Origin: Thraustochytrium sp. TN22
Lineage: Eukaryota; Sar; Bigyra; Thraustochytrida; Thraustochytriidae
Assembly: GCA_013306675.1 (NCBI GenBank)
Contig: JABLUY010000052.1
Location: 50,875-114,874, forward strand
DNA length: 64,000 bases
Direction of reading: 5' to 3'
Below, one piece after another: positions 1-64,000 of the stretch (positions are counted from its first letter, which is position 1; each line of letters starts with the position of its first letter). Made by a program: the position numbers and the translations under genes. The notes under the pieces are model-generated. The model was not told where the DNA came from, searched no databases, and was given only the letters and a program-made list of their open reading frames with translations.

Positions 1-2
1 AC

Positions 3-2108
3 CCAGATGGCGGAGCCTCACACGTGGCATCCTCGTCGACGCTCACGACCGGGCGGACGATCCTGCTCGAGGGCATTCCGAGCGCCAGTGAGTACTCGCT
101 CGAGGTCCGTGCGCGCACGTCGGCCGGCTGGGGACCGTGGTCCCCCACCGTAGTGACCTCCACTTTGCAGCCGTGCCCGACGAGCTACGAGCGGCTTACG
201 TGCTTTGGCACGGGCTGCCCAACCACGTACATTCTGCACGATGATCAGACCACCTACCCGAACTGCGCCATCTGGTGCGTGACCAGTGAGGGCGCCCTGA
301 TCCCGGGCATTGTGTGCAACAAGAGCACAGTGGAGACCGTCGAGCTCAAGGCCGAGTACTGGCGCGCGTGGACGAGCGCACTCGACGTGGAGCGTTGCCC
401 GGCGCCCTCGTACTGCCAACCAGGGGCTGGCACCGCCACCGCCAAGGATGGCGCAAGGGGGAATAGCACTAGCGAAACCGCGGCTGGGCTGCAGACTGAC
501 GTGTACTGCAGCCCGCACCACACGGACGTTTTCTGCTCAGGCTGCGCCGAGGGCTACGGCCTAACTTCAACCGGCTGCGAGGTCTGCACGACCGAGCGCA
601 TAGCGTACGAGTCTCGCTGGGTCTGGGCTCTCTTTAGTGTCTTCGTTGTGGCGAACTGCATCGGCATCGCGATTGTAGTGCGCCGGGGCGTCTCTGCGCA
701 CAAGAAGGCGTACAGGCGCGAGGACCCAAACGATGGCGATGACGAGGAGGAGGAGGAGGAGGAGGAGGTGGGCACGCTCAGTGCGGTACTCCGCCAAATG
801 CCGGCTTTTTTGCCGATAGACCGCAACATGGTGGGCTTCTTTCAGGTCATGTTGCCGTTCGCAAGGACATACGGGATCTTGGGCGGAGCATCCGCTGGCG
901 GCGCAAATGCCGTGAACGGCTCCGTGGAGGCGGTGAGCGGGACAGCGCGCTTCGTGCACGCTTCGGCCCAGGTCGTCTTCAACATGGACATCTCAGTGTT
1001 GTGGGCGGCCTCGCACGTCGAGTGCGCCTTTCCGACGTGGGAGCCTCTCTTCGCGAGGATTATGCTCATCACGCTGCTCCCGATCGTCTTCGTCGCCTCG
1101 CTCTGGCTCTTCGGCGCCGGCCTGGTCGGCTGTGCGTGGCCGCGCGGCCGCGGCAAGGCCCGCGTTCTGGCCGCTCAGATCACCATCCTCGTCTTCTTCT
1201 TCGTCTATCCGAGTGTTTGCGCCGCCCTGACCCAGGCATTCCTGTACAAAACCTTTCAGGTGGACGCGGACAATGCGGTGAGTCGCCTCAAGGCCGACTA
1301 CCGCGTAGCCTTTGGGGAGGGCTCGCTGCATTGGTACAGCGTGCTTTTTGTCATCTTATACGCTGCCGGAGTTCCCTTTCTCTTCTATTGGGCGACCAGA
1401 ACTCGCCAGCGCGCCGATGGCCTCTACAGCGAGGAGGCTGCACCCGACGCACTGGCGGAGGAGGGCATCTCAGACGCCTTTGGGCGCGCCATCGGTGGCA
1501 TGGTCAAGCCGTACCGCGCGGATATGCCGTACTGGGAGGTGGTGGAGCTGGTCCGCAAGCTTTGTATGACGTCCATCTTCCTACTCATCGCGCAGGTGGC
1601 CCCATTGCTCGCACCGGTCGTCTTTCTCGTGCTGGCCGTCCTCTGGTTCCACCTGCTCCAGTCGAATGACCCCTACTTGAGCGGATCCTCCATGTACTGG
1701 GGGAGCAAGCGGACTGCGCAGACGGCCGCCTTACTCCTCTTCTTCGCGTCGCTCCTGCCCATCGTGTCTTCCCTGGACGATGGCGTGAGCTACAATGACC
1801 TTCGGGATGCCGCCATCGTCGCCTGCGTCTTTATGCTCTTGGTCTGGCTCGTGTGCCGGCTCGTAACGTCGGTGCGCAGCACCAAAGCTCCGGCCAAGGA
1901 CGCGGTGAAAACGCCGCCAAGTGACGAGCGCAGCGATGAGACCAAGTCGCTGTCCAGGCAAGGGTCGCTGACTCGGGCTGCTACGCCGCCGCCTGGTCCA
2001 CCGCCAAGCCCAGTCCCGGTGGCCTCCTTTGCGAAGCACGAGGATCCTACAGACTCCTCCTCCCAGGCCGGTGCCACGTCCCAGGTGGCTCAAGTGACCA
2101 TGGTGTAG
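3..2108 (+). CDS. Multi-pass membrane protein with FN3 and Cys-rich ectodomain (5' partial)
   Basis: The frame is open from the window edge, so the start lies upstream and only the last ~700 residues are seen. The first ~55 residues look like the end of a fibronectin type III domain (SLEVRARTSAGWGPWSPTVV). A Cys-rich segment follows, ending with a CxxC...C knot (CSGCAEGYGLTSTGCEVC) just before the first membrane helix at nt ~618-680. After an acidic cytosolic loop (run of Glu, nt 741-768) there are about six to seven more hydrophobic segments, followed by a Ser/Pro-rich C-terminal tail. The design (large extracellular adhesive region, Cys knot, about 7-8 TM helices) resembles giant receptor-like proteins of protists, but I recognise no named family. 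An AATAAA sits at 2233-2238, about 125 bp after the stop. Confidence 0.8.
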   Translation, partial: PDGGASHVASSSTLTTGRTILLEGIPSASEYSLEVRARTSAGWGPWSPTVVTSTLQPCPTSYERLTCFGTGCPTTYILHDDQTTYPNCAIWCVTSEGALIPGIVCNKSTVETVELKAEYWRAWTSALDVERCPAPSYCQPGAGTATAKDGARGNSTSETAAGLQTDVYCSPHHTDVFCSGCAEGYGLTSTGCEVCTTERIAYESRWVWALFSVFVVANCIGIAIVVRRGVSAHKKAYRREDPNDGDDEEEEEEEEVGTLSAVLRQMPAFLPIDRNMVGFFQVMLPFARTYGILGGASAGGANAVNGSVEAVSGTARFVHASAQVVFNMDISVLWAASHVECAFPTWEPLFARIMLITLLPIVFVASLWLFGAGLVGCAWPRGRGKARVLAAQITILVFFFVYPSVCAALTQAFLYKTFQVDADNAVSRLKADYRVAFGEGSLHWYSVLFVILYAAGVPFLFYWATRTRQRADGLYSEEAAPDALAEEGISDAFGRAIGGMVKPYRADMPYWEVVELVRKLCMTSIFLLIAQVAPLLAPVVFLVLAVLWFHLLQSNDPYLSGSSMYWGSKRTAQTAALLLFFASLLPIVSSLDDGVSYNDLRDAAIVACVFMLLVWLVCRLVTSVRSTKAPAKDAVKTPPSDERSDETKSLSRQGSLTRAATPPPGPPPSPVPVASFAKHEDPTDSSSQAGATSQVAQVTMV

Positions 2109-2201
2109 CGTAGCGAAAGACTCGGAAGGAATGGCCTTGACGCCCGTGGCCAAGCGACACACGTGTGACAAACACATGATCACTCCTCCTGGTTTCCCAG
2201 G

Positions 2202-2222
2202 TTAGGCCTAGGCCTAGGAGGA
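2202..2222. repeat. Palindromic TAGGCCTAGGCCTA block between convergent genes
   Basis: A perfect palindrome made of two overlapping AGGCCT units. It lies ~95 bp after the stop of the membrane-protein gene and ~40 bp after the ESF2 stop on the other strand, so it serves both 3' ends. Related AAGGCCTAAGT copies occur just after two other stop codons (about 25411 and 44389). A role in 3'-end formation is only a guess. Confidence 0.4.
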
Positions 2223-2257
2223 ATCATTCACAAATAAAGGCACATGTTGACATAAGT

Positions 2258-3256
2258 TCACGTAAAGATCTGATCCAGAAAAGAGTCGGCAGCGGGCTTG
2301 CCGCCTGCAGCTGCGGCCTTGCGACGCTTCTCCGCGCGGTACTCGTCGCGGGAGTCGAGCTGTTTAAAGGCACGGCGCCGCTCGCGGTCCGAAGTAGCCG
2401 CGCCCTTGTCCTCGCCATCGCCGTTCTTTTTGTGCTTGATCGCCGTCTGAATGCGATGCTCCTGCGCCGCCTTCTCCAGGTACCGCTCGTTCTCGCGCTT
2501 GGCCTGGGAGATCTCCGCGCGCAGTCGGGCGCTGCGGGACCGGCGCTCGTACACCTGCTTCTCTTTGAGGTGCGTCCACTTGAAGCCGGACAGGTACTTG
2601 AGCGACCAGAGCGCATCGTAGTGAAAGTTGCGCCGCTTGCCGCCCACCGGCTTGCCGTTCAGGACCAGCGCCGCGAGCTTGGCGGCCTTGCGATCCTCAA
2701 ACTCTACCCAGCCCTCTTTGTACTTCAACTTATCCCGCCCACCGCCTCGCGCGCGCCGATTGCGCGCCGCCGGATCCTCCGGCTCCAAGTACAGCCGCTT
2801 CACCTTGCCCACCTTTTCCAGGAGGAACTTGACCTTGACAGGCTTCATGAACGCCGGCGGGTGCGCGAGGTACACCACGCCTGGGCGCGGCTTCTTCTTG
2901 TCCGCGACGGAATTTACGCCTGCGGCGGCCAGGTCTTCGTCGTCTTCGTCGTCTTCCTCCTCGTCTTCCTCCTCGTCTTCGTCATCTTCGTCGTCTTTCT
3001 CGGCCTTCTCGTCCTCCTCTTCCTCCTCCTCCTCCTCCTCGTCGTCCTCCAGCTCGTCCTTGTCCTCTGACAGCTGGACGTCCTCCTCCTGGTCCTCCTG
3101 GTCTTTTCCGGACAGCTGGTCGCCCTCCTCCGCCTCCCGCCGCGCGGGCTTGAGCTCGTTCGCCTTCCGGCCAGCCTTGGTTTGCGAGCGGGCGCTGCGA
3201 GGCGCGGCGGCCTTCTCCGCCCGCGCCGCTGCGCTCTCCCGCGCGCGCTTCGCCAT
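2258..3256 (-). CDS. ESF2: ESF2/ABT1-type small-subunit processome factor
   Basis: 332 aa if translation starts at MAKRARES (3256). The frame stays open upstream to 3481 but that part is low-complexity and probably 5' UTR. The N-terminal third is basic then strongly acidic (runs of Glu/Asp, about residues 60-118). From about residue 125 comes the RRM-like core typical of ESF2/ABT1: GVVYLAHPPAFMKP, then the strand/helix with EGWVEFEDRKAAKLAALVLNG, then the hallmark segment FHYDALWSLKYLSGFKWTHL followed by a charged helix (VYERRSRSARLRAEISQAKRE). In yeast, Esf2 acts in the nucleolus in early 18S rRNA processing and stimulates the helicase Dbp8; the same role is inferred here. It converges on the upstream membrane-protein gene with ~150 bp between stops. 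Confidence 0.92.
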   Translation of the reverse strand: MAKRARESAAARAEKAAAPRSARSQTKAGRKANELKPARREAEEGDQLSGKDQEDQEEDVQLSEDKDELEDDEEEEEEEEEDEKAEKDDEDDEDEEEDEEEDDEDDEDLAAAGVNSVADKKKPRPGVVYLAHPPAFMKPVKVKFLLEKVGKVKRLYLEPEDPAARNRRARGGGRDKLKYKEGWVEFEDRKAAKLAALVLNGKPVGGKRRNFHYDALWSLKYLSGFKWTHLKEKQVYERRSRSARLRAEISQAKRENERYLEKAAQEHRIQTAIKHKKNGDGEDKGAATSDRERRRAFKQLDSRDEYRAEKRRKAAAAGGKPAADSFLDQIFT

Positions 3257-4773
3257 CGCTCCTGCGCCTAGCCAGCCAGCACTTGCGGTTCTTGCTCGCC
3301 CCCTGCGCCACCGACCACCGCTCTCTCCTCTCCTCCCATCCCGCCCATCCCGCCCATCCCGCCCCATCCCTGAGATGTCCTCGTTCCCACGTTCCTGTCT
3401 AAATGCACACCTAAGATGAGAGTGACCCGGCAAGTGAGTCATGCCATGATGTCTCTTGCTGCCAGTGATGGTGACTGACATGAATGAGAGGCTGCACTGG
3501 CAGTGCCAGTGGTGGGCGGTCGACCGGGCGACTCGAAGCCAAAGGTAAAGTCTCTTTCAGAAACTGGCAGCCTCTGCAGAGGCCCGCCCGCCAAAGCCTT
3601 CGTCGTGGTCGGCGGGTTACCGGGCGGCGGCGCGCGCGGGCGCAGCCCGAGCCCTCCGCGGAGGGGCGTCGTCGGCGGCGCCAGGCGCTGACGTGCCACC
3701 GATTAGTGGGACGCAGCCGACAAAGGTCCGTCGGAGGCCAGGGCGCCCGACGGCAAACCGCGGCGCCCGAACAAGGCCCGCGCGCCGTGCACCAGCCTGG
3801 CCAGGCTGCTCGGCCGGAGGAGACGACGCCGCTGCCGTGGCAGCTCACGCCGTCACGGGCTTGAGGTCGTGGAGGTGGTGCTCCTGCTTGGCTGGATGGC
3901 CGCTGGGAGCTGGGCTTAGCCGTGGTCGGCGGCACGAATGATGATGCGATCACCGAGTCATCATCGTCCATAACCGGACCGTCGCAGCGACTCGCAGGTG
4001 TCCCATCATCAGCCAGGCAGCCCAGCTGCGATGAGTTGGGAGAAGGTAGGTCGTCGTCGTCGTCGTCGTCGTCATCACAAGACGAGCATGGCGGGCCAGC
4101 CTGAGTGCAGCGGCGTCACCGTCTCACCGTCACGATTGGGTGGGTTCCTGATTCCGTCGAGTCGTCGCGAAGGCGACGTGGAGCCAACCTTCTGACTCAT
4201 CATAGTAGTTGCATCGGCGGCCAGCGTGCCCAAGTCAGCACCGGCTGGTCCAGTCCGGACTTGCGCGCGCGCGCACAAGTGGAGAACCGCGGGTCCGCGG
4301 CCTTGCGGCGCCTTGCGGCGCCTTACGCGCGAGTGTCGCAAACAGCGATTCCCCGGGATACACGATCTTCCACGCCTCATACGCCCTTGGGCCTCGACCT
4401 GGAGGCGGCCGCCATCGCGGCGCGCGCCCGTGCCGACCGCGCAGCTCGCCCGCACGTTCTCGCCGGTCGCCTGGCCACCGGCCAGCGCGCGGAGCGCTGG
4501 CCGCCGGCGAGGCCGGCGAGGCCGGCGGGCCCCGGCGGGGCGTCAGCGGCGCCGGCGCGGCGACGGGGCGGGCCTGGTGCCGGTGAGTCGCCGCCAAGGC
4601 ACAAAAGGCCGGCACAACCGCGCTCTCCTCGCGCGCGTTTGGCCTCCGCGCCGCCCGCCCGCCCGCCCGCGTGCGTGCGTGCATGCATGCGATCGTGCGT
4701 GCCTGTCCGTGCCCGGCCTGCCCAGCCGCCACCGGCGGGCGGCGCCGACTTTGACTTCGGATGTGGGTTTGCT

Positions 4774-4850
4774 TTCGAATTTGGGTTTGAGCTTGGGTTT
4801 GAATTTGAATTCGAATTTGAATTTGAATTTGAATTGGACTTTGAATTCGA
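4774..4850. repeat. Degenerate GAATTT hexamer tract
   Basis: About a dozen imperfect GAATTT/GAATTC/GGGTTT hexamers form an AT-rich island in otherwise very GC-rich DNA, about 0.5 kb upstream of the pyruvate kinase start. Confidence 0.8.
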
Positions 4851-5259
4851 CGTCGCTCCAACTGCCAGCAAGCAGGATCAGGCCGGCGCCAGCGAGCGCT
4901 GGTCTGGCCAGCCAGCCAGCCAGGTCAGCGGCAGCGCAGCCGGCTCCGGGGAGCGCCGCGTCGCAGGACTGTCTTGTGTCCTTGTGTCCATCGACGGCCC
5001 ATTGACGCTCGCCGAGCGAATCCTCCCCGCGGCGCGCCGACTCGACCCGGAGCTGAGCGGGTCGAGTCGGGTCGGGTCGAGTCAAGCCGGGGTGCCCCGG
5101 CGGCGACGCGAGGCGAGCAAACCCGAATCCTCGGCGCGACGCAGACGCAGCAGAGCTAGACGAGGCGCAGCGCGCAGGCAGGTAGGTGGCGCGGCGGCGG
5201 GGGGGGCGGCGCGGCGCGACGCGGCGCGACGCGACACGGCGAGGCGCGGCACCGCACGG

Positions 5260-5297
5260 CGCGGCACGGCACGGCACGGCACGGCACGGCACGGCAC
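5260..5297. repeat. GGCAC pentanucleotide microsatellite
   Basis: About seven tandem GGCAC units ending ~60 bp before the pyruvate kinase ATG, probably in its 5' UTR or core promoter. Confidence 0.85.
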
Positions 5298-5359
5298 GCG
5301 GCGACTGACCCGGCGAGCGAGCAGCAGAAGGCAGGGAGGGAAGCAAGCAGACAGGCAAG

Positions 5360-6940
5360 ATGATGGGGGCGGACGCGTCCAACACGCTGCGCAACAGCGG
5401 CATCACGCTGGACAAGATCCTGACGCCGGCGGAGGGCGAGCGGCGCACGAAGATCGTGTGCACCATCGGCCCGGCGAGCTGGAGCAAGGAGATGCTGGTG
5501 CAGATGATCGACGCCGGCATGAACGTGTGCCGGCTGAACTTCTCGCACGGCGACCACGCCACGCACGCCAACACGCTGGCCAACATTCGCGCCGCGGCGG
5601 CGGAGCGGCCGGACCGCCAGGTGGCCGTCCTGCTGGACACCAAGGGCCCGGAGGTGCGCACCGGCTTCCTCGAGAACGGCGATTCGGTGATGCTGGAGAA
5701 GGGCTCGCACGTGGAGATCACCACGGACTACGAGTTCAAGGGCAACGCCAAGAAGTTTGCGTGCTCGTACAAGGGTCTCTGCAAGTCCGTGCAGGTTGGC
5801 GGCACCATCCTGGCGGCCGACGGCTCCCTCACCATGAAGGTTGTGGAGATCAAGGATGACTCCATCATCGTCGAGATGCTCAACTCGGGCAAGCTGTCGG
5901 AGCGCAAGAACATGAACCTGCCCGGCGTCGAGGTGGACCTGCCCACCATCGGCGAGAAGGATGAGCGCGACCTGGTCGACTTTGGTGTTGTGCACAACGT
6001 CGACTTCATCGCTGCCTCCTTCGTGCAGCGCGCTGCCGACGTGCACAAGGTGCGCGAGGTGCTCGGCGCCCGCGGCCGCCACATCAAGATCATCAGTAAG
6101 ATCGAGAACGAGGCCGGCCTGCACAACTTCCAGGAGATCCTCGAGGCCTCGGACGGCATCATGGTGGCTCGCGGCGACCTCGGCATGGAGATCCGCTCCC
6201 AGGCCGTCTTCCTCGCACAGAAGTACATGATCCGCCGCTGCAACGTCGTCGGCAAGCCCGTCATTACGGCCACGCAGATGCTCGAGTCCATGATCAACGC
6301 GCCGCGCCCTACGCGCGCCGAGTGCACGGACGTCGCCAACGCCGTCATTGATGGCTCCGACGCCGTCATGCTCAGCGGCGAGTCTGCCGGCGGCGCCTAC
6401 CCGCTCGAGGCCGTCACCATCATGGCCTCCATCTGCCGTGAGGCGGAGTCCGCCATCAACCACCCCAAGCTGTACAATGCCACGCGCACCACCGTCAACA
6501 TTATGCGCAACGGTGCCCCGCTCGACACCCCGGAGGCTGTCGCCAGCTCCGCCGTCAAGACCGCCGTCGACATGGACGCCAAGGTCATCGTCGTGCTCAC
6601 CGAGACCGGCACCACGGCGCGCCTCGTGGCCAAGTACCGCCCGGTCGTGCCCATTCTCGTGCTCACCGCCGACCCGGAGGCCGCCCGCCAGTCTGAGGGC
6701 CTTCTGCGCGGCGTGCGCGCCCGCGTCATGGGCTCCATGATCGGCACGCACTCCATCCTCCTCCGCGCCGCTGAGATCGCCGCGGAGCTCGGCTGGCTTC
6801 AGCCCGGCGAGCAGATCGTCGCCGTGCATGGCATGCGCGACGCCGTCTCGGGCCAGTCCAACATGATCAAGGTTCTCACCTACGAGAAGCAGCAGGACGG
6901 CGTCGAGGACGACGAGGACCTCAAGGACCTCGTGGAGTAA
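5360..6940 (+). CDS. PK: Pyruvate kinase
   Basis: 526 aa, a normal length for the family and intronless. It converts phosphoenolpyruvate and ADP to pyruvate and ATP in the last step of glycolysis. Visible signatures in order: TKIVCTIGPAS near the N-terminus, GMNVCRLNFSHG, LLDTKGPEVRTG, the catalytic-lysine motif IKIISKIENEAGL, the metal/substrate segment MVARGDLGMEI, and PVITATQMLESMI...RPTRAECTDVANAVIDGSDAVMLSGESAGG. The Glu in KGPEVRTG matches the residue associated with K+-dependent enzymes, so K+ dependence is inferred. There is no obvious targeting peptide, so it is probably cytosolic. The first ATG of a tandem ATGATG is used as the start. Confidence 0.98.
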   Translation: MMGADASNTLRNSGITLDKILTPAEGERRTKIVCTIGPASWSKEMLVQMIDAGMNVCRLNFSHGDHATHANTLANIRAAAAERPDRQVAVLLDTKGPEVRTGFLENGDSVMLEKGSHVEITTDYEFKGNAKKFACSYKGLCKSVQVGGTILAADGSLTMKVVEIKDDSIIVEMLNSGKLSERKNMNLPGVEVDLPTIGEKDERDLVDFGVVHNVDFIAASFVQRAADVHKVREVLGARGRHIKIISKIENEAGLHNFQEILEASDGIMVARGDLGMEIRSQAVFLAQKYMIRRCNVVGKPVITATQMLESMINAPRPTRAECTDVANAVIDGSDAVMLSGESAGGAYPLEAVTIMASICREAESAINHPKLYNATRTTVNIMRNGAPLDTPEAVASSAVKTAVDMDAKVIVVLTETGTTARLVAKYRPVVPILVLTADPEAARQSEGLLRGVRARVMGSMIGTHSILLRAAEIAAELGWLQPGEQIVAVHGMRDAVSGQSNMIKVLTYEKQQDGVEDDEDLKDLVE

Positions 6941-7018
6941 AAATACTTGGGCCTTCGTTTATGTTGATAATGACGATAATTTGCCATTTGCACTTTGCCA
7001 TTGCACCATGGATGTTTC

Positions 7019-7060
7019 GTGAGATCCGTGTCGTGAGATCCGTGTCGTGAGATCCGCGTC
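7019..7060. repeat. 14-bp tandem repeat, three units
   Basis: Three head-to-tail copies of GTGAGATCCGTGTC (the third has one change). They lie between the convergent 3' ends of pyruvate kinase and the lipase gene. Confidence 0.9.
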
Positions 7061-7140
7061 GAGATCGACGAAATTTGCAGAAATTATTGGCCAGACAGAC
7101 TGCCGAGATCGAGATTGCCCGGACGTTATTACCGCTCCCT

Positions 7141-8241
7141 TCACGGCTCGTCTGAGCACTCCGGCACGCGCTCCATCTCGTCCAAAAAGCGCTGGTAGTT
7201 GGCGAACCGATGCGCCTTGTCAAAGCAAACGCGGCAGCAGAGACTCATGTCGCCGTTCGGTTCTTCCTCCTCCTTTCCCTCCGACTCTTCCTCCTGCAGC
7301 TGCTGCTGTTGCAGCGACATCAGGCGGCGCGCTGAAGCCGTCGCCTCTCGCTCAGCCAGAATTGACTTGCAGCATCGGCACAAGAGCGGTTCGAGAGTGT
7401 CTCGAAACAGGCAGAGCCGACCCACCTCGGTGCGCTCAGTCGACGTGTACACTGGGTCGTATGGGTTCACGAGGACAGCGGCTGCGGCCGAGGCGTTCAC
7501 CGTCGGAAAGCCATCACGCTGCGCAACCTCGCGTACGCCGGCCGCCGCAAAGGCGATGGCGCAGAAGCGCGCGTCCTGCACCTCCTTGCTTGCCTCGCCG
7601 GACCGGAAGTCCAGGGCCATGAGCTGCGCCAGAGAGGCACCCAAGCTGTGACCGGTGAAGGCGACGTCGAGCTCCGGCCCGCCGCTTCGCTCGCCGCTCT
7701 GACCGTGGCCAGAGCGCGCGGCTTCCAGCGCGCCGTGCACAAAGTCACGCGCGCGCGCCACGTAGTCCAGCGTCTCGTCGGCAAACCCCTTGCACTTGTC
7801 CGGCAGCGGCTTGTCCGGCGTGAAGAGCAGCACATCCGCGCACTCGTCCGTGGTGGACGTCGTGCCTCGAAAGACCACCAGCACGCGCGCGTCCGGCCCG
7901 CGGTACGCGAGCGCATTCACTCCCTCCTCTGGCAGCTCGTGCGCCACGAGCGCGAAGCCCTGACCCACGTCCGCCTCCACGTCGCCGTCATACGACGCCT
8001 TGGCCGCTGCCGCTAGCGGCCGCAGCGCCTCGCGCAGCTCGTCCACGTCCGCCTCCCCGCTCGCCAGCAGGGCGCTTACCTCGGCCCACGGCCTCGAGCT
8101 TGGGCCAGGCCCTGTCGCGCTCGCCTTGGGCGGCCTCCACGACCTGGCGAGCGTCGGCGTCAACGTCGTCGTCCACAGCACCAGCAGCACGAGCACCAGC
8201 ACCGGCGGCGACGGCGACGCCAGCGCACGCGGGACGGCCAT
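7141..8241 (-). CDS. Secreted class-3 (fungal-type) lipase
   Basis: 366 aa, a serine hydrolase that probably acts on triacylglycerol or related lipids. The N-terminus is a hydrophobic signal peptide ([21 protein letters not shown]), so the protein is likely secreted or lysosomal. The class-3 core is clear: [17 protein letters not shown] (oxyanion/strand motif) and the nucleophile elbow [15 protein letters not shown] with Ser about residue 199. The likely acid is Asp about 262 (LVNPYDPVY) and the likely base His about 344 ([12 protein letters not shown]). A Cys-rich C-terminal part (CRCC, CCRVC) suggests disulfides, consistent with secretion. It is transcribed divergently from the PPWD1-like gene; start codons are 191 bp apart. 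Confidence 0.9.
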
Positions 8242-8432
8242 GGGGCCCTCTGCGCAGGCCTGGCCGACGGCTCCGGCGTGGCGCCGGCGTCGGCGTGCTC
8301 GCTAGCGCGTCTGCTTCCGCTCCGCGCCCGGCTCGGAGTCGAGCCGTGGCGTGCCACGATGGCTGCGCCAGAACAGCTTCGCTCTGCCTGCCGGGCCCTG
8401 CCGGCCTGCCTCTGCGGCGCGTCACGGCGGCC
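8242..8432. promoter_or_regulatory. Short divergent promoter, lipase / PPWD1-like gene
   Basis: Only 191 bp separates the two start codons, so both promoters and 5' UTRs must fit here or overlap the neighbouring coding sequence. It is GC-rich with no TATA box that I can see. Confidence 0.6.
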
Positions 8433-8595
8433 ATGAGCGCCAGCAGCGACGAGGACGAGGACGAGGGCCCGCGGCCGCTGCCCGCCGCTCCCGCCGCTCC
8501 CGCCGCTGCCGCCGCTGCCGCCGCTGCCGCCGCTGCCGCCGCTGCCGCGGCTGCTGCGCCGAGGGCGCCGCCAGCGGCTGCGGTGGCCACCGCCA

Positions 8596-8630
<35 letters not shown>

Positions 8631-10595
8631 AAGGACGAGCATGGCGCTGCTCAAGGTGGTGCCGCTGAAGTGACGGCGGCGGCGAAGCGGACCCGCGCCG
8701 CGCCGCCCGGTGATACGACCAGGCGCAAGCGACGGCGCGACGAGCAGCAGGAGGAGCTGCACGCAGAGCGGCTGCCCAGCGCCGAGCTCTACGAGCGGTC
8801 CTTCATGCACAGGTCCGTGGTGACGCATACCGCCGTGTCCACGGCGTGCGGCTTCATCATGACGGGCAGCGACGACGGCCAGGTGCGGTTCTGGAAGATC
8901 ATGCCGCGCAAGGTGGAGTTCGTCAAGTCGTACCAGGCGCACGCCGCGCGGCTCACGGCGCTTTGCGCGAGCGCCGACGAGCGCTTGCTGTGCAGCGCTG
9001 GCGACGACTGTAAGCTCAAGGTCTTCGACATCGCTGGCTTCGACATGATCAACATTTTGGCTCTCGACTTTTCACCGGGCCAGGTTACGTGGCTGCGCAG
9101 CCACCCGGCGGCCGCCGGCACGAGCCGCCAGCTGCTGGCCGTGGCGGCCGCGGACGACGGCATTGTCCGTGTCTTCGACCACGAGGCCACCGAGGACCCG
9201 GCGGTGCCGCTCGCCTCGGTGAAGATGCACCGCGCCCCGGTTACGTGCTTGACCTACGTGCCGGAGCACCACTGCGTCGTGAGTGCGGACCGCAAGGGCT
9301 TCATCGAGTACTGGACAAACGGCGCGGATGGCGACGTGAGTCGCTTTGCTGCGCCAGAGCGCGGAAGCGGGCCTGGCACCGTTCGCTTCGCGCGCAAGTT
9401 GGAGACGGACCTTTTCGAGCTCAACAAGCGCAAGACGCACGCCATTGGGCTCAGCGCGAGTCGCGACGGCAGGTCTCTCGCGATCACTTGCTCTGACGGC
9501 GCTGAAGTACTCATCTTTCGCCTCGCCTCTGGTAAGCTCAAGCGGTCCCTCACGGTGTCCGCCCCTGTTGATGCGGCTGCCGCCCCTGGTCTCGGCATCG
9601 ACGCTGTCGACCTGGGCCGCCGCCTAGCGGTGGAGCAAAAGTACCAAGAGGCCGTGTCGGCGGGCGAAGCGCCAGCCTCGGTGGCGATCTTCGACGAGTC
9701 CGGGCTCTTCGTGGTGGTGCCCACGCTCGAGGGCGTCAAGATCTTCGCGGCAGACTCGGGCGTCATGCTACGCACGCTCGGCCGCCTCGAGAGCTCCGAG
9801 CGCTTCGCCGCCCTCGCGCTCTATCAGGGCACGCCCTCGCGCGATTATCAGATGCAGCGCGCGTTGCACGGCGCCGACCGCACCGCCTTGGGCAACAACA
9901 CCAGTGGCCAGAGCGGCGCCGCATTGGAGCCCATCCTGGTGTGCAGCGCCTTCCAGAAACAACGCTTTTATCTCTTCACGTCCCGCGAACCAGCATCCGA
10001 GGACGACGGCGCAGCTGGACGTGACGTCTTCAACGAGAAGCCCATGGACGCCACCAGCGCCGCTGCCGGCGGAGAGGCGCAGGCCGTGACCCAGGTCCTG
10101 GCGCGCTCCGCGACGCTGCACACCACCATGGGCGACGTTGTCGTGGAGCTCTTTCCGGACGAGGCCCCGCTCACCGTGGAGAACTTCTCCACACATGCCA
10201 AACGCGGCTACTACGACGGCCTCACCTTCCACCGTGTCATCAAGGACTTTATGATTCAGGGCGGCGACCCCAAGGGTACGGGCACGGGCGGCGAGAGCAT
10301 CTGGGGTGGCACTTTCGCGGACGAGATCGACACCAAGCGCCTGCGGCACGACCGCCCGTTCACTCTCTCCATGGCCAACGGCGGCCCAGACACGAACGGC
10401 AGCCAGTTTTTCATCACCACGGTCGAGACGCCCTGGCTCGATGGCAAGCACACCGTTTTCGGCCGCGCCGTCAAGGGCACCGACGTCGTTCGGCAGATTG
10501 AGAGCGTCAAGGTCGATGCGGAGGACAAACCTCTCATTCCGGTCAAAATTCTCTCCATCTCAGTCGCACTCGCGCCGCCTGATCATGGCAAGTAG
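8433..10595 (+). CDS. PPWD1: WD40-cyclophilin peptidyl-prolyl isomerase, PPWD1-like
   Basis: 720 aa from [12 protein letters not shown] at 8433; the frame is open further upstream but in non-protein-like sequence. The N-terminus is low-complexity (Ala run, nt ~8480-8560, and an acidic run). A WD40 region follows, with repeats such as [20 protein letters not shown] and [10 protein letters not shown]. The C-terminal ~165 residues are a full cyclophilin domain: [29 protein letters not shown] (catalytic Arg, Phe and Gln), [16 protein letters not shown] and [11 protein letters not shown] with the cyclosporin-contact Trp. The same order (WD40 then cyclophilin) defines PPWD1, a nuclear spliceosome-associated isomerase; that role is inferred from family knowledge. 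It converges on aminotransferase 1. Confidence 0.95.
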
Positions 10596-11115
10596 AAACA
10601 AGAAATCCTTCAACTTCTGGCGAACGCCTCGCGAATTCATAGTCTGGGGCGCGGGCGGGGCGGACCCCTCCGCGCAGGGAGCTCCAGTACAGACCACCTG
10701 CGTGCGCAGGGCAAAAACACACGTGGTTCGACGAGGACCGCCTCTCACATGATATCACGCAGCAAATCATTGCCGCCCCAGGAAAGCTCACGCAAGGCTG
10801 TTGTCTATATCGCTGACGACGCCAGGCAGCGCCAACCGCAAAGAAGAGTTCCACTACGCGGGAGCTACTTCGCGAGACGCAGAGAAGGAGATCCATGTGG
10901 TGATGGAGAGCGCCGTCCTGGAACACACAACCCAAAGGCGGGGCCCTCAGGCTCTGCAGCTTCTAAGCTCGGTTCCCACCTCTGCGCCAACGTCTCCACG
11001 TGCGTGGAGAGCGCGCGAAGACCACTTTGCGGGACTCCTCCAACGCATCGACCGCTGACCTTCGGCCATCAGAAAGAGACTTCCCAACATGTACATTGGT
11101 GTACATACCATAGTG
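10596..11115. other. Intergenic, convergent 3' ends
   Basis: 520 bp between the PPWD1-like stop and the first aminotransferase stop. I see no gene or clear repeat in it. Confidence 0.6.
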
Positions 11116-13353
11116 TCATTCAGAGACAGGCGGCAGGGTCGAGCGCTGCGACAGCGCGTGCGCCTTCCGGACCAGATCGTCCTCGGCAAGGGCCGCAGCA
11201 TCATCCAGCGAGCGAGCTTCCGCGCCATTCTCAAAGTCCTCTGAGAGAGCAGGGTCGCGGCCGCCCTCGGTGGAGCATTCGGAGGAGGTCTCGGACATGG
11301 AAGTGGTGCGCGGCTTGCTGCCCAGCTGGCGGGGCAGCTGGTCGGCCACGACGTCAAGCTTGGCCCGCTCGCCGCGCTCCGCACGAAGGCGGAAGCCGCG
11401 CGGGCTGAGAGGGCTGGTGACCTCCTCGATCGGCGAGCGCGCCTCCGGGCTGGCCAGGGCCGTCTTGACCTCGAGTGACGTCACGGTCCACCGCAGCGGC
11501 GCGGTCATGTCCGAAAAGACAGGCTCCTCACTGGCGGCTGGCTCCTGCGCGGCCTCAACGCCGGCAGCGTGCAGCTGCTGCAGGCCGTCACGGAGAAGTG
11601 AGGCAAAGTCGGGCTCCGCATGCGCAGCGGCCGCGGTCTCGAACTTGGGCACAGGGCCGAGCGGGTCCGCGTCGCGGATCCACAGCCGGTTCGGGAAGGC
11701 GCCTGCACGGGATTTGTGTTTCCACTCGCCCGTCTTCGAGTTGAAGCGGTACAGCGGCAACAGCTTCCACCCGTGGTCTGCGACGGCGCGCACGGCATCC
11801 AGGACGTAGTCGGCCTCCGCATCGTCGAGAAAGTAGGCCAGGCTGAAGCGCGAAAAGCCCGGGCGCAGGAGCTCGGCCACCTCGGGGTTGGCGACCATGG
11901 CGTCCTCGTAGTCCTGCACGGCTGTCTGGTCCATGTCGAAGAGGCGCTGCGTGTAGGGCCCCGCACACATGCAACCACCGCGCGTCTGCACGCCGAAGAC
12001 GTCGTTCAGCACGGCGCACACGAAGTTGTATGGCAGGAAGCGCGCCTCATGGCGGATCAGAAACGAGACAATGGGTAGGCGCGCCACGCCGTCAGCGCGC
12101 GGCGGGCCGAGCAGCACGATGTTGGGATGGCTTTCGAGGCGGTCTGCGATGAGGCGGTTCCACTTGGTCTCCTGCGCGTGGATGCGCTTGTGGCCTACGG
12201 CTTCCTTGAGCTGGAACGCGAGACCCGCGCGGATCGAGCCGACCACGTCCGGCGTGCCGCCCTCCTCGCGTTCCACGGCGTGCGTCAGGTACCGCTGCGC
12301 ATCGTCGCGCACGTAGTAGACGGTGCCACCGCCGATGCTGCCTTCGCTTGGGGTGCCACTCGTAAAGAGTGACTCCTTGGCGATGAGCACGCCCGGCGTG
12401 TTGACGCCGCCCACAAACTTGTGCGGCGACACGAAGACTGCGTCCTTGTGCGCCAGCCCGTGGTCCGGGTGGTCCGCGCCCAGCTCCGGGTTCATGTCGA
12501 TGTGCACGTACGGGCCGGCCGCGGCGTAATCCCAGCAGGCCAGCGCACCGTGGCGGTGCAGCACGGCCGAGACCGCGTCCACGTCCTCGAGGACGCCCGT
12601 GACATTGGACCCCGCCGAGAAGGCGCCCACACGCAACGGGCGGTCGCTGTGCATGCGGAGAAGCTCAGCAAGCACCTCGCGGTCCACCCCGAGGCCGTCC
12701 GGCCGCGCCGGCACGCTGACCACGTCCGCGCCGGACTCGCGCCACGGGAGCAAGTTGCTGTGGTGCTCAAATGCGCCGGTGAAAATCACGGGCCGCGTGC
12801 TGACGTCTTCCGTGGGCTCGCGCAGGCCGAGCACGCTGACCAGGCGATTGATGGCACCCGTGCTGCCGGAGCCCGTGAAGATGACGACGTCGCGCTGCGC
12901 GTTGACGGCGTGTTCGATGATCTGGCGCGCCTCGGCGCGGAAGCACGTGCTTTGCAGGCCGGTCGCAGACGTGAGTGTGTGCGTGTTGGCGTAGAGCGGG
13001 TACACGCGGTCGCGCACGAATGCGTCGACGCTATCAAAGGCACGGCCGCTGGCGGTCCAGTCCGCATACACGATGGGCTTCTGACCGAAGGGAGTGTCGA
13101 CGGGCGTGTAGGCGCCCACAACACCCCTGCGCATGCGCTCAAGGGCAGCTTCATCCCCAGGCGTCCCAATCATCCCAGGCATCACGATGGCATTGTCCTG
13201 CGGGATTGCCTGCTTCTCCTTCTGCTGCTGCGGCTGCTGCTGCGGCTGCTGCTGCTGCGGCTGCGGCGGTGGTGGCGACTGCGGCTGCTGCAAGGGCGGC
13301 TCCGGCTGCAGCGCGAGGTCCTTGGCAAGCTGCTTGCTCTGCGTGCAGCCCAT
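11116..13353 (-). CDS. Class V aminotransferase / cysteine-desulfurase-like, MGCTQS-anchored (paralogue 1)
   Basis: 745 aa. It begins MGCTQSK: Gly2, Cys3 and Ser6 match the N-myristoylation plus palmitoylation signal known from Src-family kinases (MGCxxS), so membrane attachment is inferred. A Pro/Gln linker (nt ~13200-13320) leads to a PLP-dependent class V fold: YADWTASGRAFDSVD, TGSGSTGAINRL, the PLP lysine in SPHKFVGGVNTPG (about Lys312), and RGGCMCAGPY with Cys461/Cys463. This Cys motif sits where SufS-type desulfurases have RxGHHCAxP and MOCOS-type sulfurases have a Cys pair, so sulfur mobilisation from cysteine is a reasonable but unproven activity. A ~190-residue C-terminal extension is shared in part with the two neighbours (GEWKHKSR, QLHAAGVEAA, PLRW). 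It is the first member of a tandem minus-strand array of three. Confidence 0.88.
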   Translation of the reverse strand: MGCTQSKQLAKDLALQPEPPLQQPQSPPPPQPQQQQPQQQPQQQKEKQAIPQDNAIVMPGMIGTPGDEAALERMRRGVVGAYTPVDTPFGQKPIVYADWTASGRAFDSVDAFVRDRVYPLYANTHTLTSATGLQSTCFRAEARQIIEHAVNAQRDVVIFTGSGSTGAINRLVSVLGLREPTEDVSTRPVIFTGAFEHHSNLLPWRESGADVVSVPARPDGLGVDREVLAELLRMHSDRPLRVGAFSAGSNVTGVLEDVDAVSAVLHRHGALACWDYAAAGPYVHIDMNPELGADHPDHGLAHKDAVFVSPHKFVGGVNTPGVLIAKESLFTSGTPSEGSIGGGTVYYVRDDAQRYLTHAVEREEGGTPDVVGSIRAGLAFQLKEAVGHKRIHAQETKWNRLIADRLESHPNIVLLGPPRADGVARLPIVSFLIRHEARFLPYNFVCAVLNDVFGVQTRGGCMCAGPYTQRLFDMDQTAVQDYEDAMVANPEVAELLRPGFSRFSLAYFLDDAEADYVLDAVRAVADHGWKLLPLYRFNSKTGEWKHKSRAGAFPNRLWIRDADPLGPVPKFETAAAAHAEPDFASLLRDGLQQLHAAGVEAAQEPAASEEPVFSDMTAPLRWTVTSLEVKTALASPEARSPIEEVTSPLSPRGFRLRAERGERAKLDVVADQLPRQLGSKPRTTSMSETSSECSTEGGRDPALSEDFENGAEARSLDDAAALAEDDLVRKAHALSQRSTLPPVSE

Positions 13354-13365
13354 GCTTCGTGCTTG

Positions 13366-13405
13366 TTGATCGATTCAAATGAGGTTTGATCGATTCGGAT
13401 GAGGT
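13366..13405. repeat. 20-bp direct repeat at the 5' end of paralogue 1
   Basis: Two adjacent copies of TTGATCGATTC(AA/GG)ATGAGGT start 12 bp before the ATG of the MGCTQS aminotransferase gene (minus strand), so they probably lie in its 5' UTR or core promoter. Confidence 0.85.
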
Positions 13406-14670
13406 TTGGGGTTTGCTCGCCGTGCTCTGTCTGCCGCCGGTCCCCACAACGAACCGGGACTTGTCCTTTGGTGACTTGCTTGACCTACTCCCTTTGGTTG
13501 TCCGTCCACGAGCCAGCTGTGAGGCGTTGACTGATCGGTGGGACGGCAAGCCGCGGTCAACTTCGAGTCCAGGGTCTCCCGCCAAATTGCCCGTGCCGCT
13601 GGCCTCTGGCGCTACGCAGCTGCCGCCTACGCAGCTGCCGATGCCCGATGTAATGCGCAAGCGCGATCTGCGCGCGCCCCCCGTCCAGGTACTAGTGCCT
13701 GGACAACAGCCAGTGCTGAAGCGTGCTGTAGGCTAGTGACCCCGGATGGACAGTTTCCGGGCGGCGTTAAACCGCGACAACTATCAAGTCGCCGTCCACA
13801 ATCATTTCAGCGGGCCTTCTCAGACCCATTCTCCCCCGCGCGCGGCCCAGGCGGGCCGGAAGAGAAATTCTTGTTGTTAGTTTTGCCAGCAGTGGAGGGT
13901 GCAGGCAACGGCTTTTACAGAGAGGGCTCGGACGCGAGCCAGGCGGCTTCGCGCACACGGCATGGACTATCAATGGCCTGCCACCTCCGCAACAGCGTGT
14001 GTTGACTGCCTCACGGCGTCGGCTGGGCACTGGCACTGCAGCTTTGGCTTTTTCCTAAAATCAAAGGATGGACCTCGCTCGTCCTACTCACTGGCCCGCG
14101 GTGCCTGGCCAGCGGGCGATCATCGCGCGTAATCGGGCCACCGCGCGCGCCCGCCCCCGGGGGCCTGCCCCCCACCCCAGCCTGCGCCACGCTCCGTTTC
14201 CTTCACTTTCAAGTTCCTCTCCAACTCCGATTCCGCCCGAGTGCCCCCCTCCCCACATTCCTCTGCTCGCGCCGCATCGTGGACGATGAGATGAGCGTGA
14301 TCATCCTGCTGGCCGGTGGACTCGGAGGCCCGCGTCGTTCGCGCGGTTCGTTGACCGAGTCGGGTCCGGGTCCGTCGCGGTGACTCCGCTTCAAGTTCGC
14401 CGACGCGGAGGAGGGCCAGTGACTGGCGACAGTGGCAAGCTCGCGGCCGGAGGCGGGCGCGCACACCCGCAACTTGTGGTTGGCCGCGTGGTCTCTGGGC
14501 GACCCGCAAGTCCCAGGGAAGGGGGTCCTGACTCCTGACTCCTGAGCCGCCACAGCAGCGATCGCTGCGGGTCAAAGCTCCGGGCGCCGCGCCCGAGGGC
14601 CGTGCCGTGTCACGGTGCCGCGCCGAGCTAGTCGGCTCCGCCCCCGTCAGCCAGGCAGCTCGTCCGCTTC

Positions 14671-14699
14671 GCTCGCTCGCTCGCTCGCTCGCTCGCTCG
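14671..14699. repeat. GCTC tetranucleotide microsatellite
   Basis: About seven tandem GCTC units in the spacer between aminotransferase paralogues 1 and 2. The same unit recurs near 33608, 45476 and inside the GH114-like gene. Confidence 0.9.
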
Positions 14700-15296
14700 T
14701 CCGGAGTCTCTCGCTTCCGCAACGGGACGAACGAGCCCGCGCCGCGCGTCCGCGGCGCTGGCTCGCCGGAGGCGGCGATTCCGGGACGGCCCGCCACCGG
14801 CCTGGACACAGTGGGCCGGGCGCTTCGCTTCACCCCTCAAGCGTGCATTTTGCGGCGAAACGGAAGGTCCGAGGAGGAGGTTTTCGAGGGGGACTTCAAG
14901 CTGGACTTGTCGGCTCCGCGATTCGAGTGGCGGATTGGGTTCTCCGAGTCCTTCATAGCAGGAAAACTTTTGAAGACCAGCGGACGACCGCCCAAGTCCC
15001 GTCCGCGCTGCCAGTGCCGCGGGATCATCTCTTGCGTCGCGCCGACGCCCATCAGGTGTGTCGATCACGTGTGGCCGCGGGATACTAAGGCCTAGCGCGA
15101 CCAGCGCGACCAGTGAAGGCGGATTGACCGCCCAGGCCCGGCAATTTGGTGCCATGGCTACTGCAAGAGACCCACCACCATGTGCACTCACTCAGCAAGC
15201 AACCGCGAACATGAAGCAGAAACATTGATCATCAGAGTGTCTCAGAGTCCGTCCGATTCCGAAGGCCCCTAGCAAGTAGCGCGTAGCAGCTCGAAG

Positions 15297-17582
15297 TCAG
15301 AGCCAGGGCTGGGCCGAGGACTGGGCGTCGGCCAAGGTTTGAGTGTGAGGCTGGCGCAGCTTGCGCGTCACCGACAGCCTGAGGGTGTCGTCGACCTCAC
15401 CGTTGCGGCTGTCGGGGCTCTCAAGCTCGGTATCGGACTCGGGTTCTTCGCCGTCAACGTCGGAGTTCTCGCAGGACGAGGACGCGCCGTCGGAGAAAGA
15501 AGCGGTGAGCAGGTCATGCTTGGAACGGTGGTTCGTGAGGTCGTCGCTCTTGTTCTCAGTGACCTCGGCCTCCTCCTCCTCCTGTCGGGCTAGGCGCAGC
15601 TGCTCGAGCGCCGCGCCGAGGTGCATTGTCTCGCCGCGCTCCACGTGCCGGCGATACGTGTCTGGGTCAAGCGGGCCTGCGAGCGGCAGGAGGTCGGGAG
15701 ACTCGACGGCGGTCTTGCCAGAGCCCTCGTGCAGACGGGCGCCGACCTCCTCGGGCATGACGAACCAACGCAGAGGCGCTACGTCGGCCGCGAAGAGCGT
15801 TCCCTCCGTCTGAGCTTCCTTGGCAGCCTCAACGCCGGCAGCGTGCAGCTGGGCCACGCCCACGCGGAGTAGGTCCGCGAAATCCGGCTTAGCATGCGCG
15901 GCATGCACGTCGTCCACGGACGCGCGCCGCGCAGGGCCGAGCGGGTCCGCGTCGCGGATCCACAGACGGTTCGGGAAGGCGTTGACGCGCGTTTTGTGCT
16001 TCCACTCGCCCGTGCGCGGATTGAAGCGGTACAGCGGCAGCAGCTTCCAGGCGTGCTCGGCAACGACGCGCACAGCATCCAGTACGTAGTTGGCCTCGTC
16101 GTCATCGAGAAAGTAGGCCAGGCTGAAACGCGTGAAGCCCGGCCGCAGGTACTCGGAGTGCTCCGGGTTCGCAACCATGGCATCCTCAAAGGCCTGCACC
16201 ACGTCCTCGGACATGCCGAGCAGGCGCTGCGTGTACGGGCCGGCGCACATGCAGCCGCCGCGCGTCTGCACACCAAAGACGTCGTTCAGGACGGCGCACA
16301 CGAAGTTGTAGTGCAAGAAGCGCGCCTCGTGGCGGACTAGGAACGAGACGATCGGCAGGCGCGCCACGCCTTCGGTGCGCGGCGGGCCGAGCAGCACAAG
16401 CTTGGGGTGGCCCTCCAGACGGTCCACCACGCGGCGGTTCCACTTGGCCTCCTGCGCGTGAATGCGCTTGTGGCCCACAGCCTCCTTGAGCTGGAACGCG
16501 AGGCCCGCGCGGATCGAGCCGACCACGTCCGGCGTGCCGCCCTCCTCGCGCTCCACGACATTGGAAAGGTACCGCTGCGTGTCGTCGCGCACGAAGAGCA
16601 CCGTGCCGCCACCGATGCTGCCCTCGCTTGGCGTCTCGCTCGTAAAGAGTGCCTCCTTGGCGATGAGCACACCCGGCGTGTTGACGCCGCCCACAAACTT
16701 GTGCGGCGACACGAAGACTGCGTCCTTGTGCGCCAGCCCGTGGTCCGGGTGGTCCGCGCTCAGCTCCGGGTTCATGTCGATGTGCACGTACGGGCCGGCA
16801 GCGGCGTAATCCCAGCAGGCCAGCGCACCGTGGCGGTGCAGCACGGCCGAGACCGCGTCCACGTTCTCGAGGACGCCCGTGACATTGGACCCTGCCGAGA
16901 AGGCGCCCACACGCAACGGGCGGTCGCTGTACGCGCGGAGAAGCTCAGCGAGCGCCTCGCGGTCCACGCCGAGGCCGTCCGGCCGCGCCGGCACGTTGAC
17001 CACGTCCGCGCCGGACTCGCGCCAGGGCAGCAAGTTGCTGTGGTGCTCGAGCGCGCCGGTGAAGACCACGGGCCGCTTGGCACCGTCTACGACCGGCTCG
17101 CGCAGGCCGAGCACGCTGACCAGACGGTTGATGGCGCCTGTGCAGCCAGAACCCGTGAAGATGACGACGTCGTGCTGCGCGTTGACGGCGTGTTCGATGA
17201 TCTGGCGCGCCTCGGCGCGGAAGCACGTGCTCTGGAGCCCTGTCGACGAGGTTAGCGTGTGCGTGTTGGCGTAGAACGGGTAGACACGGTCGCGCACGAA
17301 GTCGTCGACGCTGTCAAAGGCGCGCCCGCTGGCGGTCCAATCCGCGTACACGATGGGCTTCTGGCCGTAGGGCGTGTCTACGGGAGCATAGGCGCCCACA
17401 ACGCCCTCACGCATGCGCTGGAAAGCCGCATCGTCCAGCATCAACTCGGCCGAGCCCAGCCCACTGACGCTCTCCAGCGTCGTGCTCACGCTCTCGTGCG
17501 CCTCGTGGAGCTGCGACGCGCGCCTGGGCTTCTTTCGCAGACGCTGCCCCTGCGCGTGTGCCTGACTCTGCGTGCAGCCCAT
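15297..17582 (-). CDS. Class V aminotransferase / cysteine-desulfurase-like, MGCTQS-anchored (paralogue 2)
   Basis: 761 aa, closely similar to the downstream neighbour through the catalytic part. It begins MGCTQSQAHAQ, again a dual-acylation signal. PLP lysine about Lys295 (SPHKFVGGVNTPG); cysteines about 444/446 in RGGCMCAGPY. The N-terminal linker differs from that of paralogue 1 (no Pro/Gln run). The C-terminal extension carries PLRWFVMPEEV, DPDTYRRHVERG and then a highly acidic/Ser-rich tail. Retention of the lysine and both cysteines argues for an active enzyme. The strong conservation between paralogues 1 and 2 suggests recent duplication or gene conversion. Confidence 0.88.
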   Translation of the reverse strand: MGCTQSQAHAQGQRLRKKPRRASQLHEAHESVSTTLESVSGLGSAELMLDDAAFQRMREGVVGAYAPVDTPYGQKPIVYADWTASGRAFDSVDDFVRDRVYPFYANTHTLTSSTGLQSTCFRAEARQIIEHAVNAQHDVVIFTGSGCTGAINRLVSVLGLREPVVDGAKRPVVFTGALEHHSNLLPWRESGADVVNVPARPDGLGVDREALAELLRAYSDRPLRVGAFSAGSNVTGVLENVDAVSAVLHRHGALACWDYAAAGPYVHIDMNPELSADHPDHGLAHKDAVFVSPHKFVGGVNTPGVLIAKEALFTSETPSEGSIGGGTVLFVRDDTQRYLSNVVEREEGGTPDVVGSIRAGLAFQLKEAVGHKRIHAQEAKWNRRVVDRLEGHPKLVLLGPPRTEGVARLPIVSFLVRHEARFLHYNFVCAVLNDVFGVQTRGGCMCAGPYTQRLLGMSEDVVQAFEDAMVANPEHSEYLRPGFTRFSLAYFLDDDEANYVLDAVRVVAEHAWKLLPLYRFNPRTGEWKHKTRVNAFPNRLWIRDADPLGPARRASVDDVHAAHAKPDFADLLRVGVAQLHAAGVEAAKEAQTEGTLFAADVAPLRWFVMPEEVGARLHEGSGKTAVESPDLLPLAGPLDPDTYRRHVERGETMHLGAALEQLRLARQEEEEAEVTENKSDDLTNHRSKHDLLTASFSDGASSSCENSDVDGEEPESDTELESPDSRNGEVDDTLRLSVTRKLRQPHTQTLADAQSSAQPWL

Positions 17583-18266
17583 CTTGCGAGTGGGTCGAGC
17601 TGGAGGGTACTAGTAGAGCGCGAGCGCGCTGCCTCGGGTTTCTGCTTTGTCGGGCTCCAAGTCGTCCGCACGCGCCGCAGTGCACTGCGCTCGCGTGCCG
17701 CTTCCGGCGGGCCGTCAACGAGCGCGCGCCCAAGCTCGCGAGCTTGTCAGGGCTTGTCACGCGAGAAGCTCTGCCAAGGCGTCCGCGCGGGCTTGGGCTT
17801 GGGCTCAGGCTTGCTTTGCTTTGCTTTGCGGTCGTCTGTCCGGGCGCCGGACCTCGTGCAGCGCGAGTGCACTGCTGCACTGCTGGCAGTCTGCTGCCAC
17901 CCCGCAACCCACTGGCGCGCAGCGAACGAGTCGGGCCGCTCGGGGCGGCTTTGGACGGCGGAGAATGCAGCACAGCAGCGATTGGGTTCTGCTGCCGCAG
18001 CGCGCGCGGCGAGCTCGCGCCCGTCAACGCGCTTGCCAACGCACGCGCCACGGGCGCTGTGCCCTCGGGGCGCGCGTCTGGTCCCCGAGCGCGGCCGACC
18101 GGGGCGCGGCAACGCCGCTGCAATACGCCGGCGACTTTACCCGGGCCCGGCTCCCCTTCCAGCGGCATCCAGCCTGAGCTCACTGACCTGACAACAACAA
18201 CTTGAAGGGCGCGGATCGGCCGGCTCGTCGGCCGCGCGCGAGACGCGGCGGGAGCGAGCGCCGCGA

Positions 18267-18368
18267 GCGAGCGAGCGCCGCGAGCGAGCGGGCCAAGACG
18301 AGATCACGATGGCGAGCGAGCGCCGCGAGCGAGCGGGCCAAGACGAGATCAAGATGGCGAGCGAGCGT
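18267..18368. repeat. 45-bp minisatellite, two full units plus a partial third
   Basis: Units at 18267-18311 and 18312-18356 differ at one base; a third begins at 18357. Each is built from GAGC/GCGAGC motifs plus the segment GGCCAAGACGAGATCA. Confidence 0.9.
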
Positions 18369-18433
18369 GACTTGAAGTTGGAGAGAATCGCGGGCCGGGC
18401 GCTCACCAGAGCCCAGGCAACGGGACAGCCAGT

Positions 18434-18470
18434 AGCTACTAGCTAGCTAGCTACTCTACTAGTAGCTCTA
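18434..18470. repeat. CTAG/AGCT microsatellite
   Basis: Imperfect tandem CTAG units with embedded TACT variants, in intergenic DNA. Confidence 0.85.
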
Positions 18471-19330
18471 AGAGCTCGACTCGACTACCAGTGCGCCCAT
18501 GGCCCCCAAGTGCCAACTGCACGCGCGACCAGCGCGCGCTGGAAACGCTCTGTTTGGAGCCTCGAAACGCTTTGAGATCGCGAGCGACTCCCCGCCAGTG
18601 AGATGTTTGCTCAGCTGCCCATGGCCGGTAGGTTACCCGGTCTGGACGGAGGAGCGGAGCCAGCCGGCGGCTCGGCGATAGCAGCCCCGCACTCGGTTGT
18701 CGTGTCGACTCCCTCCCCTGACTCACATCAGCCTGTCTGCGAACGACCGACCGACGGCCGCCTGCTCGTAGCTAGCTGCAGCGCCAGTGCCAACGCCTGG
18801 ATCGTCGGCTCCATGCAGCGCGGCGCCGCTGCCCAGCGCGGCGCCGTGGCGAGGGCCTGAGCCGCCCCGTAGCTCGTCGCCGCGCGTAAGTAGGTATCTC
18901 AAGTTGCAACTCCTGCCACTGGCAGTGCTCCGCACTGCAATGAGCGGTGACCTGAGCTCCCAAGTGCACAGCGACTGCGGGCCGTGGACAGCCTGAGCCT
19001 GAGCGGCGCGCCAGTCAAGTTGGCGCCCGGGCCGGGGCGGTGGCCCGGGCGATGGCCGCCTCACCGAGAGGCTCCTGCATCTTGATAGCGATGCTTGGAG
19101 CAAATCCGCTGCGGCCTTACCTGGCCGCATCGGCCAACGCGTACGGCCGGAGGCTGCCTGCCGCCCTCCGCGCGGCAAGGCCAGCCGGCTGCGGTTCAGG
19201 GGAAGAGCCAGAGGCGGCCGACAGAGGCGGCCGACAGAGTTATTATTTAGCGCGGTCATGGTCGAGGCTGGCGGACTTCCATCCGAGCTGGCTAGCTACT
19301 AGCTAAAGACCTCACTCATCTCGCTCTGGT

Positions 19331-19362
19331 AGAGCTAGCTAGCTTTAGCTAGCTAGCTAGCT
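19331..19362. repeat. CTAG/AGCT microsatellite
   Basis: Interrupted tandem AGCT units, in the same spacer as the copy at 18434. Confidence 0.85.
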
Positions 19363-20076
19363 GCACTCAGGCTGGCGAAAAGCTGGCGATGTCTTGGATT
19401 TCGCGCCGCATGATGATGCTGCCGGCTTCAACGCGTGACTGACTGTGAGGAAGAGAATCCCTGCCGCGATAACGCGCGTGGAACACAAGGCTAGAGATAC
19501 CTTCCTGCGACGTGCAATGCGACGCCAAGCCTCCGCCGCGCCGCGGCCACAGCCCATGGCCGGCGGGAGCAACCCCTCGTACCCGCCGGGTCAAGTCAAA
19601 CTTAACGGCCACATGACTCTTGGCTCCCCCACTCAGCGGCCCCGCACAGAATGGCGCGCCGAGAATGGGAACAATTGGTTTCTATTCGAGTATGCCCACG
19701 CGTATGCCCACGCGCCCAAGGTAGCTCGCTCTCTCGCAGGGACATGTCTTGCATGGCGTCGTACTGGGCGGCAGAACCTCGTCCTGGCCGAAAGCGCTGA
19801 GCTTCCTCAAGTCTGCAGCATGTCTCCTGGGAGCTTTACTCGCAACCCGGCTAGTGGTTAGGCGCCCGACACACGCCTCGAACGAATTCGGGGACCTTTA
19901 CTCACAAACAAGGGACAAGGCACGCGTCTTGTGTGTGTGTTTGTTTTGTTTTGTTTTTTGAAAACGCTCTCGCACGTGGGCCCGGCCGCGTTCGTTGCAA
20001 CCTATCCACCGCCCCCGCGCGCCCCGCGGCGCACTTCACTGCCAGTGCTCATCAACATGTCTTGCATCATCCTCAA

Positions 20077-23000
20077 TCACTCGTCATCTTCCGGCGCCTC
20101 CTGCGTCTTCGATGCGTCGTCGCGCTTCGCCTGCATGCGGGCCTTGTAGCGGTCAGCAGGAGTCGGGAGGTCCTTGACGAACTTGTTCATGGAGGCGAGA
20201 ATGTCGGCGTCCATGAGCGGGACAAGCGCGCGGCGCAGACTGTTGAAGAGACCCGGGCAGGTGGCCTCCTCGCGCGCGAGCATGCGCTTGATGCGTTGGC
20301 GCTCCTGCGGCGCCTCGAAGCAGGCCGGGCAGTTCTCGTTAATAACGGGCAGCTTGACCGCGTACGAAAAGGCCTTGGTCTCCTGCTCGCGCACGTAGGC
20401 AAGCGGGCGGATGACGCGCAAGTCGCCCTTCTTCTCCATGTAGTTGGCCATCATGGAGCGCGCATGACCGTTGTGGAAGAGACCCATCATGAGCGACTCG
20501 GCCATGTCGTCCAGGTGCTGGGCCAGCACGAGCTTGTTGTATCCATTGTCGCGTGCGCACGTGTACAGCGAGCCGCGCTTCATGCGCGCACAAAAGCTGC
20601 AAATGGACGTGCCACTGAGCGAGCCGGACTTGGCCAGGTCGAAAATGGGCTCCTTGCGGTAAAAGTATTTGACGCCGAGCGACTCCATGTACGGGATGAG
20701 CGGGCTCGGGTCGAAGGCCTCGGTCATGGGGTCAATCGTGCAGGCCGCCAGCTCGAAGCGGATCGGCAGCTTCGCCTTGAGGTGCAGGAGCACGTGCAGC
20801 AGCGCCAGCGAGTCCTTGCCGCCCGACAAGCCGAGGAGCAGGCGATCGCCCGCCTCGATCATGTTCCACTGCGTCACGGCCTTGCCCACATGCTTCAAAA
20901 TCCCCTTGGGGATTTTGGGCCGCAGCACCTTGGGCAGCTGGATGCCCGCCGCGGCGGCCGCAGCCTCGGGGCCGGCCGACCCGCCGCCGCCGCCGCCGCC
21001 GGCCGCGGCAGCGGCTGCGGCGGCCGCGGCGCCCTGCAGAGCCTGCGCGCCGTCCTCGCCGCGGCTCATCTCCGCCGTGCGCAACGGGTACTTGTCAACC
21101 TTGCGAATCCGAAAGCACGAGTTGTCCTCGCACACCACGTCTGCCGGGGCCGCCTTCTTGGCGCGCTTGGCCGGCTCATGCGCCAGCTCTGCGTCCTCCT
21201 CGTCGCCGCCCGCCGCAGAGGTTGATGCTGTGGACGCGGACGCCGTCTCCGACGAACGCTTTCGGCCGGGATCAGCTGCCACGGGCGCCTGCCGCGGCAG
21301 GCCCTCGCGCAGGTGCGCCCAGTACTTGAGCGGGTCGATGGGGCCCTGGCCGACCACCGTTGTGCCGGCGGTGGGCGCAGAAGCCGACGCCGCACCAAGA
21401 GCGGCGCCAGAAGAGGCATCGCCCGCAGCGCCCCCGCGCAGCGCAGCGTGCGCCTCCGAGGGCATCACGAACCAGCGTAGCGGCGCCACCTCCGGCGTGA
21501 AGAGCTGCGTTTGGTCGCCCAGTGTCTCGCGCTCGGCGTCCCTGGCGCCGTCCAGGAGCTGCGCCACGCCGGCCGCCAGCACCTCGGCAAGCGGCCTGTC
21601 CACGACCGGGAGTGGCGCACGGGCCGCCTCGGCCTCCTCCTCGTCCTCGGGCGTAGCGCCGCCCAGGAGTCCGGCATCCTCCAGCCAAAGCCGGCCCGGG
21701 AACTTGGTGAAGCGCGTGCGGTGCTTCCACTCGCCCGTGCGCGTGTTGAACCGGTACAGAGGCAGCAGGCGCCAGGCGTGCTCGGCCACGGCACACACGG
21801 CATCCAGCACGTAGTCGACTTCCTCCTCGCTGCTAAAGTAGGCCAGGCTCAGGCGACTAAAGCCAGGCCGCATGTACTCGGAGTGCTTCGGATTGCGCAG
21901 CAGCTCGGCCTCGATGGCCTCCACCGAGGCCTGCGACATGCCCAACAGCCGCTGCGCATAGGGGCCTGCGCACATGCAGCCACCGCGCGTCTGAACGCCA
22001 AAGACATCGTTCAGAACGGCTGAGATGAAATTGTAATGCAGGAAGCGCTCGCCGTGCCGCACGAGGAAGGACACGATGGGAAGCCGCGGCGCGGCCGTTG
22101 CCGCGGCGTCGCCGGCCGGCCAAGCCGGGCCCAGGAGCGCCAGCTTCGGGTTCGAGCCCAGCTTGGCCGCGACACGGGCGGCCCAGGCGCGGTCGCGCGC
22201 CTCGATGGTGTCGCAACCGACCGACTGCTTGAGCTGGAAGGCGAGGCCCGCGCGGATGGCGCCCACCACGTCGGGCGTGCCGCCCTCTTCGCGCTCCACG
22301 CGGTTCGACAGGTACCGATGGCCGTCCTCGCGCACGAAGTACACCGTGCCTCCGCCCACGCTGCCAGAGCCCGGCACGGCGTTCCCGAAGAGCCGCTTCT
22401 TGGCGATGAGGACGCCAGGCGTGTTGACACCTCCTACGAACTTGTGCGGCGACAGAAAGACCGCGTCCTTGTACGCCAGCGTGCGGTCCGGGTCCTCCCC
22501 CGGAAGAACCGGATTCATGTCCACGCGCACATACGGGCCGGCCGCGGCATAGTCCCAGCACGCCAGCGCGCCATGGCGGTGGAGCAGCGCCGAGATGCGG
22601 TCCACATCCTCCAGCACGCCCGTAACGTTGGACCCGGCAGAAAACGCGCCCACGACAAGCGGCCGCGATGCGTACTCCTGCAGCAGGCGCGTCAGGGCCG
22701 CCTGGTCGATGCCCAGGCCGTCCTCGCGTTCAGGCACCGAGACCACCTCGGCGGTCGACTCGCGCCACGGCAGCAGGTTGCTGTGGTGCTCGAAGGGCCC
22801 GACCAGGACCACGGGCCGCGGGCGCGCCGCCTGCTCCGGCCCCAGCGGCACGTCTAGGCCTAGAACGCTCACCAGCTTGTTGATTGCGCCCGTGGCGCCC
22901 GAGCCCGCAAAGAGCACCACATCGGTGCGGGTGTTGCCGTTCACGGCCTGCTGCACAATTTGGCGCGCCTCGGCGCGGAAGCAAGTGCTCTGCAGGCCTG

Positions 23001-23280
23001 TCGCCGACGTGGACGTGTGCGTGTTTGCATACAGCGGGTACACCTTGTTACGCACGTAGTCCTCCAGCGGCGCGAAGGCGCGCCCGCTCGCCGTCCAGTC
23101 CGCGTACACCAGCGGCTTCTCGCCGAAGGGCGTCTGCACGGCGGCGCGGGCGCCCACCACGCCGCGCCGCACGCGCTCCAGCGCCTCCTCGCCGCTCACG
23201 CCCGCGCTGCGCGCCGCGCGCGGCGGCTCCTGCGCGTCCGCCACGAACTCGCGAAAGCCCTCCTCGTCCTCGCCCTCCAT
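20077..23280 (-). CDS. Fusion: class V aminotransferase (desulfurase-like) + TtcA-type tRNA thiolase (paralogue 3)
   Basis: 1067 aa from MEGEDEEGF at 23280; the frame is open to 23526, so a longer N-terminus is possible. Residues ~45-520 form the class V domain homologous to the two neighbouring genes, with PLP lysine about Lys280 (SPHKFVGGVNTPG) and cysteines about 435/437 (RGGCMCAGPY). There is no MGCTQS anchor. After a linker and an Ala/Gly-rich run, residues ~775-1040 form a PP-loop ATPase of TtcA type: WNMIEAGDRLLLGLSGGKDS (Lys about 822), ICSFCARMKRG (Cys894/897), LAQHLDDMAESLMMG and NCPACFEAPQERQRI (Cys984/987). TtcA uses ATP and an Fe-S cluster to thiolate cytidine 32 of tRNA, receiving sulfur from a cysteine desulfurase. 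Here donor and acceptor appear to be in one chain. The catalytic roles are inferred from motifs. Confidence 0.92.
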   Translation of the reverse strand: MEGEDEEGFREFVADAQEPPRAARSAGVSGEEALERVRRGVVGARAAVQTPFGEKPLVYADWTASGRAFAPLEDYVRNKVYPLYANTHTSTSATGLQSTCFRAEARQIVQQAVNGNTRTDVVLFAGSGATGAINKLVSVLGLDVPLGPEQAARPRPVVLVGPFEHHSNLLPWRESTAEVVSVPEREDGLGIDQAALTRLLQEYASRPLVVGAFSAGSNVTGVLEDVDRISALLHRHGALACWDYAAAGPYVRVDMNPVLPGEDPDRTLAYKDAVFLSPHKFVGGVNTPGVLIAKKRLFGNAVPGSGSVGGGTVYFVREDGHRYLSNRVEREEGGTPDVVGAIRAGLAFQLKQSVGCDTIEARDRAWAARVAAKLGSNPKLALLGPAWPAGDAAATAAPRLPIVSFLVRHGERFLHYNFISAVLNDVFGVQTRGGCMCAGPYAQRLLGMSQASVEAIEAELLRNPKHSEYMRPGFSRLSLAYFSSEEEVDYVLDAVCAVAEHAWRLLPLYRFNTRTGEWKHRTRFTKFPGRLWLEDAGLLGGATPEDEEEAEAARAPLPVVDRPLAEVLAAGVAQLLDGARDAERETLGDQTQLFTPEVAPLRWFVMPSEAHAALRGGAAGDASSGAALGAASASAPTAGTTVVGQGPIDPLKYWAHLREGLPRQAPVAADPGRKRSSETASASTASTSAAGGDEEDAELAHEPAKRAKKAAPADVVCEDNSCFRIRKVDKYPLRTAEMSRGEDGAQALQGAAAAAAAAAAGGGGGGGSAGPEAAAAAAGIQLPKVLRPKIPKGILKHVGKAVTQWNMIEAGDRLLLGLSGGKDSLALLHVLLHLKAKLPIRFELAACTIDPMTEAFDPSPLIPYMESLGVKYFYRKEPIFDLAKSGSLSGTSICSFCARMKRGSLYTCARDNGYNKLVLAQHLDDMAESLMMGLFHNGHARSMMANYMEKKGDLRVIRPLAYVREQETKAFSYAVKLPVINENCPACFEAPQERQRIKRMLAREEATCPGLFNSLRRALVPLMDADILASMNKFVKDLPTPADRYKARMQAKRDDASKTQEAPEDDE

Positions 23281-24068
23281 GCTGCCTCGCGACCCGCCGC
23301 ACGGCAGCGCAGCAGAGCAGAGCAGAGCAGAGAAGAGCAGAGCAGAGCCGCGGCGCCAGGCCTCTCCGCGCGGCCGCACTCGAGCCTCGCTGCCGCCGCG
23401 CCGCCGCGCGCCGCCACGAGAGCAGAGGTTCTGCGCGCCGCCCGCGCCGGCGCCGACGGCGTGGACCACCGACCGAGGGCAGGCACTGCGCAACGCATTT
23501 TCACACTCCGAGTCCGAGTCGTGCACGCTCTGCTGCGTTCGTTACGTCGAAACGAGCCCTCGCTCGTTTTGCAACGCCACCGTGACGGCGGCGCTGCCAG
23601 TGCGATCATCAGTCGGCCGCCGCGGCGCGCCTCGGTCGTCGCACAAGCCTGATGACTGTCATTCTAGTAAGCGCGTGCAGTGCAGTGCAGTGCAGAGGTC
23701 CTTCGTGCTTTCGGAGTCAGTGACGGCCCGGAAGAGTTCCTGGCTGGCTTGTCGTACATCCAGCTGCCAATCTGCTCCGGGGCTGCTCATGGGACTCGGG
23801 CATGAGGTTCGCCTTGGGAGCAAAGAAGAATCAAGTCAAGTCAGTCAGAGCAAGCTCCTGTAAGCGGGGCTTGCTCGAGCTAGCTAGAGCTAGCTAGCTA
23901 GCTAGAGCTGGTTGCCAACTCTCTCTCTCAGGCGGCTGATTTCTCGTGCTTCTTCCTTGCGCCAGCTCCCGAAGCTCTCACTCTCGCTCTTGTCCTCGCT
24001 CTCGCTCGCGCTCGCGCTCAACGCAAAGCCGAGACCAACCCGGTCAGCGCTGGCAGCGGAGCGGCAGG
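23281..24068. promoter_or_regulatory. Divergent intergenic region, fusion gene / M50 protease
   Basis: 788 bp between two start codons on opposite strands, so both promoters should lie here. Contains a CTAG microsatellite (23874-23911), short AGAGC repeats near 23310-23345 and a CAGTG run at ~23680-23695. No gene recognised. Confidence 0.55.
23874..23911. repeat. CTAG/AGCT microsatellite
   Basis: Tandem AGCT/CTAG units in the divergent promoter region upstream of the M50 protease gene. Confidence 0.85.
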
Positions 24069-24449
24069 ATGCTCGCGGCACAGGCGCGGAGGCTCGGGGC
24101 GGCGGTGCCGGCGGCGCCCGGCAGCGCCGCGCGGAGGCTGCGGCGGCTGGCCCAGGCGCAGGTCGGCGGCGTCGGCGGCGCCGCGCGATGGCAGCACGAG
24201 CTGCAGCAGCACGAGCTGCTGCTGCTGCGGCGCGGCGCCTGGTCGCCGGCGGCGGCGCTGTCTACCCTTGCCGGCGCGCCGCGCAGCCGCAAGGCGCCGG
24301 CCGCGCCCCTCGCGCCGGCCGCCGTGCCGGGGCTATGGACCAGGCCGCCGGCGGTCGGCGTGCTGGCGCAGGCGCTCCTGAGCAGCTTGCCGCCGCCTCG
24401 GCGACCTGAGGACGAGGAGGAACGTCTGCGGCGGCTCCTGCAGCAGGAG

Positions 24450-24491
<42 letters not shown>

Positions 24492-25406
24492 GAGCCGCAG
24501 AACCGCGGCGGTATGCTAAGCCGCGGCGCTGGCGCCGCGGCGACGGCCTTTGTTATCATGGGCGGCAAGCTCAAGTGGGTGCTGGGCGCGCTCAAGTTCA
24601 CCAAGGTAATGCCGGCGCTGTCGATGCTGGCATCCACGGGCGCGTACGCGTTCTTCTACGGGTGGCCGTTCGCCGTGGGCATGGTGGGGCTCATCGGCGT
24701 GCACGAGTATGGCCACCTCATGGTGATGCGCCAGCTCGGCATCCCGGCCGGGCCGGCCGTCTTCGTGCCCTTCATGGGCGCCTTCATTGAGATGAAGGAC
24801 CGGCCCAAGAACGTGCACGAGGAGGCGCTCGTGGCCTTTGGTGGGCCCGTCGTGGGCGGTGCCGCCGCCGTCGGCCTTAGCTTCGCTGGCGTCGCCATGG
24901 ACTCGCAGATGCTTATCGCGCTCGCGGACTTTGGCATCATGATCAACCTCTTCAATTTGCTGCCCATTGGTCAGCTCGACGGCGGCCGCATCGGAGGCGC
25001 CATCTCGCCCTGGTTCCTCGTCGCCGGCCTCGCCGGCGGCGGCGCGCTCCTTTACAACGGCACCATGGGCAACCCGCTCTTCTACCTCATCATGCTCTCG
25101 GGCGCCTTCTCCACGTACGACCGCTTTTTTGGTACCGGCACTCACCCGACCTACCACATGATCCCGGCAAGCCAGAAGTTTACGCTCTCCGGCGCCTACG
25201 TGGCGCTCATCGCCGCGCTCCTGCTCGCCATGGCCTGGAATGCCAAGCATCGCAAGTCGCTGCGCCAGCTGCGTGCCGAGGACCCGACGCGTGGCGCGGA
25301 CTCGGAAATTGGGCGCCGCTTCGAGGGCTTTGCCGAGGAATGGGCCGACGACGAGGCGGACCCGTCCGACGCCGAGCAGGCCTTCATCGAGCGCCACTTC
25401 CGATAA
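24069..25406 (+). CDS. Site-2-type intramembrane metalloprotease (peptidase M50 family)
   Basis: 445 aa from MLAAQARRLGAAV at 24069. The first ~35 residues are rich in Arg/Ala without acids, like a mitochondrial (or plastid) presequence. A Gln run encoded by CAG repeats (nt 24452-24492) separates this from the membrane domain. The zinc site is visible: GVHEYGHLMVM (His212-Glu213-x-x-His216) and the second metal-ligand motif NLLPIGQLDGGR (Asp304), both inside hydrophobic segments. S2P-family proteases cut transmembrane substrates within the bilayer. The C-terminal ~80 residues contain more hydrophobic helices and an acidic tail. The domain is compact, without a PDZ insert, so it is closer to the bacterial/plastid SpoIVFB-like members than to animal S2P. 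Organelle targeting is inference. Confidence 0.88.
24452..24492 (+). repeat. CAG (poly-Gln) microsatellite inside coding sequence
   Basis: An almost pure CAG run of about a dozen codons that encodes Gln between the presequence and the membrane domain of the M50 protease. Likely length-polymorphic. Confidence 0.9.
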
Positions 25407-25514
25407 GTGCAAGGCCTAAGTTAATTTGGCTGGCGATTTTATAGGAACCAGTCCGAGGTGATCTCGTTTCGCGTTCTGATCATTGTGGATGTCAATGGGG
25501 TGAATGGATGGACT

Positions 25515-25541
25515 TCTTGCTTTCTTTCTTTCTTTCTTTCT
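25515..25541. repeat. CTTT microsatellite
   Basis: About six TTTC/CTTT units between the convergent M50 and FHA genes. Confidence 0.9.
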
Positions 25542-25661
25542 CGCCTCGGCGACGCCCCGAGAGAGCGCCACCAGGTGGCGTGGCGAGCTGTCAAGTCCAG
25601 TTTACTTTTGCCTTTTGCTGTTGTCATTGCCATTGCCATTGCCTTTGCCCTGTATTTGCTT

Positions 25662-27146
25662 TTACAGTGTCTGCTCAATCTTGAGTGAAAAGGCGCCCAC
25701 CGTGAGGCGGTCGCGGAGACGCAGGCCTGCCGCCTCAACGCGCGTCCCGTTCAGAAAAGTACCCTGCGTCGACCCGAGGTCATGGACGATAATCGTGTCG
25801 TCCTCACCGAGCTGCAGGACGCAATGGAAGCGGGACACCTCGGGCCGCGCCAGCACAATGTCACAGGTTGCGTCACGACCCACGAGCAGACGCCCATGCC
25901 GGAGCAATTCCGCACGGCTCTGCGCTGGATCGGCGCCAGCCTCCACGCGCAGCGTCCTGTCGCCAAAAATAACCTCTGCTCTACGCCTCGTACCGCCACG
26001 CGCCGAGTCGCAGAGGCACGCGAAGCCCTCGCTCTCGCGAAATGCAGGCACCACCTCGTGCTGCAGATGGTCCCGAACAACCTGAGCCGCCTGCTCCACG
26101 ACTTGTCTGCACTCATCTTCGTCAATTAGGGCCTGCCAAAGCTCGGCGTGGTCGCGAAAGATCGGCAGCAAGAGGCCACCCTGGTCTGCCTGAACGCAAC
26201 GCTCCGCCAGCGCGTCCACCTCTGAGTCCTCGTCCGGGCCTGCTGCGAGCGCCCCCTGGAAACGCAAATGCGCATCGAGGTCCGCAGCCGCGCCGCTCGC
26301 GTCCGCGAAGCGTGCCAAGGCCTCTGCGAGGTCCTGCCTAGCGAGCATCGCGTCAAGGGAATCCGCGTCCGCAAGGGCTGCCTCGCGCGCGCGCTGGAGC
26401 TGCGCGAGGGCGGCGTCCACGCCGCGCGCTCCGCTCATGGCTGCAGCATGCAGCCACTCCTTGAGCGCTGTGCCGTGCGGCGCCACGAGACGCCACGAGC
26501 GGGCCGCCGAGTTCACGCGCCACGCGTACACGCCGTGCTCTGCGACAGCGTCCGAGTCCAGCACGACCGTGGCGTCACGCAGCGGCATCGCTTCTTGCGG
26601 CGCTGCACTCGAATCCTCGCCCAGGCGGTGCAGCCTGCCTTGTGCTACCACAAAGGTCGCGACGCGCGCGTTGCCGGCATCGGCGCCATAGCCGCTGCTG
26701 TATCGTAGTCGGCCTTGCAGCAGTACTTGGTTGCCAGCGAGCGGGCTCAGCGCCAGGACGTTGCCAGGCGAGGCCCGGCAGGCGTCCAAGCGGCCAGCCT
26801 CTTGCTCCCAGTCGTGTAGCTCGGCCTCCACCGCGTAGCAGGCCTCCTCGTCGGGCCTCGGCGCCTGAAGTGCCTCCAGGAGCGCCTTGATGCCCTCCGG
26901 CTTGCCCTGGACCGCAACAACCGACCCGCTCCGGAGCTGCAGCAGGGCGCGCCCGTCGGATGCGCGCCACGCGGCCGCCACCGCGTGGCGGCCCTGCGCG
27001 AGCCAGCCAGCGAGTTCCGCACGCCGCAACAAGGTCACCGTGCAGGAACCGCCGGGCTTGCTCGCCTCTAGCGTCGCTGGCACCCACGCCCGCTCGCGCC
27101 GCGCGTCAAGGCGCCACGACAGCACGCGGCACGCCACGGCTGCCAT
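25662..27146 (-). CDS. FHA-domain protein of unknown function
   Basis: 494 aa if started at MAAVACRVLSW (27146). Upstream in-frame sequence is a 30-bp tandem duplication and looks untranslated. The last ~85 residues are a forkhead-associated domain with its usual landmarks: LLVGRDATCDIVL (GR), VSRFHCVLQ (SxxH), HDLGSTQGTFLNG (the NG turn). FHA domains bind phosphothreonine, so the protein probably docks on a phosphorylated partner. The ~400 residues before it are acidic, Ala/Leu-rich and mostly helical in character (e.g. EALARFADASGAAADLDAHL). I do not recognise a catalytic domain there. No signal peptide or TM segment. Confidence 0.82.
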   Translation of the reverse strand: MAAVACRVLSWRLDARRERAWVPATLEASKPGGSCTVTLLRRAELAGWLAQGRHAVAAAWRASDGRALLQLRSGSVVAVQGKPEGIKALLEALQAPRPDEEACYAVEAELHDWEQEAGRLDACRASPGNVLALSPLAGNQVLLQGRLRYSSGYGADAGNARVATFVVAQGRLHRLGEDSSAAPQEAMPLRDATVVLDSDAVAEHGVYAWRVNSAARSWRLVAPHGTALKEWLHAAAMSGARGVDAALAQLQRAREAALADADSLDAMLARQDLAEALARFADASGAAADLDAHLRFQGALAAGPDEDSEVDALAERCVQADQGGLLLPIFRDHAELWQALIDEDECRQVVEQAAQVVRDHLQHEVVPAFRESEGFACLCDSARGGTRRRAEVIFGDRTLRVEAGADPAQSRAELLRHGRLLVGRDATCDIVLARPEVSRFHCVLQLGEDDTIIVHDLGSTQGTFLNGTRVEAAGLRLRDRLTVGAFSLKIEQTL

Positions 27147-27152
27147 GATCCC

Positions 27153-27212
27153 CTCCGTCGTCGCCCAGCACGCGCGTCGCTCCTCCGTCGTCGCCCAACA
27201 CGCGCGTCGAAC
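27153..27212. repeat. 30-bp tandem duplication upstream of the FHA gene
   Basis: Two units with one mismatch, containing CTCCGTCGTCGCCCA and CACGCGCGTCG, in the presumed 5' UTR/promoter of the FHA gene. Confidence 0.85.
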
Positions 27213-27653
27213 CTCTACCCGGGTCTGATTCTTTGCTTGGTTGCTTGGTTGCTCGCTTAGACGGTCGCTCGCTCTGTAGGTGCTCGCGCCTGGTGCCAGC
27301 AACGGACACTGCGCAACGCAAGAATTTCCCTCCCTTCGCAGCCTGATCTCCGAGTCAGGCTGATGAAAAAGGAGATATGCCAACAGCGCCTTGCAACTTG
27401 CCGACAGCGCATTGCAACTCGCGCAGGGTGGTGGGCCCCCTTGAAGAGATCAAGAAGAGAGACTTGCACATCAAGATGGCTGCCGGCAAAAATCTTTCAC
27501 TGTGCTTTGCGCGCGAGGAAGAGAGATCCCGCTCGACGCCCGCCCGCGGCTGCGTCCATGTGGTCCAACAAGAAACCTCTCAGAAGGAACGAACTTGAAA
27601 TAAGAAAAAAAAAAACGCGTGGACCAAGAACAAAGCCGGTGGGGCGGGCGGCC

Positions 27654-29088
27654 TCATAGGGGAGCCACGTTGACAGCCGGGATGAGGCCCTCTTTGCCTG
27701 TGGCCGGGTTCCGCGCCCACCACCACTCGCCCTCTGTCCGGAGGCCGAGCAGCTCGGTGCCCTCTCGAACTGTGAGCTCATCCTCGTACTCGGCCCGGAA
27801 CTCGTACATGACAGTGAGCCTCTGCGGCTGGCTGAGCGTGTTCACCGGCACAGCGGAAGCCGACAGGCGCTGCGAGCGTGTCTGAGCCCGGCTCGGGAAG
27901 GCTGCGGCAGCAACGGCGGCGCCAGCGCCTGCGCCTGCGGCACCGCCGCCGGCCACGGAAGAGAAGAGTGGGTTCTGCGAGATCTTCTGTGACGGGGTCA
28001 CCTTGGCGGCGTCCACGGGGTCGCGCGCCTTGTTCTTGAGAAGTACCTCGCGCCAGTTGCCACTGGCACCACTGCGGCGGCGACGCACGATGATGTAGGT
28101 CACACCGACTGACGCGCAGACAATACCAGCAGCGATGCCGCCGACGATCCCAAAGATGGTGCCAGCGGGGACCGTCTTCTCCTCGGCGATGGCCTCCCAG
28201 TCCACAGCCTCAACCACCATGCCGCCCGTGCAGTTAGTGAAAAAGGGCTCGCAGTCCACCACACTGCAGTCCTCACATTCATGGGACAACGTGCGGCCCG
28301 TAGGGCACGTGCAGTTGTCCAGCATGCAGCCGGCCCACTTGCCGAAGCACCACGAACAGGCGTACGAGGTGGGCTGGTCAGGCAGCGCCGAGGGCCGCTC
28401 CACGCCGGCACGCACCCAGCACTTGCGCACGCAGTCCACCACATCAACCACCTCCATGTACACGTCGACCGCGCAGTCCAGGGCGCACGCCTGCATGCCC
28501 AAGTCAAAGTCGCCGGCCTTCATGCTGGCCCACATCGCCCAGTCCTCATCCGTGCAAATATTGCCAAGCTCCGTCGGCGCGTAAGTAGGGCCGGGCGTTG
28601 TTGGCGCGCGCGTTGGGTACACGGTGGGAAAATTGGTCGGGTGAGCGGTGGGTTCTTTCGTCGGTAGCCTCGTTGGGTAGAGCGTTGGCTTGGGCGTAGG
28701 CTGGCCCGTTGGCCGATTCGTCGGATTCTTTGTCGGACTGCGCGTCGGCAATCTGGTTGGGTTCGGGGTGGGCTTCCTGGTGGTCGGGTACGGTGTGGGC
28801 GAATCGGTCTGCATATGCATTAGCCTTTTTAAACATGAAAGCGCTGCGACCCCAGCGGCCAAGACTTACCAGGCAGCACTCGTACTTCCACCCTAACCAG
28901 CAGCTAAACGTGAAGTAGGACTTGTACTCGCCCGACGGATACCATCCTGGGCCAAATGGAGGGCATGCATCGTCCTCGTCCCAAACGCAGCTAGACCACT
29001 TGCACTCCCCTCCAAACGCAGCCTGTGGCGCGAGCAACGCCACCATGGCCAGCACGGCCGTGGCCGCCAGCGAGGGCTTCGCCCTCAT
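27654..29088 (-). CDS. Type I membrane protein: PT-repeat ectodomain, TM, cytosolic SH3 domain (2 exons)
   Basis: Exons 29088-28870 and 28808-27654 with a 61-bp intron (28869-28809; donor GTAAGT, acceptor GCAG, phase 0), giving 457 aa. The frame of each exon is broken without this splice. The first exon encodes a signal peptide (AATAVLAMVALLAPQAAFG) and a Trp/Cys-rich segment (CKWSSCVW...CWLGWKYECC). The second exon starts with about a dozen PT repeats (PTRLPTRSPTKNPTN and variants), probably an O-glycosylated stalk. A Cys-rich domain follows, then one TM helix (TIFGIVGGIAAGIVCASVGVTYIIV), a basic stop-transfer and a C-terminal SH3 domain (YEFRAEYEDELTVREG, EWWWARNPATGKEGLIP). The plan suggests a surface receptor or adhesion protein that recruits proline-rich cytosolic partners. 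Confidence 0.87.
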
Positions 29089-29922
29089 GGTGGCGTTCTG
29101 GGACGCCCCGCTTTCGCGCGCCCCTCCCTCCACCTGTGCGCCTGCTGCGCCGCACTGCGCGCCTGTCGCACCGCGGCGTGCCGCGCCCTGCGCCGCGCTG
29201 CTGCGCGACCTGCTCTGCCCGCTGCGCGGCCGTGGTTTCGAGCTTGCTTTGCTCTGCGCGGGGCTTCGGCTGCTCTGGTGCGAGCAGTACTTCCCCTCGG
29301 CGGCCTGGGCCGACCCTGCACTGCCCCCGCCGATCAAGGGGTGCCAGCCCAGCCGGCCGACTTGAGCCCTCGAGGCAGGCGATGGCGGGCGGCTCTGGCG
29401 AGGCGGACGACGGAGCGCCGCGCCGCGCGCGTTGCAGCGACAGGCCTGCCCGCGCTCGTGGTGGCGAGGTGGCCCAAGTCGTGCTCGAGATGATCTCGTG
29501 GAGCGGCACGCGCTTACTGTCACGGTCGGTGCCACCTTGAAGGCTTTCGGCGGATGGACACCACAGTCAAAGGCGACCGTGCTTTAGCGGGGCTCAGGCG
29601 TCAACTTGAAGTTCAAGTTAGGTGGCCAGCCTGCCTGAGCCTGCAGTGAGTCTGAGCCTGCCGTGAGCCTGAGCCTGAGCCTGAGCCGAGCCCGGCTTCA
29701 AGTTGGCCGGCTACGCCGAGCGCCGACGTAGTAGGGTACAGTGCCAGTGAGATAGTCTGGTCTTCCGTCATTTGGGTTCATATCGGGTTACCATTCAATC
29801 AGTGCTTGGTACTAAGCAAAGGGGCTGCTGTAGCACGTAGCTTCGTGCACCAAGGGTACTGTCCGTCCGTGCCCTGGTACCTTGGGTGCCACGACCATCA
29901 AGCGCGGCGCTACTTAAGTAAG
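29089..29922. other. Intergenic upstream of the SH3 receptor gene
   Basis: 834 bp. It contains GAGCCT/GCCTGA repeats (~29635-29690), a near-palindromic AACTTGAAGTTCAAGTT at ~29609-29625 and one TGCCAGTG. No gene recognised. Confidence 0.55.
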
Positions 29923-32136
29923 TCAGGTGATCACGAGCGTGCCGTTCGCTTGCGGGGAGTCGTCACTACAAGGCAATGCCGTGGTAGTGCGAGCGGCCCC
30001 ACTTCCGACGTCTGCAGTCTGCCGCTTCGCGGGCTCTACACTCGCAATCGGAACCGCCTTCTCCCAGTCGGTGGGCGCGTCGATCCTCTCTCTCTCTCGC
30101 TCGCTCGCTCGCTCGCTCTCGCTCTCGCTCTCGCGCTCGTTGGCGTTGCGATGACTGGCCAGGTAGAGACGCCGCGCGAGCAGGGCCACCGCCAGGAGCA
30201 AAAGGAAGACCAGCACGAGCATGACGATGAAAGCCGCCAAGTACGAGGTGCCCTCATCGTCCGGGGCCTCCCCCTTGACGATCGGCGGGTCAATCGAAAC
30301 AGTGGGCGTCGGCTCTGGCGTGGGGGACGCCGTAAAGCAGTTGTGCGGCGAGGCATCCTCGTCGCAGACACCGGCGTCGACATCGCCCACGCACTGCTTG
30401 GTGAAGAGCGAGCCGAGGCTGACCGAGTGCGTGCAGGCCGGCAGCGTCGCGTCGTAGACCTCGAGGTTGAGGATGGGCTTGTTGCTTTCGAGCAGGTCTG
30501 CGTAGTCTGCGCACTGATTCTTCGAGAGACAGTTGACTGAGAGCGAAAAGGCGAGAATATCAGACAGCGCGCGCACCAGTCGAGCTGAGGGGTGGCGAAG
30601 GCCCACGGGGAGTCCAAGGGTCGTGCTGCGCACCGCGAGCCACCGCGCGTAAGCCGTCCATACCTCAAGGGCAATATCGCTCCCCTCGGTCTGCAGCGCG
30701 CGGCGGTCCTGGAACGCGAGGCTTGTGAGCGTTGCGTTGAGGCACGTGACGTTCACATCGCATTGCAGGTCGGTCAGGGCGACGGCCCAGCAGCCACGGG
30801 CCGCCGCAAGGCGGAGGCGCGCGTCCATGACGAGCTTCAGCGTGCCGAGCTGAGCGAGGTCAAACCAGGCCGACCCTTCGGAAAGACGTAGCGAGGCGAG
30901 CAGTGAGGCGTCCTCCTCGGCGGCGTCCTCGATGGCGCCGGCGGAGAAAGAACAGATCACACGGTGGCCGGCTTGGGCAAGGCGCGCCACGTCGTCTTTC
31001 GACCACAGGCTCTCCACCGTGTACTGCAGGGTTGCGGCGTCGGCGTCTGTGTCCACACGTCCATCGAGGAGCGCCCAGTCCACTTGGACACCCACGAGCG
31101 AGCTGGCCACCGAGGTGGCGGCCGGCGGCAGCGTGGGCGTGGCAGTGGGCGTGAGCGTGGGTGCCAGAAAATCGGCCTCGAAGCAGTTGGTCCACGGCAC
31201 GCCCGGCGTGCAGAGGCCGTCGTCATCCTCCTTTACCTCGCAGGTCTTCCGCATGAGGCCGAGCGCCTGCGCGTCCTCGCAGGCCGTGGAGGATGGGGTG
31301 TACTCCACATTGAGCACGGCCTTGTCGTTGTCGAGGAAGGGCTGCAGCATGTCGCACTCCTCGTACTGCGCGCACTGCTCGTTGATGGCAAAGTCGAAGC
31401 TGGGCTCCAGCTCCGCGACGATACCGAGAGCGTTCTTGAGTGCGATGTTGAGTCCCAGCGCGTGGCTCGCCTCGGCGAGCCATTTGTTGTAGGCGACCTG
31501 CGCGGCCTTGCGCTTCTTGGTGCCCGTGTTCGCGAGCGACGACTGCTTCCAGCAGTCCCCGTTGGCGTAGCAGTCAACGTTGTCCGCCTCGACGCCGTCG
31601 CAGCCCTTGGCGGCAGCCAGCTCGAGCCGCGGCTGCATGAGCGCCTGCAGCTGCTCGAGCTGGCCGATGTCAAGCCAGGCTTCCAGCGCCCAGTCGTCCA
31701 TCTGCCCGGCAACCGCTGCGTCCCAGGCGCTCTGATTTTCCTGCACATCCTCGCGCCAGGTCTCGAGCGTGCCTGCGCTAAAGTAGCACACCACGATCCT
31801 GCCCTCCGCGCTCCACGCGCGCACGTTCGCCTCGTCCTCGTCGAAGAGGTCCACCAGCACGAGGCGCGCGCCCCCCGCCTCGTCTCTGCCGCCGCCGTCG
31901 AAGCCCCACGCCAGGTTCGCCCACGGCATGTCGCGCGGCACGGCGCGTCGCGCTTCCGCCGCCGTCGTCGCCATCGCCGTCGCCCACGCCGCCGCGCACG
32001 CCCACGCCGCCGTCGTGACCGCGGCCGCGGCCGCGCGTGACCCAGCGCGCCAGGGCCTCCGAGGCTGCGGCTCCCTCATCACCACGCCTGCGCGAGTTGG
32101 CCACGACGGGGAACTGAACCGTCTTCGCTCAGCCAC
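29923..32136 (-). CDS. Membrane-anchored protein with two GH114-like (endo-polygalactosaminidase-type) domains
   Basis: 737 aa; the second Met (MREPQPRR, 32079) may be the true start because it directly precedes the Ala-rich signal peptide. The first TIM-barrel-like domain (about residues 65-320) shows GH114/TM1410-like features: LVLVDLFDEDE, IVVCYFSAGTLETWR, AWLDIGQL and GVEADNVDCY, the last holding conserved acidic residues. The second domain (about 345-620) is a diverged repeat (RVICSFSAGAIED, AWFDLAQLGTL) in which the acidic motif reads CWAVALTDLQ, so its active site looks lost. Then comes one TM helix (AFIVMLVLVFLLLLAVALLARRL) and a cytosolic tail with ESES/ERER runs encoded by a TCGC/TCTC microsatellite (~30083-30140). 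GH114 enzymes cut alpha-1,4-galactosamine polymers. The substrate here is unknown. Confidence 0.8.
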   Translation of the reverse strand: MAERRRFSSPSWPTRAGVVMREPQPRRPWRAGSRAAAAAVTTAAWACAAAWATAMATTAAEARRAVPRDMPWANLAWGFDGGGRDEAGGARLVLVDLFDEDEANVRAWSAEGRIVVCYFSAGTLETWREDVQENQSAWDAAVAGQMDDWALEAWLDIGQLEQLQALMQPRLELAAAKGCDGVEADNVDCYANGDCWKQSSLANTGTKKRKAAQVAYNKWLAEASHALGLNIALKNALGIVAELEPSFDFAINEQCAQYEECDMLQPFLDNDKAVLNVEYTPSSTACEDAQALGLMRKTCEVKEDDDGLCTPGVPWTNCFEADFLAPTLTPTATPTLPPAATSVASSLVGVQVDWALLDGRVDTDADAATLQYTVESLWSKDDVARLAQAGHRVICSFSAGAIEDAAEEDASLLASLRLSEGSAWFDLAQLGTLKLVMDARLRLAAARGCWAVALTDLQCDVNVTCLNATLTSLAFQDRRALQTEGSDIALEVWTAYARWLAVRSTTLGLPVGLRHPSARLVRALSDILAFSLSVNCLSKNQCADYADLLESNKPILNLEVYDATLPACTHSVSLGSLFTKQCVGDVDAGVCDEDASPHNCFTASPTPEPTPTVSIDPPIVKGEAPDDEGTSYLAAFIVMLVLVFLLLLAVALLARRLYLASHRNANERESESESERASERERERIDAPTDWEKAVPIASVEPAKRQTADVGSGAARTTTALPCSDDSPQANGTLVIT

Positions 32137-33066
32137 CGCCGCCCGCGCGCCAGCCGGCCAGCTCGCCAGCCGGGCGCTGCGCCGCGCCGCCCCGCGCCCT
32201 CCCCCGCGCGCGCGACTCGGACCTGCCAGTGCGACTGGACCTCGCCGAGCACAATGCCAAAGTCACGGTGAAGTGGAGCGCGCCGCGCGTCGTGGTCACT
32301 CACGAAGGTCACTACAGTGGTCGCAGCGCACCGCCGCCCCGCGCCGCCGCCGCCGGCCTGGGGGATTGCCAGCGCGTGCCGGTACTGGCAGCCTACTGGG
32401 GTCAGCGCCTCGGACTTGGACTCGAAGGCCGGAAGGCGCAGCGCCCGCGGTGGCGGCGGCGGCGGCGGCGGCGTGCCGTGGCGGCGGTGCGCTTCACAGT
32501 CAGGTGGGGGGCTGCAAGGACCGCCAGTGGCGCAGGCACAGGCACAGGCACGAGTTGGGGGGACAATAGCGTCGCTGCGATGCGGAGGCATTCAGAGCGT
32601 GGGAGCTCATGCGTCTGCGACGCCTTAGACGTGATGTTACTAAGTGGCGCTCTGAACTGGGCTCCTCCTTTCGGCGCTATGCAAGATCAGGAGCGCTTCG
32701 GTCGCGGGTGGGCACTCTCCCACCTTCACCATGCGACACACGATGTCCTACGATCATCTAACTCACAAAGCTGCCCCGACGAGTCGGCCCTGGATGCATG
32801 CACAGTCAAGTCACAAAGGCCGGCCCAGCAGCTGATGTGAGCGCGCGTTGACAGTGAGGCCTTGATCCTGTCTCAAGGTCTTGTCCTGAAGTGGTCTAAT
32901 CGTAACGGTCGGGCACCTTCAAGAGCCCGCTGTCCGTGATGCGCGGCGGCGTCAGGCAAGGCGCGGCGAGGAACCAAGACAGCAGCGGGCGGCAGAGCCG
33001 TGTCGCGGCGCGGCGCAGGGGTGCAGGCGGCGCTGCTGGCGGGCGGGCCGACCGGGCCGCTGCGCC
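32137..33066. other. Divergent intergenic region, GH114-like gene / dynein light chain
   Basis: 930 bp with no recognisable gene. Contains CGG-rich stretches (~32445-32475), several CACAGGCA units (~32535-32550) and TGCCAGTG at ~32225. Confidence 0.55.
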
Positions 33067-33503
33067 ATGGACGACCTGCAGAGCTCCGAGGAGGTAGGTG
33101 TGCTTGGGCGATGAGGGGAGAGGTTGTCTGGGCTGGCGCAAGCTGACGAGCAGGGGAGGACGCACAGTCGGCGTTTATCGCGGAGGAGGTGGAGCGCATT
33201 GTGGAGACGTCGATCGAGGCGCACCTCAAGGACCAGGCGCATGACGAGAACAAGGTGACGCGGTGGGTGGACAGCATCTGCGAGGCGTGCATGCAGGACC
33301 TTGCAGACCTGGGCAAGCCGTTCAAGTACATCGTCACGTGCGCCATCATGCAAAAGAACGGCGCTGGCGTGCAGACGTCCAACTCGTGCTTCTGGGATAC
33401 CGTTTCGGACGGCTGCGTCACGGTCAAGTGGCCGGGCGACAAGAGCAAGGAGCAAAACAAGACGCTCTACTGCATCGTCAGCGTATATGGTTTGCACATC
33501 TGA
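33067..33503 (+). CDS. DYNLT: Tctex-type dynein light chain (2 exons)
   Basis: Exons 33067-33093 and 33168-33503 with a 74-bp intron (donor GTAGGT, acceptor CACAG, phase 0) give a 120-aa protein. The first exon encodes only MDDLQSSEE. The join restores the family N-terminus (SAFIAEEVERIVETSIEAHL), as expected for Tctex1, which is ~113 aa. The rest is strongly diagnostic: LGKPFKYIVTCAIMQKNGAGVQTSNSCFWDT, then TLYCIVSVYGLHI at the C-terminus. These light chains dimerise on the dynein intermediate chain and link cargo in cytoplasmic or axonemal dynein. A short insertion (PGDKSKEQN) before the last strand is lineage-specific. Confidence 0.97.
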
Positions 33504-34157
33504 TGCGTCTGCAGCGCGTCCCGGGGAGGGTGTCGGGTCGAGCTAGCGCATTCGATAAAAAAAGCGCGAGCGATGTGGTGACTCTCAAGGCCAGGGCCCG
33601 TGCGCAGCGCTCGCTCGCTCGCTCGTTCGTTAGGTAGCATCGCATCGCTCGCATCTTCGGCCACGTGGACCACTTTCTGCGGACGCATCGCTCCTCCCTT
33701 CGGCAACCACGGGCTCTGCTTGTGTTGATATGTGTAGTGGCCGCGTCGCGCTGACGTCTGACGGCCCAGGAGGCCAAGGAGCGCAAGCCAGGGTGGCAGC
33801 TTGAGACCTTGTTGACGACGATGAAGATGGCGAAGGTGCTGCCGCCGCTGCTGCTGATGACGATGACGATGACGATGTAGTGAGAAGAAAACAGCGTGTC
33901 TTGCCACCGTTTTATGCAAGGCAAGTCGTTCTTGGCCCACTGCCAAGCACAAGGGTTGATGGTTCTCCATCTCACCAAACCAAACCGAGACAACCCCCTC
34001 CCAAGCAGTCACCACTCCACTGGAAGTCAGGCTTGCCGCACCGGCGTCGTGCGCGGCACAGGGCCGCGGGCCGCTCCGCCCCGCGCTGCGCGCTGGCCGA
34101 GCCGCGTGCGCGGCGGAGCCCGGAGCACGGCGGGCACGGCGGCCCTCCGTCGTCGCC
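33504..34157. other. Intergenic, dynein light chain to SNAPC3
   Basis: 654 bp. Contains a GCTC run (~33608-33627) and a GATGAC run (~33855-33878). The long frame on the minus strand is chance-like. Confidence 0.55.
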
Positions 34158-35280
34158 ATGAGCGCCCTGCCGCCGCCCTCTCCGTTGCCGACTGCGCGCG
34201 GGCGACGCACGCTAGAGGCGACCGAAGACCTGCAGGACGCGCTGGCGGCGGCCAAGGCGGCCGCCGTGCAGTCCGGTTCGGCAGCGGTGGACGCCCTGCT
34301 GCAGGAGGCGCGGACGCTGGTGGCGCCCACGCCGCACGAGGAGGTGGAGCAAGGCCTGCGCGACGGCGTCGAGCCCGCTGCGATGCCCAAGTACGCGGCG
34401 CTCGTCGCCGGTCTTCGGCAGCGCTGGAACGCGTAAGTTGGAGGGAGCATGACTAGTTGCAGTCGCACGCGACGCGGTTCTCTGACGCGCATGGTATACG
34501 CACAGCGACGCGGTGCTGGCGGACAACATTGCGGAGGTGAGCAGCGCCGCGAGCACCTTCTCGCCCGAGCAAATTCGAGACCTAGGGCGGGCGGAACCCG
34601 ACCTCGGTGATGAGGAGGAAGAGGAAGATGAGGAGGACAGCGAAGCTGCGCGGCTTGCGGTGCGCATCCGCGTGACGGGCGGCGTGCAGGAGCAGGAGTT
34701 TGACGTGCTTGGGAGCACCACCCTGGTTGCGGTGCGCGAGGCTATCTACTGCACGCGCGACCACGCCGGATGTGGGCCGGAGCTCTTTGACAACTATTGC
34801 TTCTTGGCGCCGCCCGCGAGCTTTTACGTTTCGGTGGCCACGACGGACCTGGCGGCGCCTCTCTGCAGCGCGCTGGAGCGGCGCGGGGTTGCGCCAAGCC
34901 GCCGGTCCGTGCATACGTGCTCCCTTTGGGACCTGCACCGCGCCGGGGAGCTCCGCCTGGGGCCCACTCTGGCCTTGCTGCACCAAGGAAGTTGCGAGCA
35001 CCAGATCACGGTTTTGCGTGTGCGCGAGCGCCCGCCAGACTACCCTCGCCAAGCGTCGGCCTATCCGCTTCTGCGCTTCGCCGAGGGCGTCCGACGCGCC
35101 CTCTGCGTGCTGTGCGGCAAGCTCTGGGCGCGGTACATGTGCTTCGGGGACGCGATTTCTGGCGAGGAACCGAGCAAGTTCTGCTCTGACTGTTTTAAGT
35201 TGGCGTTCTATGGGCCAGACGGCGCACTGCACGCGCGCTTCCGTACCATGCGTGTTGTGCCACTGCACTTTGGAGTCTAG
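34158..35280 (+). CDS. SNAPC3: snRNA-activating protein complex subunit 3 (SNAP50) homologue (2 exons)
   Basis: Exons 34158-34432 and 34506-35280 with a 73-bp intron (donor GTAAGT, acceptor CACAG, phase 2) give 349 aa. Exon 1 is helical and ends RQRWNA; exon 2 continues DAVLADNIAEVSS, then an acidic run. The C-terminal half carries the SNAP50 zinc region: LLHQGSCEHQITVLRVR, YPLLRFAEGVRRALCVLCGKLWARYMCFGD, KFCSDCFKLAFYGPDG, with Cys/His ligands in the same order as human SNAPC3. The CSLWDLHRAGELRLGPTLALLH strand pattern before it also fits. SNAPc binds the proximal sequence element of snRNA genes and recruits Pol II or Pol III, so this is a nuclear core transcription factor. Confidence 0.92.
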
Positions 35281-35335
35281 CTAGCTAGCTAGCTAGCTAG
35301 CTAGAGCTGGCTGGCTAGCTACTAGAGCCAGCCAA
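35277..35335. repeat. CTAG/AGCT microsatellite at the SNAPC3 stop codon
   Basis: About seven perfect CTAG units begin inside the SNAPC3 stop codon (TCTAG) and continue into the 3' UTR, followed by GGCT/CTAG variants. Confidence 0.9.
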
Positions 35336-35808
35336 TCAAGAGAGGGTCAGGGCCTCCTTTCTCACCTGTCGCCATATATTATTGCCTTGACGCTATGTAT
35401 CGAACACGGCCCTGAGAACTGAGAGAAACGTCCCGTGTGTGCCTCGTTTGCAAGTTCGTTTGCTCACTCACTGGTCGCGCGGCTGGCCTGGCGTTGGTAC
35501 AGGCTCGTCACGAGGCTGGCTGGCTGGCTGGCTGGTCCGGCTGGTCCGGTCAGCGTGCTGCGGAGGCGAGACGAGGAGGTGTGTAGACAGCTGGCGAGTG
35601 CGTGCAGCACGGCATTGGCAGCGCAAGACTCGCCATGCCTCGTCCGCGCAGCCCAGTGCAGCACAGCGCAGCGCAGCGCAGCAGGTCACGGCGCGTCGCG
35701 TCGCGTTGCTTCACTTTGCTTCGCGGCGCGGCGCGGCGTAGCGCGGCTGCGGCGCGGCATGGCGCACGCGACGATAGAGGGAGGCTAAACGACGCGAAGA
35801 AACACAGT
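35336..35808. other. Intergenic, convergent SNAPC3 and ORMDL
   Basis: About 470 bp with GCTG/GCAGC-type short repeats (~35518-35545, ~35655-35690) and no gene. Confidence 0.55.
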
Positions 35809-36457
35809 TCATGAGGAGTGGGGGTGGCTTGGTTCGTCGTCCTCGTCGAGCGAGGCCGAACTGTTAAGACGCACGCGGTAGAACTGCGGCATCTTGGGCA
35901 GCAGTACGAGCGCAAGAACACATAGGTTGAGAGCGAGATACATGGGGTCGTACTCGGTGAAGTGCGAGACGACGAGAAACCTGTTGTGCGTGAGCGTGCG
36001 CCACGTGGCATGACAAGCGTCAGACAGAAAACGTTCACGAGCGCGCGCGACACGGTCTTCGGAGCGGAGCGACACGACACGACACGAAACGAAACGAAAC
36101 GTACAGAACCACGGGGATGATCATGAGGTTGCGCTTCATGGGGGTCCATGAGACGCCGTCATCGAGCTGCTCCCACCAGGACAGCTCGTAGAACTCGTCA
36201 TTATCCAGCTCGGCTGGCGCGCCGGTGACGTAATGCATGACGGTAAAGTTGATAATGCCGTGCACGACGTGCACGAGCGTCCAGACCTGGAAGGTTGACA
36301 GCACCGTGCGGCCCAGCACCACGTTGGCCATGTAGGCGCCCACGACGAGGATGAAGACATAAAACACGTAGAACCGCTTGCCGACCCAATTCACGTTCTT
36401 GTTGATGTAGTGGTCATCCTCATGCGGCTGCGCGGCCCACGCCACGTTGCGGAACAT
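35809..36457 (-). CDS. ORMDL: ORM1-like (ORMDL) sphingolipid regulator (2 exons)
   Basis: Exons 36457-36105 and 35980-35809 joined across a 124-bp intron (donor GTACGT, acceptor AACAG, phase 2) give 174 aa, close to the ~153 aa of animal ORMDLs. The join reads NLMIIPVVL-FLVVSHFTEYD, which aligns with the ITPIVLYFLTSFYTKYD region of ORMDL proteins. Other matches: NKNVNWVGKRFYVFYVFILVV, FQVWTLVHVVHGIINFTVMHYVTGAP, WEQLDDGVSWTPMKRNLMI, LLPKMPQFYRVRL. ORMDLs are ER membrane proteins that bind serine palmitoyltransferase and restrain sphingolipid synthesis. The acidic C-terminal tail is an extra. It is divergent from UPF2. Confidence 0.95.
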
Positions 36458-37020
36458 GGCTCTGCCCGTTCGACGCGCGCCGTCCGCGCGTCCTTGACCT
36501 CGCGCGCGCGCGCGCGACGCCGCGCAGCTACTAGCTCGCCCGCCTGGCCTGGCGCGATCGATTCGTGCCTACCTGCCTCCCTGCCTCCCTGCCTCCCTGC
36601 CCCAGCGGCGCGCGCGACGCGATGCGATGCGACGCGGCGCGGCGCGGCGCGAGCGGGCGGGCGGGCGGGCGGCGGCGCTGCGGCGAGCCCTGCGGCGGCG
36701 GGCGCGGCGGCGAGCGCGGACCTGGCCTGGCCTGGCCTGGCTTGCTTGCTTGCCTGCTTGCTTGCCTGTCTGCCCGCGTGCGCGCGAGCTGGAGCTTGAG
36801 CTGACCGCGAAGCGGCCCAACGCGCGTTGGGCCGGTTCCACGCGGCGCGCGCGACCGACCCCGCCCGCACCCTAGTGCGCAACGCATTTGGAGCCCGAGC
36901 CCGGCGAGGCGGGCGCGGCGGCGGCGGGCGGCCCAGCGCGCAGGCGGGCAGGCTCGGAGAGAGCGGCGCGGCCGCGCGGCGGGCGCGGCGGGGGGGCGCG
37001 AGGGGCGCGCGGGCGCGGCG
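36458..37020. promoter_or_regulatory. Divergent promoter region, ORMDL / UPF2
   Basis: 563 bp between two start codons. Very GC-rich, with CCTGCCTC (~36570-36602), GGGC (~36655-36675) and CCTGG (~36720-36745) tandem runs. No TATA box seen. Confidence 0.55.
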
Positions 37021-40000
37021 ATGGAGGCGGAGGAGGCGGCGCGCGCGCTGGCGCTGGCCGGCGAGCGCGCGCGCGCGTTCCGGCGCGCCGCGGCGGCGGC
37101 CAACGCGGCCGAGAGCGTGGCGGCGAGCCGCGCCGAGGTGGAGCGCAACAAGAAGCAGCTCGTCTCGGACGTGCGCAAGACGACCGGCTTCGTGAAGAAG
37201 GTCAAGGGCGTGACGGAGGATGCGGGCGAGCAGCTGGCGACGGATGCCGCCAAGCTCAATCTGCGCATGTATGTGAGCGAGATCGTGTCCAACCTCATGG
37301 ACGCGCCCATCAAGCCCAAGGATGTCATGGGCGTCATGCGCCTGGTCTGCGTCATGCATCAGCGGTACGCGGAGTTCTCAGAGCCGCTGTTGCGCGCGCT
37401 GAGCGAGGAGTTTGACCGGATCGAGACCTCGCTCGAGCAAAAGGACGTGGCGCGCCGCCGCGTGCTTCTGCGCCTCGCGGCCGAGCTCGTGCTCTGCGGC
37501 GTCGTGGACGCTGCCGTGTCCCTGGTCAAGATGCTGCGCCGCATGTGTCAAGTACCGGCGCCGCGCGGCCGCGATGAGGACGCGGCTGGCGGCGACGCGC
37601 AGGCTGACGACGGGCCGGTGCCGGCGGCCGCGCCGCTCGGCGACTTGGCGCTCAGCAATCTGGTTGCCATCAACGGTCTCCTGCGCAGCGCCGGTCTCGA
37701 GCTGACTGGTTGGGTGCCACTCAGCCTCGACGACCAGCGCGGCGCACTGCTGGCCGAGCCCGTGGACCGCGTGCCGGCTGAGGCGCGCACGCGATGTCGC
37801 CACATGCTCGCTGCCTACCGCGCCGGCCTGCTCGTCCGCCTTCGGCATGAGCAGGTCTCCCTACAGAAGCGCCGCCGCAGCAACCGGGACCGCGTGCTCA
37901 ACCACGGCACCCTGGACGAGCGCGTCGCCAAGGCCTTCGAGGCGCGCCTCGCCAGCACCGAGCGCCTGGCCGAGGGCGCGGCGCTTCTGTGCGACCTCAC
38001 CGAGGCCGGCCCGCCGCCGCCACCACCGCCCGACGATGAGGACGACGGGCCAGAGCGCGCCACCGAGGTGGCGGTATGGGACCGCAAGCGTGGCGCCGAA
38101 GACGGTGGTGATGAGCTCTCGCCGGCCGCCTGGGCCTACGGCGACGAAGAAACGCGAGGGTTCTACATGGACCTCCCCAACCTGATCGACACGCTGCCCG
38201 GCGCGCTATTCGCCAAAACGCCCAGTGTCTTCCTCTCGGATGAGGCCAACGCGCTGGTGAGCGGGCACCGCGCCGCCGTTGTGCAGCATGCCTCCAACGC
38301 GGCAGCCAAGGCCTCCGCTAAGGCGGCGGCCGCGAGGGAGGCCGCTGCGCACGCAGCCACGCCCGCCGCGAACAAGGGTACCTTGGACGGCGCCCTCAAC
38401 CAGCTCAGTATCTCCGCGCCGCCGTCACAGCAGTCGGCGTCCGCGCCGCCGCCGCCGCCGCCGCCTACGCAAGTGAAGCGGAACCCGCAACAGGGCGCGA
38501 CGTCCGGGAGCGCCAGCGAGCGCGGAGGCAACCCCGTTGAAAATGACAAACGTGATGAGGGCGAAGACGGCGAAGGCGAGAATGATGAGGAGGACAATGA
38601 GGACGACGACGACGATGAGGACGACGACGACGACGACGACGATGACGACGACGAGCGCGGGCATGGCCCGGACGGCAAGGGCAGCGCAAACGGGTCTGCC
38701 GCAGCGCTCCAGACGGACGCACTGCGCGCACGGCTGCAGTCGTGCCTGAGCCGCAGCGCTACGGAGTCGTTCGCGATCGAATTTTGCCACACGCACACCA
38801 AGAAGATGCTTAAGCGGCTCATTCGCGAGCTCAAGCACGCGCCGTGGAGCCGCATGGAGCTGCTCCCCTTCTACGCGCGCATCACCGCGATCCTGGCTCC
38901 AGTCTTCCCGCGCATTGCGCAGGAGCTCATTGCGCATCTCGAGGCAGAGTTCAAGGCGCTAAGCAAGCAGGACGACCTGAGGCGCCTGGAGAGCCGCCTG
39001 CGCAACGCTCGCTACCTGGGCGAGCTGGTTAAGTTCGGTCACGTGCCACAGCTGGGCGCGGGCCCAGAGAAGGCGTACTTTGTCTGGAACAACTGCTTCA
39101 AAGACTTTCGCGGCGGCAACGTCAACTGCGCGTGCGCCCTCTTCGAGACCGCCGGTCGCTTCCTGTATCGTACCGAGGCCACACACAAGGAGACGGCCTC
39201 GTACCTGAGCAAGCTGGTGAGGACGGCCAAGGAGCGCCCTCTGAACGCCACGGAGAAGTCGCTCGTAGAGAACGCCTACTACTACGTCAAGCCGCCAGAT
39301 GCCTCGCAGCTGCACCGCGCGCGCCATCGCAGCCCCGAGGAGCACTTCGTGCGGTACCTGCTCTTCGAGTTTCTCGGCAGCGAGCTGGACCGCAACCACT
39401 TCTCGGAGCGTGCCAAGGCCGAGGCGCAGAACGGCGGCGACGCTGCCGCTGCCGCGGCCTCGGTGGCGGCCGCCGCGCGGGCGCGCGCGGCGCGCAAGAA
39501 CCGCCGCGCGAGACGCCGAGAGCAGGTCACCTTTGTGGCGCGCATGCTCAAGAAGCTGGACTGGAGCACCGCAGCACGCCCGCGCACCGTGGCTCTGCTC
39601 GTGCGGTGCGTGCTGGCCGTGAGCAAGAAGCGCGCGTCAGCGCTCGACGAAGTTTGCGACTGCCTTGCCATGCTCTCGTCCTCTTACCCTGAGCTCGGCA
39701 TCTGCCTGGCGGACGCCACCATGGAGCGCATGGAGCGCACGCTCGAGACCAACGACCGCAAACTGTACCAGCGCACGCTGGGTTGCGGCCGCCTCTTGGC
39801 GGAGCTCTTTAATTACCGCCTGGTGGACAGCAACTCACTCTTCGACGCGCTCTACTTCGTGCTGCACCATGGCCACGCCTTGCCGTGGCCACCCGAGATC
39901 GGCGAGGACAGTGCAAAGGTGCGGGAGCGCCGTCCGCGCGGCCCGTGGCCCGGCGGCTGCGTAGAGGCGGACGCGCCGCGCTTTCACCCACGCGTCCTCT

Positions 40001-40554
40001 TCGGGCCCGACCCACCCTTTGAGGGCTTCCGCCTGCGCCTCGTGTGTCAGATGCTGAGCTCGGCGCGGGACTTTCTGCTTCTTCCTGCCTTTGCCGGTCG
40101 CCTCAGCCTCTTTTGGCTCTACCTGGAGCGCTACAGGCTGTCCAAGGACTACGTGCCGATGGAGGTCGACTTCGCTGTGGACGATGTCTACGAGGCGCTT
40201 CGGTTCCCGGTCGCGCAGCGCCCGGTCACTCTAGCCGAGGTGGAGCAGCGTCTTGCCCCGCTGCAGCTCGCGGCCAAGGAGGAGTCTGCGCTGCGCCAGG
40301 CGCAGGCCAGTGCGCGCCCGGAGGAGGAGGCCGCCTACGACTTTCAGGAGGATGAGGAGGAGTCTGAGGATGACGAGGAGGAGGAGGAGGACGACGACGA
40401 CGACGAAGAGGAGGACGAAGAGGATGGCCTGGACGCGCGCGTTGCGGAGGATGACCTCACGGTGGCTGACAACGACCAAGAGGAGGACGATGATGAAGAG
40501 GAAGAGGAAGACGAGGAAGAAGACGAGGAAGACGTTGACGAGGAGGAGGAGGAG

Positions 40555-40586
<32 letters not shown>

Positions 40587-41132
40587 AGAGGACGACGAAG
40601 AGGACGACGAAGAGGACGAGGAGGACGACGAAGAGGACGACGACGACGACGACGAGGAGGAGGAGGAGGGAAGTCATTATCAGACGCCCGAGGACGAGGC
40701 CTTCATGCGGCAGTACAACCGGATTATACAGGCCAGTTTTGAAAGCTCATCGCGAAATGTGGTCCGCCGTCCCGACATGGAGCGCATCGCGGTGCCTCCG
40801 AGCGCGCTGCTGACGAAGAGCAGCAGCGCTGACGCAGCGGAGGTGCCGCTTAGCCTGCAGCCCGGCGCGGTCCCATTTCGTCTCCTGAGTCGCGGCGCCA
40901 AAGGCCGCGTCGACACGGCCACGATTGGGCTGCCCAGCAGGTCCGCCCTGGCTCGGTCTGTGGAGAGGGATAAGCAGGCCACGGAGGAGGAGAAGCAGAT
41001 TATCAAACAGCGCATCACCGAGTATGCATTGCAGGAGTCAGATGGCCATCACGGCGCGGACCCAATGGCACCGGCGGGCAATCCGCGCAGCTTTCTGCAG
41101 CGCTCACGGCGCAACAACAACGGCAACTACAA

Positions 41133-41169
<37 letters not shown>

Positions 41170-41244
41170 CACCACCACCAGGGCTCCGGCTCGGCAGCCA
41201 ACGACGGCGCGGCCTCGTACCAACGCGTCTTTGGTGAGCACTGA
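37021..41244 (+). CDS. UPF2: Nonsense-mediated decay factor UPF2
   Basis: 1407 aa, intronless. Three MIF4G regions are arranged as in UPF2: the first about residues 45-310 (KKVKGVTEDAGEQLATDAAKLNLRMYVSEIVSNLM, VCVMHQRYAEF), the second from ~569 (LQSCLSRSATESFAIEFCH...RRLESRLRNARYLGELVKF), the third from ~834 (VTFVARMLKKLDW...LLVRCVLAVSKK). The third normally binds UPF3. The C-terminal UPF1-binding region is at ~1219-1345 (DEAFMRQYNRIIQASFESS...SLQPGAVPFRLLSRG...ERDKQATEEEKQIIKQRI). Acidic tracts of Asp/Glu occupy ~516-547 and, very long, ~1109-1217. A poly-Ser run encoded by CAG-type repeats and a short His run are at the C-terminus. UPF2 bridges UPF1 and UPF3 in mRNA surveillance. Confidence 0.96.
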
Positions 41245-41604
41245 TGTTTCGTTTGTTCATACCTGGTAAAGTTAACTTAGTTATCTCTGGCAGCCTTGAT
41301 TGCTTTCGGACCAGCGCGGTCGGCGGCTTCGTGACGAGCACGAGGATTTTTCGTCCTTGCCAAGGCAACGTCACGGTGGTGCATGGACTCGCGGCGCAAG
41401 AAGTTGGTGCTTGGGATGCGAAACGGTCCGGTGATTCGCTTGTTCGCTGCTGTTGCATCCGGCTCCCGAGTCGAGCTGCTCGGCCAGGAGCAGCAGAACC
41501 GCAACCAGCCGACTCCGCGGCTTCGCGCTCACTGTCCGTCAGCTCGCGCGCGCGTCCTCGCCCGCCTGCCCGCCCGCCAGCTCTCGGCGCGCGGTGGCAG
41601 CAGC
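41245..41604. other. Intergenic, UPF2 to zinc-knuckle gene
   Basis: 360 bp. The downstream frame is open from 41383, but the sequence before the ATG at 41605 is Arg-rich and probably 5' UTR. Confidence 0.5.
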
Positions 41605-42423
41605 ATGGGCAAGGGGCGGCCCCGCGGCAAGGCCGCCGCCGGCGGCGGCAGCGTGGGCGGCAGCGGTGCCGGCGGGCGCGGGAGCAAGATGACGTCCAGC
41701 GGGTCGGGCAGCATCGTGGACATGTTCCAGGCACGCAAGCGGAGGCGCGACGAGCCGCTTAAGGCGCCGGCCGAGGCCGCGCGGCAGGAGCGCAAGGCGC
41801 TGCACAAGGCGCCGACCAAAAGCGCCAAGCTCGGGAAGGAGACGGGAATCAAGGAGGGGGAGGAGGAGGAGAAGAAGCAGAAGTTGCTGCAGGAGGAGCG
41901 CAGCGGCAAGGATGTCGTGGACTTGGCGGAATCGCCGTCAACCAGCGAGACGGAACCGCAGGAGGCGGGCAAAGATGAGGAGTCGCAGCCGGAAGAGGAC
42001 CCGCGCGCCGTGCTGGAGGCGCTGCCGTACCGTGAGGCCCTGCGCGAGGCGGAGGCCCGCGACAGGGACAGCGAGCTCGTGCCGCACGCGACCTTTCTCA
42101 CCGTTCACTACGAACCGCGAGGCGTGTCGGAGGACCGCCTGCAGACCGAGTACGGGCGCAGTCCGCGCCTGGTCTTCAATTCGAACGTGAACAACTGCAA
42201 GGTGACGCAGTATGTGCTGGACAACTACGAGCTGCCGGACGACTTCGACCGCAGCCTCAAGTATGGCCCGCGTAGTGGTGTCTGCTTCGAAGAGCGGCTC
42301 GTTTCTGCGTACGAGCAGGGCCTCCTCGCGCCCAAGGACCTCGCCAAAACGCCTGAGAAGATGTGCCGCGAGTGCGGCGGTCCCGGCCACTTTTGCTGGG
42401 AGTGCCCATCTCTGGTGGCCTGA
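41605..42423 (+). CDS. Unrecognised nuclear-like protein with C-terminal CCHC zinc knuckle
   Basis: 272 aa from MGKGRPRGKAAAGGG. The N-terminal ~150 residues are low-complexity and highly charged, with basic patches (FQARKRRRDEP, EEEEKKQKLLQEE) that could act as nuclear localisation signals. A folded-looking part follows (LEALPYREALREAEARDRD; ATFLTVHYEPRGVSEDRLQTEYG; RLVFNSNVNNCKVTQYVLDNYELPDDFD). It ends with a zinc knuckle CRECGGPGHFCWEC (C-x2-C-x4-H-x4-C) eight residues or so from the stop, as in single-strand nucleic-acid-binding proteins. I do not recognise the family. It lies head-to-tail with UPF2 upstream and the macro-domain gene downstream. Confidence 0.75.
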   Translation: MGKGRPRGKAAAGGGSVGGSGAGGRGSKMTSSGSGSIVDMFQARKRRRDEPLKAPAEAARQERKALHKAPTKSAKLGKETGIKEGEEEEKKQKLLQEERSGKDVVDLAESPSTSETEPQEAGKDEESQPEEDPRAVLEALPYREALREAEARDRDSELVPHATFLTVHYEPRGVSEDRLQTEYGRSPRLVFNSNVNNCKVTQYVLDNYELPDDFDRSLKYGPRSGVCFEERLVSAYEQGLLAPKDLAKTPEKMCRECGGPGHFCWECPSLVA

Positions 42424-42922
42424 GATCACCACGACCAGAGTCCTGGCTGCTGGCTGGCTGCCCAATTGTGAGATGAAGAAATCCTTGTTTTTGATTCAGA
42501 GTTGTCGCCATTCGCTGGCGGCTACCTTACTAAGCCTCGTGCTGCTTCTTCGCTTTCAACATCGCATTAGCAAGGTTGCTCAGCCACTGGCAGGGCGTCG
42601 AGTGCCAACCAAGCAAAGCGTGCGCTTCACAGTGACAGTTGGATTGTGACGGCGTCGTGACTTTGTTCTGCTGCAGAACGACTCGGAGTGAGCCGCACGT
42701 CACGACCACATTGGCCATGGTGGGTGGGATGACGAGGTCGGATCCGAGCACTGCCAGTGGCACAGGGGCAGCGGCGCAGAGTCGCAGACCGTGACTCGGA
42801 TCGAAGCAACTCGGACGCCGCGACGCGGCAGCGCGGGCCGCCGCGACGCGGCAGCGCGGGCCGCCGGCGAGCGAGCAGACCAGGGGCCAGCCTGCGAAGT
42901 CTCCGGCGCGCGCGTGGGTGCC
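42424..42922. other. Intergenic, zinc-knuckle gene to macro-domain gene
   Basis: 499 bp with TGCCAGTGGCA near 42755 and two copies of a CGACGCGGCAGCGCGGGCCG segment (42829-42865). No gene recognised. Confidence 0.5.
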
Positions 42923-44356
42923 ATGACGAGCCCGAAGGCCGTGGCGACCGCGCCATCGCTGGAGGAGCTGGAGGAGGACAGGGCGAGCGCCCGAAAGAAC
43001 GGCCTGGCGAGCGCCAAGAACCTGGATACAGCCGCCAAGGAGAGGGAGAGCGAGGCGATGAACGACGCTCAGGAGCCGGTGCGCGAGAAGAATCCCGCTG
43101 CGGAGTCGTCTTCAGCAAACCCAGGAGAAGCCGTCGAAGCAGGGGCTCGTGACGAGACAAGTGCCGCTCAAACAGCCGACAGGGGCGGGACACCGGCTGC
43201 CAACGACGAGACACCGGCCGCCAAAGACGACACCGTAGCCGCCAACGACAAGATTCCGGTGACCGCCAAAGACGATAATTCGGTACCTGCAGGGAGCGCT
43301 GACGAAACCCCAGCGACTTCCGAAGATGCCCCTCACGTTGCTGAGCCTGGCTCTGATGCCGCTGGTGCCGCGAGCAGCTCGAGTAGCTCAAGCAACTCTC
43401 GTGCTGCAACAAGGGCAACGGCAACTCCAGCGGCAGCAGCAGCAGCAGCAGTGGAAACAGAAGCAGAAGCAAAAGCAGAAGCAAAAGCAAACGCAGAAGC
43501 AGAAGCAACACTAGCAACACAAGCTGCCACAGCAATACCAGCAACATCGGCAACGCAAGTACCAGCCATGGTAGCGGGAGAAAGCGAGCTAGAGAGCGAC
43601 GCAAACAGCGACGTGGAGAGCGACGCATCGACGGCAAAGAAGATGAAGAACAAGAAATCGTCCAAAGCACCAAAAAAACGCGCGCGTCCGAGCACCTCGC
43701 CTCAAACGACCGGCGCCGAGTTGGTGGTGGGTGACCTACTGCGTATCCCGTCCCTGTACAAAGACTGCCTAATCTGCCACCAGTGCAATACGATGACGAC
43801 TGGGGCACGGGGCATCGCCAAGAGCATCTTTGACAGGTGGCCGCACTCAAACGTGTATGCGCGGCGGCGTGGGCGCACGCGCGCGGAGGGCTGGGACCCG
43901 CTGGGCACCATCTTGGTGCGCAAGCCCGTGTGCAACCTCTTCTCGCAGCACCTGCCGGGGCGCGCGGAGCCGCCCCACGAGACGCTGGAGATGCGCTACG
44001 CGTGGCTCGAGCAGTGCTTGCAGCGCATCAAGAGAGACACCTCGGCGCGCGTCGTAGCGTTCCCGTACCTCATTGGGTGCGGCCTAGCGGGCGGCTCGTG
44101 GGACCGCGTCAGCGTGATGTTGGATCGCTTCGCGGACGACATGCGCAAGGACGGCCGCCGCGTGCTCGTCGTCAAGCTTCCGGACCCTGCTCCCAAGGCG
44201 AAAAAGGCCAAGTTGGTGGGCGGACCTAGCGGCAAGGCTGCCAAGAAGCCTGGCTCCAGCTCATCCAGCTCATCCAGCTCCAGCTCGACTGCTGGGCAGC
44301 AGGTCTCCTTGTCGGCCTCGAAGATCGCCAACTTCTTCCGCGCGAAGCGCAAATGA
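42923..44356 (+). CDS. Macro-domain (ADP-ribose-binding/hydrolase-like) protein with PIP-box-like C-terminus
   Basis: 477 aa from MTSPKAVATAPS (42923). The first ~230 residues are low-complexity (Ala/Glu/Thr/Asp repeats such as TPAANDETPAAKDD, and an AKAEAKANAEAEA run). A basic segment (KKMKNKKSSKAPKKRARPS) is a likely nuclear signal. Residues ~264-420 look like a macro domain of the Poa1/ADP-ribose-phosphatase kind: ELVVGDLLRIP, LICHQCNTMTTGARGIAKSIFDRWP, GTILVRKPVCNLFSQ, VVAFPYLIGCGLAGGSW. These read on known ADP-ribose contacts (CHQCN; GCGLAGG loop). The protein ends SKIANFFRAKRK; KIxxFF followed by basic residues resembles a PCNA-interacting (PIP) motif lacking the first Gln. A nuclear ADP-ribose enzyme recruited to replication or repair sites is inferred. 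Confidence 0.85.
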   Translation: MTSPKAVATAPSLEELEEDRASARKNGLASAKNLDTAAKERESEAMNDAQEPVREKNPAAESSSANPGEAVEAGARDETSAAQTADRGGTPAANDETPAAKDDTVAANDKIPVTAKDDNSVPAGSADETPATSEDAPHVAEPGSDAAGAASSSSSSSNSRAATRATATPAAAAAAAVETEAEAKAEAKANAEAEATLATQAATAIPATSATQVPAMVAGESELESDANSDVESDASTAKKMKNKKSSKAPKKRARPSTSPQTTGAELVVGDLLRIPSLYKDCLICHQCNTMTTGARGIAKSIFDRWPHSNVYARRRGRTRAEGWDPLGTILVRKPVCNLFSQHLPGRAEPPHETLEMRYAWLEQCLQRIKRDTSARVVAFPYLIGCGLAGGSWDRVSVMLDRFADDMRKDGRRVLVVKLPDPAPKAKKAKLVGGPSGKAAKKPGSSSSSSSSSSSTAGQQVSLSASKIANFFRAKRK

Positions 44357-44750
44357 CTAACAGCCAAAACAAAACATGTAAGGCCTAAGTAGCGTGGAAG
44401 CCCAACTTGAAGCCACGAGCGCCGCGAGCTGCACGACGAAGCGCGCCGCGGCTTGCTTCGCCTCGCCACGTGCGTCGCGCGCACGTCGCTTCAGTCTTGA
44501 ACGTACAGGAAGATAACAAGCCGGAGCCAGCACGGTGCGGTGCACCCGTACGGCACGTAACTCGGACGGCACTGCCTGCAGTGCTGCCTCCTGCCAGCCT
44601 GCCCTGCCTCACAGTGCAGTGCACAGCACATGATGTGTTGTGAGTTTGGTGCGCGCGCGTCGTGCAGTGGCGTGCCCAGCTTGGCGTCCAGTTCGCGCGC
44701 TGGAAGTTCTGCCAGCCAAGAGAGTCAGGCGTGGCAGTATTTGTTTGCTC

Positions 44751-44790
44751 TGCCAGGCTCTGCCAGGCTCTGGCAGGCTCTGCCAGCCAG
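44751..44790. repeat. 10-bp tandem repeat (TGCCAGGCTC-like)
   Basis: Four adjacent 10-bp units, one with a base change (TGGCAGGCTC), upstream of the myosin gene. Confidence 0.85.
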
Positions 44791-45475
44791 GTTGCTTGCT
44801 TGCCAGTGCTTGACTCAGTGCTGATCCTGCCGTGGTTGTTGTCCACTTTTCCTTTCCGGCGCTCTCGGCGGAGTGCCCGCGGCCGTGTGCACGCGCGGTC
44901 GCGTGACGGAGTTACCCCCGCCCCCGGTGCGCGCTGGCCCCCGCGGTAACCCAGTCCGCAAAGCGACGGCGCGCGCGAAGCCCCGGCGTGGCTTGATTCC
45001 GCGCGATTCCGCAGTGGCGGCGCCGAAAGCGGCAGTGGCGGCGGCGGCGCGCAAGTGGCGCTCGGCGCGGCGCCACTCGGCCGCGCCGGCGCCCGGCGGC
45101 GAGGACCGCGCGCGGCGGGGCGGCACGCGCGCGCGCGAGGGGGCAGCGCGCGAGTCGGGCGCCCGCCGCGCGCCGCGGGCGCGCGCGCGGGCGGGCGGGC
45201 GGGCGGGCGGGCAGTCGCGATCGAGCGGGCGGGCAGCGAGCGCCGACTCGAGCCGAGCCGCGCCGGCCGCGCCGAGCCGAGCCGCGCCGAGGAGCGCGCG
45301 CGCGCGGCCCCGCTCGCCGCGCCGCGCCGCGCCGCGCCGCACCGCGCCGCGCCGCGCCGCGCCGCGCCGCGCCGCGCGCGAGGGCGTGCACCGGGCGGCG
45401 CCGGTTCCGGTCGCCAGCTAGCGAGGTGAGCTGGGCAGCTCGATTCGATTCGATTCGAAAGCGCAAGTTGAACAC

Positions 45476-45508
45476 GCGCTCGCTCGCTCGCTCGCTCGCT
45501 CGCTCGCT
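45476..45508. repeat. CGCT tetranucleotide microsatellite
   Basis: About eight tandem CGCT units ~175 bp upstream of the myosin ATG. Confidence 0.9.
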
Positions 45509-45681
45509 GGCGGGCGGGTGCAGAGGAGGAGGAGGCGCGCGGGGGAGGGAAGCGCAGGCGGCAGAGGCGAATCGCGCCGCGGGGCGCGGAGCAGCGGGCG
45601 GCGGCGCGGCAGCAGCGCGCGGCGCGCGGCAGGCAGCAGGCAGGCGCCTGAGGCAGGCAGGCAGGCAGGCAGGCAGGCACC

Positions 45682-48600
45682 ATGACGAGCTTCGGGCATG
45701 GGAGCTGGGTGTGGCTGGCCGACCCGGAGGACATCTTCGTGCCGGCCAAGGTGACGGAGGCGTTCAAGGCCGGCGAGCCCGGCAAGGTGGAGCGCGAGGG
45801 GTACCCGATCAAGCTGAGCGGGCGCGACACGAAGGACCTGCAGCGCATGGACGAGCAGTCGCTGGAGAGCATCGAGAACATGGTCAAGCTCAAGGACCTG
45901 AACGAGATGTCGATCCTGCACAACCTGCGGCTGCGGTTCTCGCGCGACGAGATCTACACGCAGGTCGGGTCCATCCTGGTGGCCGTGAACCCGTTCAAGC
46001 TGCTGCCGCTGTACACGGCCGAGGTGCTGGAGGAGTACAAGTCGGGCGATGTGCGCGAGATGCCCCCGCATGTGTACGCGACGGCGGTGGAGGCCTTCCG
46101 CGGGATGATCGCCACCAGCAGGGATCAGTCGTGTATTGTGTCGGGCGAGAGTGGTGCCGGCAAGACCGAGTGCACCAAGATCTTCCTGCAGATGCTGGCG
46201 GAGCTGAGCGGCGTGAGCTCCAAGGCGAGCTCCGCGGTCGACGGCGAGGCCTCGCTTCAGGCGCAGCTTCTGCAGTCGAACCCCCTCATGGAGGCTTTCG
46301 GCAACGCCAAGACGGTGCGCAACAACAACTCGTCGCGCTTCGGCAAGTGGATCGCCGTGACGCTCAACAACCGCAAGGGGTCCGTGGTGGGCGGCAGCAT
46401 CACCGAGTACCTGCTGGAGAAGTCGCGCGTGGTGGCCCAGGCCGAGGGCGAGCGCAACTACCACGTGTTTTATCAGATCTGTGCGGGCGCGGCCATGGAC
46501 TCGGAGTTCCGGGACAAGTTCCGCCTGTCGGACCCCGAGGAGTACCACTACCTCAACCAGAGCGGCGTGATCGAGGCGGAGGGCATCTCGGACGAGGCCG
46601 ACTTTGAGACGGTGCTCAACAGCATGGAAACCATCGGCATTGACCTGCGCGAGCAGGACGACGTCTTCCGCATGCTGGCGGCCATCTTGCACCTGGGCAA
46701 CATCGAGTTTGTCCCGGGCGCCTCGTCCTTTGAGGAGGACTCGCGCGTGGCCAACCCGGATATGCTGGAGCTCTGCGCGGCGCAGCTGGGTGTGGCGCCT
46801 GAGGCGCTGGAGCACGCGCTGTGCACGACGTCCATCCGCACCAACCGGGAGACCATGCACAAGTCGAACAACCCGGAGAAGGCCACGGACAGCCGCGACG
46901 TCCTGGCCAAGGAGGTGTACCAAAAGCTCTTCGAGTGGCTCATCAAGCGCATCAACAAGAGTCTGGCCAAGAAGACCAAGGCCATGGACGACATCCCGGA
47001 GGACAGCAAGAGCCTTATTGGTGTGCTAGATATCTTCGGCTTTGAGTCCTTCGAGTTCAACTCCTTCGAGCAGCTTTGCATCAACTACTGCAACGAGAAG
47101 CTCCAGTTCCACTTCAACGAGCACATCTTCCAGCTGGAGCAGAACGAGTATCGCGACGAGGGCATTGACGTGAGCGCCATCGAGTTCACCGACAACCAGC
47201 CCACCATCGACCTCTTCGAGGCCAAGCACAAGGGCATCTTTGCCGTTCTTGACGAGGAGATGAACGTGCCGCGCGGCTCTGACACGGGCTTCCTCACCAA
47301 GCTTAGCAAGGAGCACGCCAAGCACCCCAACTTCCAAGGCCCGGGCGTCAAGACCACCTACGAGCGCGAGTCCTTCACGGTGGTGCACTACGCCGGTGCC
47401 GTCATGTACAACGTGACGGCCTTCCTCGAGAAGAACCGCGACAAGCTCTCGCAAGATATCGTCGACCTGCTGCAAAGCTCTCAGATCAAGTTCGTCACCA
47501 AGCTGGTGAGCAGCGGCAGCAAGAAGTCGGGCCGCGCCGCCGGCACCAAGGCCGCCAAGGCGGCCGGCTCGCTGGGCACCAAGTTCAAGCTGCAGCTGAG
47601 CGAGCTCATGAAGGTGCTTAACGCCACGGAGCCGCACTTTATTCGCTGCGTCAAGCCCAACGAGAACAAGGTGGGCGACGAGTTCGCCAGCAGCATGGTC
47701 ATGGACCAGCTCCGTTACGCCGGTCTGCTCGAGGTGTGCCGCATCCGCAAGATCGGCTACCCGATCCGCAAGCCCTTCAAGGAGTTCTTCCGCCGCTATT
47801 CGCCGCTCGTGCCGGGCGGCCGCGCCAAGGACGCCAAGTCGCTCTGCGGCGCGCTCCTGGAGAAGGGTCTGCTCAGCAAGGGCGAGTACCAGCTCGGCAA
47901 GAGCAAGGTCTTCATGCGCAACGCGCCGTACAATGACCTTGAGGCCGCGCGCGAGGTGGCGCTGCGCCAGCAGGCCGTCCTGCTGCAGGCTGTGGCTCGC
48001 CGCTTCATCGCGCGCTGCCAGTACGTCAAGTACATGGCCACGCTGGACCAGCTCCGCATGGGCATCAAGCGCCGCGACTACGACATGCTCCAGGAGGGCC
48101 TCGAGGCGGCCGGCGACCTGCCCAACCAGGGCGCCACGCTCACGGTCGTGCGCGAGGCCTGGGAGCTCAAGGAGCGCCTCGAGGAGGAGCGTCGCGTCGT
48201 GCGCCTGCTCACCGAGGCCATCAACAAGCGCGACATCAACGCGCTGCGAACCGCCTGCAACGCCAGCGAGCAGCTCGACTTTGCGCCGCCCGAGCTGAAG
48301 GACGCCAAGAAGCTCATCAAGGTCATCGAGGAGGAGAAGCGCTGCCTGGAGGCCGTCAAGGACGCCATCGAGTCGCGCGACCTGGCCCAGCTCAAGGACG
48401 TGCTCGCCGAGGCGGAACGCCTCGGCCTCGGCGAGGCCAAGGTCACCAAGCAGGCGGTGGCGCTCAGGGAGCGCCTCGAGGAGGAGAAGCGCATCGTCAC
48501 GGAGCTGCGCCGCGCGCTGGACGACCACGACATCAGCGCCGTCAAGGCGCACATGACCGAGGCTACCGACATGGGCATCGAGGATGCGGTCATCGCCGAG

Positions 48601-50892
48601 GCCCAGGAAATGCTGGACGCCGCCCTCGCGGACGAGTCCGCCGAGGAGCAGGAGCGCGCCCGCCGCGATAAGGAGAAGCAGCAGCGCGAGCGTGAGGAGC
48701 GCATCGACGCTATCAAGGAGGAGCTGCGCGCGGCCGCTCACGACAAGGACCTCGACCGCATCGCCGACCTCAAGACGCGCATCCTCGAGCTCGGTGTCGC
48801 CTCGCGCGAGATCGACTCGCTCCTCTCCGAGGCCTCGGCGCTGGAGGACATGGACGAGATCACCAAGGAGCTCGAGGCCAACATGAACACGCTGGCCACC
48901 ATCGCCGAGTCGCAAAAGGGCATCCAGCTCAACGACATCCGCCCGCTCACGCGCGCCATCAAGAGCGCCACCAAGAAGGGCATGAGCGAGGATTCCCCCG
49001 CCCTGGCGGCCGCCATCAGCCTCGAGCAAAAGTGCATGGAGCAGATTGTCGTGCAGAAGGAGCTCCAGGCCGCCCTCGACTCGGGCGACCTTGACGACCT
49101 CAAGCGCGCGCTCGACCACGCCAATGATCTCGACATGAACATCGATCTCGTGACCCGCGTCAAGAAGAGCATCAACGACAAGGAGAGCTCGCGCCCGCGC
49201 TCCATGCGCGCCCCCGAGCGCGATGTCAACGTCGACATGGACGAGGAGGAGTTCGAGGACCTGCGTGCCAAGAACGTCAAGCAGGCGCAGCACGAGCGCT
49301 ACCAGTTCCGCAAGTTCTACCGCATCCGCTCCGACGGCGAGTACGTCAAGGGCCTCTACTTCAACAAGAAGCGCGTCCTTGAGCTCAAGCTCCAGTACCA
49401 GAAGACCGTCATCCCGCGCTCCATCCTCGAGCTCGACAAGGAACTCTCCAAGATCGCCATCAACATGCACCGCTCCATCCTCGGCTACTGCGGCGAGCAG
49501 CTCATGTCCTTCCCGGCCACGCTCGCGCAGGACCTCCTCATCAAGGGCCTCGAGACGCCCGACCTTGTCGACGAGATCTACATCCAGCTCTGCAAGCACC
49601 TCACCAACAACCCCAAGCCCGAGTCCGTCGGCCGCGCCTGGCAGCTCATGTGCATGGCCGTTGGCACCTTCCCGCCTTCGGACGACTTCAAGATGTACCT
49701 GCTCAACTTCCTCCTCGAGCACGTGCACGTCGGCGGCCTCGTCGGCTCGTACTCGCGCTACGCGCTGCGCCGCCTCGACGGCATGCTCATCCGCGGTGCC
49801 TCCGGCTTTGTCCCCAACATCGACGAGATCCTCGCCTACAAGGAGCGCCCGCCCATCCTGGCCACCATCGAGCTCGTCGACGGCACCGAGCTCACCTCCG
49901 ACCTCCCCATCACCCCGGACCTTAACGTCGAGAAGGTCCTCGAGATCTGCGGCCACTTCCTCTCCCTCACTGACGAGCGCGAGAAATACTTTGGCATCTG
50001 GGTCGTCGACGGCGACGACGAGGAGGACGAGGGCGGCCCTGTATACAACTCCGGCTACTCCGCGGCACGCGCGCCGCATTCGGACGAGCCCGGCCCGCCC
50101 TCGGACGAGCCGCCCCCGCCCCCGCTGCCCTCCGCCGAGACCTCGCCCATGCCGCCGCGCACCCCGCGCCCGCTCCGCAACAAGGACTACATGGGCGACA
50201 TTGTCGTCGCGCTCACCCGCTCGCGCCGCTCCTTCCGCTTCGTCTACAAGCGCAAGCTCTTCTTTGGCGGCTCCGAGCGCCCCTCCAAGGACCTGGTCTT
50301 CTCTCGCCTCATGTACCTGCAGGCCGCCGACATGATCATCGACGGCTCCATTCCGGTCACCAAGGAGCCCGACGTGGTCACCCTCACCGCCATGGCCATC
50401 GCCGCCGACTGCGAGGAGTTCCCCACCACCGAGCAGGACCTCATCGACGAGTCCCTTATGGAGTACCTCCCGGCGCCCTGGCGCATGCGCAAGCCCGACT
50501 CTGCCTGGGCCAAGATCATCCTCGCGGCGCGCGGCAAGGTCGCCAAGCGTTCGCTCGAGGATCTCCAGGCCGACTACCTTTCGCGCGTCTCGCAGATGCC
50601 GCTCTGGGGCCACGCCTTCTTCTACGTGCGCTCCAGCGAGGAGGCCGCCGACGAGATCCTCTCCATCTCGAACGAGGGCGTGCACCACCTCTCGCTCGCG
50701 CGCGTCATGATCAAGTCCTGGTCCTTTGCCGACATTCATCGCTGGGGCGGCTCCTCTACCCTCTTCTGGGTCCTCGTCTACGACCGCGGCACCAACAAGA
50801 AGAACAAGATGCAGTTCATCACCCAGCAGGCCCGCGACATTTCCTCGCTCATCCTCGACTACGCCGTCCTCGCCTCGGACCGCGGCAGGTGA
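45682..50892 (+). CDS. Unconventional myosin with MyTH4-FERM tail
   Basis: 1736 aa in one open frame. The motor domain (about residues 1-755) has SH3-like start GSWVWLADPEDIFVPAKV, P-loop GESGAGKT (155-162), switch I NNNSSRFGKW (~214), switch II DIFGFESFEFNSFEQLCINY (~450) and actin-site/converter motifs (EPHFIRCVKPNE, LRYAGLLEVCRIRKIGYPIR). One IQ motif (QQAVLLQAVARRFIARCQYVKYM) follows. Residues ~790-1160 are a helical region built from about six or seven degenerate repeats with the core LxxAIxxrDxxxL...A..lG. Then come a MyTH4 domain (~1230-1375: LGYCGEQLMSFPATLAQDLLIKGLETPDLVDEIYIQLCKHLTNNP), a Pro-rich insert, and FERM lobes to the end (SRLMYLQAADMIIDG; MPLWGHAFFYV). Such myosins move membranes or receptors along actin, often in cell extensions. 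Confidence 0.96.
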   Translation: MTSFGHGSWVWLADPEDIFVPAKVTEAFKAGEPGKVEREGYPIKLSGRDTKDLQRMDEQSLESIENMVKLKDLNEMSILHNLRLRFSRDEIYTQVGSILVAVNPFKLLPLYTAEVLEEYKSGDVREMPPHVYATAVEAFRGMIATSRDQSCIVSGESGAGKTECTKIFLQMLAELSGVSSKASSAVDGEASLQAQLLQSNPLMEAFGNAKTVRNNNSSRFGKWIAVTLNNRKGSVVGGSITEYLLEKSRVVAQAEGERNYHVFYQICAGAAMDSEFRDKFRLSDPEEYHYLNQSGVIEAEGISDEADFETVLNSMETIGIDLREQDDVFRMLAAILHLGNIEFVPGASSFEEDSRVANPDMLELCAAQLGVAPEALEHALCTTSIRTNRETMHKSNNPEKATDSRDVLAKEVYQKLFEWLIKRINKSLAKKTKAMDDIPEDSKSLIGVLDIFGFESFEFNSFEQLCINYCNEKLQFHFNEHIFQLEQNEYRDEGIDVSAIEFTDNQPTIDLFEAKHKGIFAVLDEEMNVPRGSDTGFLTKLSKEHAKHPNFQGPGVKTTYERESFTVVHYAGAVMYNVTAFLEKNRDKLSQDIVDLLQSSQIKFVTKLVSSGSKKSGRAAGTKAAKAAGSLGTKFKLQLSELMKVLNATEPHFIRCVKPNENKVGDEFASSMVMDQLRYAGLLEVCRIRKIGYPIRKPFKEFFRRYSPLVPGGRAKDAKSLCGALLEKGLLSKGEYQLGKSKVFMRNAPYNDLEAAREVALRQQAVLLQAVARRFIARCQYVKYMATLDQLRMGIKRRDYDMLQEGLEAAGDLPNQGATLTVVREAWELKERLEEERRVVRLLTEAINKRDINALRTACNASEQLDFAPPELKDAKKLIKVIEEEKRCLEAVKDAIESRDLAQLKDVLAEAERLGLGEAKVTKQAVALRERLEEEKRIVTELRRALDDHDISAVKAHMTEATDMGIEDAVIAEAQEMLDAALADESAEEQERARRDKEKQQREREERIDAIKEELRAAAHDKDLDRIADLKTRILELGVASREIDSLLSEASALEDMDEITKELEANMNTLATIAESQKGIQLNDIRPLTRAIKSATKKGMSEDSPALAAAISLEQKCMEQIVVQKELQAALDSGDLDDLKRALDHANDLDMNIDLVTRVKKSINDKESSRPRSMRAPERDVNVDMDEEEFEDLRAKNVKQAQHERYQFRKFYRIRSDGEYVKGLYFNKKRVLELKLQYQKTVIPRSILELDKELSKIAINMHRSILGYCGEQLMSFPATLAQDLLIKGLETPDLVDEIYIQLCKHLTNNPKPESVGRAWQLMCMAVGTFPPSDDFKMYLLNFLLEHVHVGGLVGSYSRYALRRLDGMLIRGASGFVPNIDEILAYKERPPILATIELVDGTELTSDLPITPDLNVEKVLEICGHFLSLTDEREKYFGIWVVDGDDEEDEGGPVYNSGYSAARAPHSDEPGPPSDEPPPPPLPSAETSPMPPRTPRPLRNKDYMGDIVVALTRSRRSFRFVYKRKLFFGGSERPSKDLVFSRLMYLQAADMIIDGSIPVTKEPDVVTLTAMAIAADCEEFPTTEQDLIDESLMEYLPAPWRMRKPDSAWAKIILAARGKVAKRSLEDLQADYLSRVSQMPLWGHAFFYVRSSEEAADEILSISNEGVHHLSLARVMIKSWSFADIHRWGGSSTLFWVLVYDRGTNKKNKMQFITQQARDISSLILDYAVLASDRGR

Positions 50893-51331
50893 TTTACACT
50901 ACACTCCCTCATGTGTGTTTGTTTGTTCGTTTGTCGTTTGCTCGCTCACTTGCTCACCACCTGCGTTTGTTTCCTTGCTTTGTTTTGGTGTGTATTTTTT
51001 GCGCGATTTGCTTGCTCGTTTCGGTGTTGGTGAAGGAATGCGCGCGCGCCGTACGACAGTCGCAGCCAGCACCAGCCTGCCTGAACAACCAAGTTGAACC
51101 AATCTCAGTGCTCGATCCCGGTGCCGTACAGCGGTGACGGCCCGCCGAGCGCCCTCGGTGGTGGATGTGCGAACTTTACAGCTCTTCTTTGGCGGACTCG
51201 GATCTCACAGTCAGTCCGTCGAGCGCCGTAGGTCCCAAGCACGCAACCCAAGCCGCTCAAGCTGGAGAAGCAGTCGAGCAACGATTGCAGCAGTGCCACT
51301 GCCCGGCGCAAGACACGCACGCTAGCCCGCC
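50893..51331. other. Intergenic, myosin to epoxide hydrolase
   Basis: 439 bp. The first ~110 bp is T-rich with GTTTG repeats, probably the myosin 3' UTR. No gene. Confidence 0.55.
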
Positions 51332-52399
51332 ATGCAGACGGGCCGCGCTCCGACCGCGCCGGGCGTGGAGATCTTCTACGCGTCGCTGTCGCCGCGCGAT
51401 GCTGGCTGCCCCGCGTCAGAGGAGCGCGATGCGACCGTCGTCTTCGTGCATGGCTTCCCCGAGCTGCACGCAAGCTGGCGGCCGCAGATGAGGGCGCTGG
51501 CGCGCGCGGGCTTCCGCACCGTGGCGCCTGACATGCGCGGCTACGGCCAGAGCTCGACGCCCGCCGACACGCGCGCCTACAGTACCGAGCACCTCACCGC
51601 CGACCTGTGCGCGCTGCTCGACCACCTCGGCGAGCGCAAGGCCTACTTCGTGGGCCACGACTGGGGTGGCGCCGTTGTCTGGGCCATGGCCGAGCATCGC
51701 GAGGATCGCTGCCTTGGTGTCGTCTCGCTCAACACGCCTCTTTCCATGTACGAGTCTCTGCGCTCGCGCTGGGAGGCTGCCGGCTGCTCCGGCCCCATGC
51801 AGTACCTACTCACGCAGCCCTCCGAGGCGAGCGCCATGTTAGACTACGCCGTCTACTTTCAAATCCCCGACCTGCCGGAACGCGAGCTCGAGGCCGATGT
51901 CCGCCGCACCATCCATGCCTTCTTTCGCTCGCAGATCTCTGGCGACCGCGCCAAGGACAAGGAGAACATGCGTGTCGGCATGCGCACCGGCGGCGTACGC
52001 AAGAACAACAATCGCGGTGTCCTCCACTACGTGCCAGCCGACCTCGACCGCGACCCGCTCTGGTCGCAAGACGAGATGCAGGAATACATCGACGCCTTCA
52101 ACAAGACAGGCTTCACCCCGGCGCTAAACTGGTACCGCAACATCGACGCCAACGTCGAGTGGGACCGCCGCGACCGCGTCACCGACCGCAAGATCAAGAT
52201 CCCGTGTCTCATGGTCACCGCGGAGCACGACGCCGTGCTCACGCCAGAGTCCGCACGCGGCATGGAAGCCCGCTTCGTTGCGCTCGACCGCGCCCACGTC
52301 GTCGCCGGTCACTGGGTCCAGCGCGAGGCCGAAGCTGACGTGAACCGCATCCTTGTTGAATGGCTCTCCGCGCGTGGCCCAGTCAAGAGCAGCTTGTAG
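51332..52399 (+). CDS. Alpha/beta-hydrolase, soluble epoxide hydrolase type
   Basis: 355 aa, full length. It opens epoxides to diols through an Asp-ester intermediate. Visible: the oxyanion motif VVFVHGFPELHASW, the cap-side DMRGYGQSS, the nucleophile elbow VGHDWGGAVVW (Asp110), a cap-domain tyrosine in ALNWYRN (Tyr268), the acid in VTAEHDAVLTPE (Asp300) and the base in VVAGHWVQREAEADVNRI (His327). All members of the epoxide-hydrolase set are present and spaced normally, so it is probably active. No signal peptide or N-terminal phosphatase domain, so it resembles the short soluble/plant form. Substrate unknown; fatty-acid epoxides are a plausible guess. Confidence 0.94.
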   Translation: MQTGRAPTAPGVEIFYASLSPRDAGCPASEERDATVVFVHGFPELHASWRPQMRALARAGFRTVAPDMRGYGQSSTPADTRAYSTEHLTADLCALLDHLGERKAYFVGHDWGGAVVWAMAEHREDRCLGVVSLNTPLSMYESLRSRWEAAGCSGPMQYLLTQPSEASAMLDYAVYFQIPDLPERELEADVRRTIHAFFRSQISGDRAKDKENMRVGMRTGGVRKNNNRGVLHYVPADLDRDPLWSQDEMQEYIDAFNKTGFTPALNWYRNIDANVEWDRRDRVTDRKIKIPCLMVTAEHDAVLTPESARGMEARFVALDRAHVVAGHWVQREAEADVNRILVEWLSARGPVKSSL

Positions 52400-53461
52400 C
52401 CAACTAGACAAATCAAAGTGGAGAAAATTACCTCCGCAACCAGGTCTGCGCGGCCATTCTCTAAGCACTGGTCAGGAACGCAGTGAAGAGGCAGGCGCGC
52501 CAGGCACGCAAAAAAGCCTGGAATCATGTCTTGTCTTCAAGCTGCACCGTACATCACCGGCCCAGAAAGCTACCAGTAACTATTGGTCCGAGTCCTGATC
52601 GCTGGTAGGGTGTGCTGGTCCGCGTCCGTCTGCGAGTTGGCCCCGGCGGGCCTGCAGGTCGGCCGAATGAGGCAACAGGTACTCGCGGAATCCGATTACT
52701 TTTGCACTCGACCGCGGGGAAGAGGTAGTACTGCGGCAAAGCAGAAACTTCAGGGCTCTCATATCGGCCCATGAAGGCGAAGGTCCCGTGCTGTCAACGA
52801 CGCAACTTCCATAGACAATACAGGCGCACCACGACGTGGCCCACGTGCGCGACATCCACTGGCTCCAGGCACGCATCCACTCCTCCATTGCAGCCCAGCT
52901 GGCTGCCAGTGGCCGCTTGGCTTGGCGTGGCGCGAGTACCCTGAGTCCCCGCTGCGCCAATGGCAGTAGTGCCAGTGCCGCCGGCAGTGCCGCCTGCCGC
53001 TCCCACTGGCATCCCATGGACTGCAGGCCCGGGGTATTCGGTACCAAGCCAATGTCGGCGCCAAGTCAGCGCCGCGTTGTCGTGGAGAGCCGCGACGCCA
53101 TTAGCATTTCAGCATGGCAAGTTGTGCGACCGTCGGCAACGATCGATCGCGACGCTTGTGATCATCCGCTCATCATCGCAGCGACAACATTAGCCTACTT
53201 GACAGTGAGTCTGGGTCCTGATCTGGCATACCCATCATGGCCGAGTCATCGCATTACACGGCTTGCTTGGCGCGAGTACCCCACCCCTGCTGTGCGAATT
53301 ATACGGAAATTATACCAAGCTGAGTCAGATCAGACTCGAATGCGACGAATGGCCCGACCACTGGCCGCAGTGCCAGTGACCGGGTGACTCCAGGCAGGTG
53401 TTGAAATGCTTCGAGAGACGCAAACCTGCAACCGTGCAGCCTGCACGACAACATCGCTGAG
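52400..53461. other. Intergenic upstream of synthetase copy 1, repeat-like
   Basis: 1.06 kb without a gene. It contains several TGCCAGTG/CACTGGCA motifs (52905-52995, 53361-53380) and two related TTGGCGCGAGTACC-type segments (~52918-52945 and ~53262-53285). From ~53255 onward it is the start of the segment duplicated near 62685. Confidence 0.55.
53296..53318 (+). promoter_or_regulatory. AATTATAC direct repeat upstream of synthetase copy 1
   Basis: AATTATAC occurs twice 11 bp apart in otherwise GC-rich DNA, ~150 bp before the ATG. The equivalent position of copy 2 (~62715-62740) retains one exact and one changed unit (AACTATAC). Its conservation amid a diverged flank makes it a candidate promoter element, but that is inference. 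Confidence 0.35.
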
Positions 53462-56400
53462 ATGACCGCGACGAGCTTGAGCGCGAACGCCGTGCGACTG
53501 TCAGAAGAGCAGCCAGAGAGCAAGCTGTTCGTCTGGCTTGATGAAAAGGGCAAGGAAGCCGCCACGCTGACGCGCCGCGAGCTCGTCACCAAGGCGCTCG
53601 CCGTCGCGCACGCCATGGAGCACGCTTGGGGTGTCCGTCGCGAGGAACTCGTACTGCTCGTCTTCTTGCCAGGCATCGACTTCATCGTGGCCATGCTCGC
53701 ATGCTTGCTCGGCGGCTTCGTCGCAGTACCCATCTACCCGCCGGATCCAGGCAGCCCCCAGCCAGGGCTGGCCAAGCTATCCAAGGCCGTGGAACTGACG
53801 CAGCTCACCCACGTGCTCTCGCACACCAGCTTTCTGCGCGCACGGCGGCTCCTGATCGGCGCAAGCAAGTTCCCTGCTGGCCTCAAATGGCACGACGTGT
53901 GCAAGACCAGGCCGCCCCGCGAAATGAGCATGCCGCAGCCGACAGCGCCCTCGGCCTTGGCCTTCGTGCAGTTCTCGAGCGGTAGCACAGGCGACCCCAA
54001 GGGCGTCTGCGTCACACACGCGAACCTCAACGCCAATCTCGAGAGCATCCGCAGGTCACTCTCCTGGACTGAGGCCACAGTAGGAGTCGCCTGGGTGCCC
54101 TTTTACCACGACATGGGGCTCATCGGCTGCATCCTCAGCACTATGTATGCCGGTGGGCTCAGTGTACTCATGTCGCCCGTGGCCTTCTTGCGCCGCCCTT
54201 CGCTTTGGCTCCAGGCTATCTCCGATTATCGCGCTGCCCACACCACGGCGCCCAACTTCGCCTACGAGCTTGCGGCACGCAAGACCCCAGACAGCGTGCG
54301 CGCCAAGCTCGATCTCAGCTGCTGCACGCGCTGGCTCAACGGAGCCGAGCTTATTCGCGCGGAGACCATCGCGAACTTCGTGGAGGCCTTCAAGGTGCAG
54401 GGAGTGCGCCAAGGCGCCATGCTCCCGCTCTACGGCATTGCCGAGAACGTGCTGCTCGTCACGCAGCAGCGAGCCCCACTGGCAAAGCCTATCACCGTGC
54501 GACTGCGGGTCGCCTATGGACGCGAGGCCGGCTCGGCGATTGAGCTCGCGGCAGGATGTGACGAGGACGCTCACACCCTGGTGGGCAACGGGGTCCCGGC
54601 GCCGGATGTCGTGGTGCTCGTGGTGCATCCAGACACGCGCATGGAGGTCCCGGAGGACCACGTCGGCGAGCTGTGGGTGACGGGCCCGTCCAAGGTCTGC
54701 GCGTACGTGGCCCGGCCCGAGCTGTCCGAGAGTCAGCTCAACGCAGAACTTGCCAAACCTGACGGCAGGACCTTCCTGCGTACTGGCGATATGGGCTTCA
54801 TCCATCAGGGCGAGGTCTTCGTGTGCGGGCGCATCAAGGACATGCTTATCGTCCGGGGCCGCAACATCTTTCCGCAGGATATCGAAGCTAGCGTGGACGC
54901 CTGCAGCGCCGCGATCCGGCCGGGCTGCTGTGCCGCCTTCTGCCTCCCTCAGTCGGAAGACATCGTGGTGGTAGCCGAGGTGCGCGACGCCAAGACGAAG
55001 GATGCGACGGAGCTCGCAGATGCCGTGCGAGGCGCCATCACGCGCAATCATGGCTTCTCGCCGCTTGCTGTTGTGCTCATCAAGCCACGCACCGTGCCCA
55101 AGACCACGAGCGGCAAGATCCAACGCCGGGCCACACGCGATGCGTACACGCAGGGCAAGCTTGCCGTTGTAGCTCTGAGCGACAGCACTCTGGGCGCGCC
55201 TAGCTTCGCGTCAAGCCCGACGCCCACGGTGCAGCAGCCCGATGACGACCCAAAGACCCGCCTCGATTGGCTGCTCGCCAAGACTCGGGAGAGCCTGGGC
55301 TCGCCATCGCTGGGCGCCGATGACGACCTCTTCGGGGCTGGTATGAGCTCATTGGCAATGGTGGAGGTGACCACACATGTGGAGTCTCTCCTCGGCGAGG
55401 AGAGCTCTGGCGTGGAGTTGGAGTTTATCGCGACGCACAGAACCGTGCGTCGTCTCGCGGCAGCGGCGGAAGCAACCCGCAGTGGCAAGAAGAGATTTGA
55501 GGATCTCTGGCGCGATCCAAGCCCCCCTCTGCCCACCGTCACCGTGTGCATGCTACAGTTCATTGGTATCTGGGTTGTCTTCTTCGAGCTGGCAGCCGCC
55601 ATCATCCCGGCGTACCACTACGGGTACTGGGTGCGCTTCGAGAGCGAGCTGGGCGAGCCCTGGGTCTATTACCGTGTCACCGACAGCGTCGCCATGTTCG
55701 GTCTGCTCATGCCATTTGTCATCCCGGTCTGGATGCTGAGCTTCTCGGCACTCGTCATTTTGACCAAGTGGCTCGTGGTGGGACGCTGGACGCCTCGCGA
55801 GGTGGAGATTGACTCCCTGCCGTATTTGCGCTGGTGGCTCGTTGACCGCCTCATGCACATGTGGGGCACCGCCGTGGGACGCTGGCTCGTCGATACGCCA
55901 CTACTCAACGTGTTCTATGTTTTGCTCGGCGGGCGCGTGGCCTTCACAGCCACATTAACGACCCTCCTGCGCGACCTCGACCTCGTTCACATTGCCAAGG
56001 GCGCTTCCGTCAAGGGTTCCGTCGTATGCCGCGTCTTTGACGCCAAGAACAGAACGCTTCGATTTCGGGACGTCAAACTCGGCGAAGGCAGTCATGTCTG
56101 TTCTGGCGCGATGGTCATGCTGGGCGCCAGGCTCGACGAGCACGCGGAGCTGGAGGCCCTACGGGTGGCAAGTGAAGGCGCCCATATCACGGGCGGCGGC
56201 GAGACGGATCAGACAAGATCTTCATCCACACTGCGCACACTCGGCGACCTTGTGGCCAAGGTGCTCATCATGTGCGGGATTCTCGAGATCTACTTCGCAG
56301 CCAGTGTCGTCAACCTGCTCGTCTGGGAGGTCTGCGGCTATCCGAGCGACTTTCGCTATGCGGACCTCGCGTTCTGGGCCTCATCCTATTTCTTCACGGC

Positions 56401-57643
56401 CTTTGTGATGTCCTTTGTGATGATTGCCTTCAAGTGGATTCTCGTCGGCCGCCTCCGGCCCGGACCGGTCACGCCAAGCGTGCTGCGCGCCCTTCGCCAT
56501 TGGACCGCAGACTACCTCTTCAGGCTCATGTTCACGACTTGGATCATCTGGCTCGACGAGACTCGCGTCGTGCTGTGGTACCTGCGCGCCTTGGGCTCGT
56601 CCATCGGGCGAGGTGCCTTCCTCACAGGCGCGTTTTGCATCACGCCGACCAGCGCGGATCTCATCAGCATGGGCGATGAATCCATGGCGAGCCTCGTCTA
56701 CGTTGAAACGCAAGCAGACGGCAAGCAAGTTCCCGTGCGAATTGGCACCAGGGCCGAGGTGGGCGTCTTTGCTTCGCTCGGGCCCGGCAGTGCCTTGGAG
56801 CCGGGATCAAGACTCGCCATGCTTAGCTCTCTGGCCCCCGGCGAGGTGTTATCGTCAAACCACCGCAAGTTCCGCGGGGCGGCCTTTCCACTTGCCCATA
56901 CTCAGCACCTGCCAGTCCAGTCGCAAGCGCCGCGTCCCTGGAGTGTTGCTGAGGACGCATTCCAGCTCGTCTTTCGCGTCGCAGTGATGCTCTTTACCGT
57001 GGCGGGCCTCATCCCGGCATTCGAGTTCGCCTCCTTCGTGCTCCTTGACGCCGGAATGCACCGCGACGCAGCCATTCTCCTTCTCGCTATTAGCCTCGCG
57101 CTTGCCATGCTAGCCATCATGCTAACGCAGCGCCTCGTGGCGGTCGCGGTGCTCGGTCTCTCACGCGAGCTCACGCATGTCCCGACCTCGCTCGCAGCAT
57201 ACTGCACGTACCAGAACTTCACGGCAACCTTCGAGGACTACCTCGTGCCCGTGCTCCACGCTACCTTCATGTACAACCTGTACGCGCGCTTCATGGGCGC
57301 GCGCATTGGCCAAGGTGTCATCATCAATTCAAGCCTACTTCGTGACCACCAGTTGCTCACTGCAGACAAGGGCGCGATTGTAGACAGCGCCTACTTCGAG
57401 GCGCACCAATTCGTCGACACTACCTTTGAGCTCGGCTTATCGAAACTGGGTGCCCAAGCCGTGCTCCACCCGGGCGCGATATGCCTCTGCAGAGGTCATG
57501 TGGCCGCCGGAGGCATGGTCTTTCCGCGCTCGTGCGCCCCGCAGCTTGCAGCAGAGCCAGAGCATCACGGCGAGGACAAGGACGACCCCGGCAAGGTCGA
57601 CTACCACGTCTCGCCCGATGATGGGATCGTTGCACAGGTATGA
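53462..57643 (+). CDS. NRPS-like synthetase: AMP-ligase + carrier + multi-pass hexapeptide-repeat region (copy 1)
   Basis: 1393 aa, intronless. Residues ~1-575 are an adenylate-forming enzyme of FAAL-like type (LACLLGGFVAVPIYPPDPG; FVQFSSGSTGDPKGVCVTH; LPLYGIAEN; FLRTGDMGF; GRIKDMLIVRGRNIFPQDIE; PKTTSGKIQR with the catalytic Lys). A carrier domain follows (~590-660) with the phosphopantetheine serine in FGAGMSSLAM (about Ser630). The rest alternates pairs of TM helices (e.g. MLQFIGIWVVFFELAAAIIP; LMPFVIPVWMLSFSALVIL; SYFFTAFVMSFVMIAFKWILVG; LLLAISLALAMLAIML) with acyltransferase-like left-handed helix segments (VKLGEGSHVCSGAMVMLGARLD; IGRGAFLTGAFCI; ARIGQGVIINSSLLRDHQL). This is the plan of bacterial/fungal Pls-type peptide synthetases such as epsilon-poly-lysine synthetase. 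The A-domain looks more like an acyl-AMP ligase, so the product is unknown. Confidence 0.9.
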   Translation: MTATSLSANAVRLSEEQPESKLFVWLDEKGKEAATLTRRELVTKALAVAHAMEHAWGVRREELVLLVFLPGIDFIVAMLACLLGGFVAVPIYPPDPGSPQPGLAKLSKAVELTQLTHVLSHTSFLRARRLLIGASKFPAGLKWHDVCKTRPPREMSMPQPTAPSALAFVQFSSGSTGDPKGVCVTHANLNANLESIRRSLSWTEATVGVAWVPFYHDMGLIGCILSTMYAGGLSVLMSPVAFLRRPSLWLQAISDYRAAHTTAPNFAYELAARKTPDSVRAKLDLSCCTRWLNGAELIRAETIANFVEAFKVQGVRQGAMLPLYGIAENVLLVTQQRAPLAKPITVRLRVAYGREAGSAIELAAGCDEDAHTLVGNGVPAPDVVVLVVHPDTRMEVPEDHVGELWVTGPSKVCAYVARPELSESQLNAELAKPDGRTFLRTGDMGFIHQGEVFVCGRIKDMLIVRGRNIFPQDIEASVDACSAAIRPGCCAAFCLPQSEDIVVVAEVRDAKTKDATELADAVRGAITRNHGFSPLAVVLIKPRTVPKTTSGKIQRRATRDAYTQGKLAVVALSDSTLGAPSFASSPTPTVQQPDDDPKTRLDWLLAKTRESLGSPSLGADDDLFGAGMSSLAMVEVTTHVESLLGEESSGVELEFIATHRTVRRLAAAAEATRSGKKRFEDLWRDPSPPLPTVTVCMLQFIGIWVVFFELAAAIIPAYHYGYWVRFESELGEPWVYYRVTDSVAMFGLLMPFVIPVWMLSFSALVILTKWLVVGRWTPREVEIDSLPYLRWWLVDRLMHMWGTAVGRWLVDTPLLNVFYVLLGGRVAFTATLTTLLRDLDLVHIAKGASVKGSVVCRVFDAKNRTLRFRDVKLGEGSHVCSGAMVMLGARLDEHAELEALRVASEGAHITGGGETDQTRSSSTLRTLGDLVAKVLIMCGILEIYFAASVVNLLVWEVCGYPSDFRYADLAFWASSYFFTAFVMSFVMIAFKWILVGRLRPGPVTPSVLRALRHWTADYLFRLMFTTWIIWLDETRVVLWYLRALGSSIGRGAFLTGAFCITPTSADLISMGDESMASLVYVETQADGKQVPVRIGTRAEVGVFASLGPGSALEPGSRLAMLSSLAPGEVLSSNHRKFRGAAFPLAHTQHLPVQSQAPRPWSVAEDAFQLVFRVAVMLFTVAGLIPAFEFASFVLLDAGMHRDAAILLLAISLALAMLAIMLTQRLVAVAVLGLSRELTHVPTSLAAYCTYQNFTATFEDYLVPVLHATFMYNLYARFMGARIGQGVIINSSLLRDHQLLTADKGAIVDSAYFEAHQFVDTTFELGLSKLGAQAVLHPGAICLCRGHVAAGGMVFPRSCAPQLAAEPEHHGEDKDDPGKVDYHVSPDDGIVAQV

Positions 57644-57769
57644 CGAGATCTCTCTACCTGGTACAAAGTGATTTATACGAGTCCGCAAGTCTGATGGGAA
57701 AAATCTTTCGAGCACAAAGATCTTGCTCGCCAAAGCCAGAACCTCGAATTCAATGATCCAAAATTTTAA

Positions 57770-57792
57770 TTAACACCGAGTCAGTGGTATTC
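57770..57792 (+). repeat. Left terminal inverted repeat of DNA transposon (with flanking TTAA)
   Basis: TTAA (57770-57773) followed by a 19-bp sequence beginning CACCGAGTCAGTGG. The whole 23 bp is an exact inverted match to 62462-62484. A second TTAA lies directly outside (57766-57769). Confidence 0.92.
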
Positions 57793-58457
57793 GTAGTAGG
57801 TGGCTCCACGTTGAGCTGAGGACTTGGCCAACTCAGACCCTTTCGGTAATCAATCAAATGCCAAAGCGAGCGCGGCGTCGGGCGCGGGGGTCCAGGGGAT
57901 GGGGCTGAGCGCGCCCGCGCGGTCCTGCGCGGCGTCCTTGTGAGCTTGAGTTGGCGCGGCGCGATCCCGCCATGATGAGGGGGCCAAGCAGGGCAGCGCG
58001 CGGGCGGCCTCTCGTGCGTGAGCAGTAAGGCCAGGGGGGGCGTGCGGGGGAGGGGGGAGGCGTCAGGGGAGGCGAGCGAAGCCTTGCTGAGCTTTTCTTG
58101 GCCAAAGGTGCAGAGGGCGGGACCTTACTTGCGATTCTTGCTCAAGAAGGACCTGGAGGACGCCAACAAGGAGCGCCCAAGCGGGCTGGGCGCCCTACAA
58201 GGGACTGGAAGTTCAAGTTCTATGTTGGGAAAGCGTTCGTCTTGAGCTCAGGCTACTCTCCACGGCCTCCAGGGTCTACGAGCGGTTCCTGTTCGCTCGA
58301 GTCATCGTCACTATCGGCGTACGGCTTGTTCTGCCGCGCCGCGCGGCCCCTTCCTTGGCGACAAGGCCGCTCTTCACCTACCGAAGGGTCGATCTGCCTC
58401 TCTCGCTCGTCATCGCCATCCTCAGCATCCCAGCTCTCGTGGTCGTCATCGTCGTCC
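57793..58457. other. Transposon 3' noncoding segment
   Basis: 665 bp between the left inverted repeat and the end of the transposase-related frame. GC-rich, with GGGGAGG runs (~58036-58072) and one AAGTTCAAGTT. No gene seen. Confidence 0.5.
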
Positions 58458-59466
58458 TCATGGTTGGTGCACGGCGCCGACCTTCGCGGGGGTCATACCT
58501 TGGTCAAGCGCGTCCTCAAGCGTCACAGCATACTGCTCTGCCAGCCTCTGTCGCTTGCCAGCGCCTCCACGACGCCCCTGCTGGCCCCGCGCCGGTGCTC
58601 GCGCGGGCGCTTGTGCGGCGGTGCCGTCGCCACGTGCGAGTTCGCGCCTGAGGTTGTGGAACTTGTTGATGATGGTCTTGTCCTCGAGAAACTTGTGTGG
58701 CTTCGGACCATCGAGGGCTTTCCAGGCTGCCTCGTCAGCGCCCCATCGCGCCCGGAAGATGGCGAGGGCATCGCTGGCCTGGCTGGGCTCGGACATGTTG
58801 TGTGTTTTGATGGCATCCAGGATCGTTTCCTCGTAAAGAGGGTCCATGCCGCGGCCCGGGGGCGTGGTGAGCGGCTTACCCTGCTTCTGCAGCCGGAACA
58901 GCCGTGAGAGCTCTGTGTTGATCTCGGCCTCGCCCGGCAGCTCCATTTCGAGCGGGAACCTCTCCTCCAAGGCCTCAAGGATGACCGAGGCCGAGCGCTT
59001 GGCGCCCTTGTCCTTGACGCCCGCCTCGAAGGAGATACGAATGAAATCGAGAAATGGCGTCATGTTGGGCTTGGCGCCATATAGCTGGCCGTGCTTGGGC
59101 CTGCGAGCCCAGCCGCGCTCGTTGCGTCGTTCGTCCGTGCACTTCTCGTGCGCCTCGTCGTACTCTTGGCGGTTGTCGTTCATCATATCCCGCGCCGCGC
59201 CCTCGTGGCTCTCCGAGCGGAAAGTCACCTCGGCCTTGTGCAGCGCGTACTCGATCATCGACATCTTCTCCTCGTTGCGCACGACCTCGCTCACCTCATA
59301 GGTATCATGATCTGAGGTTTCCGCGTCCTCCGCGTCCACAGCATCGGCTTCAGTATTCTCCAGCCTGCCAAGGATATCCACGGTCTGCTCCTGCTCCGGG
59401 TCGTAGTCGCCTTCGTTGTCATTGTCCTCATCAGCGGCATCCTCGAGCAGTATCCTGCAGGTTGAG
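58458..59466 (-). CDS. C-terminal continuation of the transposase in a second frame
   Basis: Where the main transposase frame stops (59431), a shifted frame runs on for ~335 codons, beginning ILLEDAADEDNDNEG and ending AVTLEDALDQGMTPAKVGAVHQP. It is acidic at first, then protein-like: PNMTPFLDFIRISFEAGVKDKGAKRSASVILEALEERFP, followed by EINTELSRLFRLQKQGK, a layout that resembles C-terminal segments of related mobile-element proteins as I recall them. It could be the last exon of the same gene: a donor GTCAAC in the context TTTCAAG|GTCAAC (~59605) and acceptor CTGCAG (~59460) would restore phase, though the donor is weak. Otherwise it reflects a frameshift in a decaying copy, or a separate gene. 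Confidence 0.55.
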
Positions 59467-62073
59467 AGCGACTGAGAGCTCCTGCGCAAGCGAACGCGCC
59501 GCTCGGCTGGGGCTGCGCCGTCCCTTTCGCTTGCGTCGCTCGTAGGCTTGCTTGCGCCGCCTGAGATTTGCAAGTGGACCAAGGCTCGTTGACCTTGAAA
59601 CACGGCCACCAAACATGGTGGCTGGTCCACTCGCGCTCGCCTCGCTCCCCGCTCCGTTGTCCTCTTCTTCCTCATCGTCGTCGCCTTCACCGTCGCTTGC
59701 TGCGGCCGCCTCGTCATCATCACCGCTGCTCTTGAGCTCGAAGCTGCTGTTGCTCATGTTGCTCACGAAGATGCTGGGCTGGCCGATCCCCGAGTATGTG
59801 CGCGCTTCGATGGTCACCTCAAGCTTGTAGGCCACCGTAGCGTTGCCGGACGTGGGGATACTCGCATCTCGAGTCGTGTCGAAGACGAAGACGGCGTCGT
59901 TGTAGCGCTTGTACTGCTTCATCGACTCGAAGAAGGACGCGCGAGCGTCCTTGAGGGCCTCGAGCTTTTCTAGGTCCACGTCCACCAGCTGAGCAAAGGA
60001 GTTCGTCATACCACCATTTCTGATGAGGGCTTCGTACACCTCAGCTTCCGTCTCGGCGTTGACCTCCTCGACCAAGGAGGCATCAATGTGTTGGGTCGAT
60101 CGCGCGAAAGCTGCGTCGAGCATGCCTTTGCCATCCTGGGTCTCCGTCCGGATGTAGCGCGAGATCTTGATGCCCGTACGCTTGCTGATGTAGGGGATGG
60201 CGGCGATGAGCAGTCGGGCGTGGTAGCACGCAGCGTTGTCGCTCTGCAGCGTGATGGCCTCGAGGGACGGGATGTCTTGTGCAAGCTGCATGACGAAGAC
60301 CTCAAGCAGAGCTGCGACGAGGCCGGCGCCCTGCTTTGACGTGCCGCGGACGATCTGGTCGCAGTAGGCTGTCTGCCTGTCCACCTGCTGTGTCTCTTCG
60401 TTCCAGGTGTACCAGGTGACGAGGAAGCCATGCCAGCTGATGCCGCGCTTGCCAAACCACTTGCGCGTCTGGCCGCGGTAGGCCTTCGACAAGAACTTCA
60501 TCTTAAAGTCCGCAATGACGTGCGCCTCCTTTGGCTCCTTGTTCTTGTCCGCAGCCACACGCTGGCGCATCGCATCGTGCAGCTGCTGGATAGCCCGCTG
60601 CTGGTTCACGACGCGAACCTTGTGACCCATGTAGAGCCGCGCCTTTTGATGCATGCTGTCAATCTGCTTTGGAACCTTCTCCGCGGTGACCGTGCCCTCT
60701 GCCAGTGCCTTCTGGTACTTCTCCGACGAGCAAACCTGACGCTTGAGCTCTTGGAAAAAGTACGGCACAATCTTGCACGCCTTGCATGTGGCGCTGCACC
60801 GCGCTACGCCGGGCTCGGCAGCGAGGCCGTACTCGACGCCGTGGGTGTGTTCTTCGTCGTCCTGCGCGACGTGGGAGCCGTACTGGTTCTTGAGGAAGTT
60901 CGTCACGAGCAGTGCGAGCTTCTGGAGCCTCCTCTTGTCGTCGCCGACAAGGAAGGCACAGATGACGCGATCTACCCGGCGAAAGTTGTCATAGACGAGC
61001 TCGCCAGCGACGTAGTCAACCGCAGAGAGGACCATATTTTCGCCCCGTGTGAGCTTTTTCATGAGCTCGAACATCGAGTATCGCGAGATCCTGTCCTTCG
61101 CCGCCGGGTACGCGTGCTCGTACTTCTTGTAGAGGTTCGTGCGAGTGATCTTGCGCACGAAGTTGGGCAGGTCGATCAGCACACCATCCCTCACGGCAAC
61201 TTTGCGACGGCCCCACGAGAGCACGCCAACGTGGTCGTCGCGGAGAATGAAGGCCACCGCCTTCTCAACGACGGATGGGTCGTAATTGCGGCGCGTAAAC
61301 TTCGTTGGCAGGAGTTGACCGCCGCCCAGGATGGTGGCAAAGTCGAGACGTGCTTTCGCAAACGTTTCCCACCGGTACTTGAGCCTGCCGAACTCGGAGC
61401 CGAAGTCGTGGATCTCCTCACGCGTGTACGTCTTGCAGAGCACGGCGCGGAAGAGGCGTGTCACCGGGCTCCTGTCCGTGTGCCCCATGATCACCTCGAT
61501 GATGTTTTGCCGCAGGCACTCGTCCTTCTCCGGTGTGCGCATGGGAGCGAGCTTCTCTAGAGCCTTCTGCTCGAGCAGCTCAGGCGCCGCAGGGTAGAGG
61601 ATCTCCGCCATCCTCTGGAACCCCCTCAGCATGGCGCGCACCAGCTCGGCCCAGTGCTGTTCGCCCAACTCGTCCTCAGGAGCCGAGTTGGTCCGGGCGA
61701 GCTCGGCGCCTACCTTGGCGAGCGCATTCTTAGACCATCCGAAGACTGCGTACAAGACGCGGGCGGAGGCATGCCTGGACCTCTCCGCCAGGCAACCGTC
61801 CACGGCTGACTCGTTGATGATGAGATCACTGTCATCTTGAGGCATCTTGCGTTGCTGCACGAGCTTGCGCGCGGCCTCAACACCCGCCGCGCGCGCCTTG
61901 GGCTGCCCGGCGGTCTCCACAGCGCGCGTAGCGCACTTGCAAGCGCAGTTCAGGCACTTGCTGCACTTGCTGCAACGCTTCTTCTTGCACGTGCACGTCA
62001 GCGCGGGCAGATTCTTGCAGCATGGGCAGCAGCCACACGCCTGACACGCATCTACGTCGCAGCTGCACGCCAT
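59431..62073 (-). CDS. Putative DDE-type transposase with N-terminal cysteine cluster
   Basis: 880 aa in the main frame. It opens with a dense Cys cluster (MACSCDVDACQACGCCPCC, then CTCKKKRCSKCSKCLNCACKC), likely zinc-binding and reminiscent of Cys clusters linked to KDZ-type transposases. A long helical middle follows. The catalytic core appears RNase-H-like: HVIADFKMKFL (Asp522), then YGKRG-like RKWFGKRGISWHG, then ITLQSDNAACYHARLLIAAIP (Asp612), then RTETQDGKGMLDAAFARS (Glu644, Asp647, Asp653 as third-acid candidates). The C-terminus is acidic then basic (RRRKQAYERRKRKGRR). Presence inside perfect inverted repeats supports a transposase. The superfamily assignment is tentative. The open frame over 880 codons suggests recent activity. 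Confidence 0.78.
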   Translation of the reverse strand: MACSCDVDACQACGCCPCCKNLPALTCTCKKKRCSKCSKCLNCACKCATRAVETAGQPKARAAGVEAARKLVQQRKMPQDDSDLIINESAVDGCLAERSRHASARVLYAVFGWSKNALAKVGAELARTNSAPEDELGEQHWAELVRAMLRGFQRMAEILYPAAPELLEQKALEKLAPMRTPEKDECLRQNIIEVIMGHTDRSPVTRLFRAVLCKTYTREEIHDFGSEFGRLKYRWETFAKARLDFATILGGGQLLPTKFTRRNYDPSVVEKAVAFILRDDHVGVLSWGRRKVAVRDGVLIDLPNFVRKITRTNLYKKYEHAYPAAKDRISRYSMFELMKKLTRGENMVLSAVDYVAGELVYDNFRRVDRVICAFLVGDDKRRLQKLALLVTNFLKNQYGSHVAQDDEEHTHGVEYGLAAEPGVARCSATCKACKIVPYFFQELKRQVCSSEKYQKALAEGTVTAEKVPKQIDSMHQKARLYMGHKVRVVNQQRAIQQLHDAMRQRVAADKNKEPKEAHVIADFKMKFLSKAYRGQTRKWFGKRGISWHGFLVTWYTWNEETQQVDRQTAYCDQIVRGTSKQGAGLVAALLEVFVMQLAQDIPSLEAITLQSDNAACYHARLLIAAIPYISKRTGIKISRYIRTETQDGKGMLDAAFARSTQHIDASLVEEVNAETEAEVYEALIRNGGMTNSFAQLVDVDLEKLEALKDARASFFESMKQYKRYNDAVFVFDTTRDASIPTSGNATVAYKLEVTIEARTYSGIGQPSIFVSNMSNSSFELKSSGDDDEAAAASDGEGDDDEEEEDNGAGSEASASGPATMFGGRVSRSTSLGPLANLRRRKQAYERRKRKGRRSPSRAARSLAQELSVALNLQDTARGCR

Positions 62074-62461
62074 ACTCGTCCTCGGAGTGCTGCAAGGAGC
62101 CCACCTCTGCGTGGTCGTTAGGCTGGATGGGACCCAAGACCACGTAGCGGCTCAAACCTTTTCTGACTGCCCTACACGCCTGCCAGAGGCCCAAAGCACT
62201 GCCCAGGGCCCGCCCAGGGCCCGTCAGAGCTCGCCCGCGCCTGCAATCGCGCGCGCGCGGCCGCGCACGAGCTTGCCCCGCCTTCGCCGGGCACGCCCAG
62301 AGCGGGTTTGCTCTGTTGCTCGCTTGCTTTTCATCCGACAGCACCAAGACCTCGGCAATCGCCGTATCTCGCCGTTGGGCCAACGACGCCAACCGAAAAA
62401 ACCGCTTCCGAAAAATCCTTCATGGTGCTGACTCCAAAAGGTCTACACAAACGCCTCCTTT
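62074..62461. other. Transposon 5' segment upstream of the transposase
   Basis: 388 bp between the transposase ATG (minus strand) and the right inverted repeat; it should hold the element's promoter. Contains GGGCCCGCCCAGGGCCCG-type short repeats near 62200. No gene seen. Confidence 0.5.
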
Positions 62462-62484
62462 GAATACCACTGACTCGGTGTTAA
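62462..62484 (-). repeat. Right terminal inverted repeat of DNA transposon (with flanking TTAA)
   Basis: Exact inverted copy of 57770-57792; ends with TTAA at 62481-62484. Confidence 0.92.
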
Positions 62485-62889
62485 AATCCAACGAGAACGC
62501 GTTACTTTTTGTTTTGATGAAACGAAGGTCTACAAGGTACAATCAGCCAATGATTGGAAGCAATGCTTTGCCAAGATTGACCAAATATTCAATACTGATG
62601 TTCCATTCATTCTCTTGTTCTACCGGGGTTCTATCGTCCCACATCCACCGTTCTTTTGTGGGTGGGTCACCCCCCTCCGCTCAATTTACGGCTTGTTTGG
62701 CGCGAGTACCGCTGCTGTGCGAATTATACGAGAACTATACCTGAGTCAAATCAGACTCGAATGCGACGGCCAGTCACGCCGGAGACTGGCACTGGCAGTG
62801 CCAGTGGCCGGGTGACTCCAGGCAGGTATTGAAATGCTTCGAGAGACGCAAACCTGCAACCGTGCAGCCTGCACGACAACATCGCTGAG
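62485..62889. other. AT-richer spacer before synthetase copy 2, with a possible coding relic
   Basis: 405 bp. The first ~200 bp is clearly less GC-rich than its surroundings. It reads open on the plus strand as a protein-like string (VTFCFDETKVYKVQSANDW, then FAKIDQIFNTDVPFILLFYRG, ~62503-62640), but it has no clear start, end or family. From ~62685 the sequence is a diverged copy of the 5' flank of synthetase copy 1. The palindrome CACTGGCAGTGCCAGTG lies at 62790-62806. Confidence 0.5.
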
Positions 62890-64000
62890 ATGACCGCGAC
62901 GAGCTTGAGCGCGAACGCCGTGCGACTGTCAGAAGAGCAGCCAGAGAGCAAGCTGTTCGTCTGGCTTGATGAAAAGGGCAAGGAAGCCGCCACGCTGACG
63001 CGCCGCGAGCTCGTCACCAAGGCGCTCGCCGTCGCGCACGCCATGGAGCACGCTTGGGGTGTCCGTCGCGAGGAACTCGTACTGCTCGTCTTCTTGCCAG
63101 GCATCGACTTCATCGTGGCCATGCTCGCATGCTTGCTCGGCGGCTTCGTCGCAGTACCCATCTACCCGCCGGACCCAGGCAACTCCCAGCCAGGGCTGGC
63201 CAAGCTATCCAAGGCCGTGGAACTGACGCAGCTCACCCACGTGCTCTCGCACACCAGCTTTTTGCGCGCACGGCGGCTCCTGATCGGCGCAAGCAAGTTC
63301 CCTGCTGGCCTCAAATGGCACGATGTCTGCAAGACCAGGCCGCCCCGCGAAGTGAGCATGCCGCAGCCGACAGCGCCCTCGGCCTTGGCCTTCGTGCAGT
63401 TCTCGAGCGGTAGCACAGGCGACCCCAAGGGCGTCTGCGTCACACACGCGAACCTCAACGCCAACCTCGAGAGCATCCGCAGGTCACTCTCCTGGACTGA
63501 GGCCACAGTAGGAGTCGCCTGGGTGCCCTTTTACCACGACATGGGGCTCATCGGCTGCATCCTCAGCACTATGTATGCCGGTGGGCTCAGTGTACTCATG
63601 TCGCCCGTGGCCTTCTTGCGCCGCCCTTCGCTTTGGCTCCAGGCTATCTCCGATTATCGCGCTGCCCACACCACGGCGCCCAACTTCGCCTACGAGCTTG
63701 CGGCACGCAAGACCCCAGACAGCGTGCGCGCCAAGCTCGATCTCAGCTGCTGCACGCGCTGGCTCAACGGAGCCGAGCTTATTCGCGCGGAGACCATCGC
63801 GAACTTCGTGGAGGCCTTCAAGGTGCAGGGAGTGCGCCAAGGCGCCATGCTCCCGCTCTACGGCATTGCCGAGAACGTGCTGCTCGTCACGCAGCAGCGA
63901 GCCCCACTGGCAAAGCCTATCACCGTGCGACTGCGGGTCGCCTATGGACGCGAGGCCGGCTCGGCGATTGAGCTCGCGGCAGGATGTGACGAGGACGCCC
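62890..64000 (+). CDS. NRPS-like synthetase copy 2 (3' partial, cut by window end)
   Basis: The first 370 residues of a second copy of the 1393-aa synthetase; the frame is still open at the window edge. It is almost identical to 53462-54572. I find about ten base differences by eye, mostly silent. The amino-acid changes seen are PDPGSPQPG to PDPGNSQPG and REMSM to REVSM. The ATP-binding signature FSSGSTGDPKGVCVTH is intact, so there is no sign of decay in the visible part. Whether the carrier and membrane regions are present downstream cannot be seen. Confidence 0.93.
   Translation, partial: MTATSLSANAVRLSEEQPESKLFVWLDEKGKEAATLTRRELVTKALAVAHAMEHAWGVRREELVLLVFLPGIDFIVAMLACLLGGFVAVPIYPPDPGNSQPGLAKLSKAVELTQLTHVLSHTSFLRARRLLIGASKFPAGLKWHDVCKTRPPREVSMPQPTAPSALAFVQFSSGSTGDPKGVCVTHANLNANLESIRRSLSWTEATVGVAWVPFYHDMGLIGCILSTMYAGGLSVLMSPVAFLRRPSLWLQAISDYRAAHTTAPNFAYELAARKTPDSVRAKLDLSCCTRWLNGAELIRAETIANFVEAFKVQGVRQGAMLPLYGIAENVLLVTQQRAPLAKPITVRLRVAYGREAGSAIELAAGCDEDA

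Follow-up and report, generated by a model that had tools for sequence, protein, structure and literature searches.

The gene on the minus strand at 20077..23280 of the analysed window, a stretch of 64,000 nucleotides from Thraustochytrium sp. TN22, carries a cysteine-desulfurase-like domain and a TtcA-like PP-loop domain in one reading frame. On balance it probably encodes a single bifunctional protein in which a SufS-like half would take sulfur from cysteine and a TtcA-like half would thiolate tRNA, likely outside organelles. The fusion gene, its parts and its two tandem paralogues lie in the window as follows:

20077..23280, minus strand: fusion gene of 1067 codons, with a class V PLP domain, a linker and a TtcA-like PP-loop domain (open reading frame and Pfam)
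21808..23109, minus strand: class V (SufS-like) PLP domain, residues 58-491 (Pfam, alignment and model)
22441..22443, minus strand: K280, the Schiff-base Lys of SPHKF, in the lysine column of E. coli SufS (alignment)
21970..21981, minus strand: GCMC, residues 434-437, with C437 in the persulfide-Cys column of SufS and C435 as an extra Cys (alignment)
21301..21750, minus strand: C-terminal extension of the desulfurase half, residues 511-660 (sequence matches and model)
20926..21300, minus strand: linker, residues 661-785, of low complexity (KRAKK, poly-Ala, poly-Gly) and low model confidence
20161..20925, minus strand: TtcA-family PP-loop domain of the ENCPAC subgroup, about residues 786-1040 (Pfam, tree and alignment)
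20809..20826, minus strand: SGGKDS, the ATP pyrophosphatase loop, residues 819-824 (alignment)
20590..20601, minus strand: CSFC, with C894 and C897 as predicted [4Fe-4S] ligands (alignment and TtcA literature)
20320..20331, minus strand: CPAC, the second Cys motif, with C984 and C987, of which one is predicted to be the third ligand of the cluster (alignment)
15297..17582, minus strand: tandem paralogue 2 (761 aa), with a class V domain and the N-terminus MGCTQS (open reading frame, Pfam and search)
11116..13353, minus strand: tandem paralogue 3 (745 aa), with a class V domain and the N-terminus MGCTQS (open reading frame and search)

Reading from the ATG at 23280, no stop occurs in the frame before the one that ends at 20077, and upstream it stays open to 23526 without another ATG. 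Pfam placed Aminotran_5 at residues 58-491 (E 1.8e-30) and ATP_bind_3 at residues 814-978 (E 2e-13) of this one chain, both far above chance, which bears out the two joined domains of the original prediction; the motifs that it named are likewise all in place in the translation (SPHKF from residue 277, GCMC at 434-437, SGGKDS from 819, CSFC from 894 and CPAC from 984). That the two halves share a single frame is less certain on openness alone, with a low-complexity linker of ~125 residues between them and with nearby intergenic DNA open for 120 codons at 10.3% of starting points (924/8992) and for 140 codons at 7.4% (660/8872). Third-position GC over the linker (0.80-0.88, against a fusion-gene mean of 0.87 and a total GC of 0.65 in neighbouring intergenic DNA) is moderate evidence only, because the 82 in-frame codons 5' of the ATG show 0.79, near the lower linker value. 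Judged from the genomic sequence alone, the fusion appears real and the gene appears to encode one joined protein. Bacterial contamination was ruled out by the eukaryotic neighbours on the contig, the same window encoding a MyTH4-FERM myosin, a Upf2 homologue and a WD40-cyclophilin. No tRNA genes were found in the 64-kb window.

The desulfurase half was examined in a class V alignment of 83 members (the three window genes and 80 bacterial loci, the best 80 of 87 relatives), in which H165 aligned with His in 83/83, K280 with Lys and D243 with Asp in 82/83 each, C435 with Cys in 80/83, and C437 with Cys and R476 with Arg in 79/83 each, the remainder in these columns being gaps with zero substitutions. 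E. coli SufS carries His, Lys, Asp, Cys and Arg in the H165, K280, D243, C437 and R476 columns, respectively. In the predicted model of this half, pLDDT was mostly >90 for residues 31-520, and the best 50 of 1412 PDB chains matching it (E up to 0.001) were all cysteine desulfurases or selenocysteine lyases, with target-normalised TM-scores of 0.81-0.88. The original prediction had called this half desulfurase-like and had named a non-desulfurase clade as the finding that would overturn it; such a clade was rejected on the five unsubstituted catalytic columns and on the identity of these structural neighbours. The half thus has the class V fold with the PLP Lys, His, Asp, catalytic Cys and Arg of the SufS-like (group II) enzymes, and it is described here as desulfurase-like and not filed as SufS because its NCBIfam SufS score of 103.4 bits lies below the cut-off of 475.1. 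PADLOC gave only weak DndA/SspA matches, to this half. Persulfide chemistry is likely; selenocysteine or a different thiol is also a conceivable substrate for a PLP enzyme carrying such residues. The extension at residues 511-660 is partly common to the paralogues and is also reached by matches of several gammaproteobacterial relatives; it was modelled confidently, with dips, to about residue 610.

The best matches to the desulfurase half (43-52% identity) are bacterial proteins annotated as aminotransferase class V-fold PLP-dependent enzymes, from Halieaceae, Rhodococcus and others, and the 80 aligned loci share its catalytic residues and the extra Cys. Unlike the fusion, no thiolase domain was found by tblastn in these best 80 of 87 loci. 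When their neighbours were grouped by BLAST, a Lrp/AsnC-type regulator adjoined the class V gene in 28/80 loci and a metallo-beta-lactamase-fold gene lay directly downstream in 7/80. Both neighbour regulators that were scanned matched Lrp; two of three scanned downstream genes matched the persulfide dioxygenase Blh (378 and 540 bits, cut-off 625), and the third matched Blh and hydroxyacylglutathione hydrolase equally at 97 bits each. Among five plasmid regions with a class V relative, two had annotated Lrp/AsnC-type and metallo-beta-lactamase-fold neighbours, another had a L-2-amino-thiazoline-4-carboxylic acid hydrolase, and two (Rhodococcus and Deinococcus) had no sulfur-metabolism neighbour. 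No recurring tRNA-modification gene was seen among the neighbour groups listed for the 80 loci, groups that are only partly annotated. These neighbours speak for a role of the stand-alone class V relatives in cysteine/persulfide metabolism. Searches with the fusion protein found no PP-loop or thiolase domain in either tandem paralogue, and their MGCTQS start resembles a lipidation signal. The fusion had been thought to predict the specificity of the whole paralogue family; it does not predict paralogue function, because the paralogues lack the thiolase and begin with MGCTQS, and the bacterial loci and their neighbours point the same way.

The PP-loop half contains the SGGKDS loop and the central CxxC of TtcA, and the Cys residues in TtcA that correspond to its CSFC are described as [4Fe-4S] ligands (PMC5372745, PMC6082896). 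TtcA was its best-scoring named family (213.6 bits in a scan of this half, 209.2 bits in the first family scan), followed by TilS_N at 61.6 bits, with the TtcA scores below the NCBIfam equivalog cut-off of 272. With the same profile, a canonical TtcA (L103) reached 473.8 bits, and two TtcA-like proteins from Pseudomonadota genomes, L186 and L187, reached 231.4 and 196.9 bits; the latter two share 51% and 49% identity and the ENCPAC motif with the fusion and, unlike it, read as stand-alone genes. The second CxxC is kept in surroundings that differ from the canonical PCNLCGSQ, reading ENCPACF, and LAQHLDD stands where TtcA has LGHHRDD. In the tree, the PP-loop half, L186 and L187 formed one clade (support 100/99), placed outside the TtcA clade as sister to proteobacterial TtcA (95/90). 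The thiolase half belongs to a sister subgroup of TtcA, here named ENCPAC, and is not canonical TtcA; the complete TtcA originally claimed is not supported. Modelled alone, it had TtuA and NcsA as nearest folds. Grouping with TtuA/NcsA was disfavoured (p-AU 0.033) in a tree with long branches and without the ENCPAC relatives, and in a later tree including these relatives TtuA and NcsA fell in clades separate from it. An identity as Ctu1, NcsA or TtuA is thus not favoured by the trees, although LDD and CSFC are common to NcsA; by eye, no terminal CxxC pairs (zinc fingers) of the Ncs6/Ctu1 type were noticed in this half. A first tree, built without TtuA/NcsA and the ENCPAC relatives, did not fix its place. 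Beside the L186 gene lie genes that, on inspection of their translations, look thioredoxin-like and DsbD-like.

In the searches made here, covering bacterial loci, genomes and plasmids, the fusion is known from one genome. None of 49 matches in 299 genomes of Pseudomonadota, the phylum of the Pseudohalioglobus genome (G004) that is the source of locus L024, spanned both halves (at most two candidates scored per genome among the matches listed), none of 118 plasmid records had a single place covering 80% of the query, and three viral-contig scans turned up relatives of neither the fusion nor the ENCPAC subgroup. Of 30 genomes with a class V gene, 22 also held a PP-loop match (E up to 1e-5); because none of these exceeded 37% identity, these genomes gave no one bacterial source for both halves. 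In the literature, no desulfurase-TtcA fusion was found described among the titles and abstract openings searched.

In known systems desulfurase and thiolase were taken to be separate proteins, which is correct for IscS and TtcA, but ABA3 and CD-rhodanese are desulfurases joined to other sulfur acceptors. In E. coli, IscS and TtcA likewise pair a desulfurase with an Fe-S PP-loop enzyme thiolating tRNA (PMC5372739), but as two proteins and with an IscS-type donor; the PP-loop half shares 36% identity with E. coli TtcA over 232 residues. The GCxC region of the fusion also appears to resemble MOCOS. ABA3/MOCOS is, like the fusion, a eukaryotic class V cysteine desulfurase joined to its own sulfur acceptor, and the persulfide on the conserved Cys430 of ABA3 is described as handed to its own C-terminal domain (PMC3916724). 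That acceptor is a molybdenum cofactor domain (MOSC), whereas the fusion has a PP-loop tRNA thiolase; Pfam up to E 1 gave only Aminotran_5 and ATP_bind_3 in the fusion, and no MOSC. CD-rhodanese of Pseudorhodoferax, a natural fusion of cysteine desulfurase and sulfur carrier reported as bifunctional, differs in being bacterial, found through COG1104, with a rhodanese acceptor and, as described, no nucleic-acid substrate (PMC8931425). An engineered MnmA-YrvO fusion, joining a thiolase to its desulfurase, complements in Plasmodium (PMC10219651), but it is man-made and reversed in domain order, and the MnmA-type thiolase is listed as Fe-S independent (PMC5372739). Tethering of the donor can be dispensable, because B. 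subtilis MnmA without its desulfurase also complemented in Plasmodium, in 1/4 attempts (PMC10219651).

In the proposed mechanism, the N-terminal SufS-like half would take sulfur from L-cysteine via PLP and hold it as a persulfide on C437, with possible participation of C435. The sulfur would then pass, within the chain or between the chains of a dimer, to a predicted [4Fe-4S] cluster on C894, C897 and C987 or C984 of the C-terminal half, which would use ATP at its SGGKDS loop to activate a carbonyl group of the tRNA and swap its oxygen for sulfur. The in-cis persulfide channelling of the original prediction may fairly be inferred from this arrangement, and the protein would probably act outside organelles. 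In the whole-chain AlphaFold model the thiolase half came out unusable, perhaps through misalignment of rows covering only one half. That both halves score below their NCBIfam cut-offs was counted against the mechanism.

Two versions of this bifunctional reading differ in the tRNA position modified, with C32 as the default from the nearest characterised relative and position 34 as a serious alternative. Formation of s2C at position 32 as by E. coli TtcA, with the desulfurase half as dedicated donor, can be put forward tentatively, TtcA being the top named family and the sister clade (95/90) of the PP-loop half and no second TtcA-family domain having been found in the genome. The s2C32 product is not supported as originally stated, since this domain lies in a separate subgroup outside the TtcA clade and under the cut-off. 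To our knowledge, s2C at C32 here would be the first known in a eukaryote. The 2018 introduction of PMC6082896 places s2C32 only in Archaea and Bacteria. It is doubtful that the Urm1-Ctu1-Ctu2 relay has been lost and replaced by one polypeptide from two bacterial-type genes, whether this thiolates the wobble uridine or C32, and unlikely that, in a lineage without these three proteins, the fusion took over cytosolic wobble s2U34 as a one-chain relay. Urm1 (PF09138) and CTU2 (PF10288) were unmatched in the 37.9 Mb assembly, where UFM1, likewise a small ubiquitin-like protein, was detected at 132.8 bits, and no Ctu1 emerged from searches with the PP-loop (two matches, a TilS-like gene and the fusion), NcsA (the fusion only, 34.9 bits) or the whole fusion protein (three matches). 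Elp3, which prepares the same wobble base, is present twice. However, among 14 control genomes, all non-eukaryotic, the CTU2 search matched none and so cannot show absence, the Urm1 search matched one and the NcsA search nine (one over the cut-off), and intron-split genes may escape a search of a draft assembly. A MOCS3/Uba4-like protein is also present, although MOCS3 serves molybdenum cofactor synthesis as well; MnmA might serve position 34, and the nearest named relative acts on C32.

Two further readings depart from the bifunctional protein. It is rather improbable that the halves are made separately, by an internal start or promoter near M738 or by later proteolysis, leaving the single frame with little functional meaning. 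M738 does precede the PP-loop domain, the linker was modelled as disordered, and both the intergenic openness over 120-140 codons and the open frame 5' of the ATG, with its similar third-position GC, fit such a reading; yet no stop separates the halves, and the fusion gene continues where the paralogues end (761 and 745 codons). Still more remote is a desulfurase half engaged in cysteine/persulfide catabolism as in bacteria, with a PP-loop half that thiolates a non-tRNA target or is inactive. The regulators, persulfide dioxygenase-like genes and ATC hydrolase beside some bacterial relatives, and the lack of a recurring tRNA-modification gene among the partly annotated neighbour groups, are consistent with it, but the PP-loop motif residues are intact and the closest folds are tRNA thiolases.

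In most sulfur relays to tRNA, a reactive persulfide moves from one protein to another. With cysteine desulfurase and Fe-S thiolase on a single chain, direct transfer could be tested in one purified protein, and the fusion bears on the identity of the sulfur donor of TtcA. True absence of the Urm1/Ctu genes would show that a bacterial-type enzyme can take the place of an ancient pathway in a eukaryote. On the numbering of the cluster ligands, PMC5372745 names Cys 122, 125 and 222 of E. coli TtcA, whereas in the E. coli K-12 sequence positions 122, 125, 210 and 213 are Cys and position 222 is not; the putative ligands in P. aeruginosa TtcA are given as C115, C118 and C206 (PMC6082896).

The original prediction that a cysteine-desulfurase-like domain and a thiolase domain are joined in one chain was borne out by a stop-free frame of 1067 residues, in which a Pfam search found Aminotran_5 and ATP_bind_3 together. 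The features of this gene and of its two tandem paralogues are as follows:

Fused gene: ATG 23280 to 20077, minus strand, 1067 residues, stop-free
Aminotran_5 domain (Pfam): residues 58–491 of the fused protein
ATP_bind_3 domain (Pfam): residues 814–978 of the fused protein
Tandem paralogue: 15297–17582, 64% identity to the fused gene over residues 30–660
Tandem paralogue: 11116–13353, 64% identity to the fused gene over residues 27–618

Upstream of the ATG at 23280, the frame is open as far as 23526 with no further ATG. The linker between the halves (about residues 661–785) has a high content of Ala, Gly and charged residues, and its predicted structure is of low confidence. Its third-position GC is 0.80–0.88, with a gene mean of 0.87 and 0.65 GC overall in nearby intergenic DNA; this is only moderate evidence of coding, since a value of 0.79 is also seen in the 82 in-frame codons that precede the ATG. 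In such intergenic DNA, chance alone keeps a frame open for 120 codons at 10.3% of positions and for 140 codons at 7.4%. The main support for a single protein is that no stop separates two intact domains and that both tandem paralogues reach their stops at about the linker position. Judged by gene content, the contig is eukaryotic, as a MyTH4-FERM myosin, an Upf2 homologue and a WD40-cyclophilin are encoded elsewhere in the window; the assembly (G000) comprises 37.9 Mb in 453 contigs.

An alignment was made of the three genes of the window, E. coli SufS, CsdA and IscS, and 80 bacterial relatives, these being the top 80 of 87 that two peptide patterns had picked out of a collection covering 84,980 species with one genome apiece. 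The PLP half proved desulfurase-like, as had been proposed, with no substitution in the catalytic columns of the 83 bacterial and window sequences: in fused protein numbering, the H165 column was His in 83/83, K280 Lys and D243 Asp in 82 each, C435 Cys in 80, and C437 Cys and R476 Arg in 79 each, the remainder being gaps. C437 aligned with the persulfide cysteine of SufS, while C435 is an additional cysteine whose column holds His in SufS and Gln in CsdA. The model of this half showed pLDDT mostly >90 across residues 31–520, and the 50 PDB matches listed for it were all cysteine desulfurases or selenocysteine lyases. The fused protein scored 103.4 bits against the SufS subfamily profile, far under the cut-off of 475.1, so that by sequence the PLP half stands apart as a separate desulfurase-like family. 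Of the 25 plasmid records listed, 23 name the matched gene “aminotransferase class V-fold PLP-dependent enzyme” and two give no annotation for it.

The thiolase half had been described as a complete TtcA-like PP-loop domain, which holds for the presence of its motifs (SGGKDS, CSFC in the centre and CPAC as the second Cys motif) but is not supported by its family placement. TtcA was the best named family at 213.6 bits, under the cut-off of 272 (canonical TtcA gets 473.8), and when modelled alone (pLDDT 78) the closest solved structures were TtuA and NcsA, then TilS. A search of 299 Pseudomonadota genomes (E ≤ 1e-42 for the matches listed) gave two much closer proteins, from loci L186 and L187, with 51% and 50% identity, the other PP-loop matches being at 32–37%. 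Both have the ENCPAC motif in common with the window domain and group with it in a single clade (100/99), to which proteobacterial TtcA is sister (95/90); at 231.4 and 196.9 bits, they likewise stay under the TtcA cut-off. This subgroup carries AQH or AHH in place of the TtcA GHH, and the L186 gene adjoins, by eye, thioredoxin-like and DsbD-like genes. No class V match was among those listed for the L186 and L187 genomes, and PP-loop matches stayed at or below 37% identity in 30 genomes that carry a class V gene; thus, neither of these two sets showed a bacterium that combines both types of half.

Neighbouring frames at the 80 bacterial loci were sorted into groups by BLAST. One group occurred near the class V gene in 28 loci (≤250 bases away in 27, divergent in 26), and the two members scanned were both Lrp/AsnC-type regulators. 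In seven loci, a metallo-beta-lactamase-fold gene followed the class V gene with ends touching or overlapping; of three scanned, two matched the persulfide dioxygenase Blh, with 378 and 540 bits against a cut-off of 625, and the third scored 97 bits for both Blh and hydroxyacylglutathione hydrolase. Among five annotated plasmid regions, two showed the order Lrp/AsnC, class V, metallo-beta-lactamase fold, one had an L-2-amino-thiazoline-4-carboxylic acid hydrolase two genes downstream of the class V gene, and two had nothing telling beside it. The Lrp/AsnC, Blh-like and hydrolase neighbours point to a role in cysteine and persulfide metabolism for at least some members of this family in bacteria.

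The three window genes formed one clade (SH-aLRT 99) in a quickly built tree whose outgroup branches are long, the fused gene diverging first and the other two then splitting. No support was found for reading the specificity of the whole paralogue family from the fusion, since no PP-loop domain was found in either tandem paralogue and both begin with MGCTQS, unlike the fused gene (MEGEDEEG). MGCTQS presumably resembles an N-myristoylation plus palmitoylation signal, and this dual-lipidation-like start suggests that the paralogues may be membrane-anchored desulfurase-like enzymes.

Drawn from the anatomy of the fused protein, the most likely order of reaction would be transfer of sulfur from cysteine to a persulfide on C437, then to a [4Fe-4S] cluster that C894, C897 and either C984 or C987 would hold, and then to an ATP-activated tRNA base; catalytic activity, the cluster, transfer in cis and the place in the cell are what we infer. 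Cysteine desulfurases fused to sulfur acceptors are already known. As proposed for the fused gene, a desulfurase is joined to a sulfur acceptor in ABA3, described in a passage of PMC3916724 as handing the persulfide to its own C-terminal domain, and in CD-rhodanese, a natural bifunctional fusion according to a passage of PMC8931425. In E. coli, by contrast, the two functions in s2C32 synthesis reside in two proteins, IscS and TtcA, both required, with the cluster on three cysteines (passages of PMC5372739 and PMC5372745). An engineered MnmA-YrvO fusion complements in Plasmodium, as did MnmA alone in one of four attempts (passages of PMC10219651). A literature search of titles, abstract starts and passages found no description of a desulfurase paired with a TtcA-type thiolase in a eukaryote, and the 2018 introduction of PMC6082896 states that s2C32 had so far been reported from Archaea and Bacteria only.

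The TtcA-family domain of the fused protein was the only one found in G000, where MnmA, an NFS1-like desulfurase (named by eye), Elp3 (twice), UFM1 (once) and one ThiF protein that ends in a rhodanese-like region and by eye resembles MOCS3 are also present. Ctu1 was not found in PP-loop, NcsA and whole-fusion-protein searches; neither was Urm1, whose search gave a hit in one control genome, nor CTU2, whose search gave none. With weak controls, none eukaryotic, and assembly completeness not given, these absences are only suggestive; if true, they would make the fused enzyme the obvious candidate for cytosolic tRNA thiolation. Contig C51 (locus L004, 511–2817) encodes DUF924 fused with a TilS-like PP-loop domain. 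A second putative desulfurase fusion lies on the 12 kb contig C374 (locus L007, 1480–3471), its class V domain, NifS/IscS-like by eye, being followed by an alanyl-tRNA-synthetase-type SAD domain.

Elsewhere in the window, an 880-residue frame with a cysteine-rich start (59431–62073, minus strand) and its neighbour (58458–59723) gave no match to Pfam with E ≤ 0.001. The 1393-residue product of 53462–57643 (plus strand) combines an AMP-binding enzyme and a carrier domain with a long C-terminal part lacking a Pfam match. The gene at 29923–32136 (minus strand) encodes one chain with two stretches matching glycoside hydrolase family 114 and, by eye, a possible C-terminal membrane segment.
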